Shown one piece after another: positions 1-64,000 of a stretch of DNA of 64,000 nt (the first letter of the stretch is position 1; every line of letters begins with the position of its first letter). The notes under the pieces are model-generated. The model was not told the DNA's origin, made no database searches, and saw only the letters and a program-made list of their open reading frames with translations. The stretch is from Branchiostoma floridae (Eukaryota > Chordata > Leptocardii > Amphioxiformes > Branchiostomatidae), in NCBI RefSeq assembly GCF_000003815.2, contig NC_049992.1, positions 11,520,884 through 11,584,883 on the forward strand, written 5' to 3'. The translations under genes were made by a program, and so were the position numbers.

Positions 1-834
1 ATTGTACATCTAAACAATTGGCTTACCTGTGCAATGTTTATATGATTAATGATCAGTGTACTGAAATCATGTGTAACGTATGGCTCCTAGTCAATAGATC
101 AGCATTTTCTCTATAGTGACCACCTGTCTATAGTGGCCACATTTCCTAGTGCTGTTGTTGTTTGGCATAAACTTTGAACATTTAAATTGTAAGTAACTTT
201 AAACTGCCAGAGTTTCAGCCCAATAAAACACTCTCAGCGCCAGGGTATGAACAGACTGACCAGACAGACGAAAATAAATCCTCGAACAAGGTTCAATCGT
301 ATCTTCCGGGTCTGGCAGGAAGTTGTTAAACTAAAATAAGAATAGGCTCGATGGTTGATTGCATACAAAGTAAAACAGTTTAACAGTTTTACAGCTTGAA
401 GAAAACAAACGCTCCTACAGTACCTGCACCTGCTTGATAATTATTAAATCGTATGCCCTACTTGAATAAAAAAAGTTCATTGCAATAATAAATGTACCCA
501 CATCACAAGGAGCTTATACTTTTTTAAACTTACACCTAGTTATCGTACTGAAAATTGTTAATGACATTACATGAAGTCATTCAACAATTTTCAGTCATGA
601 TGAAAATTTTCTGAATGGAAGGTGTGATTATTGTCATTTTCTGAAAAATAGAAGCAAGCTCTGTTTTTACCTGGAGTCAATTCACAATACCAGTCCACTT
701 TGGGGGATAATGTACTGTTAAGAGGATGTTCCATTTTTGCGCAGGGGTGATTTGGAACAGTCCAATGTTGCGTGGGAAGGGGTATGGCTGAAATATGCTG
801 TATTTGCTCTTAAGCAAATGTCGGCCTTTCTAGT
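1..834. other. No gene recognised before the TLR duplication
   Basis: AT-rich sequence with no exon, RNA gene or clear repeat that I can recognise on either strand. It ends where the 5.7-kb duplicated unit begins. Confidence 0.5.
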
Positions 835-1707
835 ACACAATATGTCTGTATGGGAAATGGATCATATGATGATGACTCATATATAATTATATATAACAAA
901 ACCTGACCTGACTTTTAAACAGTCTGCCTGTTACACACTAAGTCTTTCCTTGCAACTTTCAGCTGATTTCTAAATTACATTTTAAGGATGTGTACAGTAG
1001 ACTACTTGTGTATGTTTTAGAACACGATGTGCCATGTCCATGTAGATCTAGAGGTTTTTAGACATTGAGAGTGAGACACAAAACATGACTGCTTAAAGGG
1101 TTAGCATAGGTCATGTTTACTAGTACTAAACAAAATGGTACATACATTTGTAAATTTTGTATGTATATCTGTGGTATCTATTTTGTCAACTACTACAAGT
1201 ACATGTAAATGTGTAATGCTATGTGATTTCTCCCAGTATTGATTTCTTTTTTTGAAGTTAAGAGTTGTCTAAAAACAGGAAGTTGACCTGAATGAAACAC
1301 CTTGTGGAATGAATAAACATAGTACCAATTACCCCAAGTACTAGTATAGTTATACATGTACTTGCCTGAAGTTGCACTGAACACAAAGGACGTAAAGTAT
1401 TGTACATATTACACTTCTTTTTCACAAGTTATTGCTTCCTTGCAGAGCATTTCAAGACAATCTGACTCACAATCATTACATATTTGCTCTTTAACTATGC
1501 TAGGCTCCTCAGTTCTACTGATCACAATATGCAATAACTCAGTACACAATATGTAGGATTCTAGATTATTTCTTTTTATTCTGCAGCACACAAGAATACA
1601 TACTATTACGTTTTCAATCATGTATACAAGCTGTGAATATTGACGTTAGTACAGGAAAACTGTACCATCCCTTCCCTTTAGAGGGTAAATATTGACAAAT
1701 GCATTGA

Positions 1708-4700
1708 TTAAACTATGTCTTCCTCAATGCCATCATCTTCTTGTAAGTCATCCCCCAGAGGTTCCCCTAGTGCTTTTCGTAGTCTGGCCCAGAAGAGAGG
1801 AACATGCTGCTGGTTGTTGGGCCACCGTAGGTACGTGTCCCTGTTAACGATGTTATTCAGCAGCGGGTAGCGCTCTAAAACACGGTCAGGGATGTTCTCC
1901 AGAAACACAAGAATCAGGCTCACCCTACGCGGGTCGAACAGGTGATATCTCCCCTGGGACATCTGGAGCTCGTAGTTGCACCAGTTGCTTTGTAGGAAAC
2001 TCCTTGTGATGATGCAGACAGTTTTCCTGCTCGTTTCCACGGCATCTCGGATGTTGTGTAAGATCGGTACCCCGCCTACAAAGTCACGATCTCCGATACA
2101 CAGGCGGTAGTGAGGAGGCTGGTCTTCCAGCATAAGGGACAACACGCGGGACACCCAGGCTTCATCATTGCTACTGTACGCCACAAAGGCATCGTATCTA
2201 AACTGCTGCAGTTGTTCCCGGATTTCTTCGTATCCACGGAGATGGAGCCTAACTCTAAACCACATATAAGCAAAATAGCCACGACAGAAGTTGACCAGGA
2301 CAGCAGAGAGCATGTAGAGGAGAAGGAAAGAGGTGGTTATGGCACAGGCATAGAGGTCACGGTGAGAGGCACAATCAGGGTGAAAATTAGGCAGATCTGT
2401 GCCGTGGAGGTCAGGAGGGGTGTTACATTGGTACCATCCATCTGTCCATCCCTGCACTACAGACGGGTGAGCATCTGCCCAGGATATGAACCACTCGATC
2501 TGACAGTCACAAAAGAAGGGGTTATTGTTGATGGCCAATTTGTCTAGTCCTGGTAAAATGGTCTCCAAAGTGGACTCATTCAACAGAGTTATGCTGTTCC
2601 AAGATAGGAATAAGCTTTGTAACTGGGAGTTAGCTGAGAATAAAGTCTGTGGAATGTACGTAATTTTGTTTGATGACAAATCAACTGAGCGTAGGTTTTT
2701 ATGAACTTGGAACAACTCAGCAGGGATGTATGTAATGGAAGATACAGATAGGTCAATGACCTCTAGGTTAGGCATGCCATAAAAGATGGTGTTGTTTGAA
2801 AAACTAGACCAGATTTCTCCTGTCTCCCTCATAATCAGTGTAGTCAAAGATACAAGCCCATGAAATATCATCCCATGGCCAGGTGTTGTAGCAATCCAAT
2901 TTCCACTGAGGTTCAGCTCAGTTAGATATCTGAGTTTTTCAAAGATTGTAGGATTAAACCATGGGTATGGAAGAACAAATAGTTTGTTATAGGACAAGTC
3001 CAAGGTTTGTAGTGTTGTGTTTTCAGGGAAGTTTAAAGTGTTATCTCGCAGAAAGAGTTGGTTGTAACTCAGGTCAATGTGTTTAATGCTTGCAAGACTG
3101 GTAAAGTCTATTATACTGTATGGAGATACGTTGTTCCTGCCAAGTTTCAGCACTTCAAGAGATCTTAAATTGGAGAACAATAACTGTGGTAATTGAACTA
3201 GGTCATTATCATACAAATCCAGCTCTACTAGGGATGTTAGATTTACAAATGTCCTACTTGAAACAATTTTTATATTACAATCTCTCAGTGTCAGTATCTT
3301 CAGGTTGTCCAGTCCAGCAAAAGTGTTGTCCACCAAAGTTGTCAGGTCTTTCTCATCAAGCTGGAGAACTTCTAGATTTTGAAGTCCTCTAAAACCAAAT
3401 GGTTCAATTTCAAGTTTGTTAAAGCCTAAAGCAACATACAGATATTTGAGGTGAGTTAGGTCACTAAAGTCATCTTGCTTGATTATTTCAATATCACTTG
3501 GAAACATGTTTAGTGTCCTCAGAGTCTGTGCTACCTCTGACAGTGCATCCTTTGGAATCTGTTTCAAGGGAACCAATGAAAGATCCAAAACCCGTAGACT
3601 AGATAATCCATGAAAAGCTAGCCTTGATAGTACAGTAAGGTCAGTTCCTGCTAGGTATAGGTTTTTAAGATGGTTCAATCCTCGAAAAGCGTTGTCTTGT
3701 ACTTCCTTGATATTTGCATTCTCCAGTTTCAATGTCTTCAAGCTTGTGTTTTGTAGACAAGCAAAAGAACCAGCTTGAATGACTGAAATGTTATAATAGT
3801 TCAGTCTGATTTCTGTAATGTTACAGCCACTTAAACCTTCAAGTGCCTCTTGTAAGTTTGAAAGCAAAATAGGAATGCCAGACAGGTCCAAAATGTGTAC
3901 AGCACTGAACAGAGTGAAGAAAGGTCTGTCTATTTGAGTTACGGGGTTGTCAGAAAAGTCCAGTAAGTCAAACTCATGCAATAGGAAAGGTTGGAAGTCA
4001 GAATAGTTCAAAGATGACACATTGTTTCCAGACAGAATTAGTTCACGCAGTGAAGACATCTTAACAAAATCACTTGAAAATTTGCAGCTGATGAGTTGAT
4101 TGCAGGAAATATCAAGACTTTTGAGATTCAAACCTTTCCAAATGTCAGCCTGAAGTATGTTATATAGACTGTTGTGGGAGAGGTCAAGATTTTGCAGAGT
4201 AGAAAGAGAGGAAAATAGCTTAGCAGGCAGATAGGACAAATGATTCTTTTTCAGTGACAACTTCTCCAAGTTGGAAAGGTTATAGAAGGCAGCTGGTTCA
4301 ATAACTGACAGTCTGTCGTGTTCTAAGTTGAGAACTTCTAGAAGATGTAGAGAAGAAAAGGAGTTGTTCCTTATTGTCTGGATGTCATTGCTGGATAAGT
4401 CCAGCTCGATGAGATCATGAGGAAGGTTGTTTGGAACCCATGTCAGCCCATCCGAGGTGCAGTCAGCAGTCTGGTTCACAATGGTACATGGAGTTCCTGA
4501 GATAAACAAGAGAAATGATCTTCTAATTAAAGTCTCTTCAAGTTAAATGATAAATTGTGAAGTAAAAGGTATGAATGATGTATGTTCCTGCATATGGTGT
4601 ATNNNNNNNNNNNNNNNNNNNNNNNNNNNNNNNNNNNNNNNNNNNNNNNNNNNNNNNNNNNNNNNNNNNNNNNNNNNNNNNNNNNNNNNNNNNNNNNNNN

Positions 4701-5970
4701 NNTATGGTATTGATTACTGTTTTGAGGACAAAGAAGATGTTTGTGAATGTACAATGATCATGTACCATATTCGCATTTCTAGGGATAGTCAGTTTTTATG
4801 CAGAGGTGAAGTCTGGATCAGTATATGTATTGCCAAATACATGCTGTACATGTATGTGCAAATTGTTAAGTTCATTGTGCATCCTCAAGGTAGCAGAACA
4901 CAGTTTTCGGCCTATGGTGATTTCTATTACTATACAATGTAGTTAAGGACCACAAGGTTACTGACATCGATGGGGATAAAATTAAAGTAGGGTGCAGTTT
5001 TCAAGTATGACGAACTAATATGTTGAAGTCGAGGGTATAATCTACAAAATTTAAGTGAAAACAAAAAAAATATGTCGTTTTTTAAAATTTCGCCACCCTC
5101 TTTTAAATGGGTCCTTCCATCCAGCAGGGCCATGCGGACTGCAGCCAACTCACTGAGGCAGTCAGTTGTAAAGGTCGCGTGCATTGATACACCGAATGGC
5201 CAAACAAAATGATCCTATACATACAATCTAATTCTAAAAGTTGACTCATTATACTACCATATAGCAAAGTTCATACCCCGCTGTCTTTCACGTTACTAGT
5301 CAGGGCTCAAAGTCCTGCATATGCAGGTTAGTGCAGGTAAAATTGGAGCTGTGCAGGTATTTCTGGTGTCTACCTGCACCTAACCTGCACCGGTCCATGT
5401 ACTGGGTTTTGCTCATAAATGTCGTTTGATGTAGGTGTATGCTGATTCTTATAAGCTGTTACCACCTGGAAAGTAGAAAAGAAAAATAGCAATAGTTCCT
5501 GAGCATTTCTAGTGTAATCCATACTTTCTGAATTCAGAGTGGTTCAGGTAAAATTTTTCTGATGCAGGTAATTTTCAATGTTACCTGCACCAGTGCAGGT
5601 ATGCAGAAAAAAGTATTTTGAGCCCTGCTAGTACAGTGTATACATATGCTAGAAGAATTTGGTTGCACTACTGTTTTTACCCCTGCGTCATAGGCAAGGG
5701 AGGTCGTGTGGAAATGTTCTGCGACCTCAAAGTGCCAAAAATTTTCTTAACATTTCCTCACAACACCCCTTCCCCCCCTACACATGCACACTGACTCACA
5801 CATGCAGACAATCCTTCCCATAATATATGATTATATCAAGTTGTTACCATACCTTTTGTTGTAACAGTTGTGCATAGGGCTAAAACCATGCCAAGGAATA
5901 AAACCTTCTCCAGTGCCAACAGTTTCAGCCTGGTGCATGTACTGTATTGTACATCTTGTCCCATGACCAT
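1708..5970 (-). CDS. Toll-like receptor, copy 1 (two exons, complete)
   Basis: Single-pass innate-immune receptor. Exon 1 (5970-5853) encodes about 39 residues from M-V-M-G-Q-D with the hydrophobic core LKLLALEKVLFLGMVLALC, a signal peptide; its donor is G|GTATGG. Exon 2 (4496-1708, acceptor TTTATCTCAG) continues the split Gly codon into GTPCTIVNQTADC, an N-terminal cap. The spliced CDS is 2,907 nt, 968 aa. About 25 leucine-rich repeats follow, then one C-terminal cysteine cluster (NPFFCDCQIEWF ... C ... C), a membrane segment (ACAITTSFLLLYMLSAVLVNFC) and a TIR domain with box 1 YDAFVAYS, BB loop DRDFVGGVPI and box 3 FW. The single cluster makes it a vertebrate-type TLR. The BB-loop proline of most TLRs is glycine here. 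An ATG at 4509 also opens the reading frame but lies in the intron; the upstream exon is preferred because it supplies the signal peptide in phase. A possible polyadenylation signal (minus AATAAA) is at 1580-1575. Ligand unknown. Confidence 0.93.
4603..4702. other. Assembly gap, 100 N, in the TLR copy 1 intron
   Basis: Exactly 100 N, so probably a placeholder of unknown size. It lies between the large exon and the signal-peptide exon and does not interrupt coding sequence. Confidence 0.95.
4890..5180 (-). mobile_element. Diverged fragment of the TTAA-flanked TIR element
   Basis: On the minus strand this matches one end of the element arrayed at 37.5-39.9 kb: the terminal block GGTAGCAGAACACAGTTTT at 4890, then sequence related to the tgtagattataccctcaact block. 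No intact TTAA flank is seen, and the far end is not clear. It lies in the TLR copy 1 intron and is absent from the copy 2 intron. Confidence 0.65.
5301..5627. mobile_element. Short non-autonomous TIR element (CAGGGCTC ends, 5-bp TSD)
   Basis: Begins CAGGGCTCAAA and ends TTTGAGCCCTG, an 11-bp perfect terminal inverted repeat. It is flanked by a direct repeat CTAGT (5296-5300 and 5628-5632), a 5-bp target duplication. The 327-bp body has no ORF and is built of repeated TGCAGGT/ACCTGCA motifs in both orientations. CAGGG ends are typical of hAT transposons; a 5-bp duplication is shorter than the usual 8 bp. It looks like a MITE mobilised in trans. Confidence 0.8.
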
Positions 5971-7384
5971 TGCAGGAGTTGAGTAAAGACTCAGCATTTC
6001 TAATGATTAAGAAATATTCTGTTACCAGGACTGAAATAGGTTCCGATTCTAAAATTTTCAAAACAGGCCATTTCATCATAACATACTGAATGCTGAATCA
6101 TTTCATTAGGAGATATACCATAAACCTAATTATTAAGTTCATGTGCTACCTACTAGTATGATTATGAATTCAAATTTCAATACATAGTATTACATCAAAA
6201 TTTAATGGTAAATTTGATTAATGTTTCAATGCCTTTTTATAGATTTTACATTTGTCCTTCCTGGAGAAAACATTGGTTAGAAATAGAAATCTAGATGTGT
6301 GCCTTAGAATAGAAATAAGGTTACCTACCTGACTAACACTGAAAATGTAGCAAGAAACATCCAAGACAAATTAGAAAATAATCATGTATAGCCAGTGGCC
6401 AGCAGAATGTGACTGGTAAGTACCTTTGAGCTTAGTTTGTACCTTAGTTTCTTATCTAAATCCTCAACAAAATGAAAGAGAAACAACAGAACTTCCCCTT
6501 TCATGTGTACAAAATTATAAACACTCACCTGATAATACACAATATGTCTGTATGGGAAATGGATCATATGATGATGACTCATATATAATTATATATAACA
6601 AAACCTGACCTGACTTTTAAACAGTCTGGCTGTTACACACTAAGTCTTTCCTTGCAACTTTCAGCTGATTTCTAAATTACATTTTAAGGATGTGTACAGT
6701 AGACTACTTGTGTATGTTTTAGAACACGATGTGCCATGTCCATGTAGAGGTTTTTAGACATTGAGAGTGAGACACAAAACATGACTGCTTAAAGGGTTAG
6801 CATAGGTCATGTTTACTAGTACTAAACAAAATGGTACATACATTTGTAAATTTTGTATACGTATATCTGTGGTATCTATTTTGTCAACTACTACAAGTAG
6901 ATGTGTAATACTATGTGTTTTCCCAGTATTTATTTCTTTTTTTTAAGTTAGGAGTTGTCTAAAAACAGGAAGTTCACCTGAATGAAACACCTTGTGGAAT
7001 GAATAAACATAGTACCAATTACCCCAAGTATAGTTATACTGGCCTGAAGTTGCCCTGAACACAAAGGGCGTAAAGTATTGTACATATTACACTTCTTTTT
7101 CACAAGTTATTACTTCCTTGCAGAGAATTTCAAGACAATCTGACTCACAATCATTACATATTTGCTCTTTAACTATGCTAGGCTCCTCAGTTCTACTGAT
7201 CACAATATGCAATAACTCAGTACACAATAAGTAGGATTCTAGATTATTTCTTTTTATTCTGCAGCACACAAGAATACATAATATTACGTTTCAATCATAT
7301 ATACAAGCTTTGAATCTTGACGTTAGTACAGGAAAACTGTATCATCCCTTCCCTTTAGAGGGTAAATATTGACAAATGCATTGA

Positions 7385-10300
7385 TTAAACTATGTCTTCC
7401 TCAATGCCATCATCTTCTTGTAAGTCATCCCCCAGAGGTTCCCCTAGTGCTTGTCGTAGTCTGGCCCAGAAGAGAGGAACATGCTGCTGTTTGTTGGGCC
7501 AGCGTAGGTAGGTGTCCCTGTTAACGATGTTATTCAGCAGCGGGTAGCGCTCTAAAACACGGTCAGGGATGTTCTCCAGAAACACGAGAATCAGGCTCAC
7601 CCTACACGGGTCGAACAGGTGATATCTCCCCTGGGACATCTGGAGCTCGTAGTTGCACCAGTTGCTTTGTAGGAAACTCCTCGTGATGACGCAGACAGTT
7701 TTCCTGCTTGTTTCCACGGCATCTCGGATGTTGTGTAAGATCGGTACCCCACCTACAAAGTCACGTTCTGCGATACACAGGTGGTAGTGAGGAGGGCGGT
7801 CTTCCAACATTGGGGACAACACGCAGGACACCCAGGCTTTGTCATTGCTGCTGTATGCCACAAAGGCGTCGTATCTAAACTGCTGCGGTTGTTCACGGAT
7901 TTCTTCATATCCACGAAGACGGAGCCTAACTCTAAACCACATGTAAGCAAAGTAGCCACTACAGAAGTTGACAAGGACAGCAGAGAGCATGTAGAGGAGA
8001 AGGAAAGAGGTGGTTATGGCACAGGCATAGAGGTCACGGTGAGAGGCACAATCAGGATGAAAATTACGCAGATCTGTGCCGTGGAGGTCAGGAGGAGTGT
8101 TACATTGGTACCACCCATCTGACCATCCCTGCACTACAGAAGGGTGAGCATCAGCCCAGGATATGAACCACTCGATCTGACAGTCACAAAAGAAGGGGTT
8201 ATTGTTGATGGCCAGTTTCTCTAGTCCTGGTAAAATGGTCTCAAAATTGGACTCATTCAACAGAGTTATGCTGTTCCAAGATAGGAATATGGTGTGTAAT
8301 CTGGAAGTAGCTGAGAACAAAGTCTGTGGAATGTACGTAATTTTGTTTGATGACAAGTCAACTGAGCGCAAATTTTCATGAACTTTAAACAACTCAGCAG
8401 GGATGTATGTAATGGAAGATACAGACAGGTCAATGACCTCTAGATTAGGCATGCCATAAAAAATGGTGTCGTTTGAAAAACTAGACCAGATTTCTCCTGT
8501 CTCGCTCATTATCAGGGTAGTCAAAGATACAAGCCCATGAAATATCATCCCATGGCCAGGTGTTGTAGCAATCCTATTTCCACTAAGATTTAGCTCAGTT
8601 AGATACCTGAGTTTTTCAAAGATTGCAGGATTAAACCATGGGACTGGAAGAACAAATAGTTTGTTGTAGGACAAGTCCAAGGTTTCTAGTGTTGTGTTTT
8701 CAGGAAAGTTTAAAGTTTTGTCTCGCAGAGAGAGTTGGTTGTAACTTAGATCAATGTGCTTGATGCTAGCAAGACTGGTGAAGTTTATTACACTGTATGG
8801 AGATACGTTGTTCCTGCCAACTTTCAGCACTTCGAGAGATTTTAAATTGGAGAACAATAACTGTGGCAATTGAACTAGGTCATTTCCATACAAATCCAGC
8901 TCTACTAGGGATGTTAGATTTACAAATGTCCTACTTGAAACAATTTTTATATTACTCCTCGTCAGTGNNNNNNNNNNNNNNNNNNNNNNNNNNNNNNNNN
9001 NNNNNNNNNNNNNNNNNNNNNNNNNNNNNNNNNNNNNNNNNNNNNNNNNNNNNNNNNNNNNNNNNNNAAGTTGTCAGGTCTTTCTCATCAAGCTGGAGTA
9101 CTTCTAGATTTTGAAGTCCTCTAAAACCAAATGGTTCAATTTCAAGTTTGTTAAAGCCTAAAGCAGCATAAAGATATTTCAGGTTAGTTAGGTCACTAAA
9201 ATCATCATGTTTGATTATTTCAACTTCAGTTTGAAGCATGTTTAGTGTCCTCAGAGTTTGTGCTACCTCTGACAGTGCATCCTTTGGAATCTGTGTCAAG
9301 AGAACCAATGAAAGATCCAAAACCTGTAGACTAGTCAAACCATGAAAAGCTAGCCTGGATAGTACAGTAAGGTCAGTTCCTGCTAGGTATAGGTTTTTAA
9401 GATGGTTCAATCCATAAAAAGCGTAGTCTTGTATTTCTTTGATATTTGAATTCTCCAGACTCAATGTCTTCAAGCTTGTGTTCTGTAGACAAGCAAAAGA
9501 ACCAGCTTGAATGACTGAAATGTTATAATAGTTCAGTCTGATTTCTGTAATGTTACAGCCACTTAAACCTTCAAGTGCCTCTTGTAAGTTTGAAAACAAA
9601 ATAGGAATGCCAGACAGGTCCAAAATGTGTACCGTACTGAACAGAGTGAAGAAAGGTCTGTCTATTTGAGTTACGGGGTTGTCAGAAAAGTCCAGTAAGT
9701 CAAACTCATGCAATAGGAACGGTTGGAAGTCAGAATAGTTCAAAGATGACACATTGTTTCCAGACAGAATTAGTTCGTGCAGTGAAGACATCTTAACAAA
9801 ATCACTTGAAAATTTGCAGCTGATTAGTTGATTGTAGGAAATATCAAGACTTTTGAGATTCAAACCTTTCCAAATGTCAGCTTGTAGTATGTTATATAGA
9901 CTGTTGTGGGAGAGGTCAAGATTTTGCAGAGTGGAAAGAGGGGAAAGTAGTTCGACAGGCAGATACGACAAATGATTCTTTTTAAGTGACAATGTCTCCA
10001 AGTTGGAAAGGTTATAGAAGGCAGCTGGTTCAACAACTGACAGTCTGTTGTCTCCTAAGTTGAGAATTTCTAGAAGATGTAGAGAAGAAAAGGAGTTGTT
10101 TCTTATTGTCTGGATGTCATTGCTGGATAAGTCCAGCTCGATGAGATCTTGAGGAAGGTTGATTGGAACCCGTGTCAGCCCAGCCAAGGTGCAGTCAGCA
10201 GTCTGGTTCACGATGGTGCATGGAGTTCCTGAGATTGACAAAAAATGTATCCTCCATTTAGAGTCTCTCCAAGTGAAATGATAACTTGTGGATTAGATTA

Positions 10301-10951
10301 GAAGCTATGATGCATGGTACTGCATTGATTATTGTTAGGAGTACAAGTAAGAATAATTACTAAAATAGATCATACTAAAATTTGAATATTTGGAATATAC
10401 ATGATTGTACGTGTACATGTACCATATTCTCTTTTTATAGATAGTAAGTCCCTTTCTGTAGAGATGAAGTCTGGATCAGTATGTATAGCTAAATACATGC
10501 TTTATGTGCAAATTGCTAATTCCCATGTGGTAAAGTTTTTTATTCTCTGCTAGGACTGTTTAGCCATAGCCAAAGCTATAGGACTGATATCAATTATGAT
10601 TTTCCCAGTGGTCATTACCGATCAAAGGAGGCCATATATATCCTCCATGTTCATTATATTTTCATTTCCTCACAACCTTCCTCCATAGTCATCACAGTCA
10701 GGCTTGACCAGATTATGTAATTAGTATCCGTACAGTATGGTATTTTGGACCAGTACATAATTGACTGTACCAGTACTGTATTGAAACAGTGTAGTTACAC
10801 AGTTCTACTTATAATTAGTTATGTGATTTTATAAAGTCGTTACCATACCTTTTACTGTTGTGCATAGTGCTAGGACTATGCTAAGGCATAAGAACTTCTG
10901 CAGTGTAACCAGTCGCAGCCTGGTGCATTGTACATCTTTTCCCATGGTCAT
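7385..10951 (-). CDS. Toll-like receptor, copy 2 (two exons, interrupted by an assembly gap)
   Basis: Tandem paralogue of the TLR at 1708-5970, same architecture and strand. Exon 1 (10951-10849) encodes about 34 residues from M-T-M-G-K-D with the signal core FLCLSIVLALC, donor G|GTATGG. Exon 2 (10228-7385, acceptor TTGTCAATCTCAG) carries the N-terminal cap, LRRs, one C-terminal cysteine cluster, a membrane segment and a TIR domain with YDAFVAYS, ERDFVGGVPI and FW. A 100-N gap at 8968-9067 falls inside the LRRs and breaks the frame on paper, because 100 is not a multiple of 3. The matching stretch in copy 1 is 45 bp; with 45 bp here exon 2 would be 2,789 nt, exactly as in copy 1, and the protein 963 aa. 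I therefore read this as an intact gene with a mis-sized gap, not a pseudogene. The BB-loop Pro-to-Gly change is shared by both copies. Confidence 0.9.
8968..9067. other. Assembly gap, 100 N, inside the TLR copy 2 LRR exon
   Basis: Placeholder-sized gap. The sequence on both sides aligns with copy 1 (around 3288 and 3332), where the intervening stretch is only 45 bp and in frame. Confidence 0.95.
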
Positions 10952-11489
10952 TGCAGGATTTGAGTAGACTGCAATGATTTCTGATAGATAAAGAAAGAAT
11001 TATGTTACCAGGACTGGCATAGGCTCAGATTCTCGTAACAAGCCAACTTTTTATCATTACACATTTAATGCTGAATCATTTCATTGATGGGAGATGGCTA
11101 AATGCATATATGTCTTACAAAAAAGTTTACTTACCTGACTAACAGTGAACACCAAAAGTACAGCAAGAAACATCCAAGAAAAATACAAGAATATCATGTA
11201 TTTCCAGTGGCCAGCAGAATGTAACTGAAAGTACCGTTGACCAAGTTTCCAATGGAAATACTTCTAATCAGAGTCTTCAAGGAAATGAAACTTTGAAAGA
11301 GAAACATGAGAACTTCCCCTTTCATGTGATGGTTAACAGTCACATGATGGTACCCAATATGGGACTCCGTCTTGCCTGTATGGGAAAGCGGTCACTTGAT
11401 GATGACTCATACATGATGTGTGTAATATGTATGAGTAACATGTAACATGTTTGACTCCAATATTAGCAACGCTGCCTGAGAGTGTAATG

Positions 11490-11832
11490 CAGGGCTCTAG
11501 CCAGCATCCGTTTTCCTGTCAATTGACGGAAATTTGCTGCGTGTGACGGAAAAATTTTACAACTAATCCATCAAGCTTGACAGACAAAAATCTGATAAAA
11601 GCTCCTTGATGGAAGCTACAGGCGACTTGGGGACGCCGTCCACGGTCGTAAAACTACTAAAACTACTGGTTTGCTGTTGTTATGATTGTTGACAATGTGT
11701 GTCTGTGCCCCATTTGCATACGATAATCTCATTAAAACCCGTTTTTCAAGGTACCCCGAACTCCTGGAATAGTGTTTTCGCAACAATGGAAATTGGCTGA
11801 CGAAAAAAAATTTCGAGCTGGCTAGAGCCCTG
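11490..11832. mobile_element. MITE with perfect 16-bp CAGGGCTCTAGCCAGC inverted ends
   Basis: Starts CAGGGCTCTAGCCAGC and ends with its exact reverse complement at 11832; length 343 bp, no ORF. The body holds GACGGAAA-type repeats. Flanks are agtgtaatg on the left and atgtaatg on the right, similar but not a clean duplication. It shares the CAGGGCTC terminus with the elements at 5301-5627 and 42643-43021 but differs in internal sequence. Confidence 0.75.
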
Positions 11833-12104
11833 ATGTAATGTATTTATCACATTTCCTAATGAATAAATAATTGTGTGTAACATTACCTGAATAGACTCTG
11901 AAATTTAAAAAAAAAATTATTTTTAAATTAAGGGTCATTTCAGTTTGCATGGAACAAATTATGAAGGGAAAGATTTATACGGATTGTAAGACAGAAGAGC
12001 TTGTCATAAATAGGTAAAGATTCAAACAAGAACAAAGCATGTCCAGATCAAAAGTTACAAAATCAGAATTACTAGTTGTGCTACAGTGACAGTAACTACA
12101 AATG

Positions 12105-12265
12105 TAGTTCTGCTGCAGTACCTACCCCACTTACCAAGTATCATTACAATCCATCCAGAGGTTCTAAAGTTATAGTGACCACAAATATCTGGAAACAAAC
12201 ACACAGACAGACACATATACAGACACACCAAAAACTATACCTCCATTTCTCATGGAGAAAACAAG
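12105..12265. repeat. Dispersed repeat, copy 1 (second copy at 37217-37447)
   Basis: Shares blocks such as gttctgctgcagtacc, attacaatccatccaga and aactatacctccattt with 37217-37447, in the same order, including an acacacagacagacac microsatellite and a tail ctccatttctcatggag that is an imperfect palindrome. Probably the 3' end of a retroelement; the family is not recognised. Confidence 0.65.
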
Positions 12266-12683
12266 CTAATTTCAAAATATATTTTCTGTCCACACTTTTG
12301 TGCAATTTGTTTATTTTGTAATTGTAAGGGACCAAGGTATTAGACATACCTGAAAAATGAGAAGTTGATTTAAGTAGAAACACCTTAATGATTAACCACA
12401 ACTGAGAAATCATTAACTATTAGATTATAGACATTTATGACCCAAGGGAAAGTACACTTCTGCTTTACAAGTTACTGCTGTGCTTACAGACTATTTCAAA
12501 ACAACCTGACTGGAAATTCCCATTTAGTCTTGATGTTATACTCATTTGTCGTATTTCATTAGGAATAAAAAGTCAGCCAGCTTCTAATTGATTTGTTTGT
12601 CAGTTTGTTTCAAAAACATCAGCAAACACTGTGTATGTGTTTTTGACATTTTGCAATTCTTTACTGTTTCCATGAACATTCAG

Positions 12684-15600
12684 ACTGCACAAGTGCGCCC
12701 TCATGCAGTTTGTGCGGTATTGCGGGGTGTCAACTTTACCCAGGCCATGTACCAGAGCTTCATCGACCTCCAGGACAAGCTGCACCAGAACCTATGCAGG
12801 TCATACCAACATTTTCATATACTCTAATTGGGTCTAAATCTTGGAATTTTCATGGTTGATTTTATTTTCATAGTTTTGTCAGGACTTCCAAATTATTCAA
12901 ATTATCTCAAATTCATGACACAGAAATATTTCTCCCATGCAAGAGTACTGAACTACAGAATTGTTTCAATCAAATGATATAAGACTTTGCAATGCCTCAT
13001 AAACCACCTGTTCCCTCCCACCGCAAGTCATTGCATACTAATTAGATATTTTCAGTGAATGCTAAAAAATCATCGGGGAAAATGTACACTTTTTCTCATT
13101 TTTGCACTCCCTCCCACCCGAAACTTAATCAATATACTATTTGAGCATTTTAGTTTTAAAAATGCCTCAAGGGGTGAAGCAGTACAATCAAGGTGCTGAT
13201 ATTTTCTTTTTCATGCCCACAGAAAGAGAAGCCTGGTTGCCATAGGAACCCATGACCTTGACACCATCCAAGGTCCCTTCATCTACAATGCAAAGCCACC
13301 GGCAGACATCAAGTTCAAGCCTCTCAACCAGACCAAGGAGTACACAGCTGTGGAGCTCATGCAATTATACAAGGTTAGCCAGGGGGTTCTTCTCTTTCCT
13401 AAACATCCATGCCTGCAGGATTCCTGCTTGTGTCTGTTGTACGTGGTGGGATCAGAAGTGATTCAGAAGTTTAAATATCGAAATACAAGACAAGAGGAGA
13501 AATATACTTGAATCAAGCTAGAAGTTTTTCACAAGCAAAGACCACAGGAATGGTTTTGTTTGTAATTTTTCTTCTTGATCCTGTAGTCTGACAGCCATCT
13601 AAAGCACTTCCTTCACATTATTGAGGACAAGCCTGTGTACCCCATCATCTATGACCAGAATGGTGTGGTCCTGTCCATGCCACCTATAATCAATGGTAAG
13701 GAAGATACCATTTTTTGTTCAGGGTAGTAGCATCAAGTATTGAGTTTCATACATTATAGAAACTATTCCAATACTGGAATTGCCTAAATAATACTTTAAG
13801 ATGCATTAGTGACAGGGCTATTGTGTACAAAAATATTAAGCAAACAGGAAACAATTTTTCATTTTCTACACATGACTCATACATATGTGAGGAAACTATG
13901 TCTTGACTGAGATTCTCCCAATACCAATTTCACCTTTTTAACTTTAAAATTATTTTTCTGCCATTCTTTTAACTAACATCCTTTCTAATGGTATTTTCCA
14001 TAGGTGAGCATTCAAAGATTACACTGAACACCAAGAACATCTTCATCGAGTGTACGGCCACGGACCTGCACAAGGCTAAGATGGTGCTGGACTCTCTGGT
14101 CACCATGTTTTCTGAGTACTGCCAGACACCGTTCACGTGAGTTCAACCAGCTTTTGTAATAAAAATTATGATTTTGATGAAGAGTATTTGAGGCTGTTCA
14201 TTTTTGAATGGATTTGAACTGATTTACTTGTTTCCTACTAAGAATTTGTATGAAAAATACAAAATGTTTTTATCTTTTTTTAACTTCACAGAGTGGAGTC
14301 TGGAGAAGTCATCACCCCAGATGGTACCAAGCTCACATATCCTGTAAGTAGAGAATAGGGCTTTTTGAAATATATAACATTGATACAAAATCCAATAATC
14401 TAGTCATGGCACGTCTTTTAATTCCTTTTTTATGCGTTTAAGCAGTGTGATGGTGATGTTAATGAAACATAAATTCTTACTAGTATTACGAGTATAAATC
14501 TGACTCTAATTACATATTGCATGAAGTGCTTTTCTTTTGACACTGTGCTCAGCAAAAAAATCAATTTTGGCTACTACATGCACTGTATGACAGACATTTT
14601 ATTCACATGTTTGTTTCTTGTGATCAGAGGTTGTTAAGTAAAACATTCATGCCTTTTTTTGGCCATACGTGTACCTCAGGGGCAGGGCCTTCTCACTCTC
14701 TCTAAACTTTCTACTTTCTTTCACCAGGCTCTGCCCTACAGAGAGGAGATTGTTGATGTGGCCTGGATCAACAAAAGTGTGGGGATAAGGTTTGTTGTTT
14801 CTACTTTCTTCAAGTTGTTTTCATAAATCTATCCTAATATCCTTTTTGACCTTGTATTATTGTTCTCCTGAAACTTTAAAAATTCTATTCCTAAATGCAA
14901 TATATGTCCTCACTGATGTTGATATGCAAGCTATGATTCATTTTTGTTTTTTGTAGTGAGAGTCCTGAGTCCATAGCCAAACTACTGACCAGGATGTGCT
15001 TGTCATCGGAGGTTGTGGAAGAGTCAAAGGTCAAAGTTGAGATCCCACCCACAAGATATGATATCCTTTTTCAACTACTGTTTTGGTTCAAAATTGATTG
15101 AAAGTGATAGGCATCTTGAGAGAAACACTGAAAAGACCATTCAACAAAAGTTTCTATTAGATCTATGTCAACCATTGTCAACCTAAATGCCTTTTGTTAA
15201 GTTTAGCGGTGTTTGTTTCCTTAACCATTCCCACATATCATCCATGCATGTGATATCATGGAGGATGTGGCTATAGGATATGGCTACAACAACATCCAGA
15301 TGACCATACCTAAAACCAACACCATAGCAGACCAGGTGAGTCTTTCAAACATCAGAAGTATGATCTGTTATAAAACATACCATGTGCACATATTGAAAGT
15401 CAAACGCTTTTGTTTGCATTTGAAGATGATCTAGAGGGGAAGGGCCCGGCAGCAAATAGAATTGTTTGACATGGTTCTGGTTAATTCTTACTAAAACAGA
15501 ATTATAGTTGTTTACGAGATAGGATGGAAGAAAACTTCAAAAAGGAACAACTTTCACAATTTTAAATTTATATATAATATACAAAAGTTTAAACCCATTT

Positions 15601-17626
15601 GTAATATGTCATGTTAAGTGCTACTCTTGAGTCTTGACATGCTAAATATGCAGTAATATTGCCTGTTTATGCTTTCATAACCTATGTTGATATAATCATG
15701 GACATTATATATACAATTTGTCTTGATTTTTTGCATTTTTAGTTTGGGCTGAATAAGGTCGCAGACCTCCTGAGACAAGACATCGCAGCTGCAGGCTTCA
15801 CAGAGGTTCTGTCCTTCTCATTGGTAAGACAGCATCAACATCATTTCATAAACTGTTGTTTGACCAATCAAAAGTTGTGTTACATACATGTTTGCCTGAT
15901 GAATAAAGAACACAAAAGACACCCATGTACAAAGTTTGTACAATGTATGTATTGATGTGTTTCTGATTCTTTGATGCTTGTTGCATGTTCTTCTGTTAGT
16001 ATAAGACAAAGTCCTTTCCATGATGCATAATTGGCATGTTGAAAATTATTAATACAAATATGTTTTACATGCTTATAAAGTGATTGTGTTACCTTCCAGT
16101 GTTCTAGAGATGATGTAGCAGGGAAACTGAACAAAGACATTGACTCCTCTGGAGCTGTTCACATTGCCAACCCCAAAACCCTAGAATTTCAGGTAAGAAA
16201 TACAACATTTCCCAAACTGAATATAATAGACAAGTTTACATTTTACATACTGACTAACAACTTACAAGGTCTTATTTTTAGACACCACAAAAGGTTGTTT
16301 TATACAAATGATAGTTTAATAGATTATGAATCTAGTTGTTCAATGAAGTTACTAACATTAATTGATAGTAATTACAACAGTAATTGTTGCCATGGTTACA
16401 GATTGCTAGAACAACCTTGCTTCCAGGCATCCTGAAGACTGTTGCCTCCAACAAGAAGATGCCTCTGCCCATGAAACTGTTTGAGATCTCAGATATCATG
16501 CTACAGGACAAGGACAAAGGTTGGTTCTACAAGCTATGTTCTTTAGCCATTATCTGTCACAATTTTCTCTATGTCCTCTTTAGTAAATTCATTTTTGGTC
16601 AAATCTCTTGTTACACATTTTATAGTGAATGTGAAATGCTAATTGTAAAATTCATTTATGATTAAAAAAATGTATAGAAATAAGTTCCAAAATGTGAAAT
16701 TTGTTTTTTACATATTAAGCAACAATACTGGAATAATGGAATATTTGTATTTGGTATTGATGTATGGGAACCATGGCAATTCTATGTGCACTGAGGTCTG
16801 GTACTTCTCTGTAACTCTTCCTACTTTGTTGTAGATGTTGGTGCGAGGAATGAGCGCCACTTCTGTGCGGTGTACTACAACAAGAACCCCGGGTTTGAGA
16901 TCATCCACGGCCTGCTGGACAGGTTCATGCAGCTGTTGGAGGTTCCCTACAGTAAGGAGGGGAGTGGCTACTTCATCAGGGCAGCTGATGGTCAGTCCTG
17001 GCGTCAAGTCCTTCTATTTCACCTTAAAAAATTATTCATCCTTAAAGTGTACACTTAACAGCTGTTGGGATCTTTCTTATTTTCTTTGCATTCCTTCAAT
17101 GACCTAAGACGAATGGGTAAGTTTGGAGTAAGTTAGACGTCCTGCTATAACGTTTTGCAACTATTGCAAGGAATCTCAAACTACTATTCAAGTGATTACA
17201 AATTGGGAAGGGGCAAACTAGAGGAAACATGAAATATATGTATTTTCCAAACGGGTCATAAGACCTTGTTCTGAATGTTAACTGTTTCAGTTGTACATGT
17301 AGACTGCTCTCATCTTGATACAGAATCTTGATGCTGTAAACTATGTGAAGTTCACTCTTTCTTGAGTTCAGACACTGACAGTGTTTTGTCTACCTTTGGC
17401 AGTCCAGCTGCTAATGCTGTTTAAAAGTTGATATAGATAGAAGAATTTAAAAAAACTGTTTGTCCTCTCCACAGATCCCACCTTCTTCCCCGGGCGCTGT
17501 GCAGAGGTTGTAGTGAAAGCTCAGGTGGTGGGAAAGCTGGGAGTTCTTCATCCTGATGTCATCACCAAGTTTGAACTCAACAATCCATGTGCAGCTCTGG
17601 AAATCAACCTCGAAGCACTGCTTTAA
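12684..17626 (+). CDS. FARSB: Phenylalanyl-tRNA synthetase beta subunit, last 13 coding exons
   Basis: Beta chain of the cytosolic (alpha-beta)2 enzyme that charges tRNA-Phe; this chain carries the editing (B3/B4) and B5 regions. Exons: 12684-12799, 13223-13373, 13587-13695, 14004-14136, 14292-14343, 14728-14789, 14957-15060, 15235-15335, 15743-15823, 16100-16192, 16402-16519, 16835-16990, 17475-17626. All phases join, giving 475 codons plus stop. Recognisable family stretches are [20 protein letters not shown]-type B5 text [67 protein letters not shown] and [16 protein letters not shown]. Human FARSB is about 589 aa, so roughly 114 N-terminal residues are missing; the first exon seen opens in phase 0 at T-A-Q-V-R-P behind a good acceptor, so upstream exons must exist, but I find none back to position 1. 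The intron at 15061-15234 is U12-type; all others are GT-AG. Confidence 0.95.
15061..15234 (+). other. U12-type AT-AC intron in FARSB
   Basis: There is no GT donor after the exon ending at 15060. The intron instead begins ATATCCTTT, the exact minor-spliceosome AT-AC donor consensus, holds TTCCTTAAC at 15217-15225 (exact U12 branch-site consensus, branch A ten bases from the end) and ends in CCCAC. Joining 15060 to 15235 restores the reading frame R-Y-D-I-I-H-A-C-D, matching the conserved family text. Length 174 nt. Confidence 0.95.
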
Positions 17627-18840
17627 CCAATCAGCTGTTAGCTTTAGGGTGGTGTAGTATCCTATAGGAAGTGGCTATGATTATCCCATCATGCAGCATC
17701 CTCTTAGAATGTCAAATATGGGCATGAAGCTTATCATGTGACCATGCAATTCTGTCACATTCAGAATGATTACTCCATCAGCTTTGCAACCTTGTGTCTG
17801 GCAAAGAACAGTCATGAGATATTGCATGAAAAGGGCTTTATTCCACTTTAAGAACATATTGAACAATTTGCTGGAAGTAATGTGACTGACAGTCCAATGT
17901 ATGCTCAAAGGTAGTATGTAGGAATGGATATTGGAGGGAACAACAACAGTAATATATAAGTTAAGGAAAAGGGGCATAGACAAGAGAAGGGTAGGGATTA
18001 ATAAGGGTAATATAAGGTTTCTTGGGAGACACTGTAAGATGTAAATTGGTACCATATCTGTGGTTCAGATATGGCCACAGACTAGTCAATGTGGGAAAAC
18101 TGTGTACTATAATTAAAACAGGCTACTTGGTGAGATGACCCTGCTTCCCCTATGTGTGATGCTACAGTATGAGGAACCTACAATATGAGATCTTCACAAA
18201 ATTATCCAATTGGCAACTATGAACACTTCCTTGTAGAATGACTAGATAGTAATTGTCAAAATCTATGTTATACAGTACAGCCACCATCCATGGATGAAGG
18301 TCCTTTTGTGTGAAAATAGCTTGTCACTGGTGACGTTTGGCTCAGGGTGTCACAATCTTGTCAATGATGGGTAGATAGTTTTAATATCTAACGTTTGAAA
18401 TGCTTAAATGAATGGCAGGACTGTAAAATTTGACATGGGAGTGAGACTCAACATTTGTTAATGAAAATATCTACAAAATCTTATATTTCGAATTTTGTGT
18501 AGTTTAAGTGTGTATGAAGATGATTTTAATATCTACATGCCTATATTTGTCATTATCATTACTTGATACTACATTCTGTAGGCTTATGCACTTTTCATGC
18601 CATAACAGAAAGTGCATTATAAGGTGTTATTTTGCAGATGAAATATTGAAATATACCGTTACTCTCTTACTCAAAAAAAAATTTCTATGCGCATGTATGA
18701 CAAAAAGTTAAAAGAAGTTTCCTGTTTTGAACAATTTTCCTGATAGTTATAACATTACCAATCTGCTAAGACTTGTAACATTGACCTAAAGCTGCCCATT
18801 GCTATGAATAAAGGACCAACTTTCAGTACTTCTGATGACA
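17627..18840 (+). other. FARSB 3' UTR
   Basis: About 1.2 kb without another gene, running from the FARSB stop codon to a polyadenylation signal AATAAA at 18807-18812 followed by GT-rich sequence. Confidence 0.6.
18807..18812 (+). terminator. Polyadenylation signal for FARSB
   Basis: AATAAA in gctatgaataaaggacc, the best signal downstream of the FARSB stop codon. Confidence 0.5.
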
Positions 18841-18929
18841 GATTTGTTTTACTTTGAAAGTTTTTGGTAGTTTACTGCCTATACTTTGAATGACATTACC
18901 AGCGTGGTTATCCCTTCCTGTCCCAGGTG

Positions 18930-19285
18930 CATATCTTGTATGTAAACAGTGCAATTCCTGTGCTGCAAAAATACCACAGACATGATTATATAACTGGCGC
19001 TAGCGCTGAACATGTACTACAGGTCACAAACGTTTTTAATGTCATTGTCCGTAGCGCTGAATAAGTGCTAACGTTACAGACACTTACGTTACCGTTCCCG
19101 GTGCTGAATTAGGTAGTGTCCCTGTCCCTGGTGCTGAAAAAGTGTTACATACAGTATCATCCCTGTGCTGTAACTAATACGGACATTATACCATCCCAAT
19201 CCCTTGTGCTGAATAAGTAGTACAGACACTGCACGCTGTCGTTGGCGCTGAGTGAGTATGTCACAGACACCCCCTACCACATGAC
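18930..19285. repeat. Degenerate short tandem repeat (G-YGCTGAA units)
   Basis: About seven imperfect units of roughly 30-55 bp, each with GCGCTGAA or GTGCTGAA followed by a tract like TAAGTAGTACAGACAC. It lies between the FARSB 3' end and the homeobox gene. Spacing and sequence vary too much for a recent satellite. Confidence 0.65.
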
Positions 19286-19791
19286 ACCACAGTCATTTGT
19301 GTTTTTATTCTTCTGGTGATCAGCAACGTACCAGGTACTGTAACCATGGCGAGTAAATGCAAACGTCAGCACTATTTTTAGAAAGGTTGTGTTATCATGT
19401 AACACATCCTATTTGTTACAACACTAACTGTTGTTACGTTTGAAAAAGTGTGGACGATTATGATTTCGAATGACCCCACGTAAGGTCACAGTCGAACAAC
19501 TGGAATTACGTGATATTCGATAGTTGTGACATTGCCACATTCGAATTCGATCGTTCCATTGGAACCTTGATTAGAACAGAACAATAAGTTCTTCGAACGC
19601 ACGGAAATGGAACACTCATTTAAATCGACAATTAACGGTAATTACAACAACATTATGGCATATTACTAGACTCTTGATTGGGGCAAAGACAACAAACAAC
19701 GTGTGCTGCAAGAAAGGTTTTCGTTTCAAACGTAATTCGGTAGTGAGTTCTGGAAGCAGTTTTGGCGGGAAGGAAGGGAACACCTGATGAA
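19286..19791 (+). promoter_or_regulatory. Upstream region and 5' UTR of the homeobox gene
   Basis: About 500 bp before the start codon. No TATA box or other element that I can assign with confidence. The start ATG at 19792 lies in gaaATGGcg, a good context; an out-of-frame ATG occurs at 19787. Confidence 0.35.
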
Positions 19792-22700
19792 ATGGCGGAG
19801 GGGGACAAGGTGACCCGTTCCAGCGCCACAGAACTTGTCCAGAATCTAGACATCTCATCTTTGGATGGAGACACGGCGAAAGTACTTCTCAACAAGATTC
19901 TCACAAGTCTTGAAGATGTTGCCAAGATGAAGTCGTCAACCACGACCGCTGATGAACAAAAGCATGTCTCTTCTCCTCCGGACGAAGTCAGACGAGCATC
20001 TGAAATATTGTTGGGCATGAAGGGCGTCGACCAATCAAATCCCGCCTTGTCTCAGGGCGCTGAAAATCGAAATCAGACCGGAGCAAACAAGGCCAATGGT
20101 ACGTAAGAGTGTACAAAAGTAAGATCTACCTACATGTAAGGGACGCCATGGTAAAGGGTAGCTTTGCATAAAAACGAAAAGGATACGATACGGATGTAAA
20201 TAGAAGTAAGAGAGTTAAATAGCAAATATGGGAACATATTCCTGCAACGATAAGGCAAAACAAAATTGGTCGCTATTGTCAGGGTATAATTAGCTAGGTT
20301 GAAGTTTTCGATAGAAGAATTTATCTAAATTTACCCTTTTCCAGCACCTTCTTCTTCCGATGACCTCGCTTCCCGCACCAAGAGCGCCATCTCCACACTG
20401 GCAGATCTGTGCACGGCGCTGAGAGATGTTGAGCCGCAGGTACCTCTGGTGTTATGATACGTTATTATATAGGCTGGATCCATGGAATAAGACTGGATCC
20501 ATGGAATAATCAGAAGAGGATTTTGAACCCGTCAAAAATTCGGACCATCCAAAAGCTCCCCTGGCGTACAATGTTTTATTGCACCATAAAGTATCCCACT
20601 CGACTTATTGCATTTTGAAAGAAATTGGATCTACTGATAGACAAACAGAAGCAACTCCATTGCATTAGCTAGGTGTCTTTTTATTTCGCAAAATATGATT
20701 GAAATGTGCGATAGTCTTGCAGAAAGTGACAGCATTGTACACTCGCAAAATGCGAGAAACATATTATTACCTAACATCGCATCGGTTTGTTATTGAAATG
20801 TGTTTATAACGATTTGTTATCAGGTTGTTAACGAAGTACTCCCTCAGCGTTACCATCACTTGGTTCCTTCCACATCGGCACCCGCTGTCAACGTTGTTCA
20901 AGAAGTGAGCTCGAGAATTCCTGTTTCCAAAGTCAGTTCAGAACACACTGCTGGTACTGAAACTCCTGCACTTCCGTCCTCGGTCGCTGGTGCTCAAGTT
21001 CCATCTCCAAAAGTATGAACACATATGAATTTCCTTTGAAGTTCTAACTTCAAGAATGGACATATACAGAGTTGAATCGTAAACTTTTTCAACAAACACG
21101 TACAAGTTGCGACTTATCAAACTTTATCGTTCACTTTTCAGTAGAAAGTAGAACAGTGCATTTAGCTACCAAGCTTTCGTATACAGTAATGGGTTTCCAT
21201 GCAAGTCTGATTTCATGTAATGATCTTGTGTGCATCCTTCCGCAGAGGATCTTCATTCCCGGTAAGACTACGATCCGCCCGATGCCTGATTACTGCCGAG
21301 TAATCTTCCACCCATCGAGTCCAGACATGGACAACAGGAAACGTAGGGCCAGGACTGTCTTCTCAGCACAACAGGTGGGCAACTAACTTCAAAATCCATT
21401 ATTCAGTTACAAAATGCTGCGTCTTTTGAAATTTGATCAATCACTTTGAATATCTTAAAGTGTTTTAGTATCAAGAATTGATTTAATCCATATTCCCCTT
21501 CTCCGAACTCTGCTTAGTTGAAACGTTTGGAGGAAGAGTACAAGAAGTGCAGCTACCCTGACAAGGAACGTCGCCAAACCGTGGCGGAGGCTACAGGACT
21601 GACGGAGGGATGCGTGCGGATATGGTACCAGAACAGACGAGCTAAGGACCACAGGTAGGGTCATCCACCTTTCGAACATCACCATCTTACACAGTTAACA
21701 TCTTATCTTATACATAGTGTACAGTTAACAAAATAATCATTCTTAATATTGATACTGATCGGAATATTTGAACATTTGCTCTATCGTGATGACTCAAGAA
21801 ATCTGCGTGTAGATCATTTTACCGCAAGATTCTTGAATAAAATATTTGTGTTTATTCTCTTATAGACTGAAAGATTCAGAAAGGCAGCGTGAAGGCATGT
21901 CAGTGTCGTCAACGTCACAGCCGGAAATGTCAGGCAACCTTTCGTCACGTCCGGTAGAACCTGTCAGGTTGCCTCAATCAGAGACGGCTCCACCAACAAC
22001 ACTCAATCGGGCTGAGGAGGCTGCGATGGAGGCGTTGGTTAACTTATCCTCTACAACTTCTACAAGGACGACGGCTGCAAATAACCCCCAGAATAACCTC
22101 GATTCTGCAGCACAGAGTGACGAAGCATTGTCTGGATTTGATACGAAGCCTTCCGTGACCGAAGGCGCTTCACCATGCAAAAACAAGAATGCAGCTTCGA
22201 CTTTAGAACACGCAAAGCAAAGCACCGTTGCTAATCTTCAGCTAGCTCAGGGGATCAAAGAACAGCCACAAATAAGACAGACTAAGCAGGACAGTAATAG
22301 CAAGTTGATTCCAGCGGCGTATACATCGACCATTGACAAACAGTCAGGCGATCTGCGGTCAGCTCCGAGCGAACACGTGGAGAAGACGTCGCGTACGTCC
22401 AGCCAACCGTCGCAGAGAGCGATGATTGCCTCCCTTGTCGCACAAACGATGAGACATGCGGAAGGTCTGGACAGTAAGAGATCAGCGGTACCTATTGCGG
22501 TGGTCAACATCCCCATTGTTCGACTGGAAGGTAACGCAGACAAATGTGCAGCTGGTTCAGCAAAGGGTTCTGAGAAAATGAAGCATGTGCCATGTGTTGC
22601 CGTTACTGCAAGGGTTGGACCAGGAGGTTCCAAAAGAGGGGATTCGCCACTACAGTCTGGAGAAGTCGTACACCGTGCTGCCTCCATTGGAATCCCCTTT

Positions 22701-24503
22701 CATGCCCTTCAGTTTCAAAATCAGTGGACAAAGAAATCTCCAACCTTAAGTCAAAGGAATGATTCTTCAACCACCGTGACGTCAAAAATACCGACGAATG
22801 TTCAAATCTCCACAGGAAATTCGCCCTGTCCTGAAGCAACAATCACTTGCACGTTGACATCCTCCAGCGCGTCTAAGATACCTCCTCTTCTTGGATTTTT
22901 CATCTCAGATGCACAAGCAAAAGCGTCAGCCAGCTCATCAAATAAAAAAATACAGGACGCGAAAACCTCAGCAGAGAGACATGAAGCAAAAGCTAAGGTC
23001 TCTTCCTCTGATATTCCCTCGACAATTGTGCTTCGCCTACAGCCTAGACCTACGACTGTGGTAGTAGAAAAGCCATGCACTAACTCTGGGAAGCCTGCAA
23101 AAGACTCTGAGAAAGAAACGAACCGACCGACTTCCAGTACAGATGACTGTAGTTCATCAGCACCAGGCACGACGGATCGAAAGAGAAAAGCAAGTGAAGA
23201 GGAAAGCGTTAACAAAGTCGTGCAGACTAAGATGTGGAGGGAATTGAAGGAAGAAAAAAGCGTGGCAAAGAGAACCAAAAACACAACCAAAGTGAGTAAG
23301 AAGCCCAGCCCATCGCAAATGATACAACCTGAGAGAGAGGGTGACCTGTATAGATATGAAACTCTGAATAAAGAGCTCCCTATAAAAGAAACTACGAAGG
23401 GTAGCTGTACACAAGTCCAAGGCACGCAAACAAAGCTGTCAACAACCGACACCAAGTGCCTTAATAAAGCCAATAGTAACGCCTGTACTGTGGTGTCTGA
23501 TGGCACTTCTCTGAACTCAAAGAACAGCCATCCGACCACGCTGCACTACAAGAAGGGGCGAATCTGCCAATGTCATCAGTTACAGGATATAATCGACTAC
23601 TGCGTCCGAATGGATCCCGAGACAGCAGCCAAAACTGACAATTTCTGCTCAAATACTAAAGAAGTTGGTTCTCTCCAAAAACCAAGAGAAGGGAAAGGGC
23701 AAACTGGCGAGCCAGTTCCCAGATCTGTCGACTCTGTTCCTAAAACCTGGACGTCAGGAACCGTGCGACATTTGAAGATAACGACGCCAATTTCAATAGC
23801 GACGACTACCAGTATTCATTTGTCGAATGCTCGCAGTTTCACAAGACCGGTCGGAGCTGTCCCAATCGGATCGGTCCGGGCACCAGGGATCACCAACACC
23901 CAGCACGCCAGGGTGTTCCACCGACCAACGCCAGCTCATTTTCGTCACATCAACTTCGCGAAGAAACCCTGTCCCATACCTGCTGTAGTGATACCAAAGT
24001 CTGTACCAACCACTGGACAACTCTTCCTCAAAAATGTTCAAAAGTCGGCCGTTGAAGTAAAACCAGCAAGAGGCGTTCGCGTCGTCGTCTGTCATCCCTC
24101 CAACACTGTGATCCTGCCAACAACTTACACATCACCCTCCACATTCACACGCCCAACAACCAATGCTGTCGCTCATCGTACATGTGGAGCTGCAGCCATG
24201 TTTCGGTTAGGGTCAGTTTTGAAGAGACCCAATACTAGTACTTTCAGACTTCCACTGGTCATGAAACCTGCAGAACGCGTGACTGCAGTAGCAACCACTG
24301 GATACACATCGAGCGGAATCCGTCTTCAGCCTGTCCAGAACAGAGGACAACCGCCTCTGCCACAAGGGGACGGGGACGCTTTAAGAAGACTGCAGCGGTT
24401 CACCGATGGGTTTATGGAAAGGCACCGCTCAAGTGAGCCCTCTACTGAATCGCGTAGAGATGACAGACCACCGCCCCCTAAAGTTCGACGCACGGACATG
24501 TGA
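19792..24503 (+). CDS. Divergent PRD-class homeobox transcription factor
   Basis: Exons 19792-20098, 20345-20439, 20824-21012, 21246-21374, 21518-21654 and 21866-24503 join in phase to 1,164 aa. The homeodomain (about residues 229-288) is split by two introns, after homeodomain residue 12 (240) and within residue 58 (286). Diagnostic residues: R5, F8, L16, Y-P-D at 25-27, W48, Q50, N51, R53, A54, K55. Y-P-D and N-R-R-A-K point to the PRD class, and Q50 to the PRD-like group without a paired domain; no paired domain is seen. Unusual: the nearly invariant F49 is Tyr (IWYQNRR) and position 20 is Tyr too. The last exon encodes an 878-residue tail rich in Ser, Thr, Pro and Lys with no recognised domain, and the N-terminal 200 residues are equally anonymous. 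It could be one of the amphioxus-specific PRD-class genes; orthology is not established. Polyadenylation signal AATAAA at 25115-25120. Confidence 0.9.
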
Positions 24504-24990
24504 TACTTCTCCCAGGCAATGGTCGATTAACAAGTTTGAAATCGCCTGACTTTGAATTCTACCAATGAGTAATATTGTGCTAGCAGAGGACACAACTTTT
24601 CTGCTGTATAAAATGTGTTAGTTGAAACCGTAAAGTGAACGTTATTAGTTTCATAGAAAATTTTCCTTTGCAGAGAAGATAGTCTTTTAATGTTTTCAAC
24701 ATTCATGTGTTTTGCTGATAAAATGTTGTATGAGATTGGAAAGACAAGAAACCTCCTGTTTGAGATAAATGATTACCCAATGCAACGTAGACAATGTACT
24801 CTATAGCATATTATGTGTAAATCATTTAGAAGTTTCATTGAATAGTACAGTTGAAGGCTTGGAAAACAAACATCAGTTCGAAGAAGTCAAGCTGTTTACG
24901 TTGTATTATAAAAAATATTGTAGGATTCAAGGTATCAAGAAGACAAAATGCTACAAAATTTACATTGTAAAAAAAACTTTGAAGTTCTTA

Positions 24991-24996
24991 TTTATT
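24991..24996 (-). terminator. Candidate polyadenylation signal for CCDC150
   Basis: Minus-strand AATAAA about 490 nt past the CCDC150 stop codon and the first one downstream of it. If used, the CCDC150 3' UTR would overlap the homeobox 3' UTR. Confidence 0.35.
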
Positions 24997-25114
24997 GCAA
25001 AGTTCATTGTATTTTGAATACAGTAATTTATGTACAATTTTTCACACTGTCGATAAGAGTTGCATAAGTTACATTCTATGGTTCCATGTCTCACTTCTTC
25101 CCTGTTTTAAACAA

Positions 25115-25120
25115 AATAAA
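25115..25120 (+). terminator. Polyadenylation signal for the homeobox gene
   Basis: AATAAA in acaaaataaaggaac, about 610 nt after the homeobox stop codon. Confidence 0.45.
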
Positions 25121-25483
25121 GGAACTAATTCCATTTTCAACTGTGATCAAAAACATATGCCATAGGAAATAATTGGTTGGCAAATATGCCATGATAATTA
25201 CTGATATATCTATGGTGGCTGACTATTTAGTCAATATCAACTACAAAATTTAACATAGATCCTAAAAATAGCTATGTTACCACCTATACATATACATAAA
25301 ACTCCTGAGGGTACAAAAATAATAGGATACAAAAAGTGAAAATATTGGAGCACAAACAAAGAAAATACAGACACTGTTTCCCAAAATAGTCGACAAAATA
25401 CAGTTCTGATGAAACCTCAAAAACCTTATAAAATAACAAGATGAGCATTTAAAATGATAGTCTTTTTGTGTTTGCATGTGGTA

Positions 25484-28400
25484 TCATAAGATGCCCAGTC
25501 GGTCAAATCTGTCCCGCTGACTGGTGTCTCTGGAACGGTCCCTAGAGTCAGCCTCTAGATAGTCTGCAAGTCTCGTGATCTTTTTCCTGCTCTCCTGTAA
25601 AACATGAAGATTCTTTTTTTAAACTACATTCACCATTTCCCTTGAAAGGCAAAGAGCATTGTAAAGTCTGTCTTGCTCCAGCAGGATTGTACCAGAAAGG
25701 TGAAGACAGTGAATATTGATTGTAGTTTCCTACTAGTACTTTTTTTAGAAATGGACAAATGTCTTCGGGTTTTGAAAAGTTATGAATATCATGATACTGT
25801 TCCTACTCTACTAACCCTGATCATCTGTTTGGCCTTCTCGGCCTGCTCATCAGCCTTCAGTCTCTCCTCCTGCAGGGCAAACCTGCTCTCTAAAGTCACC
25901 TGGTGTAGGGTCTCCTGGGTTCTCCTACATAACAAACAAACAACACACTCATTGATAGTTCAGTTACATCTTTCATTATCATATCAGCAATGCTATGAGA
26001 CAAATGATATTTGCAATATGATTAGAAATGAAGAAAATAAGTGCTAATTCCTTTTTTATGTTGGAAACTTTTCCTGTTTACCGTCCTGATCGTGCCCATC
26101 AATACAGCATGTCTGAGTCTATTGGTTAAAACAGAATATAACAACAAAAGGGTTAAAGATTGAGAACTAACCTTGACTTGTCCAGCTCTGTCTGAAGATT
26201 GTCAAACTTGGACTTGAACCACTCATGGGCATCCTGGAGGTTTTTGGATACCTTTGGAGAAGATAATGTTCAACAGTTATCACTTACATGGACATAATAC
26301 ATGGTATGTGTAGATAGGGACTTTTAACCCAGAATCTGAACAGCCGGAATCCAGACAGCTAGATTATGATATGGAGTAAAGTAATATCAATATTATGGAT
26401 ATGTAAGGAAGTCTTTACTGCCTGTAGAAAAAGATACTTGAAATGCCTTACCTCCATTGACTCATCATTAGCAGCAAGTAGTCTTTCTTCTATGTCTTTT
26501 CTTTTGCTTTCAATCTTTTTGGCTTTATGCTGAAAACATGACATGGGTGTAAGACTGTTATTTGAGCCTATTTGTCACTATTGTAGAGGGGGATCACTGT
26601 CAGTTCAAGAGGACAACTGAACAGTCTTGTGACCAAAGTACTGTAAATGCATTTAAGTTCGCGGGGATTTAATTTTGCAGTAGCGGGAAAAATGACTTTA
26701 CGCGGTGGTTTTAAGTTCGTGGTAGCACTATGCACTGTAGTTTCTTATTGCCATGGAAAACTGTTCGCGGTGGATTTAAATTTGCGGTGAAGTGGCCACA
26801 GGGAACCGTGAACATGAAACCACCATTAACATTTCTGTATTAACAGTAGCACATAATTACCCCAATAGAGTTGTGTTGAAGCTAGTTCATGTCTAATGTC
26901 TTTAAGATATAAAGTAACTGTGAACATATTACAAGTAATTACCTTACGAAATAAATGACACTTTTTCTAAAGCCCAAAAATATTATTAGGGCTACAGATA
27001 TCTGCTATGGGTGCCAATGATGTTCATATTTGTAGTATCACATGTGACAAAGGTCAATTATGATATCAATTTGGTGTTCTTGAACCTGTATCACTGCCAA
27101 GAAATAAGAACTCACCTTGTATTTTTCAGTCCTTTTTCTTTCCTTTTCAAGTTCATCTTCTTGGTGCCTGCAAAAAGAAAATTGATTGTTTTTTTATACT
27201 TAACAAACCTTTTATCAATCAGGTTAAAATACCAGTCTTCTTACAAATGTTCAGAAAAGGGTCAGTACAAAATACAAAAGTCTGGTACGACTTACTTCAC
27301 CACTTCTGAAGCCTCTACCTGAGCCCTAGCCAGGGCCTTCAGCTCTGACTTCAGACTGTTGATCTCCTCCAAAAAATTACTGATGGTTTTTGCCTGTGAA
27401 AAAAAAATGAATTTGTCATATTTCCCCACAGGACAAAGATATTATAAACTCACAACATTTTGATTAATGCTGAAAAAATGAAACAAAGAGTAATGTTGCA
27501 ATACCTGTTCTTTGTTCTTGCTGATATATTCAGTCTTCACCTTTTCCAAAGACTCCAACTCAGACTGTATGGACTAAAAGACAAAGGTAAACATTAGTTA
27601 TCAGATTGGTACCTTTTTTTGGTCTATTTGTGTTTCTTCTTTGATACCATATGACGCTGAAATACAGCTTTTTCTATTGAGAGTGTGAAGTCAGTAGGAG
27701 GATTATCAAAGTAAATGTGACTTCAGCACCAGAGACAGGACCAGTGTGAAGTCAATAGGAGGATAATCAGTGTGAATGTGAGTTCAGCACCATGGACAGG
27801 ATCAGTGTGAAGTCAGTAGGAGGATAATCAGTGTGAATGTGAGTTCAGCACCACGGACAGGACCAGTGTGAAGTCAGTAGGAGGATAATCAGTGTGAATG
27901 TGAGTTCAGCACCAGGGACAGGACCAGTGTGAAGTCAGTAGGAGGATAATCAATGTGAATGTGAGTTCAGCACCAGGGACAGGACCAGTGTGAAGTCAGT
28001 AGGAGGATAATCAGTGTGAATGTGAGTTCAGCACCAGAGACAGGACCAGTATGAAGTCAGTAGGACCAGTGTGTAGTCAGTAGGAGGATAATCAGTGTAA
28101 ATGCGAGTTCAGGGGCAGGACCAGTGTGAAGTAAGCATGACCAGTGTGACCTTACCTTGACCTTGCCCTGCGTGTGTTCATGGTTCTTCCTCTCCTTCTG
28201 CAGCTGGTCCAGCTGTACCTTCTGGCTCCTGATGCGGTCCTTCAGCCTGGCCAGCTGCTGTTCCAGCTCGTCTATCCTGCCCTGCAGCTGTTTGTTAGTA
28301 CGCGACAGGTCCGAAACACGAGAGAACGACTCCTCGTGGACTCTCCTCAGCTGTACAAATGAGAAACAACTTATCCATAGTGCACTTTGCAACAAAAACT

Positions 28401-31400
28401 TTTTCCTCAAATTAAGGCAAAGCAATATTGCAATGAAAGTTTATTGTTCTTATTGCAGATTATAGAGTTCTCTGCACCCCTCCCCAAAACTAATGACCGA
28501 CCTGCAAATTTAGCACATCTGACAAACCAAAATAAAAGAATCTCCACATCACAGCACAGTAAAACTGCTGTAGTACAAGTTGAATTTTTGTGAAACACTG
28601 TATGGTTGGATCCTCCACCCCTGCCCTTCCCCCTTACCTCAGCTAACTCCTTCTGATGTCTCCTCCTGGTGGTCTCCCTCTCCTTGTTGAACTGCTGTTT
28701 GAGATTCTCCAGTCTCTCCTCATAGTTTCTTACCTCATGCTTCATCTCCTCACTCTCCTGGGTTCTGATTGAAATAGATTCAATTGAAAAAGTCACATAT
28801 CAAACAAACGTTTACCAAATATATGTCATACTGATAAGGACAAGTTTTTCTGTCTACAGGGGTGAAACGTTGGTGCTTTCTTTCTCTAAGATTTTGCAAT
28901 TGTTCTTATTTTCCTTTATGCAATGTTACAATGAAATATTTCATTTCTGTCTTCACATAAAAATGGCATGGTAGTACAATGCCTAACAATACCAACATTT
29001 TCACAAGGGAAGTGTCTTTAAAAGCTCTACAGAAAGAACAGGCATAGGTTACCTGGTGTTTTTGACCTTGTCGAGCTGGAAGGTTTTCTGTTCTAGCTGA
29101 TCCTGTAGTTTATCCAGGTTAGACTGTAGCTGAGAGTTGGACTGTAAGATTCCCTCTAGTGATGCTGCTAGCTTCATGTTGTCCTGCTTGGCCTGGTCAA
29201 GTGCTAGCTTCAATGGCTCCACCTATGTGTTTATAGTGGAAGTGCAGAACATTAAGAAAAATTTAAACCTGTCAGCATACATTTAGAGTTTACATAAGGA
29301 AAACATCATGGGAAGAAGAAGCTAAGACTGGACTATGGAACATGTTTCAGAAAAGCTATTACTATAAACTGACACCACAAACACTTATTCAAGAAGCATT
29401 TCACTGCCTCTCTCCTTAGTGCTGAATAGCTATCAGACCAGACCTTCCCCTTGAATAACTACAACAATAACACCGTTGTTTCTGTCCCTGGTGTCAAATG
29501 TCACACACTTTGTCTCTGAATTAAAAACCTTCACAACACCTTTTTCTGACCAAGGGAGTGGGTGACTGATGTTATTTCTAGATCACTAAGTTCACCTCAT
29601 TTGATTCCATGGCTTCCATCTCTGCCACCTGGGACTGGAGGGCCTCCACCTCTCCCTGTAGCTGTCTGATGTTCCTCTGAAACTGCTGCCTGTAAAGAAA
29701 GTTCACCAAAATGGTTCTAAAATTACTATTAATTCTATCAATCTTACAGGAGAAAGATACAGGAGAAATTCAAGTGGAGAAAATACAACCAATACAAATG
29801 TACAACAAACCACAGCCACTAAGATATTACCAGTTCTTACTAATATTCTTAATTCAATATTGCACATTTATATGAACAATCTTGCATATTATTATGTTGA
29901 CATGATTATCTCATAGGGTTATCTCAAAAGACTTCATAGCAGTCCACACTTAAATCTAAAACACAAAGCCACAATCAATCAGAAAGAAAGAGACTCCTGC
30001 CTCTTCCAGTCCTTACCTTTCGTTTTTCATGGCAGCTATCTCGCTGTCCTTCCTGCCCAGCTCTGTCTGCAGCGCCTCCACAGCGTCCTGCAGCTGTGTG
30101 TGGGACTGCATCACCCCCTCCAGGGTGCTGGCCACACGTGTGCTGTCCTGTTTAGCCTCCGACAGGCTTCTCTTGTACCCTTCCAGCTGGACACAACAAC
30201 AACAATTATAACGGATGCTTTCATAATGTTCCCACCTTAACCTTAAAATATTTCAGGCTTCATCCTGCCGGCTGGGGAAGATTAAAGGACAGCACAATCT
30301 TTATTCAACAATATATTGATGTGAACCCCTTTTTAGGTTCGGTACCAATACACTTTTCAGGAACATAGACAGACAAAGATCATGTAGACAAAATCTTTCT
30401 TCTCCTGTCTCTGTCTGAATCTTGACACACCAAGTGCCTCCCTAGGGTTCTACCACTCCCTAGTAGGGATTTCCTACATGTGGTTTCCATGTCATAGTGG
30501 GTTCATAACATACATGCATAAGATTTTTTTTCTTAATAACAGCATACAACCTTTCAAGAAGTTGGCAGGTCACATTTTGATACATCATGCAAGGCACTAA
30601 TAATGGATTATGCAACAAGTGTTAGATAATCAAATTCTGAACAGTAATAACAATAATAAATAAATGAATAACTCCTACAGCACCTTCTGTCTTTCCCTTT
30701 CCTCCACGGCCTCGATATGGTCCAGTAACCTTTGACCTTCCTTGACAGCTTCGTCTCTAGCCTTGATGGCCATGGCAAACTCCTCCTCCTTCCTCTCGAT
30801 GGCTGCCTGGGCCTGGGAGTCACAAACAGTAGGGTAGCTTAGGAACAAACTGATTTTCTATTCTGTTGACAGTTCTCTCTTAGGTCTCTACCAGTACCAG
30901 GCTTGTCCTTTGTACTGAGTACTCTCCTGTCCGATCAAGTACTCAGGCAGACTTAACACTCTACTTATACAGTAAGTAAAGGACATGTATGCCACTAGTG
31001 AATAAATTCCCATTACATACCCAGTTACACGGACATACAAAATAATTTTGTACTCTCCTGTCTGATCAAGTACTCAGAGAGATTTAATGCTCTACTAGGG
31101 GGTAGTATAAGCACAGGACATGAACACCACTAGTGAATAAATTTCCATTACCTACCCAGCTACATGGACATACAAACTAATTTCTAGTACATATGGTAGA
31201 GCAAAGTCTTTGACAGCCCTGACTTATAGATATTTCTGTTCTTCAAACATTTGATATCAGCTGAGACAAAAAAGATTATAATATTTTCATGACAAAAGGA
31301 AAAAGATGTCCCCAGCACACCTGTCTGAGCTGGCTCTCTGTCCTCTGCATGTTGATCCTGCAGGCGTTCAGTTCTGCAGCTGCTTTGTTGAACTTTGCCT

Positions 31401-34400
31401 CCACAGCTGCGTTCACCTTCCGCAGGTGCACCACCTCAGACTGGGCGTTCGCCAGGGACTCCAACTCCTGCTGTAGCTGGTCAACTTTTGTCTGTTTTAA
31501 AAAAATAAAAGCAATTCTACTACCTCAAGCCATACAAGCAGTTTTAGAAGGAAAGTATGCAATGCCATTTGAACTAGGAGCAATGCCTAAAGCATCATTC
31601 ATACTTATGATCTTCCCAAACTTCCCAAACAGCTACAGCGTTGGAATCAGAATCAGTAGGTCCAGAGTTCGATACTCGCCATGCCCCTGTCCCCATGATG
31701 GTGGAGTGACGCCCAACCAAGCCTCACGGCTGATCTGTCTAAAGGTGCCCAAAACACCTACGGATTTGGTGTTGCCAGTGTGTCAACATCTGCACAATTG
31801 CCACTAAGACCCGTGAATTTTTTTCCCCAGCTTCTTACAAATCCTCCTCCCTTCCAATATGACATTGTCAAGCTTCTCTGTGTAACAACATGTGACTGTT
31901 ACCTGTAGTTTCCCTTTGTCGTAAGCTAGTCTGTTCTTGCTGTCAATCATCTCAGCCATGGCCTTCTCCACCTGCTTCTGGGATGCCTGCACAAAGTTAA
32001 ATAAATGGTTGAATAAAAACGTTTTCTACTAGAGTTCCACAAAGGTATGTTTATGTATGTATGTATGTGGATGAACAGCATTACTCAAGAAGCTATAGAT
32101 GGACTGTCATGAAACTTGGTATGTGATTACCGGTAGGTCTTGTCCTGTCAAAAAAATTTTAAGCCCCCTGGCAGCTCTACTTATTACTGTTAGAGAATTT
32201 CTAGTTTTGATATCTTGTGTTCTGGACTTGCTGGCCTTGATTCTTGTTTAGAGTAGGTAAGAGCACATTGTAAATAGCTCTTGTACTCATTTTCTTTTAA
32301 AGTCTAGCTCTGCCATTTTCCATCTTTCCAGGCAAAAACTTGAGCATCTAGAAGTTCCTCCAGCCACATGTTAATCTCTAACCTGCTGCTGTTCCACAGC
32401 TCCCATCCTCTCCAACAGCCGCATGTTCTCCTGCTCCACCTGCTGTCTGGCATTGGACAGGGCTGAGATCTCCAACTGGGAACAGGGGGAGAGGGTTTTA
32501 AACAAAGAAACTTGTACAAAGCATATGTCGATCTGGTTTTGAATAGGAAATGTGATGTATTTAGTTTTAAGAACACACTGTGGTCTACATAAGACCTAGT
32601 TTCCTACAGGCTCTGTGGATAGTTGGAATTATACAAATTGTCTGAATAATTTACAAGAGGAGATACCGGTAGTCAGCTAAAGGTTTGGTACAAAGTCCTC
32701 AGGAAGTATCATCCCATCTATTTGCCATGGCCAATTGTTCCAGCCCCACATGCAGAATTCATACATGAATGTCAGAGAATCAAAGTTTTCACTGATGTGT
32801 TTTACAATTCTACCTACCACAAGATATATTTTTGGATCATTCCTAGCAGTTGTACTCTTTAAAAATGCATTAATGTTTGACCACGTTTTGCCCGAGCCAT
32901 AATAGCACTTTTACTCACAACCTACAAAATACAATACATATATTTTTTTAAAACTGTTGTTAGATAGATGACAAGTGTTAAACTTGATAAGATGTATAAC
33001 CCACCTTGTACTGCTGCATTTCATCCTGTAGTTTTTGTCTCTCCTCTGTCATCCCATCCACTGCCTGGTTCACTTCTTCCAGCAGACTCTGCTTGTCTTT
33101 CAGCACCTGTTCCTTCTCCTGGATTAAGTGATTGATTGATTGATGAGTCAGTTACATGTAGTCATCAAGTCTACTGAGTTATCAATCAATAATTTATAGA
33201 GATGTTATCAATATAGAAATACAAAATGTATCTTCACCACAACGGTGGCAACAAACATGATGGCGGATCCTATGCTGCCTCAAAGTTTCGAGAAAATACT
33301 GCTACTAGTGGCAGATACTTGTGGCTATCCCCTGCAAAGATTACTTTCAGATGATAAAACAACACTTAGAAGTTTTTTTAGAAGTAATAAAACAAGTACA
33401 AACCTTGGTCAGCTGTTCTATTTCCTTCTTCAAAGTCTCAATGACAGAATCCTGAAATTGAGTAAAAAGAGTGTCAGAAATGATTTACAACAAAGAGAAA
33501 TCACATTGACTATCAGACTTCAGTAAAAATTTTACCCTAAAGTTCATGGCAAGACTTGTATCCTGTGGAAGCTTGTATGCAATGCTCTCTTTAAACCGTG
33601 CCATGGGTTGTCCTTGGTGAAACTGTCTGTTTGCCAGTGTCCAGTATGCTTGCCACTTGAGGCTGGAGTTGAGAAAGCCATGTAACACAGATCTCCTGAG
33701 CTGTTCCACCAACTGTTTCCTTTGTTTTCTCAGCAACTTAACCTCTTCCTTCAAGCTCTTTGTGACAGGGTCATGTTCCTCCCCTACATCTGATGTTTGA
33801 ACGATGCCTTTTCTTCTGGACATCTTAAGTACAAGTGCTTGGGTGTAAGAAGACTTGTATTTGTGAAGAGAAAGTTGCATGTTCTTCAAAATGTACTTCT
33901 CAGACTTGACTACTTCAGTTTCTTCTTTTTTCTTAGTCTTTTTGACCAGATCTTGCATTTTCAAAATTTTTTGGGACTCTGTTTTTGTCATACCATCCGG
34001 ATTCGTTCTTGTAGTTCCTTTTTTCTTCTCCAGAAGGCGTTTCTTTTCTCTTGTCAAAATCTTGATTTCTGTTTTTAAGCTGTCTAATACAGGGTCCTTT
34101 TTTCTGAGACCAGTGACCTCCATTGGTCCTGAGGTTTCAAAATCAGCGCTAATTCTGCTTGCCTTGAAACTGTCAGACAGGTATTCCTCGTCACTCTGTC
34201 CAAAAACAGATTCATTCATTCTTGTTGAGTCCAGTTTTTCTTCTTCTAGGTCATGGAACAGAGGGTTGGACATCTCAAGGACACTTGGCTTCAATCCTTC
34301 CCCTGTTTTTGAGTCATCCATATCATTTGCACTGTCAATCATACTTCCCCTGCTCGCTGGAACACAGTCTTCTTCCAGATGGGATTCTCCCAAGTCCTTC

Positions 34401-37400
34401 CAAGATCCCTTCTCAACATGCTCTTTGTTCTTCTTTGGACTCTTGCCTACAGGAGACCCCAGATCCAAGACTTTAAGGAAGTCCTGCTTGGAGAGTTTCT
34501 TCAGCAGCATTGGGTGCATAGGAGCAGTATTTCCCACGTGGAACATCGTTGATGTTCTTTGTCTTTGTGCCAGTGTCACCAATAACATACACTGACAGAA
34601 ACTCACAACAGGCAGTCCCTCCGGGGGGACGCTAACTTTGAATGGATTAGACCATTTCATGAGAGGGTGGGGCTGTTGCATCAATTTTGTTTTGCTCTTG
34701 CTACTTTTTTCATGTTGAAATTTAATCATCAATATTCCTTGACATTCATACATTAAAAGATATATTGTTTTACATGAAATAAATCTTCCTTTTATTCAAT
34801 AAAGAGATATCATGTCGCCGACCCCTTGTAGTTCAATGAATATTCCTGTGCTAAGTGCCGATGCTTTGGCTGATCCTGGCTTGTGTGTGCTATGTTACTT
34901 GTCCAACCACTTCATACATTATGTGTAGGTTCTGACAATTTGTTTCATGTCATCCATAATGGGACTGTAGCCTAAGGCATCCAATCCTGTGTTTTGTACA
35001 TATATGTAGTCCAGGTGATAAGTGCAAAAAGATTGCTTAGATGATGATCTTACAGCATGAAACTTGGCACAAATTATGTCAGAAACCATTTTGGGTGTGA
35101 CGCCATGATTACAAACTGAACTTTATATGGACACTGTGACATCCATAGTAGTTTGAGCCATTTCTTCAACTAAAGATGAATATAATCTGAGCAAGTGCCA
35201 TACAGTGTTTTAGTTAACATTCTGTATCTAACAGTAGATTTTTTGTTTTCCCTATTTTGTTGTTATTATAGCTAGTATGGAGTAGGACGAAGGACACATT
35301 CCATGCATGTATGCCATGTCAAGGCCAGTTTGAAGTGAAAGGGCTTCTTATGAACTTTCAACTTGCAGCAAGTGTAGTCTTCAAAGCCTTTAATTTTCAA
35401 TCACGATTTCACAGTAGAATTTCTAATATACAATCCCTAGACACTAATTGGTTTTACCTACTTAAGTGCCCAGTTTGCTTACCATTGTGCAGTGATTCTA
35501 GTTAATTGTATTTTGCCTCCAGCCATTAAGCAAAGAATGCTGTTAACAAGAGGACAGCTTAGAAGAAACTCAATGATCTAAACAAAATGCATCCCTTTGA
35601 AAACATCTGGTGTAAGCCTGGTATATTACTTTTTTTCTGTTGACAGTACTCTTTCTAAATGATACTGTCACAGTGCTAATATATGTCCTAGGAAATCTTT
35701 TCTCTCGTGTGTAGTAAAAGCTTAGTACAAACCATTTTTAAAGCAATTAGGAATGAATTGTGCACAAAGTCTTATCCCTCCAAGCAGGAATCAGTTATTT
35801 ACCAAGAAGCAAAAAATGAGCTAAATGATTTTTACTAGGGAGATTGAATTCACATGTGACATACAAACGTATCATTTGTTGATCAGTAGAAAAAATCATA
35901 ATACAGCTGTGCACACTATTACATGTTGTACGTGTAAATTGTACTGTAAACTCATAGATAAGGGTAAATAAGAGACAAAATTAAAGGAAAAATTGCAACA
36001 GTATTTCTCAACACTTTTTTTTTGTTACTACAAATTAGTATAGACTAGTATATCATAATACAATATAAATGAAGTTTCTTACCAGTTTCTTCACTTGTTC
36101 CACATTTTTGTCTTCCTTTTGCTGCCGGTCCCTCTCCAGACTAGAGATCTTTGACTTCAGTTCCTCACTTTTTCCACATATAGAAAACATGAAACATGAA
36201 AATCAGCTTAATTTTGCCTTTACATTTGTGTTATATAGAAATCACATGGCTGTAGTCTGGAATACAAAAAGTGAGGCATGCTGAGGACAGGACCTGTTCA
36301 ATATACTTCTTGAAAAAAATTGGGAATTTCCCTGGTACAATAAATCTGTTAATACTCTACATAGCATCTATATTCTATGTAATAAGAGGAAGATAAAGCT
36401 CTCCAGTAAACTACAATGATTAGAGATCATTTTCAATATCTTTCACTTTATGCCAGTTTGTCTGCTAATATTACACTATACATTTCCACAAAGCATAAGA
36501 CAGTATTTTCCTTACTTTTCCCTCTGTACTGTGGCCTTCTCCTGTCTGTGTTGCTCCACCTGTCCTGACACATGGTCCTTGTGGGTCTGCAGTGCCCTGT
36601 CCTGCTCCTTTAGCTGAACAGTCACTTTCTCCTGCTCCAGCTAAAACAAAAACAACAAGAGTTCAGAGACCTCATACCTCCATGAAATATTCTGATTATG
36701 CAAATGACTTTCACATTTGCATAATTTATGCTTGCTTATGTACACCTTTCACTAACTTACACAGGTCACAGTGTTGACAGTCCAATCATTTTCTACACGT
36801 ACTAAGAAGACTTAGGACACTCATTAATTATGAAAATTAGGGACTTATTTGCATATTTAGTATCTGCTTAACTTCCGCCTGCCACAAACTACATAGGTAA
36901 CATGTATTTGAGTCCTATATTGGAAAACACTGCAAATATAGATTTTCCTCATAAAGTATGCAAATTAAGTCCAAATTTGCATAATTTGCACTTCATTATG
37001 TACATCCCTGCCACAGTTACCTGCATACCAAATATCATGGAAATCCATCATTCCTATGTTCCATTATGCTCCTTGGAAGATTTTGACAAAAATACTCCTG
37101 CAGTTCCAGAGCAAGCTGCTAGGGGGCCCAAACATACACCACTTCTTCCTTATGTCAAAAGCTATCTGCCACCAAGAAATCAAGACCATAGCATGACCAG
37201 GTCAAAAGAGACAAAAAATTGAAGTTCTGCTGCAGTACCAAGGTCACACACTAGGGGCCCCAAAAGTGACCTTGACCTTTGTCTTCCCAACACCTACCTA
37301 CATACCAAATGTAATTACAATCCATCCAGATGTTCTAAAGTTATGCCGACCACAAACATCTGGAAACACAAACACACAGACAGACACACACACAGACACA

Positions 37401-40400
37401 CACACAGACACACCCAAAACTATACCTCCATTTTTTTCATGGAGGTAAAAACATGAAAAGCCCCTTTAAGGTCGCATAACACAGTATTTATGGGCGACCC
37501 CCGTGGACATAAGTAGATCGGGCACAAAATAGGTCGTCGCAGTTCTTGAAAAGCCATAGAAATTTTTCTGTGCACGTCAGCGAGTCGGAAACTGTGGTGA
37601 ATAGTAGAGGGATACGTAAGTTTTGAGGCTGTATGAGTTGGGTTACGATGTTTGTTTGGCTGGGTAGAATTTCGCGCACGAATCCGGTTCCCGCTACTTC
37701 CGTGTGTCGGCTGCAGTATGGTGACCTCCGCTGGGGGTCATTTCAAAGTGTTCTTTCTGGGAAAACGAGACGACAAACTTCATCTCGTTTTCACATATGT
37801 TGTAGATTATACCCTCAACTCCAACATATCGAATTCTTGTTAATTACTTTTGCACCCTGATATATTTTTTGAGTCGTCGAACCACCTCACTTTGGGGTCC
37901 TTAACCATGTAAATCCCCATAGGCGAAAAACTGTGTTCTGCTACCTTTAACCAAAGTGGGAATTCCCCAGGGACGGACAACAGCATTAAATTTGACTGAT
38001 ATGTTAGGTACTGACGTCGACTGACTTGAACTATAACATATTTGTTACCGTCAGACCCGCCGTTACCATGGCAACGGCCGCCAAGACCGCGCCCTATGCT
38101 TAAGTATAGGACTTAGTGTGAGCCAATACCCGCTCTTCCCCCCCCCTTTTTCCGCCGAAAAAAGACTAACCCCCAACCCCAATCACTCAGAAAGTTAGAA
38201 TAAGGTCTGGCAAGGTCTTTGTAGAAGAAAAAGTCAACCAGAATATTAGATTTGTTGAGATAGTGAGACCAATTAGCGGCCCCACAGATAGCCCTTGTAC
38301 GGGGCCGACACCTGTGCTAGGCGTCGAAGTGCAAAGTTGGCCATATCTCAGGAACCATTTGGATTTCTGCTCTAAAACTTGGTACGGTTTTATATCTTGA
38401 CTAGTTTTATCGTATGAGCGGAAAAAAATCCAAGGTCAAGTTTGCTTAAGGTCGCATAACACAGTATTTATGGGCGACCCCCGTGTCTAAAGGTCGATCG
38501 GGCACAAAATAGGNNNNNNNNNNNNNNNNNNNNNNNNNNNNNNNNNNNNNNNNNNNNNNNNNNNNNNNNNNNNNNNNNNNNNNNNNNNNNNNNNNNNNNN
38601 NNNNNNNNNNNNNNNNNNNNNNNNNNNNNNNNNNNNNNNNNNNNNNNNNNNNNNNNNNNNNNNNNNNNNNNNNNNNNNNNNNNNNNNNNNNNNNNNNNNN
38701 NNNNNNNNNNNNNNNNNNNNNNNNNNNNNNNNNNNNNNNNNNNNNNNNNNNNNNNNNNNNNNNNNNNNNNNNNNNNNNNNNNNNNNNNNNNNNNNNNNNN
38801 NNNNNNNNNNNNNNTCTTGTTAATTACTTTTGCACCCTGATATATTTTTTGAGTCGTCGAACCACCTCACTTTGGGGTCCTTAACCATGTAAATCCCCAT
38901 AGGCGAAAAACTGTGTTCTGCTACCTTTAACCAAAGTGGGAATTCCCCAGGGACGGACAACAGCATTAAATTTGACTGATATGTTAGGTACTGACGTCGA
39001 CTGACTTGAACTATAACATATTTGTTACCGTCAGACCCGCCGTTACCATGGCAACGGCCGCCAAGACCGCGCCCTATGCTTAAGTATAGGACTTAGTGTG
39101 AGCCAATACCCGCTCTTCCCCCCCCCTTTTTCCGCCGAAAAAAGACTAACCCCCAACCCCAATCACTCAGAAAGTTAGAATAAGGTCTGGCAAGGTCTTT
39201 GTAGAAGAAAAAGTCAACCAGAATATTAGATTTGTTGAGATAGTGAGACCAATTAGCGGCCCCACAGATAGCCCTTGTACGGGGCCGACACCTGTGCTAG
39301 GCGTCGAAGTGCAAAGTTGGCCATATCTCAGGAACCATTTGGATTTCTGCTCTAAAACTTGGTACGGTTTTATATCTTGACTAGTTTTATCGTATGAGCG
39401 GAAAAAAATCCAAGGTCAAGTTTGCTTAAGGTCGCATAACACAGTATTTATGGGCGACCCCCGTGGACATAAGTAGATCGGGCACAAAATAGGTCGTCGC
39501 AGTTCTTGAAAAGCCATAGAAATTTTTCTGTGCACGTCAGCGAGTCGGAAACTGTGGTGAATAGTAGAGGGATACGTAAGTTTTGAGGCTGTATGAGTTG
39601 GGTTACGATGTTTGTTTGGCTGGGTAGAATTTCGCGCACGAATCCGGTTCCCGCTACTTCCGTGTGTCGGCTGCAGTATGGTGACCTCCGCTGGGGGTCA
39701 TTTCAAAGTGTTCTTTCTGGGAAAACGAGACGACAAACTTCATCTCGTTTTCACATATGTTGTAGATTATACCCTCAACTCCAACATATCGAATTCTTGT
39801 TAATTACTTTTGCACCCTGATATATTTTTTGAGTCGTCGAACCACCTCACTTTGGGGTCCTTAACCATGTAAATCCCCATAGGCGAAAAACTGTGTTCTG
39901 CTACCTTAAGAATTACAGTTTGGCATTATCACTATTAAGAACTGATGATGCAAAGGACCTAATGCTGTGGGTGATGGGTACACCACCTATCAGTTCACTA
40001 CAGAACTGCTGCAATGTTGACTGAACATAAAATGTCTAAAAATTTGCATTACTTTCAATCCATGCATGATTTTATCAATAGTAAATAATACAACAGTTTG
40101 CAAATTTTTTATTTCTGTGCAGTAAGAAGTATAACTGTGAGTGTGACCTTGAGTGCCTGTTGGTGATCAGACATGAGTTTAGCGATCTCTCCTGAGGCAG
40201 TCTTCAGGGCTTCATGGGCCTCCTGGTTCTCCTTCTCCAGCTGATGATAGGCCTCCCACAAATAAGGAACAACAGGCTGTATGTGTCAATGAAGGTAACA
40301 CACAGGTAACAAGATACACCAACAAGCAGTTACTCTGATAAAGCAACTGGATATGATATGGCAAATGGTCTGACGTTCCAGGTAGCATCCACTACCTTTT

Positions 40401-43400
40401 GTCAGTGACACTGTCAGAAATGATCTGCTAAACAACATGTTATGCATGACTTTTCTTGTAACCTGGTATTCAAATCTGCATTATTAGTAGTTTCGACAGG
40501 AGCTTAAATGAGAGTTCATCCCACCTTCTGCTCCTGGAGGATCCTTCGAGCATTTTCTGCCTCTCCTCTCAGCTCCACGTTCTGTCTCTTCAGGTCAGCA
40601 ACTATCCTCTGGTTTACCTGCATGAAGCAAATATGTGCCAATATGAACTATCTGAAGTTTGCAGGGAGAGGACCAATGTCCGTGAGCAAATTAGGAATGT
40701 CAAAATCACTACAATAACATTGAATACATTTTAATAAATCTAGAAAATGTGTATCCCTGTAGTCTGTATAATGCAAACTCTGCTGTCCAGCATTTAACAA
40801 CCCTTCCCAGCAGATGTTGAATGGGCTGCTATAAGTATGATTTAATCAGGCTATGCTACTTCAGTATGGTGATTCAATACAAAATAATATCTTAACCATA
40901 AATGTAGAATGTACTAGTACGTGATGGCATTTACCAGTAACACTTGAATAGGAGTAACTAAAATTGTTAACAGGACTTACCTGATGTTCTCCTACAAATT
41001 TTTTCATCTCTCTTTCCCTTATTTCTGGAAAAGGAATAAAAAGCCTGAGGCATGCACAGTAAGACTTCAATACTGTTACACAGAAAGAACTTATAATTAC
41101 AAGATGACTCAACCAGGGCAGGACCTGGCCCTCTATCACGGGATAGAAATTTGATCGTTGGGACAGAAAAAATTCACCCAAAATCCAATCCAAAATCATC
41201 CAAAAATATGAACTTTATGACATGAAATATGAACTTTATGACATGAAATTGATGAAAGCTTGTAAGCTTGAAGTGACAGATTTAAGAATCAAATTTAAAC
41301 ACGGCCTCCCAAACAATGAGTGGAACAGAAATAAACTTTAAAGCTGGAAACAATCCTGAACTCAAACTATAATGGCAATGCCTACTCAGGTAACCAGGAT
41401 TTCTACATGAAAAATAGCAGAATACATACAGATAGAATAAAACTAGTGAAACAACAAAGTCTGTAATGTACAGTGAACTGACCAGTTTCTGCCCTGAGTG
41501 TCCTGACCAACTCTTCCATCTGTTCTCGTATCATCTGTTCCTTCTTTAAGTCATCCCTTGCCTGCATAGTCTCCTTCCTCAGTACATTACAGTCTGAAGA
41601 CAGCGTGTCGACCTGGAAGTTCACAAAATGTGTTTGGTCTGACTTTCCTTCTAGTCTGATGATGACAATAGCTTTTTGCTTGGATTCTAGTTTAGAGAAG
41701 TGTCAATTTCAAAGTATGGCCCTCAGGATTAAAGATTTTACCTACTTACACCAAAAGATATTCCTGGCCCAATGCATAAAGTATCAACAGTCTATGATAT
41801 GCAAGATCGACTGTAACTTCCTCCATGTAGTAACATTGTCACCCGTTATATTCGATATCAATGCTTGTTTAATCTTCTTGCCCATCCCTGTACCCAATAC
41901 AAATGTGGTTAAAATCTTTGCAGGCTCAATGTTAATGGTACAGTCATTAACGGTACTTTTATAATGCCATTTTACCTCATGCCTCTCAGTTTCCACCACC
42001 CCTTCCATACTGTGTATTCTGGTCAGAAGTGTAGCATGGGATTCCTCAAGACTGGCCCGGAGACTGCTTTCACGGGACAGCTCTTCTTTTATCTATAAGA
42101 AATACAACACTCTACATCAAGTCTCTTAGTAGTATAGATTTTAACACTAGATTTTAATTGTCAATTGTTAGAAGCGGATCTTATTGGCAAACTGCCTCCT
42201 ATTCGATGATATGATGTATGATATGATAGTATAGACATATTGAATAACAAGGAAATACCTATTCAAAAGTAAATAGGACACCTGGATTTTTGTAAATCAC
42301 TACAAATGTAACATTTTTTGTATCTACAAAACAGTATAGAACTCACCTCATTTAGCCTTCTTGACAACTTTTGTTTCGTGCCCTTTAACTCTTCATACCT
42401 AGCTGTCAGCTCACTCTGTATGATTACATGTGTAGCATTAGGGTAGATGCGTTAACAAAAATTGTGGCACACCATTTACATATAATGAGCTGAAAACGGT
42501 ATCATGGGATTGAGACATAGTATCAGCACAGCAATTTGAAACATAGGTTTGAGACTAGTATGAGACAAAGAATTGAGAACACTTGGTATCTAACTACATA
42601 CAGTTCTTCCTTCATCCTTCTATGGAATCCTACATGCATTCCCAGGGCTCGAAATACTGGGTGCATGTGCACCCAGGTGCACCCAAAATTGGAGATGTGC
42701 ACCCAATCTTTTTCTGTGGGTGCACAGGGTGCATCCAAATATTTTCTTAGGTTTGTGTATGTAAAGATATCAAAGTATACTAGTATACATCATATTCTTG
42801 ACATCTAAGTGTTAGAAAGATAATAAAAATGTCTATTATGGTAATTGTTTAAGAATTTAATAGCTTGTAACTTAGTTTTATTTCTAGGTTATTACTTCAA
42901 TTCATTAAATAAGTGGTGCACCCAAAAATTTTTTGCCGCACCCAAAATTTTTTTGGTGCACCCAATTTCTTAAGCTGGGTGCACCAGTGCACCTAATCCC
43001 AAAAATGAATTTCGAGCCCTGATTCCATATCCATTCATTCATCCCATCATTCTTTCAGTGCTTCCTTCCTTCCCTTATTCAATGAATAAGCTGTATGATT
43101 ACAAAGACCCTGTCACACAGCATGAAATATTATCAGCCATCAAGCCTAAATGACATTTTCCTTTGTAATATACTAATAATATATATGCCAGAGATTCTGA
43201 CAATCATTGAGCAACTTAAACTTTGAAGAGATCAATGCCATGTGATGGGACAGATTTTCAAGTAAAAAACTACTCTCCAGTCTTGAGCAAAATTTAGATT
43301 TTGCGGACCTCCTGGTGATTACTAACAATACCGCCAAAGTTCATCCACGGTATAACTGGGGCTTGATGAACACAATATGTTACAAAATTAACTAAATCAA

Positions 43401-44448
43401 AAAACAGTTCCCTGACCTTCTCAGTGTTGGAGACCTCCAGTGCATTTTGTAACTGTTGTACATCCAGGACTGCCGTCTCCCTCCTGTTCTCAGCCTCCTC
43501 CACGTCTCTCTGTAACCGCTCCTGACGACCTTTCAACTTCTTCACCTCGCGGTCGTAAGCCTCCACAGCAGCCGCCATCTGTTCATTGGCTCCCTGGATG
43601 GGGGGATGACCAAGATGTTGATGAATGATTGGATAAGGAAAAAATCTACAGAGTACAGTACAACATGTAACTATATTGATAGCAAATAAGTAAACTGCAC
43701 TCTTCTAGTACTGTAAAGTTTTATCTACCAATATCCTAGGCACATGATAAGCCTGTAACAGTGAGAATAGCTTATGAAAAAGACTACAACTTACAAGCTA
43801 CTGCTGTTTTTTTTCTTGTTGAAACATCTGAGAATGTTGACCAGTATCCTTTCTGGGGAATTTCAGGCAGAGTAGCAATGTTCAATTACTGGTCAAAATT
43901 TTGCATGTGATTGTGAACAATAAACAAACATGTAAATTTGCTGTTGGACTATAACATTTGAGGCCAGAACTTACGAGCTGCTTCAGGAGTATCTTTTATT
44001 ACACCATCTCCTATGTGAGTCAAAGCACAATAAAGTCGTCATTTTCTATCTAAACATACAATACCTGAGTATCTTTCCCCCTCAAGTCTTTCTCAGCCTG
44101 CAGTGTAACCAGGTTCAGCTTCAGTGACTGTATAGTGCTCTCAGTCCTGCACACCCTCGCCACTAGTTCCTCATACTTTTTCTGCAGCACCTCGGGGGCC
44201 ACCTGAGCTGCCCTGTGCTGGAACGGACTGATGGGACCCTGTACGCCAGGATCCAGGGCCTGTGATCCGGCCTGTCGTTGTGACATGATCACACGTGGAT
44301 CAAACCCCATCTCAGCTAGCTGTGACAGAAGACTGTGGGTGTCGCCCTCCGTGGACTGGAGACGACTTTCTAAGACGTGCAGAGTGTCCTTGGTTGGTGA
44401 CCCTGGGGGCCCCCGTGAGGCGGGGATGACTTGTCGTTGGCGTGACAT
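25484..44448 (-). CDS. CCDC150: CCDC150 orthologue, coiled-coil protein, 28 coding exons
   Basis: Long coiled-coil protein; function poorly known. Coding exons, 5' to 3' on the minus strand: 44448-44065, 43593-43417, 42415-42347, 42092-41976, 41612-41483, 41024-40981, 40617-40525, 40240-40148, 36640-36516, 36167-36083, 33451-33404, 33118-33005, 32475-32383, 31986-31903, 31491-31321, 30806-30684, 30186-30017, 29689-29596, 29222-29053, 28764-28638, 28350-28156, 27573-27505, 27393-27296, 27167-27116, 26529-26452, 26251-26172, 25924-25816, 25594-25484. All GT-AG, all phases agree; total 3,303 nt, 1,100 aa, against about 1,100 for human CCDC150. Matching stretches include SLKLNLVTLQAEKDL near the N-terminus, DSKNRLAYDKGKLQ, QTELGRKDSEIAAMK, DLSRTNKQLQGRIDEL and AHEWFKSKFDNLQ-ELDK near the C-terminus. 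Nearly the whole product is heptad-rich. The start M-S-R-Q-R-Q lies in the first coding exon, whose acceptor is CTTCACAG at 44465, so a non-coding first exon is required. Confidence 0.93.
26640..26830. repeat. Dispersed GTTCGCGGTGG-type repeat in a CCDC150 intron
   Basis: Contains aagttcgcggggattt, cgcggtggttttaagttcg and gttcgcggtggatttaaatt: related units in tandem with inverted flanking pieces. It has the look of a MITE-like repeat. No ORF. Confidence 0.55.
27681..28150. repeat. 61-bp minisatellite in a CCDC150 intron
   Basis: About seven and a half copies of a 61-bp unit (ggaggataatcagtgtgaat, gtgagttcagcacca, ggacaggaccagtgtgaagt, cagta). Central units are nearly identical, edge units degenerate. 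The array reaches within a few bases of the splice donor of the exon 28350-28156. Confidence 0.92.
30913..31187. repeat. Two-copy direct repeat (~137 bp) in a CCDC150 intron
   Basis: ctctcctgtccgatcaagta at 30923 is followed about 130 bp later by ctctcctgtctgatcaagta, and both lead into gccactagtgaataaatt or accactagtgaataaatt. The two copies are clearly diverged. Confidence 0.75.
31625..31750 (+). repeat. Possible tRNA-derived SINE fragment
   Basis: The stretch ggtccagagttcgatactcg resembles a tRNA B box and T arm (stem GAG..CTC around TTCGA). No convincing A box or acceptor stem is seen, so it is not a tRNA gene. Confidence 0.35.
33536..34753 (-). CDS. Large ORF inside a CCDC150 intron: alternative exon or nested gene
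   Basis: An open frame of 422 codons from ATG 34753 to a stop at 33485, on the CCDC150 strand, between the exons 36167-36083 and 33451-33404. The product is hydrophilic with two related charged segments (DSLKTEIKILTREKKRLLEK and KSLKEEVKLLRKQRKQLVEQ), probable coiled coils, and a Lys-rich centre. A donor AGG|GTAAAA at 33536 and a candidate acceptor GTTTCTGTCAG before 34591 would give a 1,056-nt cassette, phase 0 at both ends, exactly the phase of the surrounding CCDC150 exons; alternatively it is an alternative first exon or a separate gene. The 28-exon CCDC150 already matches the human length without it. Such a long open frame in this AT-rich intron is unlikely by chance. Not recognised as any known family. 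Confidence 0.55.
34790..36060. other. CCDC150 intron sequence, nothing recognised
   Basis: About 1.3 kb between the large ORF and the exon 36167-36083. No exon, RNA gene or clear repeat seen. Confidence 0.4.
37217..37447. repeat. Dispersed repeat, copy 2 (first copy at 12105-12265)
   Basis: Same family as 12105-12265, here longer. Contains an (ac)n-gacagacac microsatellite and ends in ctccatttttttcatggag, an imperfect palindrome. It directly precedes the TIR-element array. Confidence 0.65.
37466..39909. mobile_element. Tandem array of a TTAA-flanked TIR element, 980-bp period
   Basis: Three copies of a 476-bp element (37470-37945, 38450 to about 38925, 39430-39905) alternate with two copies of a 504-bp spacer, an exact 980-bp period. 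Element ends are imperfect inverted repeats: GGTCGCATAACACAGTATTT on the left against GGTAGCAGAACACAGTTTTT read inward from the right. The whole array is bounded by TTAA at 37466-37469 and 39906-39909, as expected of a piggyBac- or Kolobok-like insertion. Copies 1 and 3 look identical; copy 2 differs just inside its left end (ccccgtgtctaaaggtcgat against ccccgtggacataagtagat) before the gap. No transposase ORF; small open frames inside it are not conserved genes. It lies in the CCDC150 intron between exons 40240-40148 and 36640-36516. Confidence 0.85.
38514..38814. other. Assembly gap, 301 N, inside the TIR-element array
   Basis: The flanks keep the 980-bp register exactly (tcttgttaatt at 37835 and 38815), so the gap size is right and the missing sequence should be element copy 2. 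Confidence 0.9.
42643..43021. mobile_element. Short TIR element (CAGGGCTCGAAAT ends, 5-bp TSD)
   Basis: Begins CAGGGCTCGAAAT, ends ATTTCGAGCCCTG, and is flanked by ATTCC on both sides (42638-42642 and 43022-43026). Length 379 bp, no ORF. The interior is packed with GTGCACCC/GGGTGCAC repeats in both orientations. Same terminus and duplication length as 5301-5627 but a different internal motif. In a CCDC150 intron. Confidence 0.85.
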
Positions 44449-44784
44449 TTTGCCACTATAGGCACTGTGAAGACAAATTCATACTGAGCAGGGATGTAGC
44501 TTACAGTAATACAGATTACTTATGGCAGCTTGAGAATCAACAACATTTAGTTTGTAGCCAGGTAGGATGCATCTGAACTCTCCCAATTATGTTCCCAGAA
44601 AGTACAATATATTAGACGTAACTGTTATGATTTACGAAGAACCTTCAAAAATTTGTGTCTGGTGTTTTGGGCATCACTAAGGAGCTTGGCATAATTTTTT
44701 TTATCATGCCCAAAAAACTTGAATAAGTAAAAAGTTTGTTTTATGTTCTTGTTGTTTATCTTGCAAGTATACAAAAGTAACGGG

Positions 44785-45243
44785 TTCCGCGCTGGTGTTC
44801 CAGTGCTGAACTATGGGTCGAATCGGCCTCAGCACTGGTTTTCCAGTGCTGAAGAAACGTCAGCACTGGTTTTCCAGTGCTGAACGGCCTTGTTCGAGTG
44901 CTGAAGCTCCCTCAGCACTGGAATTCCAGTGCTGAACCCAATGCGAGCACTGGATTTCCAGTGCTGAACTTCTCCGAGCACTGGTTTTCCAGTGCTGAAC
45001 TACCGTCAGCACTCGGGTACCAGTGCTGAACTCGCGGCAGAGGTCATTCAGCACTGGTTACCCAGTGCTGAAACCGCCGTCAGCACTGGAACCGAGTGCT
45101 GATATACAAAAGTAACGGGTTCAGCACTGGATTTACCAGTGCTCGGTAACTTTTCAGCACTGGAATACCAGTGCTGTAAAAACTTCAGCTCTGGGCTTCC
45201 AGTGCTGACATTTATAAAGCACTGGAACGTTCCAGTGCTGAAC
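44785..45243. repeat. Left palindrome array of the transposon (~14 units)
   Basis: Units of about 22-24 bp such as CAGCACTGG-TTTT-CCAGTGCTG, separated by 5-20 bp. Several units have substitutions in one arm (e.g. CAGCACTCGGGTACCAGTGC). It contains an internal copy of the terminal sequence, tatacaaaagtaacggg, near 45103. Each unit can form a hairpin with a 9-bp stem. Confidence 0.9.
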
Positions 45244-45679
45244 GTTATATCTGTTCTTACATTTTCAATATCACAAAGAAACGAGAAGAAGCCGAATGTA
45301 CGCAGTAGATTACGATCCTTGAGTAGTGTAGATTCATTGTATCATTATATCATGTTGTATCATTTGTTGTGACCTGTACTAAACCCAGTGGGTATGAATG
45401 TACAAGAAAGGTCTTCATTCATTCAATATTCGTGTACTAGTAGCATACGTCCGTACGGCTGTCTGAGTTATTTCCTTTAGACTTAGGTTTATCTGTGCGT
45501 GTTATTTAATATCCAATCAGATCTTGCGTGGCACTAGCTTTTACTAGCTTTAGACTAGAGTAGAGACTTGTGATATTGTTAATTGTGTATACAGTTAATG
45601 GCACTCAAGTTTCTTTTCTTTTGTTCAATTGATAGAAAATTTCAAATTACTAATCACATATTCTATACTTGTGGCAAAG

Positions 45680-46115
45680 TAGTGTCTTTTTAGTCAGAGG
45701 TAGACAACTAACAGTTGGTCTATCTGTGTGGTAAAGAGATCGCTTGTTTTTTATTACAAAGAATAGGTAGTTACAGGTGGACGACACATTCTGCTTGTGC
45801 GGCAAAGTAACATCATTTAAAAAACAATAGGTAGTCAGAATTAGACAACTAACAGTTGGTCTATCTGTGTGGTAAAGAGATTGCTTGTTTTTTGTTTTTT
45901 TTACAAAGAATAGGTAGTTACAGGTGGACGACACATTCTGCTTGTGCGGAAAAGTAGCATCATTTAAAAAACAATAGGTAGTCAGAGTTAGACAACTAAC
46001 AGTTGGTCTATCTGTGTGGTAAAGAGATCGCTTTTTTTTACAAAGAATAGGTAGTTACAGGTGGACGGCACATTCTGCTTGTGTGGCAAAGAAGCATCAT
46101 TTAAAAAAACATTGT
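45680..46115. repeat. Central tandem repeat of the transposon (~143 bp, three copies)
   Basis: The block aactaacagttggtctatct recurs at 45706, 45847 and 45994 (141 and 147 bp apart), each followed by a wtggtaaagagat-type segment, ggtagttacaggtggac and a catcatttaaaaaac end. Confidence 0.85.
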
Positions 46116-46184
46116 ATAATACAGTTGTCCATTTATATTTTGTTACAGAATGTAAGTTCTTTTCACCAACTTTATACATTCTAT

Positions 46185-46590
46185 ACTCGGTTTCCAGTGC
46201 AGAATATTTGTCAGCACTGGATTTCCAGAGCTGAAATGTCCTCAGCACTGGAAATCCAGTGCTGATTGTAGTCTCAGCACTCGGTTTCCAGTGCTGACAG
46301 GAGGGCTTCGAGTGCTGAAGCTGCCTCAGCACTGGATTTCCAGTGCTGAACTGCCGTCAGCACTCGGGTACCAGTGCTGAACTCGCGGCAGAGGTCATTC
46401 AGCACTGGTTACCCAGTGCTGAAACCGCCGTCAGCACTGATTGTAGTCTCAGCACTCGGTTTCCAGTGCTGACAGGAGGGCTTCGAGTGCTGAAGCTGCC
46501 TCAGCACTGGATTTCCAGTGCTGACGCCGGCTCAGCACTGGATTTCCAGTGCTGACGACCACTTCAGCACTGGTGTTCCAGTGCTGGCAG
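46185..46590. repeat. Right palindrome array of the transposon (~13 units)
   Basis: Same palindrome as the left array. A stretch of about 85 bp around 46352-46437 (gtcagcactcgggtaccagt onward) is nearly identical to about 45004-45089 of the left array, in the same orientation. A second internal duplication (caggagggcttcgagtgctg) occurs at about 46299 and 46470. Confidence 0.88.
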
Positions 46591-46807
46591 AGGAGACCGT
46601 TACTTTTGTATATTTGCGTTTATCTTTCTTTTCGCAACCATTGTCTGGCCATAAGCATTCTTCTGCAGACAGACATGTGAAGTTTGTACTAATTTCTAAC
46701 AAACCAAAACAAATAATTTACTAGTACCCCCCTCCCCACAATTCACTGTCGAAATTCAACTATTCCTAATGACGACTCTGAGGTAGATCTAAACTTGTAG
46801 TACCTAC

Positions 46808-46960
46808 CTTTCGATTAAGGTGCTCCTAGAAAGCCAGTCGGTATGACTTCCCTTCTAAACTGCGCTTGATATTCGAGAAAACGCCGGTTTCCGTGACTTT
46901 CTTGTTTTCAAACAAGTTGAACTGGCGGCCATTTTGGCTTCCCTGTCGTTATTGGTGAGA
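46808..46960 (-). promoter_or_regulatory. CCDC150 non-coding first exon and promoter region
   Basis: A strong minus-strand donor CGAAAG|GTAGGTA ends a putative exon at 46808, which would splice to the acceptor before 44464. Upstream, 46924-46938 reads GGCGGCCATTTTGGC, a good YY1-type promoter motif (minus strand AAAATGGCCGCC). It includes an ATG opening a 24-codon upstream frame, if transcribed. The exact start site is not known. Confidence 0.5.
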
Positions 46961-47304
46961 TATCACGTGATCACTTAGGCCGGGAACGAGATGACTTCTC
47001 GGTTCCGGGGTAGTTCACTTGAGGTCAAAACAGGTGGTTGCTGTGTTTTTCAGTGTTTTTGACGAGTTTTAATTCGGTCTGAAACGTATTCGTCATCCTA
47101 TTATGTGTATTTTAACATTTGCGTTTTTTCTGCGTAGGGGGACTGCGTAGGGGCACTGGATTTGCAAAAAGGTTTGAATACACAATACAGCATGTTACAG
47201 AATGCGGCCGCGAAAGAAAAGAAGAAAATCCATGAAAAATGTTTTGGATCCGGACTGTGTGTGGCAAAACGCAACAGTATAAACGGCAAATGGCGAAAAA
47301 AAGG

Positions 47305-47604
47305 AAAAAGAGTTGGGTCCCACTGTATTGGCCGGGCTGAGACGCAGTGCCTATTCACGGGCGCGATCCCGCTACTGATCGACACGGGGACTTTTGCCTG
47401 CTTTGTTTCCAACCTGGGCCGGTGCGTCCCTCCTTAGACGACCTGGTTGCCCTGGGCTCCCCCGGGGAAACCATATCGATGCCGAACTTAGCGTGGACGC
47501 CCGATCGCCATAGGACAGCACGCCCCAGAACCCCCGGCCTCAAGCGGTCCACCAACCCCAGCCTCCAGGTAGCTGGATTACAGGCGCGCGCCACCACGCC
47601 CAGC
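47305..47604 (-). ncRNA. RN7SL: 7SL (signal recognition particle) RNA
   Basis: RNA scaffold of the SRP, which directs ribosomes to the ER. On the minus strand from about 47604 it reads GCTGGGCGTGGTGGCGCG, CGCCTGTAATCCAGCTACC, GGAGGCTGGGG, GGACCGCTTGAG, GTTCTGGG, CGATCGGGCGTCC, CTAAGTTCGGCATC, then GATCAGTAGCGGGATCGCGC, CCGTGAATAGGCACTGC and CTCAGCC, closely following human 7SL in order and spacing: Alu domain, S domain with helix 8 and the SRP54-binding region, then the closing Alu strand. It ends GGGACCCAACTCTTTTT, a Pol III terminator. Length about 300 nt, as expected. Parts also resemble an Alu-like SINE, but the complete S domain shows a full 7SL copy. No poly(A) tail is seen, which favours a genuine gene over a retrocopy. 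Confidence 0.93.
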
Positions 47605-47699
47605 TGAGAGACGGGCTGCCATTTTACGGGTATGAGTGTTTGTATCACGTGATCAAGGTGTACTTTGTACAAATGTCGCTGAGTGGTGTCACAAGTAAT

Positions 47700-49740
47700 G
47701 CCCCCTTGTAAAATTGATCCGAAGTACGCGAAAAAGCTGAAGACAGTACATTACTTTTAATTTTTGATCTGAAGTACATTAATTTTGTACTTTTTATTAA
47801 CGTTACGTTATATCAAAAACAGGCTTTTTCTTTCGTTTGTGAAATCTTCTTCATGGTATTCCACACATTTTTATATATTGGGTAATGCATTCAATTGAGT
47901 TCATACTATAGTATGTGACATCTCCATGTGAAATTCACACGGTTCGTTCCCTACTTCTACCTATAGAAAGGAATACTGAAACTCATGATTAGCCCGACTC
48001 GATTGTAATACTATATCAAGGACTTGTGTTGGCCCTTCTTGTTAAGTTAATTTAGGATGTTACGTCTTATTTAATTCTATACACCTATTTTGCATTTTGT
48101 GTAAAAGTCGTTGCCATACATTACAACTGTCGTGCAATAAAGTTCTTCTTCTTCTATATACTCGTTGTTATATTAAATGTTCTTGCTCCTACCAAGGAGG
48201 TTATATCACATGTGTTATAACCTCCTTGCTCCTACCAAGGAGGTTTCAACCTCCTTGCTCCTACCGTTTACACAACCACCTCACCAACAACATTACATGG
48301 CCCGGCCTCCATCCTCGTGAGAACTTCGGGGCGTCGCATGATAACGTGGTCTGGCTATCTATTGGGGACTGTTTATTTTCCTTAAGTGTAATGGCACTTA
48401 AGGGCTACACGTTATGAATACAGTACTACGCAAAGATTCTCTCCCCATTGTTCAGTCATTGAATCTCCCTCTAGCTGTTCCCTGCCGGAACAGAACGGGA
48501 GATATTGTCAACCTACGTATACTAGTACTTTTCAGGTACGAGTCTTTGTGCTCTTTCTTCTGTTGCGACTCTTTCTATCCACCCCAAATGTCACACCTAT
48601 GGCTGTTGAATCTGCACTTTTCATGGTTACAATAGCATGACTTATTTCAATCTTTGATAGGTGTTATTAGTATGTCATCTGTCATTCTTGTTGTTCCTCA
48701 AGACGGGTGGTATTAGATGCTTGAAGTAGCAAATAGTCGCTTTATATTGTTTCCAGTTGCAACTTTGAGTATCTTTTTTGTTGTGTTGTGTTCCCTGACT
48801 CCTTGTAGTGCTTTGTTGACTACGATTGACGACCAGGAACACTGCTATTTGAGCAGACAACTTTAATCTAACTTTCTACTCTGATTCCATGTGACTAGTG
48901 TAGTGATACAAAAATAGCGTAGTGATTTGACTGGAAGTAATTCGGTCCAAGGCCCCATAAGGCGTGCTGGGCCTTGCCTGATGACATTATCTGGATATGT
49001 AACATCCCCCTTTCTTTTAAGTAGAACAGTCTATGGCTGGAGTGTTGTCTAGAGTCCTTGTCCAGCTCTTTTTCTTTATGCTTGATCTCTATACTTCAAC
49101 TGAATATATATACATTTTTGTTTGTAAGAAAAATATATGTTTCATGCAACTTTTGTTAACTCTTAACATAACACGATTGAACTGAACATAACATTGTATA
49201 TACTGGTGGTATAGTGACACAAAGTGGTTGCTATTCTACTGAAGTCTGATACTTCTGTATAAGTAGTATCTATCTTGATACTTGTTCATTTCATTGTCCG
49301 TGATTGTCCGTGATTGTCCTTGACTTTGGTACTTGTTCTTGGGTGTGTTGTCTATTGTCTTCAGATATGTTTCTTACGTCAGACTTCTAGTAGATTAAAC
49401 ATGTACTTACTGATTACCCACGTGTGATTGAGTTTCTCCGTGCGTTTGTGTGTGTGAGAATGGGGAGAGCCACAGACTTTGATTATCGTAAAAAAGTGTC
49501 TGTGATTTACTTTCAACACATATGAACATGAAGAGAATCAAGTTTTGGTTCCATTTCCAGCCGGCTAGCGCCAAGCCAAAACAAGGACATTCAACATAAC
49601 TTGACAGTAGAGAAATCTATATTTTCTAGGAAATGAGAATAGGCTTCCTCATATATTGCTATCCCATATCATACCATCGGGCATATCACGATGGACGCAA
49701 AAATAGCGGTCTACCTGAATTTCCAGGAGTGACATTAAGT
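47700..49740. other. Gene-poor spacer
   Basis: AT-rich, no exon recognised. It includes a palindromic repeat at 48181-48265. No transmembrane exons that would complete the GPCR fragment at 49760 were recognised. Confidence 0.45.
48181..48265. repeat. Palindromic CTCCTTG/CAAGGAGG repeat
   Basis: Contains the unit ccttgctcctaccaaggagg three times, with ttatatcacatgtgttataa between inverted copies, so the segment can fold into a long hairpin. Confidence 0.6.
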
Positions 49741-49759
49741 CGCGTAACCCCGTAACTAG

Positions 49760-50084
49760 GATGGTGACCGCCGTTGTTGTAGCCTTTGTTGTATCCTGGC
49801 TGCCAGGACACATTATAAACTTGGTGTACGTCTCAAATACAATGATAGACAATAAGACATTGACATGCGGAACCTGGGCGTGCTTCATGCTACAGATCGT
49901 CAACTCTGTCTCCAACCCGTTTCTGTACGCTCTACTCGGAGACAGGTTTGGCTTCTACATCCGGGACATCATTTGTAGGAAAGGTGTGTGTAAACAAAGT
50001 GACAGCGATGGGAGGAAACAACGAAGGAAAAAAACACACAACGGACAAGCAACAAATAAAGAGACAGCTTCAACAAGCCTTTAA
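49760..50084 (+). CDS. Class A GPCR, last exon (TM6-TM7 and tail)
   Basis: A 3' exon with a plausible acceptor (cccgtaactag|G before the ATG at 49761; upstream in frame there are stops). Its 107 residues hold TM6, VVVAFVVSWLPGHIINLVY (C-W-x-P replaced by S-W-L-P), an extracellular loop with Cys residues, TM7 ending in NSVSNPFLYALLGDRFG (the N-P-x-x-Y motif), then a basic cytoplasmic tail with KQRRKK and a stop at 50084. This is rhodopsin-family, most like peptide receptors (inference). TM1-5 are not found upstream in this window, so it is either the last exon after a long intron, an assembly break, or an orphan fragment. Confidence 0.75.
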
Positions 50085-51660
50085 TTTCAGGCCGACCGGT
50101 CATGCATATCATTTGATTTTTTTGTGCTATTTTGATATAGTGATGTAGGAATGTTTTAGAAAATGCAAATAGTGATTATAAGTCAGCTGTTAGCCTGCGG
50201 TCCTGTCAAAATTGTATCTAAATGAAACAGAAAAGCAACATTGCAATGAACTGTTGAATGAACATTACTGAAAGAGAATATCGTCATACAAGTCTTTTTT
50301 TTTATAGTATTATGTATTTGGTTTTCTTTGTATTTAGTTCAATTTTAGGCATTTATGATTGAATGGATACTATTTTGCAATTCGTTGACCTATGATCTGT
50401 GAAATATTTCAGTTGTATTTATTTTGAGTGTGATATTGTTATTTTGTATTGTTTTGTGTCGCTGATAATGATTCATTGCTTATGCTTATTTTGCAATGCA
50501 CTTATTTGTATTAGATTTTTGTAATATCTTTGTTCCTTTTTTCATCTTATAATCATCACATTTGTTTTATGATTAATGCCTGCAAAGTTTAAAGGAATAG
50601 ATAAATTAAAAATTGAACTAAATTATTTTAGGGGCCGGCTTTGTAGCTAGACAAACTTTCTTCTGCCGGCTCCACTCAGCAGATCTGATTATAATCAGAA
50701 AAGCCTTTTTGATTTATAGAGTGTGACTTGGTTAACCCAAGGAGCGGGAGGTTTTGCAATTGCCATGGTTTGAAATACAGGCATCTATGCTACATGAAGC
50801 TGTCTTCTCCACATGACGTATAGATGACGTATGGGGTCCTAGTCACGTGATTTGGTCATGTGACCATCTAGCCTGTCTTGATGGAGATCACCATGACGTC
50901 AGCTTTCCCCACGTCATCACCGCCTGTATAATCAAGACATATTGTTGTAAATATTGCACACTTTTTTTAAAGACTTTGCTCAGTGTAAAGACACAAACCA
51001 CTTCGGGGCACTAACGCTCACTGCATATATCATGTAACGTCCTTGCATACATGTAGCAGCATCTCTTCTCCTTTAAGTCCCGCTTAGGCAAGCTCGACTA
51101 ACTGACAATAGGCGAAGCACTAAGGCTGCTCGCTGCCCCATTTGGTCGGAATAGTTTGATCCATTCACACCAGGAAGGACCCCTCCTCTTTTCAGTAAGT
51201 GTGGCGGGTTCTTTTACGAGCTGGAGATATGGCTCTCTCCAAACACGAGACCTCCATAAGGACTCTAAACGATGTAACTGGTTGTAAACTGTATCAATAT
51301 CAATACGCAACTAGCCCTTGATACAACAAGTAATGCCTTTTGATACCATCTATCATTTGGCGCTTTATAGGTCATAAGAAGATATGATGGGCCATTGTTT
51401 ACCTGAGGAAAAGTAAAAAAAAAAAACGAAACAAATCTATGCTTTCCAGGTCATTTGAAAATATTGTAATCGTTTTCCCTCGGGGCAGCTTTAACAGGGG
51501 TGTTTGTTGGCCTTTCCGTATTACTTTAAGCATTACCGTGTCGTAGACCGAAGTAATTTGAAACCAAAACTATGAAAATTCCCGGGGAAGGGGGGGGGCG
51601 CTAATGGGCCTAGACCTGGGAGTGCGCGCAACTATACCAGCACCGTAGGGATACCGGGAG
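50085..51660. other. Spacer without recognised genes
   Basis: AT-rich sequence up to about 50.6 kb, then mixed. One open frame on the minus strand (51310-51098) has no recognisable motif or splice support and is not called. Confidence 0.4.
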
Positions 51661-51696
51661 CCCCCTGATGGTATGGTTACCAGGCTAGGAGCTGAC

Positions 51697-53666
51697 CTGT
51701 AGTCCAGTTGACGTGAGTTGACTTCCGTGAGAACAGGATGTGTGGCCGGCGCGGATCACGTTTCTCCCAGTTACACACGGTACCGCCTTCCCCCACCACC
51801 AGCCAACCCTCGTCTTTGGGACAGCCGCGATAGTTTCGGTTGATATAGAAACTCCTGAAAGATTTTTGATGGGACATTGAATTAAATAACAACTAATCGC
51901 CGTTACACGACCCAATTATCGGAGCCTGTCCGGAATTTTAACACAGAATCTGTAGATTCTGAGTGAAATGCCGTAACATCCATTGGCATAATACCGGTCG
52001 GTTTACTGCAATTTCTCAAGCAATGCTAATTTGGCAAATGATCAACGCATCATTTTCTCCAGTTACATGTTGCTGTTACAGCTTACCTTTGCCACTTCTT
52101 CTGTGTAAATTATTTTGTCTCTCTGGTCCTGCTAAAAACATAATATCGTAATTGGAACACACCGCGGAATTGCACGGAGAACGGGCGCGTGGTTGGAAGG
52201 GGGTGCACTATACCGGTCGAACGAAACACGGCACAATTAACTGCCGCTATGTACCTTTATTCATCCTCTGTTGTTCCTTTCTTTCCTGTTAGTAGTTGCA
52301 CAAAACAAAAATCTGCATGAGCATACAAAAAGTCATGAGAAAATGGGCGTATACTGACAAGAATTTTCATTTAATTTTGGTCCGTCACAACCGCTATGAC
52401 GTAAAACTTTACTGCTGGCCGTAGCATTAAAAATGGCGGGAAAATGGCGGCGTACGTTCAATTTGACCCATTCAGCCGTAGATCCGGGCTATTATGCAAC
52501 GGTTCCTCACACTTTTACACGAGTTGTAGGTCACCAAAAGAAATTCAAGATTGCTGTTGAATCATGCTCGTCTTGTGCCGTGAGCACATGTGATTATTAT
52601 CTACAAATCTGGCGATGAACGTGACAGTGTGTTTGTCCCACGACGAGCTCGCCTGCCCCGAAAATGACCTGAAAACTTTTGGCCTTGTTGTCTTCGAATG
52701 CATTGTTATCGATGCTTTGTAAATTATGTATTGGACACCTAGATGTCTGAAGTGTGCATACCTTAGAAATAACTATTGTTGCATGTGTAGATCTCTTTAA
52801 GTTCCACTATTTTTAATCGACCGGTATAAGGCTTATGACCGGTATTATGCCAATGCATGTTAACTACTAGGTCACCAGTATCGTGCTCAACATTTTCAAT
52901 AAGCTCTTTCACACTTCCGAGTCAGAATGTGTAGCAACAGGAATTGTGGGTAATCTGTCAAAGGTGAAGGTCCTTGACATGTAGACGATTGGCATAACAA
53001 GGTTCAGACGTGTTTTGTTGATATATCAGGGGCCTTCATCTTTGGCATATTACCCAGAGTTCCTGTCGCCACGCATGCGTAGTCGGAAGTATGTAAGAGC
53101 CTATTGCGTACCTTGGGGCTTTGGGATTCCTCACCTCTCCTGGGATCGAGAAGATGTTGGTTGTTTCCGTTTTCAGGTCGGTCCATGGGGACGAGATGAG
53201 TCTCTCCTTGGAGAACCAGTTCATCTTGTCGCTGCCTTTACCGTCAAAGATCAACTCGCGCACTTCGGTTCCCTGTCTGTACGAGTACAGAGACACCTTC
53301 ACCTGTAAAGCGATACAATGTCGTGATGTGCTCATATACCATTTTTACAGATCCTTTTGCATGCCGAGAAAAATGTAGAATACCGGATAAAACAGGTGGT
53401 ACTCTCTGTGACGATATTATAAAATGAGAAGAAAGGATATAAATAAAAGAATACTATATAGTCTATTCCTAATACAGCTAAACGCACCAGCTGAACGCCA
53501 AGGGTTTCCCACTCTTCGACCAGGGGACTTTTGAAGTGGGCAGCAGGGAAGAGCAGGGGGTCGGACCCGAAGTCTTTGGAGAAGCCAGCTGTCCAAACGT
53601 CTCTCGCTTTCTCACCTCCAACTCCGGGTAGGATTCGGAAGACAGGCTGCCAGTCGCAATGTTTGG
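51697..53666 (-). CDS. Secreted-type protein of unknown function, three exons (partial)
   Basis: Three minus-strand exons join in phase: 53666-53488, 53302-53112 and 51854-51697. The product reads HCDWQPVFRILPGVGGEKA ... FPAAHFKSPLVEEWETLG, then VKVSLYSY ... ELIFDGKGSDKMNWFSKERL ... SSPWTDL ... FSIPGE, then SFYINRNYRGCPKDEGWLVV ... CNWEKRDPRRPHILFSRKS. All three belong to one recurring extracellular-type module (Cys-Trp pairs, F-Y-I-N-x-N-Y-x-G-C-P-x-D-x-G-W-L) that I associate from memory with invertebrate secreted proteins such as coral skeletal organic matrix proteins; the name is uncertain. The 5' end is probably in or beyond the N gap at 53952-54766. The 3' end is unclear: either the donor ACAG|GTCAGC at 51697 leads to a further exon not found, or the frame runs on to a stop six codons later. 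Confidence 0.7.
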
Positions 53667-53951
53667 CTGAAAAGTAACGGAAACCCTTGGTTTGATAGAA
53701 ACTTCAAACATTGCACCTAACCTAACAAAATTTTACGTTTTGGTCACAATTGCAACAAGAATGGTGTTAAAAACACCCTGGCGACGCTGGGTCTAATGGA
53801 TTTGTGAGTCTCTATATGAAAAGGATGTTTATTAGCTAGCCATGCTCACAACACAGTCTTGCACGCACACATTTCCATGCAATGATTCCATCTTGGGAGA
53901 AGCCTCGCAAACATTTTATCAACTCTGCAGAAAAAGTTAAGCTTGCCTCAT

Positions 53952-54766
53952 NNNNNNNNNNNNNNNNNNNNNNNNNNNNNNNNNNNNNNNNNNNNNNNNN
54001 NNNNNNNNNNNNNNNNNNNNNNNNNNNNNNNNNNNNNNNNNNNNNNNNNNNNNNNNNNNNNNNNNNNNNNNNNNNNNNNNNNNNNNNNNNNNNNNNNNNN
54101 NNNNNNNNNNNNNNNNNNNNNNNNNNNNNNNNNNNNNNNNNNNNNNNNNNNNNNNNNNNNNNNNNNNNNNNNNNNNNNNNNNNNNNNNNNNNNNNNNNNN
54201 NNNNNNNNNNNNNNNNNNNNNNNNNNNNNNNNNNNNNNNNNNNNNNNNNNNNNNNNNNNNNNNNNNNNNNNNNNNNNNNNNNNNNNNNNNNNNNNNNNNN
54301 NNNNNNNNNNNNNNNNNNNNNNNNNNNNNNNNNNNNNNNNNNNNNNNNNNNNNNNNNNNNNNNNNNNNNNNNNNNNNNNNNNNNNNNNNNNNNNNNNNNN
54401 NNNNNNNNNNNNNNNNNNNNNNNNNNNNNNNNNNNNNNNNNNNNNNNNNNNNNNNNNNNNNNNNNNNNNNNNNNNNNNNNNNNNNNNNNNNNNNNNNNNN
54501 NNNNNNNNNNNNNNNNNNNNNNNNNNNNNNNNNNNNNNNNNNNNNNNNNNNNNNNNNNNNNNNNNNNNNNNNNNNNNNNNNNNNNNNNNNNNNNNNNNNN
54601 NNNNNNNNNNNNNNNNNNNNNNNNNNNNNNNNNNNNNNNNNNNNNNNNNNNNNNNNNNNNNNNNNNNNNNNNNNNNNNNNNNNNNNNNNNNNNNNNNNNN
54701 NNNNNNNNNNNNNNNNNNNNNNNNNNNNNNNNNNNNNNNNNNNNNNNNNNNNNNNNNNNNNNNNNN
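53952..54766. other. Assembly gap, 815 N
   Basis: May hold upstream exons of the secreted-type gene on the minus strand. Open frames reported across it would be artefacts of N. Confidence 0.9.
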
Positions 54767-55298
54767 ACCTACATATTTTTTCTTAAGTTACAAGATCTAT
54801 CTTAGACTTATGAATCTTGACCAAAGCATGGCCAGAACACTAGATATCAAAACCGAAAGTTCACTGCAGTACGCTAGAAAACCGATAGGCGGAACCATTT
54901 TAGAACTTGACTTTTATGTTCACGACCCTACCCACATTCAAGATTCAACAGAATCCATACTTTGCGAGTTATGCAGGCTACAAACAGACACACGTGGAGA
55001 TAAACGGCACCGAACACATAACCTTTAATGGACAAAGTTACGTTTTAACGTATTACGCTTGGGTTCTGTATTCAGTGCAAAGCTTTGTTGAGACTCCCCC
55101 ACTCCAAAAGAGATATCTAAATAATACAAATTCCAACTACTACCATGATACTATCTCCGCCGGACCAAACCTCTGCTTGGAGAATATGTGTCACGATGGT
55201 CTAAATAGGCCCTGAAAATCCTATCTTGAAAGCCATGTCAATCAATGCCAATCATCCATTTCACTAATGGCAACGGTAGCTGATTGGTTCTCACCTTT

Positions 55299-56215
55299 GA
55301 GGGCGGAAACTTGAAATGTTTTTGTTTCACCTAGACGAGCTGAGTCTTTCCCGCGAACTTACCCTTTCAAATGCACGCCTGTCTCCGCCCCAATTGTTCC
55401 CCTGTTTGCACAGTAAACAATACCCAAGCTTTCATTCCTACGATGACGCATCTTTAATACTGACACAGCCCTCTCAGTCCCTTCTTTGCTATATTCTCGT
55501 CGGTTTCGAGACGACTCGGCACCTGAGACAACTCGGCCCTAGTCGGCACCATACTTACTCGGCACATAACTTTTATATTTTGCACTCGAAGAATGATAAT
55601 CCTATCATTCNNNNNNNNNNNNNNNNNNNNNNNNNNNNNNNNNNNNNNNNNNNNNNNNNNNNNNNNNNNNNNNNNNNNNNNNNNNNNNNNNNNNNNNNNN
55701 NNNNNNNNNNNNNNNNNNNNNNNNNNNNNNNNNNNNNNNNNNNNNNNNNNNNNNNNNNNNNNNNNNNNNNNNNNNNNNNNNNNNNNNNNNNNNNNNNNNN
55801 NNNNNNNNNNNNNNNNNNNNNNNNNNNNNNNNNNNNNNNNNNNNNNNNNNNNNNNNNNNNNNNNNNNNNNNNNNNNNNNNNNNNNNNNNNNNNNNNNNNN
55901 NNNNNNNNNNNNNNNNNNNNNNNNNNNNNNNNNNNNNNNNNNNNNNNNNNNNNNNNNNNNNNNNNNNNNNNNNNNNNNNNNNNNNNNNNNNNNNNNNNNN
56001 NNNNNNNNNCTTAGAGGGCGGAACTTGAAATGTTTTTGTTTCCCTAGACGAGCTGAATTTTTCCCGCGAACTTACCCTTTCAAATGCACGCCTGTCTCCG
56101 CCCCAATTGTTCCCCTGTTTGCACAGTAAACAATACCCAAGCTTTCATTCCTACGATGACGCATCTTTAATACTGACACAGCCCTCTCAGTCCCTTCTTT
56201 GCTATATTCTCGTCT
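55299..56215. repeat. ~200-bp direct repeat on both sides of an N gap
   Basis: gagggcggaaacttgaaatg at 55299 and gagggcggaacttgaaatg at 56015 begin nearly identical stretches of about 200 bp (through caaatgcacgcctgtctccg, ctttcattcctacgatgacg, ctttgctatattctcgtc). A 399-N gap (55611-56009) separates them. Either a tandem duplication or a haplotype overlap that was not merged. Confidence 0.8.
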
Positions 56216-56219
56216 ATTC

Positions 56220-57510
56220 TGTCACCAATATTTATAAAATACCGAAGCTAAGGTGCAAGGAAATATCAGTTTCCGACATTCCCCCGGGGCATTCCCCGCG
56301 CGGGGCCGGTGACGCGCGGAACCCGTCGCCATTTCCGTTCTTTCCTACGTACATTATATCTGCGCTAGACACACACAAATTTAACCGGCAGAGTACGGAT
56401 AGTTCGTCGATGAAGTCGACTTTCTATATGTGTATAATTTGTTTTCAAAACACATCCATGAAAGCAACGTCAACACTGACCGCCTTGCTACATATTTCCG
56501 CCCTTGATTGAGAACTTGACTCTGGCCCTGTCCTGTTCTATCAATAATCGACAACGCCTCGGAAATATCAACCCTCGCTTTCCGATTTAATAAGGTATTC
56601 TTTCCAATAACTCATTACAGCTATGTATTTCTCCATTCTAATGGACTACAGTTCCTGATTCAATACGACCGGTAACAAACTCTGCACAAGCCGCTGTTTG
56701 ATGCGTCGGCATGTGTTCGACTAGCTCTGGCGTCCTTGATAGGAAAATTGAAATTGAAAAAAAAGCCACATCTATGTAAATAAAAACGCAACTTGTAATG
56801 AAGCACACAATGTAAAGCAAAGTCTGGGGAAGAAGGGGGAATTGACGAGGAAGCTGGATTAGATCGGTCGGTCGGCCCTCCAGTTTGTTTACAAACCGAC
56901 GCCTGGCGATGTTTGAATCAATGTGTTGAAAAAAAGAATATATATCGGCTTTTAATACGTAGTAAACTTTTGGTGTCCTTCTGCTTGAAACTGAAACATT
57001 ACACAAAAGATTTGAATTTTACTAAAACACACAGAAGTAATTTAGTTGGTGAAGGAGGGGTTAAAGAGAGTGTTGTTGTTGTTTGCAGCCCGGGATCCTT
57101 GTCTTACAACCGACGCCATTTTTTCCGTTTGTCATAGATCTGCGAATCTTCATTCGTATTGTCGTTATTCTCCCCAAATGTGAATGTCACTAGCTGAGCA
57201 AGTAAAACACTCAAAGTGGTAATCGTGACTCGTACAAGTACTAGTAACAAAGATCAAGTCAACCTAACTATAAAATGTATATGCGAAAGCCCACTCATTC
57301 ACTTCTTGCAGATTGTTTGTGTTTTCTTTTATAAATTTGGGGCATCAAAAACTCCTCATTTTGGGATCATAAATCCATGCAGCTCCCCACCTATGTAATA
57401 TCTGCTGCGCTATTATTAAAACCGTGGCAGTGACTAGACACCCTTTTACCCATGATCAGCATAGAAAACTTAGTTTCTACGTGTTGTCGGGCGTGTACGC
57501 CGGGGGTTGA
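56220..57510. other. Spacer without recognised genes
   Basis: No exon, RNA gene or clear repeat seen. Confidence 0.4.
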
Positions 57511-57511
57511 A

Positions 57512-57865
57512 GTCTGAAATCATTACTGCTTTCGTTGGGTGTTTGGTCAACGTTGCGATATCAAAATTCCGCCGTTACCTATTTATACAATCAAGGATAA
57601 AACCTCATTGTTACAAATGTGGCCTTACAAGAGGGTGATAGAATGCCTCGCGGGAGGTATTCATTCACACCATGTCGTATAACAGTTCTCTCGAAGGCGA
57701 TTAATCTATATGCAAAACAAATGGCCTTCTGATGTTAGGCCGACAAAAGATCTCTCAACGTTATGACACCGGCCTTCTGGACAACTGTGAGAGTTGAGTA
57801 GAAACAAAACTCCTGGCTCCCGGGATTCGAATCCCGGCCGCCAGATTACAAAACAAGCGTTTATA
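57512..57865. mobile_element. Deleted copy of a repeated element with SINE-like end
   Basis: 57512 to about 57770 is nearly identical to 59187-59446 (gtctgaaatcatta ... ttatgacaccgg). It is then fused directly to sequence matching 59907 onward (ccttctggacaactgtgaga), skipping about 460 bp present in the other copy. It includes a T-arm-like cccgggattcgaatcccggc but has lost the A-box region, which is replaced by tttatataaacccatag. Confidence 0.75.
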
Positions 57866-58361
57866 TAAACCCATAGGCCGAAAAGGTCTTTCTACTACAA
57901 TGTCGCTGTTGGCCCGGTCAAAAGGCGGGAAAAACTTAACACCCCGTTCAAGAAGATGTATACTAAAGACCAATTATTTGCTCTGTGTGTATGTCTTCCT
58001 TTCTTGTATCGACAATAAATTGATGTATCACTCAGGTAGGAAACGAGTTATCTGCTTTTTAACCTTTCTTTAATACGTTCGTCTGATTTAATAGGGTATT
58101 TTGAAAGCAGTGTATAAGGGTCACTTTTATACTACGCATCCTCTCTGTAAGTGATTTTTGCTGTTTCTTGACATGACCACCATCAATGCGTTACCTTGAC
58201 AAATATTCAGCAATGTGTATCAGTGTGTAGACATGAATACCCCGCCGTGCCTTGGGCGGGGCAAATTCCCCTGACAACGCGGACAAAAGCATAGCAACCG
58301 TACCACCGTGTGTCACGAGATAACATCGTGAGGACCAGGTCGCCTCTGTAATTATAACCAT

Positions 58362-58425
58362 ATGGACAGGGGTCGGGTTGGCCTGGCCGTGTGTCGGGTT
58401 GGCCTGGCCGTGTGCCGTGGCAGTC
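58362..58425. repeat. Short tandem repeat of about 22-23 bp
   Basis: gtcgggttggcctggccgtg occurs twice in a row with a third partial unit, next to the 58552-58864 N gap. Confidence 0.6.
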
Positions 58426-59186
58426 AAGACAGAACACGACGCGAGAGAGGACGTGGATGTTTACAGAGTAATGTACAGCGTAGAGTACAGAGGGCTGGGA
58501 AACAGAATGAAGTTGATCAGTTTAACAAGTATATGGCTGTCACCCGTACATNNNNNNNNNNNNNNNNNNNNNNNNNNNNNNNNNNNNNNNNNNNNNNNNN
58601 NNNNNNNNNNNNNNNNNNNNNNNNNNNNNNNNNNNNNNNNNNNNNNNNNNNNNNNNNNNNNNNNNNNNNNNNNNNNNNNNNNNNNNNNNNNNNNNNNNNN
58701 NNNNNNNNNNNNNNNNNNNNNNNNNNNNNNNNNNNNNNNNNNNNNNNNNNNNNNNNNNNNNNNNNNNNNNNNNNNNNNNNNNNNNNNNNNNNNNNNNNNN
58801 NNNNNNNNNNNNNNNNNNNNNNNNNNNNNNNNNNNNNNNNNNNNNNNNNNNNNNNNNNNNNNNNTTGGTGGAAATTATTGGTGGACCGTGTTGTGGATAC
58901 CGGTATCGTCCTGTACTGTACTTTATTGTAGTCTTAAATTTGTCGACACTTAGTTATGTGATTGTGACCCGGAGGTCTGAATCGGGCAGCGATCCACCAT
59001 TTTGAAAACAGGTTTGGGTTACGTAACGTTAGCGTTACCTTTTTTGTACTACCATAGTTTATGCTCAAGTTCTTGTTTCTATATCTGTTCACTGCGTAAA
59101 CGGTTGTGTATTTTTCTTCTTGCCACATGTCTTCTTTGGATTGTTTTGTGACCTATGCAGTGAGCGAGAAATCCGCATAGTGAAAT

Positions 59187-60030
59187 GTCTGAAATCATTA
59201 CGGCTTTCGTTGGGTGTTTGGTCAACGTTGCGATATCGAAATTCCCCCGTTACCTATTTATATATCAATGATAAAGCCTCCTTGTTATAAATGTGGCTAA
59301 CAAGAGGGTGGTAGAAATGCCTCGCGGGAGATGTTCATTCACACTATGTCGTATAACAGTTCTCTCGAAGGCGATTAATCTATATGCAAAACAAATGACC
59401 TTCTGATGTTAGGCCGACAAAAGATCTCTCAACGTTATAACACCGGTATTTCCCTTTGATACCGATATGTGATGTGTCGAGTGATTGCATACCAAAAGAA
59501 GGTCTCACTATAGCCGCCCAAGACCATGCAGTGACGAATTGTTTTAGCGAATTAATACAATAGAGAGATGCCAGCCAGTCTATACATATTCTGAATACTG
59601 GATGTGATTTAGTTTTCTTCTGATATAACGGCAACTGGGAAATACAGACGGGATCCCGTTCTTGTATACGAGAACGTCTGACACGTCTGTTCTGTGAGGT
59701 ACCCTCTGCTATACAGCAATGTTTGATGAAAAAACGCCTCAGGAGCTTTCCAAACTTGTCAGGTGACAGTTCGCTCGAGGTCCCGCTTGTTTGTTCCAGC
59801 TTTTGTTTCAGTTAGATTTCATGAAGGAAATACACAGCTGGTTGAAGAGAGCAACTCAATGGTGCAAATCTCTAACCATTCTCGTCATATTTGGTCAGTG
59901 CCTTCTCCTTCTGGACAACTGTGAGAGTCGAGTAGAAACAAAACTCCTGGCTCCCAGTCCGGGATTCGAATCCGGGCCGCCAGATTACAAAACAAGCGCT
60001 AACCGCTACGCCGAAAAGGTCCGGGCCATC
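59187..60030. mobile_element. Longer copy of the repeated element, with tRNA-derived SINE at its end
   Basis: Undeleted partner of 57512-57865. Its 3' part, read on the minus strand from about 60022, has an A-box-like GGCGTAGCGGTTAGCGCTTG and, about 35 nt on, a B box in GGCCCGGATTCGAATCCCGG, the spacing of a tRNA promoter. The rest does not fold as a tRNA, so this is a tRNA-derived SINE or a SINE inserted in a larger element. Confidence 0.7.
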
Positions 60031-60080
60031 GGGCGTTTGGCGTGGAGCTGGTCAGATTGGCGAAGTTGAACTCAACTGCC

Positions 60081-60135
60081 GGACCGATTTTCACGGCCCT
60101 TCTATGGGAGTCGGTCCGGTCGTGAGAATCGGTCC
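60081..60135. repeat. Inverted repeat, 15-bp stems
   Basis: GGACCGATTTTCACG and CGTGAGAATCGGTCC (one mismatch) flank a short loop that itself contains gtcggtccgg, giving a potential hairpin or a small palindromic element. Confidence 0.6.
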
Positions 60136-60987
60136 TCCCTCACAGTCTTCCAAATGGAGTAAGAGTCTATGTGATGACAATGACTTTTATTAACTCGGAA
60201 ATGTCTACATGTACTTGAGTCATGACAGTCAGTTTCAGAAGTGGCTGCGGAAATATAAATATACATATAAAAGTATCACAAATCTAGTCTAACACAGAAG
60301 TTCGGCTTCTTCTCGCTTCTTGTGTAGGATAACGTGAAAATGTAGGATTAACTCGGACATAAACATTGTTTTAACATTCAAGTTTTTGCAGTAGTGGGAT
60401 TGACAGAAGTTGTGGTGTTATGATTTCTTTAGAAGTGCTGAAAATACTTATTTACTCAATCTTATTAAGTCTTTTGAATTATGTCTACATATCTCCTATG
60501 TCCCATGAGTCCCATGAGCTACCATAGTTAGGTTGCCCCATCTTATGGAGTATTTTGAATTATGTCTACCCCACTCTTANNNNNNNNNNNNNNNNNNNNN
60601 NNNNNNNNNNNNNNNNNNNNNNNNNNNNNNNNNNNNNNNNNNNNNNNNNNNNNNNNNNNNNNNNNNNNNNNNNNNNNNNATAGGGAGTTGAGATTGAATG
60701 AATACAATTATTATACAATGTGATACTACTAATAATTAAACATCATATCTACAAGCTATGTACAGGCAGCACAGCTATGAATAATGTCTCTTGAATGCAG
60801 GCAGAGTCTCATAAGTCTGACATCCGTGCTATATGCTAGCCCACATTCATAAGGATTTTAATTTTATTCTTTCTACTTTTGTAGTTGTCTACATTGTACT
60901 GTGCGGATATTCTGGCCTTTCCAAATATACTCTCCAGTTGAATATTCCAGTAACGGTCAGCTGTTCCCTCTTCGTCCCTATCCACAG

Positions 60988-61096
60988 TTACAGTGCCGCA
61001 GGGGTACGTACTTGACGATTACGTCAGACGATGGCGGTTCCAGTAGGTCAATGTTCGAAGCAGCTGCGGGTAAACGTCTTTCGGTATGTCGTCAAG
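60988..61096 (+). other. Unassigned exon-like segment
   Basis: A strong polypyrimidine acceptor (gttccctcttcgtccctatccacag, given here as its last bases tccctatccacag) and a consensus donor GTCAAG|GTAAGTAAG bound 109 nt. Only one frame is open through it (L-Q-C-R-R-G-T-Y ... S-V-C-R-Q), 36 codons. No family recognised. Confidence 0.35.
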
Positions 61097-61652
61097 GTAA
61101 GTAAGCACGATGTTCCAATGCGTCGAGTTACCAGAGTTCAACTTAGCACAACTTTAGGCAACTAAGTCAAAATCTGTACACTGCATTTCAGCTAACAAGG
61201 CATAGATAAGCTTACCTGACTCATGAATGCCGAAGTTCCAATTTCTACAATGTTTTCTGGTTGTTACGAATTGACAAGAAAGAGAAGAGAATTGTTCTTG
61301 TACTTCAATTTTAACCTTTGTTCTTTGCGTGCGTTCTCCCTACGTACAGCAGCTCCTGAGATGAACATTAGCTAACTGTGACGACCATCCATGTGGTGAC
61401 TTAGTCCATGTAGAACACCAACAGACGTGCAGCGATAGTAGCAAATTTATGAGGGTGACTTTATAATAATCCATTATTGCTAGCATCACTATTATTATAG
61501 TATATAAAACGGGTAAAACTGTGTTCTCTCGTGATCTAACGCACAGGCCAACCTACCGGACAAGAGCGACGACGACGAGGTGTTCCTGACAGACATATAT
61601 TATGTCCATCAGAACGACACATTCCCACCACACCCAACATAGAGACTCTTAC

Positions 61653-61797
61653 CGCCACAAGGGAAGTAGGTCGAGTCCCTTCACGAAAAGTGGCCATCGC
61701 TGAGAGGAGCCAGAATATACGTTTGTGCGGCTTGAACATTCTTAACAGAAGGGAGCCACACAACATCCAGAACAGCGCCATCGACAGAAGGAAGGCA
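61653..61797 (-). other. Unassigned exon-like segment, hydrophobic
   Basis: Acceptor ACTTCCCTCACAG and donor GTGGCG|GTAAGAG bound 145 nt with one open frame: AFLLSMALFWMLCGSLLLRM then FKPHKRIFWLLSAMAT, one membrane-spanning segment and the start of a second. It looks like an internal exon of a multi-pass membrane protein. Family not recognised; no partner exons found. Confidence 0.4.
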
Positions 61798-62360
61798 CTG
61801 TGAGGGAAGTAGAGGCCAGTAGCAGAGCCAAGACGTACAGCCGATAGTTGTGATCATACTTGTCCATGTATAGAAAACCTGACATGACACCAGTTATAGA
61901 ATTCACGGATTGACTGACTGTTTATATCACGAATATGTATTTTAGTGTATACATTGTAGTAGTTGATTTTACATGTATATGAATGGACCGTAGATGAAAT
62001 AGCCGTTGTTTTGTGGTTTGACAAGACCTGTCTGTTTGATACGCCAAAATGTGACCACGAGATATAATGTATTTGTATGACAGATAGTCAGAGAGTAAAG
62101 ATCAGAAGAGAAATTAAGATCCTCAGCTAAGACCGAGGTTAGCGAGGTCAGCATTACTAGTATATAGTAACGTCAAACCACCTTAACAGTCTCCCGTGCC
62201 CAGTGTACGGAAAACCTTGTCTCTGCGTCCTTCCTTTATTATAGCTGTGCTAGTCTTCAAAGCAGAATCTAAACAACTTGAACCCATTGGTTTCATGGCT
62301 TGTTTGAAACGATGTGACTTATTAATTTTTCAAAATCAGGCTTTACGTAATCTGTATCTA

Positions 62361-63717
62361 ATATAGCCGGTATAACCGCCCTTCGGCGTAACACACCAGC
62401 TTCAATTGCAAACGACAACCACCTGAAAGCACATCATTTCATATTTCATAAAAAGATATCGACAAAAATCTGTGACATATTGGTCTTCATTATTTCTTTG
62501 ACCTCGTGAAAGCATATCATCCCACCTTGTAAAAGCAAAGCTCAAAAGATGTTGGCAAAACTTGCGCTACATTGGTCTTGTCTTCTTTAAAACATCTTAT
62601 TTTCCTACCACTAAAAATCAGGCTCTCTATTACTCCGAACGATTTATTAACCACTTGACAGCATTTCATTCCATATTGTAAAAAGCGCAGGCTTATAGAG
62701 ACATAACGGCAAAAAGCTGGGACATATTGGTCTTCATTGCAAATTCATAAAGCATGCAAAACATCGTAATAATCTGTGTGTGCGGCTTATGATATGCAAG
62801 GAGCGTAGTCATTCCCGGCTATGTAAAAAGACCGTTCCCTTAAATCATTAATCCCTGAAAACAAAGAATGCCGTGGCAAAGAAAATAACAGCTAGAATAG
62901 TCCTCAATTGCCAGTGTATGGACGACACCCCTACGGTTTAGCCAAAAATCAATTCCCAAGGGAATGCANNNNNNNNNNNNNNNNNNNNNNNNNNNNNNNN
63001 NNNNNNNNNNNNNNNNNNNNNNNNNNNNNNNNNNNNNNNNNNNNNNNNNNNNNNNNNNNNNNNNNNNNTTCAAAGCGATCGTAATACTGTAGAAAATGCC
63101 TCCGCCCCCTAAGGCGTCGCCAAAAAAAGGAGCCCACCGGGTAGTTAACGAGCTTTTTTCACTTTCAGGCGTGTCCTGTGCGGCTACCGATTATATCTGG
63201 GCACGGTCGGGCCCCGGCTTGAGTTAAAATCAACCCGGGACCGGGTGACAAATAGACGCCGTACTCTAATCCGGAGCACATCGAGATGTAACGTTACCCC
63301 CGCGGTATCCGGCAGTCCACTGGGACAAATTTGTGGCTACGGTGCCCGGCCAAGGATACAGCCTCTACGGGCATCGGTGCAAATGGGACCGTAACAAAAC
63401 CCAATTAAGATGACATTCCGGTAACTCAACCAAATAGATTGTAGACTGATTTTAAATATCTTGTTGTAGAGTTATTGAGAGTTCTGCAGAGTTAGAGTTT
63501 GTGTTACACGAACGAGGTGACGTTGTACAGAACAGGTAGTACTGCTTATAAATTTCCTGCAGTACATGTAACTATGCAGTATAATAAAGTACAAGAATAA
63601 TAAAAACTTATATGATACCTTCGTTCGGGTCGTTCGGTGTAATATAACCAGCTGCTGCCGCGCCGCGTACCCGCGAAGCTGGTGTGTTACGCCGAACGGC
63701 GGTTATACCGGCTATAT
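62361..63717. mobile_element. Non-autonomous TIR element, ~1.36 kb
   Basis: The left end, TATAGCCGGTATAACCGCC then CTTCGGCGTAACACACCAG and CTTC, is the reverse complement of the right end near 63675-63716 with one mismatch over about 41 bp. Flanking dinucleotides are TA-like on both sides. The interior carries three degenerate repeats of about 85-110 bp, each with a gacatattggtcttcatt-type block (about 62420-62740), a 100-N gap at 62969-63068 and no ORF. The superfamily is uncertain; a TA target would suit Tc1/mariner-like or similar. Confidence 0.8.
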
Positions 63718-64000
63718 AAACTCGGCACAAAAAGTTTGGAATATGAACTTTGGCTGATCATATTTCCGTTGTTTCTGCATCAATTTTAATGTGTTATATA
63801 TCAGTAGAAAGCGTGTGTGATTTCCTTTTATATGGTATCAAACTCCTCATGATTTTAAATTCGTGAAAAGAGCACCAGGGTTACTTACGTCAGTGGGTCA
63901 CGAAAAAAATGTGCCAAAATTTCAATTTTTGTGTTCAACTCTGTATCATCCTGCTTGTATGGTTGTGGGTGTCAAGGATTCAATCTATCCTTTTTTTCAC
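63718..64000. other. No feature recognised
   Basis: AT-rich sequence, nothing recognised on either strand. Confidence 0.4.

Follow-up and report, generated by a model that had tools for sequence, protein, structure and literature searches.

What is the role of dense arrays of a short palindrome that lie just inside both ends of a transposon-like element? This question is raised by a locus in the window, which is the whole 64,000-nucleotide stretch of the lancelet (Branchiostoma floridae) genome analysed here. The reason for long, repetitive transposon ends is an open question, for which Galileo of Drosophila provides one case of transposase binding at such ends; for the repeats of Foldback and Phantom elements, transposase binding was described as untested in the same paper (PMC3688188). 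The family presented here makes the question testable, since it has a defined unit, a spacing rule, copies carrying from one to 25 palindromes, and end polarity. As well, it bears on the mobile elements of chordates, in which Mutator-like elements (MULEs) are reported to be scarce (PMC6446971).

Structure and placement of the element

The initial annotation described a 1,855-bp element with 21-bp inverted ends and clean 9-bp target duplications, and these boundaries were confirmed at 44763-46617 (plus strand). The left terminal inverted repeat, of the GCAAG type (GCAAGTATACAAAAGTAACGG, 44763-44783, plus strand), and the right one, of the GCAAA type (GCAAATATACAAAAGTAACGG, 46597-46617, minus strand), are identical at 20 of 21 bases, with one base different, and are the ends common to the genomic copies. 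The target sequence GTTTATCTT is perfectly duplicated on both sides of the element, at 44754-44762 on the left and 46618-46626 on the right.

Two arrays, whose unit is the 22-bp palindrome TCAGCACTGG-N4-CCAGTGCTGA, are located just inside the ends. The left array (44787-45240) contains 13 paired palindromes, while the right array (46194-46586) contains 10, the first at 46212, as well as half-sites; in all, this copy holds 23 paired palindromes and about five unpaired half-sites. About 27 perfect units had been proposed before; the two arrays stand, but the count falls to 23 paired units, only 11 of which have both arms exact. The spacer is 4 bp in 20 of the 23, and 3, 5 and 6 bp once each. All 34 occurrences of the sequence CAGCACTGG in the window fall within the element (shuffles: mean 0.47, largest 3), and the exact palindrome was found 769 times across the genome, compared with 0 for its reversed control.

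Several other parts can be distinguished within the element. The left array includes the terminal core once more, as an internal copy (TATACAAAAGTAACGG, 45103-45118, plus strand), and a similar copy is present in 19 of 21 listed sequences. A 174-bp nested insert lies between TATAT and AATAT at 45251-45424 and was absent from the other 33 measured copies, according to an exact 24-base test and BLAST on the fetched loci. In the middle of the element, a 147-bp unit is present three times in tandem (45691-46108), and the longest open frame inside the element spans 134 aa. The right array also carries an 86-bp patch (46354-46439, plus strand) identical, in direct orientation, to 45003-45088 of the left array, and an 88-bp block (46437-46524, plus strand) repeating the block from 46262. 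The 86-bp patch was detected in the window copy only, by an exact 60-base test of the 34 copies that a diverged patch would escape.

The CCDC150 label and the placement of the element in the first intron of that gene were not confirmed, and the protein of the minus-strand frame at 44050-44478 has no match in Pfam. An ATG in this frame, at 44446-44448, is separated from the element by 314 bp, and the element is possibly located in a promoter or in an intron of the 5' UTR.

Genome-wide copies and target duplications

The genome search covered the 513.4-Mb assembly of 431 contigs, in which the window sits in contig C14. The whole element gave at least 240 matches, with 40 of 1,845 candidates scored, and many of them begin exactly at the first base of the element. 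With up to 2 mismatches allowed, 270 matches to the 21-bp end were found, compared with 2 for the reversed control, while exact ends number 72 for the GCAAG type and 68 for the GCAAA type. Further copies with these ends, which the initial annotation suggested looking for, therefore exist, and its assignment of the element to a non-autonomous transposon is supported by these copies and their target duplications.

A total of 34 copies were measured, including the window copy, 19 of 20 loci of one set and 14 of 14 of another; L011, the second end of which was not found, was left out of the 35 sequences. These copies were picked for having both ends exact, and the absence of any divergence in their 21-bp ends follows from this selection. 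The 9-bp duplications are perfect in 26 of the 34 copies and have one mismatch in four, while four (L013, L015, L017, and L020) have none. In three small copies, the two flanking sequences agree in 9, 8, and 7 of the 9 bases of the duplication. For instance, the miniature copies L063 and L064 (G000:C323 160827-160903 and 232716-232856) are 77 bp and 141 bp long, carry one and three palindromes, and are flanked by duplications matching at 7/9 and 8/9 bases, respectively.

Copy L022 (290 bp, with a perfect duplication) is located inside a dispersed repeat, and empty paralogous sites were found for it: other copies of this repeat, including one at 26646-26837 of the window, read through the insertion site and have the target only once, and the four copies displayed show 70-79% identity and no gap at the junction. 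For L009, the junction-spanning matches fall in a CTGT-rich stretch. The joined flanks of the window copy match only its own two halves in this assembly, with an overlap equal to the 9-bp duplication, and no second allele representing an empty site was found for this copy in the assembly.

Pairing of the exact ends gave 44 pairs within 12 kb in which a GCAAG end faces a GCAAA end, with lengths of 77 to 9,863 bp, and no facing same-type pair in that range, exact ends only being counted. The two ends therefore retain distinct identities, and this end polarity, GCAAG joined to GCAAA, is newly described here.

Some loci have a more complex structure. At seven of them (L034, L035, L036, L038, L044, L046, and L047), the sequence is a left-end fragment of the family within a larger dispersed repeat, because the outer flanks are common to these loci and align too. 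L057 and its relatives, examined as a second interior subfamily, resemble a series of internal deletions; the 1.37-kb interior of L057 has 40 matches, and no transposase was recognised by eye in its frames of at least 30 aa. At L040 (G000:C9 5179519 and 5179910), a GCAAA end and a GCAAG end lie 391 bp apart in the same orientation, which possibly represents tandem or rearranged copies.

Conservation of the palindrome arms

Conservation was analysed in an alignment of the 31 copies longer than 900 bp (L020, L022, and L056, at or below 900 bp, were dropped), in which the right array was represented by six units only. In the left array, differences from the consensus amount to 84/7,199 (1.17%) in the arms, 242/5,129 (4.72%) in the linkers, and 44/1,659 in the loops, and in the right array to 66/3,284 (2.0%), 175/2,057 (8.5%), and 63/728, respectively. 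The arms thus vary about four-fold less between copies than the linkers, a difference newly described here, which was reached in 0 of 20,000 permutations of the arm and linker labels in either array and persists outside CpG. When each distinct change per column was counted once, the direction was the same, but the contrast became smaller (arm versus linker, 0.265 versus 0.575 on the left and 0.426 versus 0.603 on the right). The contrast of 0.95% versus 9.65%, obtained with interior columns included among the linkers, is larger for that reason.

These data bear on the explanation that the arrays have no function and result from slippage and from unequal exchange among self-complementary repeats. 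Such exchange is visible in the window copy, where the 86-bp patch of the left array stands in the right array next to the 88-bp duplication, and array lengths differ from copy to copy. The about four-fold lower divergence of the arms in both arrays makes this explanation quite unlikely, albeit less strongly when each change is counted once. Moreover, the consensus retains unit-specific arm variants, contrary to simple homogenisation, so that homogenisation alone would be insufficient for the conservation of the arms.

Spacing and helical phasing

The 34 copies contain 656 palindromes, 557 of which have the 4-base spacer. At least 17 palindromes are held by 31 of the 34 copies, the richest copies hold 25, and the 77-bp copy holds one. 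Among the 587 spacings between neighbours that are shorter than 90 bp, 416 are 31 or 32 bp, 76 are 42-44 bp, 65 are 52 bp, 17 are 63 bp, and 13 fall elsewhere. The best period over the 34 copies is 10.5 bp (mean cosine 0.906), that is, the palindrome centres are mostly about three, four or five helical turns apart, which is also newly described here.

The spacing counts, like the arm cell counts, are not independent, because the copies share ancestry. For the consensus spacings other than 31/32 (44, 52, 42, 42, and 52), 222 of 200,000 draws from a uniform null were as good; the corresponding numbers were 1,069 of 200,000 with four consensus spacings and 5,016 of 200,000 with the three distinct values. 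Under the uniform null, the support for the phasing thus amounts to about 0.001 to 0.025; its weak points are the few independent spacings and the poor fit of 44 bp. Null tests on the spacings of the window copy gave 0/20,000 and 1/100,000, both overstated because the window array includes copied blocks, and the consensus values take their place.

Folding of the arrays

The arrays might instead function as hairpins or cruciforms, whose extruded stems would guide cleavage or mobility, and we consider this highly improbable. Folding of the single strands is much stronger than that of shuffled sequences (z -21.6 and -16.2), which is what any palindrome array must give. Among 5,223 paired arm cells, 130 carry one-sided changes, three carry double complementary changes, and six carry double non-complementary changes. 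The nine double changes exceed the roughly one expected from single-change counts under independence, an excess that favours paired stems but is explicable by clustered mutations or misalignment; complementary ones, at 3 of 9, are at the one-in-three level of chance. When all 656 units were compared with the ideal palindrome, five double changes were observed against about 14 expected under independence. All these counts may include neutral changes acquired after insertion. The arm mismatches kept in the consensus (8 of 13 units on the left and 2 of 6 on the right) also speak against hairpins, which would have no need of helical phasing.

Two mechanisms had been put forward in the initial annotation. 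Multivalent binding sites agree with the arm constraint and the helical phasing, from which we infer binding, while cruciform-driven mobility is unsupported, because complementary double changes are at the level of chance and the consensus keeps mismatched arms.

Proposed function of the arrays

We favour, with moderate confidence, a non-autonomous foldback-type cut-and-paste transposon in which the palindromes act as phased sites for protein dimers. Provided in trans, a transposase would recognise both 21-bp ends and make the 9-bp target duplications. The 22-bp palindromes would be dimer binding sites presented on one helix face, with centres about three, four or five turns apart, on which several dimers could sit in a row at each end, building a large synaptic complex. 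The bound protein would most likely be the transposase itself. In Galileo, the THAP domain of the transposase binds repeats inside the long ends (PMC3688188), and Muta1 (PMC5225508) and Tm1 (PMC3169594) provide precedents in which subterminal repeats are paired with 8-9-bp and mostly 9-bp duplications, respectively. Against this explanation stands the fact that no transposase-encoding copy was found. Long arrays may be dispensable, given that a single palindrome remains in the 77-bp copy, although this copy may have shrunk after insertion.

The protein bound by the arrays may alternatively come from the host, as an architectural protein or a repressor (a dimeric zinc-finger protein or similar), with the transposase needing only the 21-bp ends. 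Constraint and phasing would fit any dimer, the search of the fetched loci found no copy with a transposase, and the copies of 77, 141, 290, and 360 bp carry few palindromes. We regard a host protein as unlikely, since the arrays lie at both ends rather than in the middle and most copies (31 of 34) hold at least 17 palindromes, an arrangement that fits end recognition and is no proof of it.

The arrays could even work as a tunable multivalent reader, in which dimers of one protein, bound to the phased palindromes on one DNA face, would polymerise into filaments or clusters, and array length, altered by exchange between arrays, would set how efficiently a copy moves. We propose this only tentatively and consider it rather unlikely.

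Comparison with known transposons

The family shows the composite terminal repeats of the foldback-type class, with arrays of self-complementary units at both ends (31 of 34 copies with at least 17 units), and its target-site duplications (perfect in 26 and with one mismatch in 4 of the 34 copies). Foldback FB4 has 31-bp repeat units and 9-bp duplications, and the repeats of FB are, to our knowledge, not short palindromes; elements of the P superfamily make a shorter target duplication. The 9-bp length also falls within the 8-11 bp spanned by the target duplications of MULEs (PMC6446971). In its structure, the element resembles foldback-type Mutator derivatives; membership of the Mutator superfamily is not claimed, because no related copy with a MULE transposase was found, and absence in one assembly is not proof.

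The Mutator/Foldback element Tm1 of root-knot nematodes is similar to the family in having mostly 9-bp duplications, composite ends of repeated short motifs with two differing end types, and copies that are mostly non-coding (PMC3169594). However, the repeats of Tm1 are motifs of 13-15 bp, as opposed to a 22-bp palindrome at a spacing of about 31 bp here, and one copy of Tm1 has a Phantom-type transposase (PMC3169594), while none was found for the lancelet family. Muta1, a MULE of Aedes aegypti referred to as a "type 2 Foldback element", shares the 8-9-bp duplications, the subterminal repeats at both ends, and non-autonomous derivatives that vary in interior and repeat number, but differs in its nine 12-bp tandem repeats, which are separated by 3-4-bp spacers within a 145-bp end, and it has a known transposase and moves in yeast (PMC5225508).

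Galileo has similarly long and internally repetitive ends, in which several sites for the DNA-binding (THAP) domain of the transposase were found by footprinting and gel shift, but it belongs to the P superfamily, and the word "palindrome" is absent from the text of the paper (PMC3688188). Drosophila Foldback FB4 resembles the family as a non-autonomous element with large inverted ends and a variable interior (PMC2955051). Rehavkus has 9-bp duplications too, and a minisatellite before one end; unlike the present family, it is reported from arthropods and annelids only and has a PHD-finger transposase (PMC6446971).

The minisatellite 'mirages' of lancelet genes were rejected as a counterpart, being duplications of exon-intron boundaries (PMC3087553). 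LanceletTn-2 is named among the known lancelet MITEs (PMC5802833). No description of this palindrome-array family was recognised in the literature searched, and the family may match a known lancelet MITE or a Repbase entry.

Search for a transposase source

A longer copy with the same ends and a transposase gene, as suggested in the initial annotation, was looked for and not found. Among the 44 exact-end pairs, 37 were read fully and the one on C191 partly, while those of 1,226, 1,267, 1,473, 1,527, 1,697, and 2,582 bp were left out. The three pairs longer than 3 kb appear to be enlarged by insertions and were rejected as autonomous copies: the 4,198-bp pair (L010) contains a reverse-transcriptase frame, the 7,773-bp pair on C191 has an open frame that looks like a LINE by eye (3,801 bases read), and the 9,863-bp pair (L009) contains a nested repeat of about 8.7 kb. 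The main blocks of this nested repeat (399-9109 of L009) are 95-99% identical to 53754-62968 of the window.

Pfam scans of the fetched loci covered 119 frames, namely 20 larger ones and 99 of the 174 remaining frames of at least 98 aa; 17 of the first 20 and all 99 came from the 20 loci with an unpaired exact end (interior up to about 9.3 kb each). No transposase was detected in the 119 frames, or in these 20 loci, except for one Mos1-type HTH in one member, and the 119 frames yielded no MULE domain and no THAP or P-type domain. The source of the transposase has thus been lost, is missing from the assembly, has diverged ends, or falls beyond the scanned set.

The MULE domain PF10551 has 27 matches in the genome above the curated cut-off, several of them in open frames of at least 350 aa. 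The smallest distance between such a match and an exact end is 31,676 bp, and a contig lacking exact ends holds one of the matches. These 27 matches disagree with a review which reports no MULE transposase in Branchiostoma floridae (PMC6446971). PF12762 (Merlin/IS1595) has three matches in the genome, and exact ends are not close to any of them (the distance is about 336 kb on C6, and no exact end is listed on C245).

Other features of the window

The relative of the repeat nested in L009 occupies 53754-62968 of the window as a repeat of about 9 kb. By eye, this repeat may have short inverted ends (AATGGTGTT... and ...GGCGTCGCC), and CAAG is repeated at the junctions in L009. Near-identical reading frames at 37420-38435 and 38820-39820 flank a gap of N at 38514-38814 and, judged by eye, represent a local duplication or an assembly artefact. 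Finally, two long similar frames on the minus strand (1708-4542 and 7385-10292) have leucine-rich repeats and a TIR-like end, and by eye they look like Toll-like receptors.
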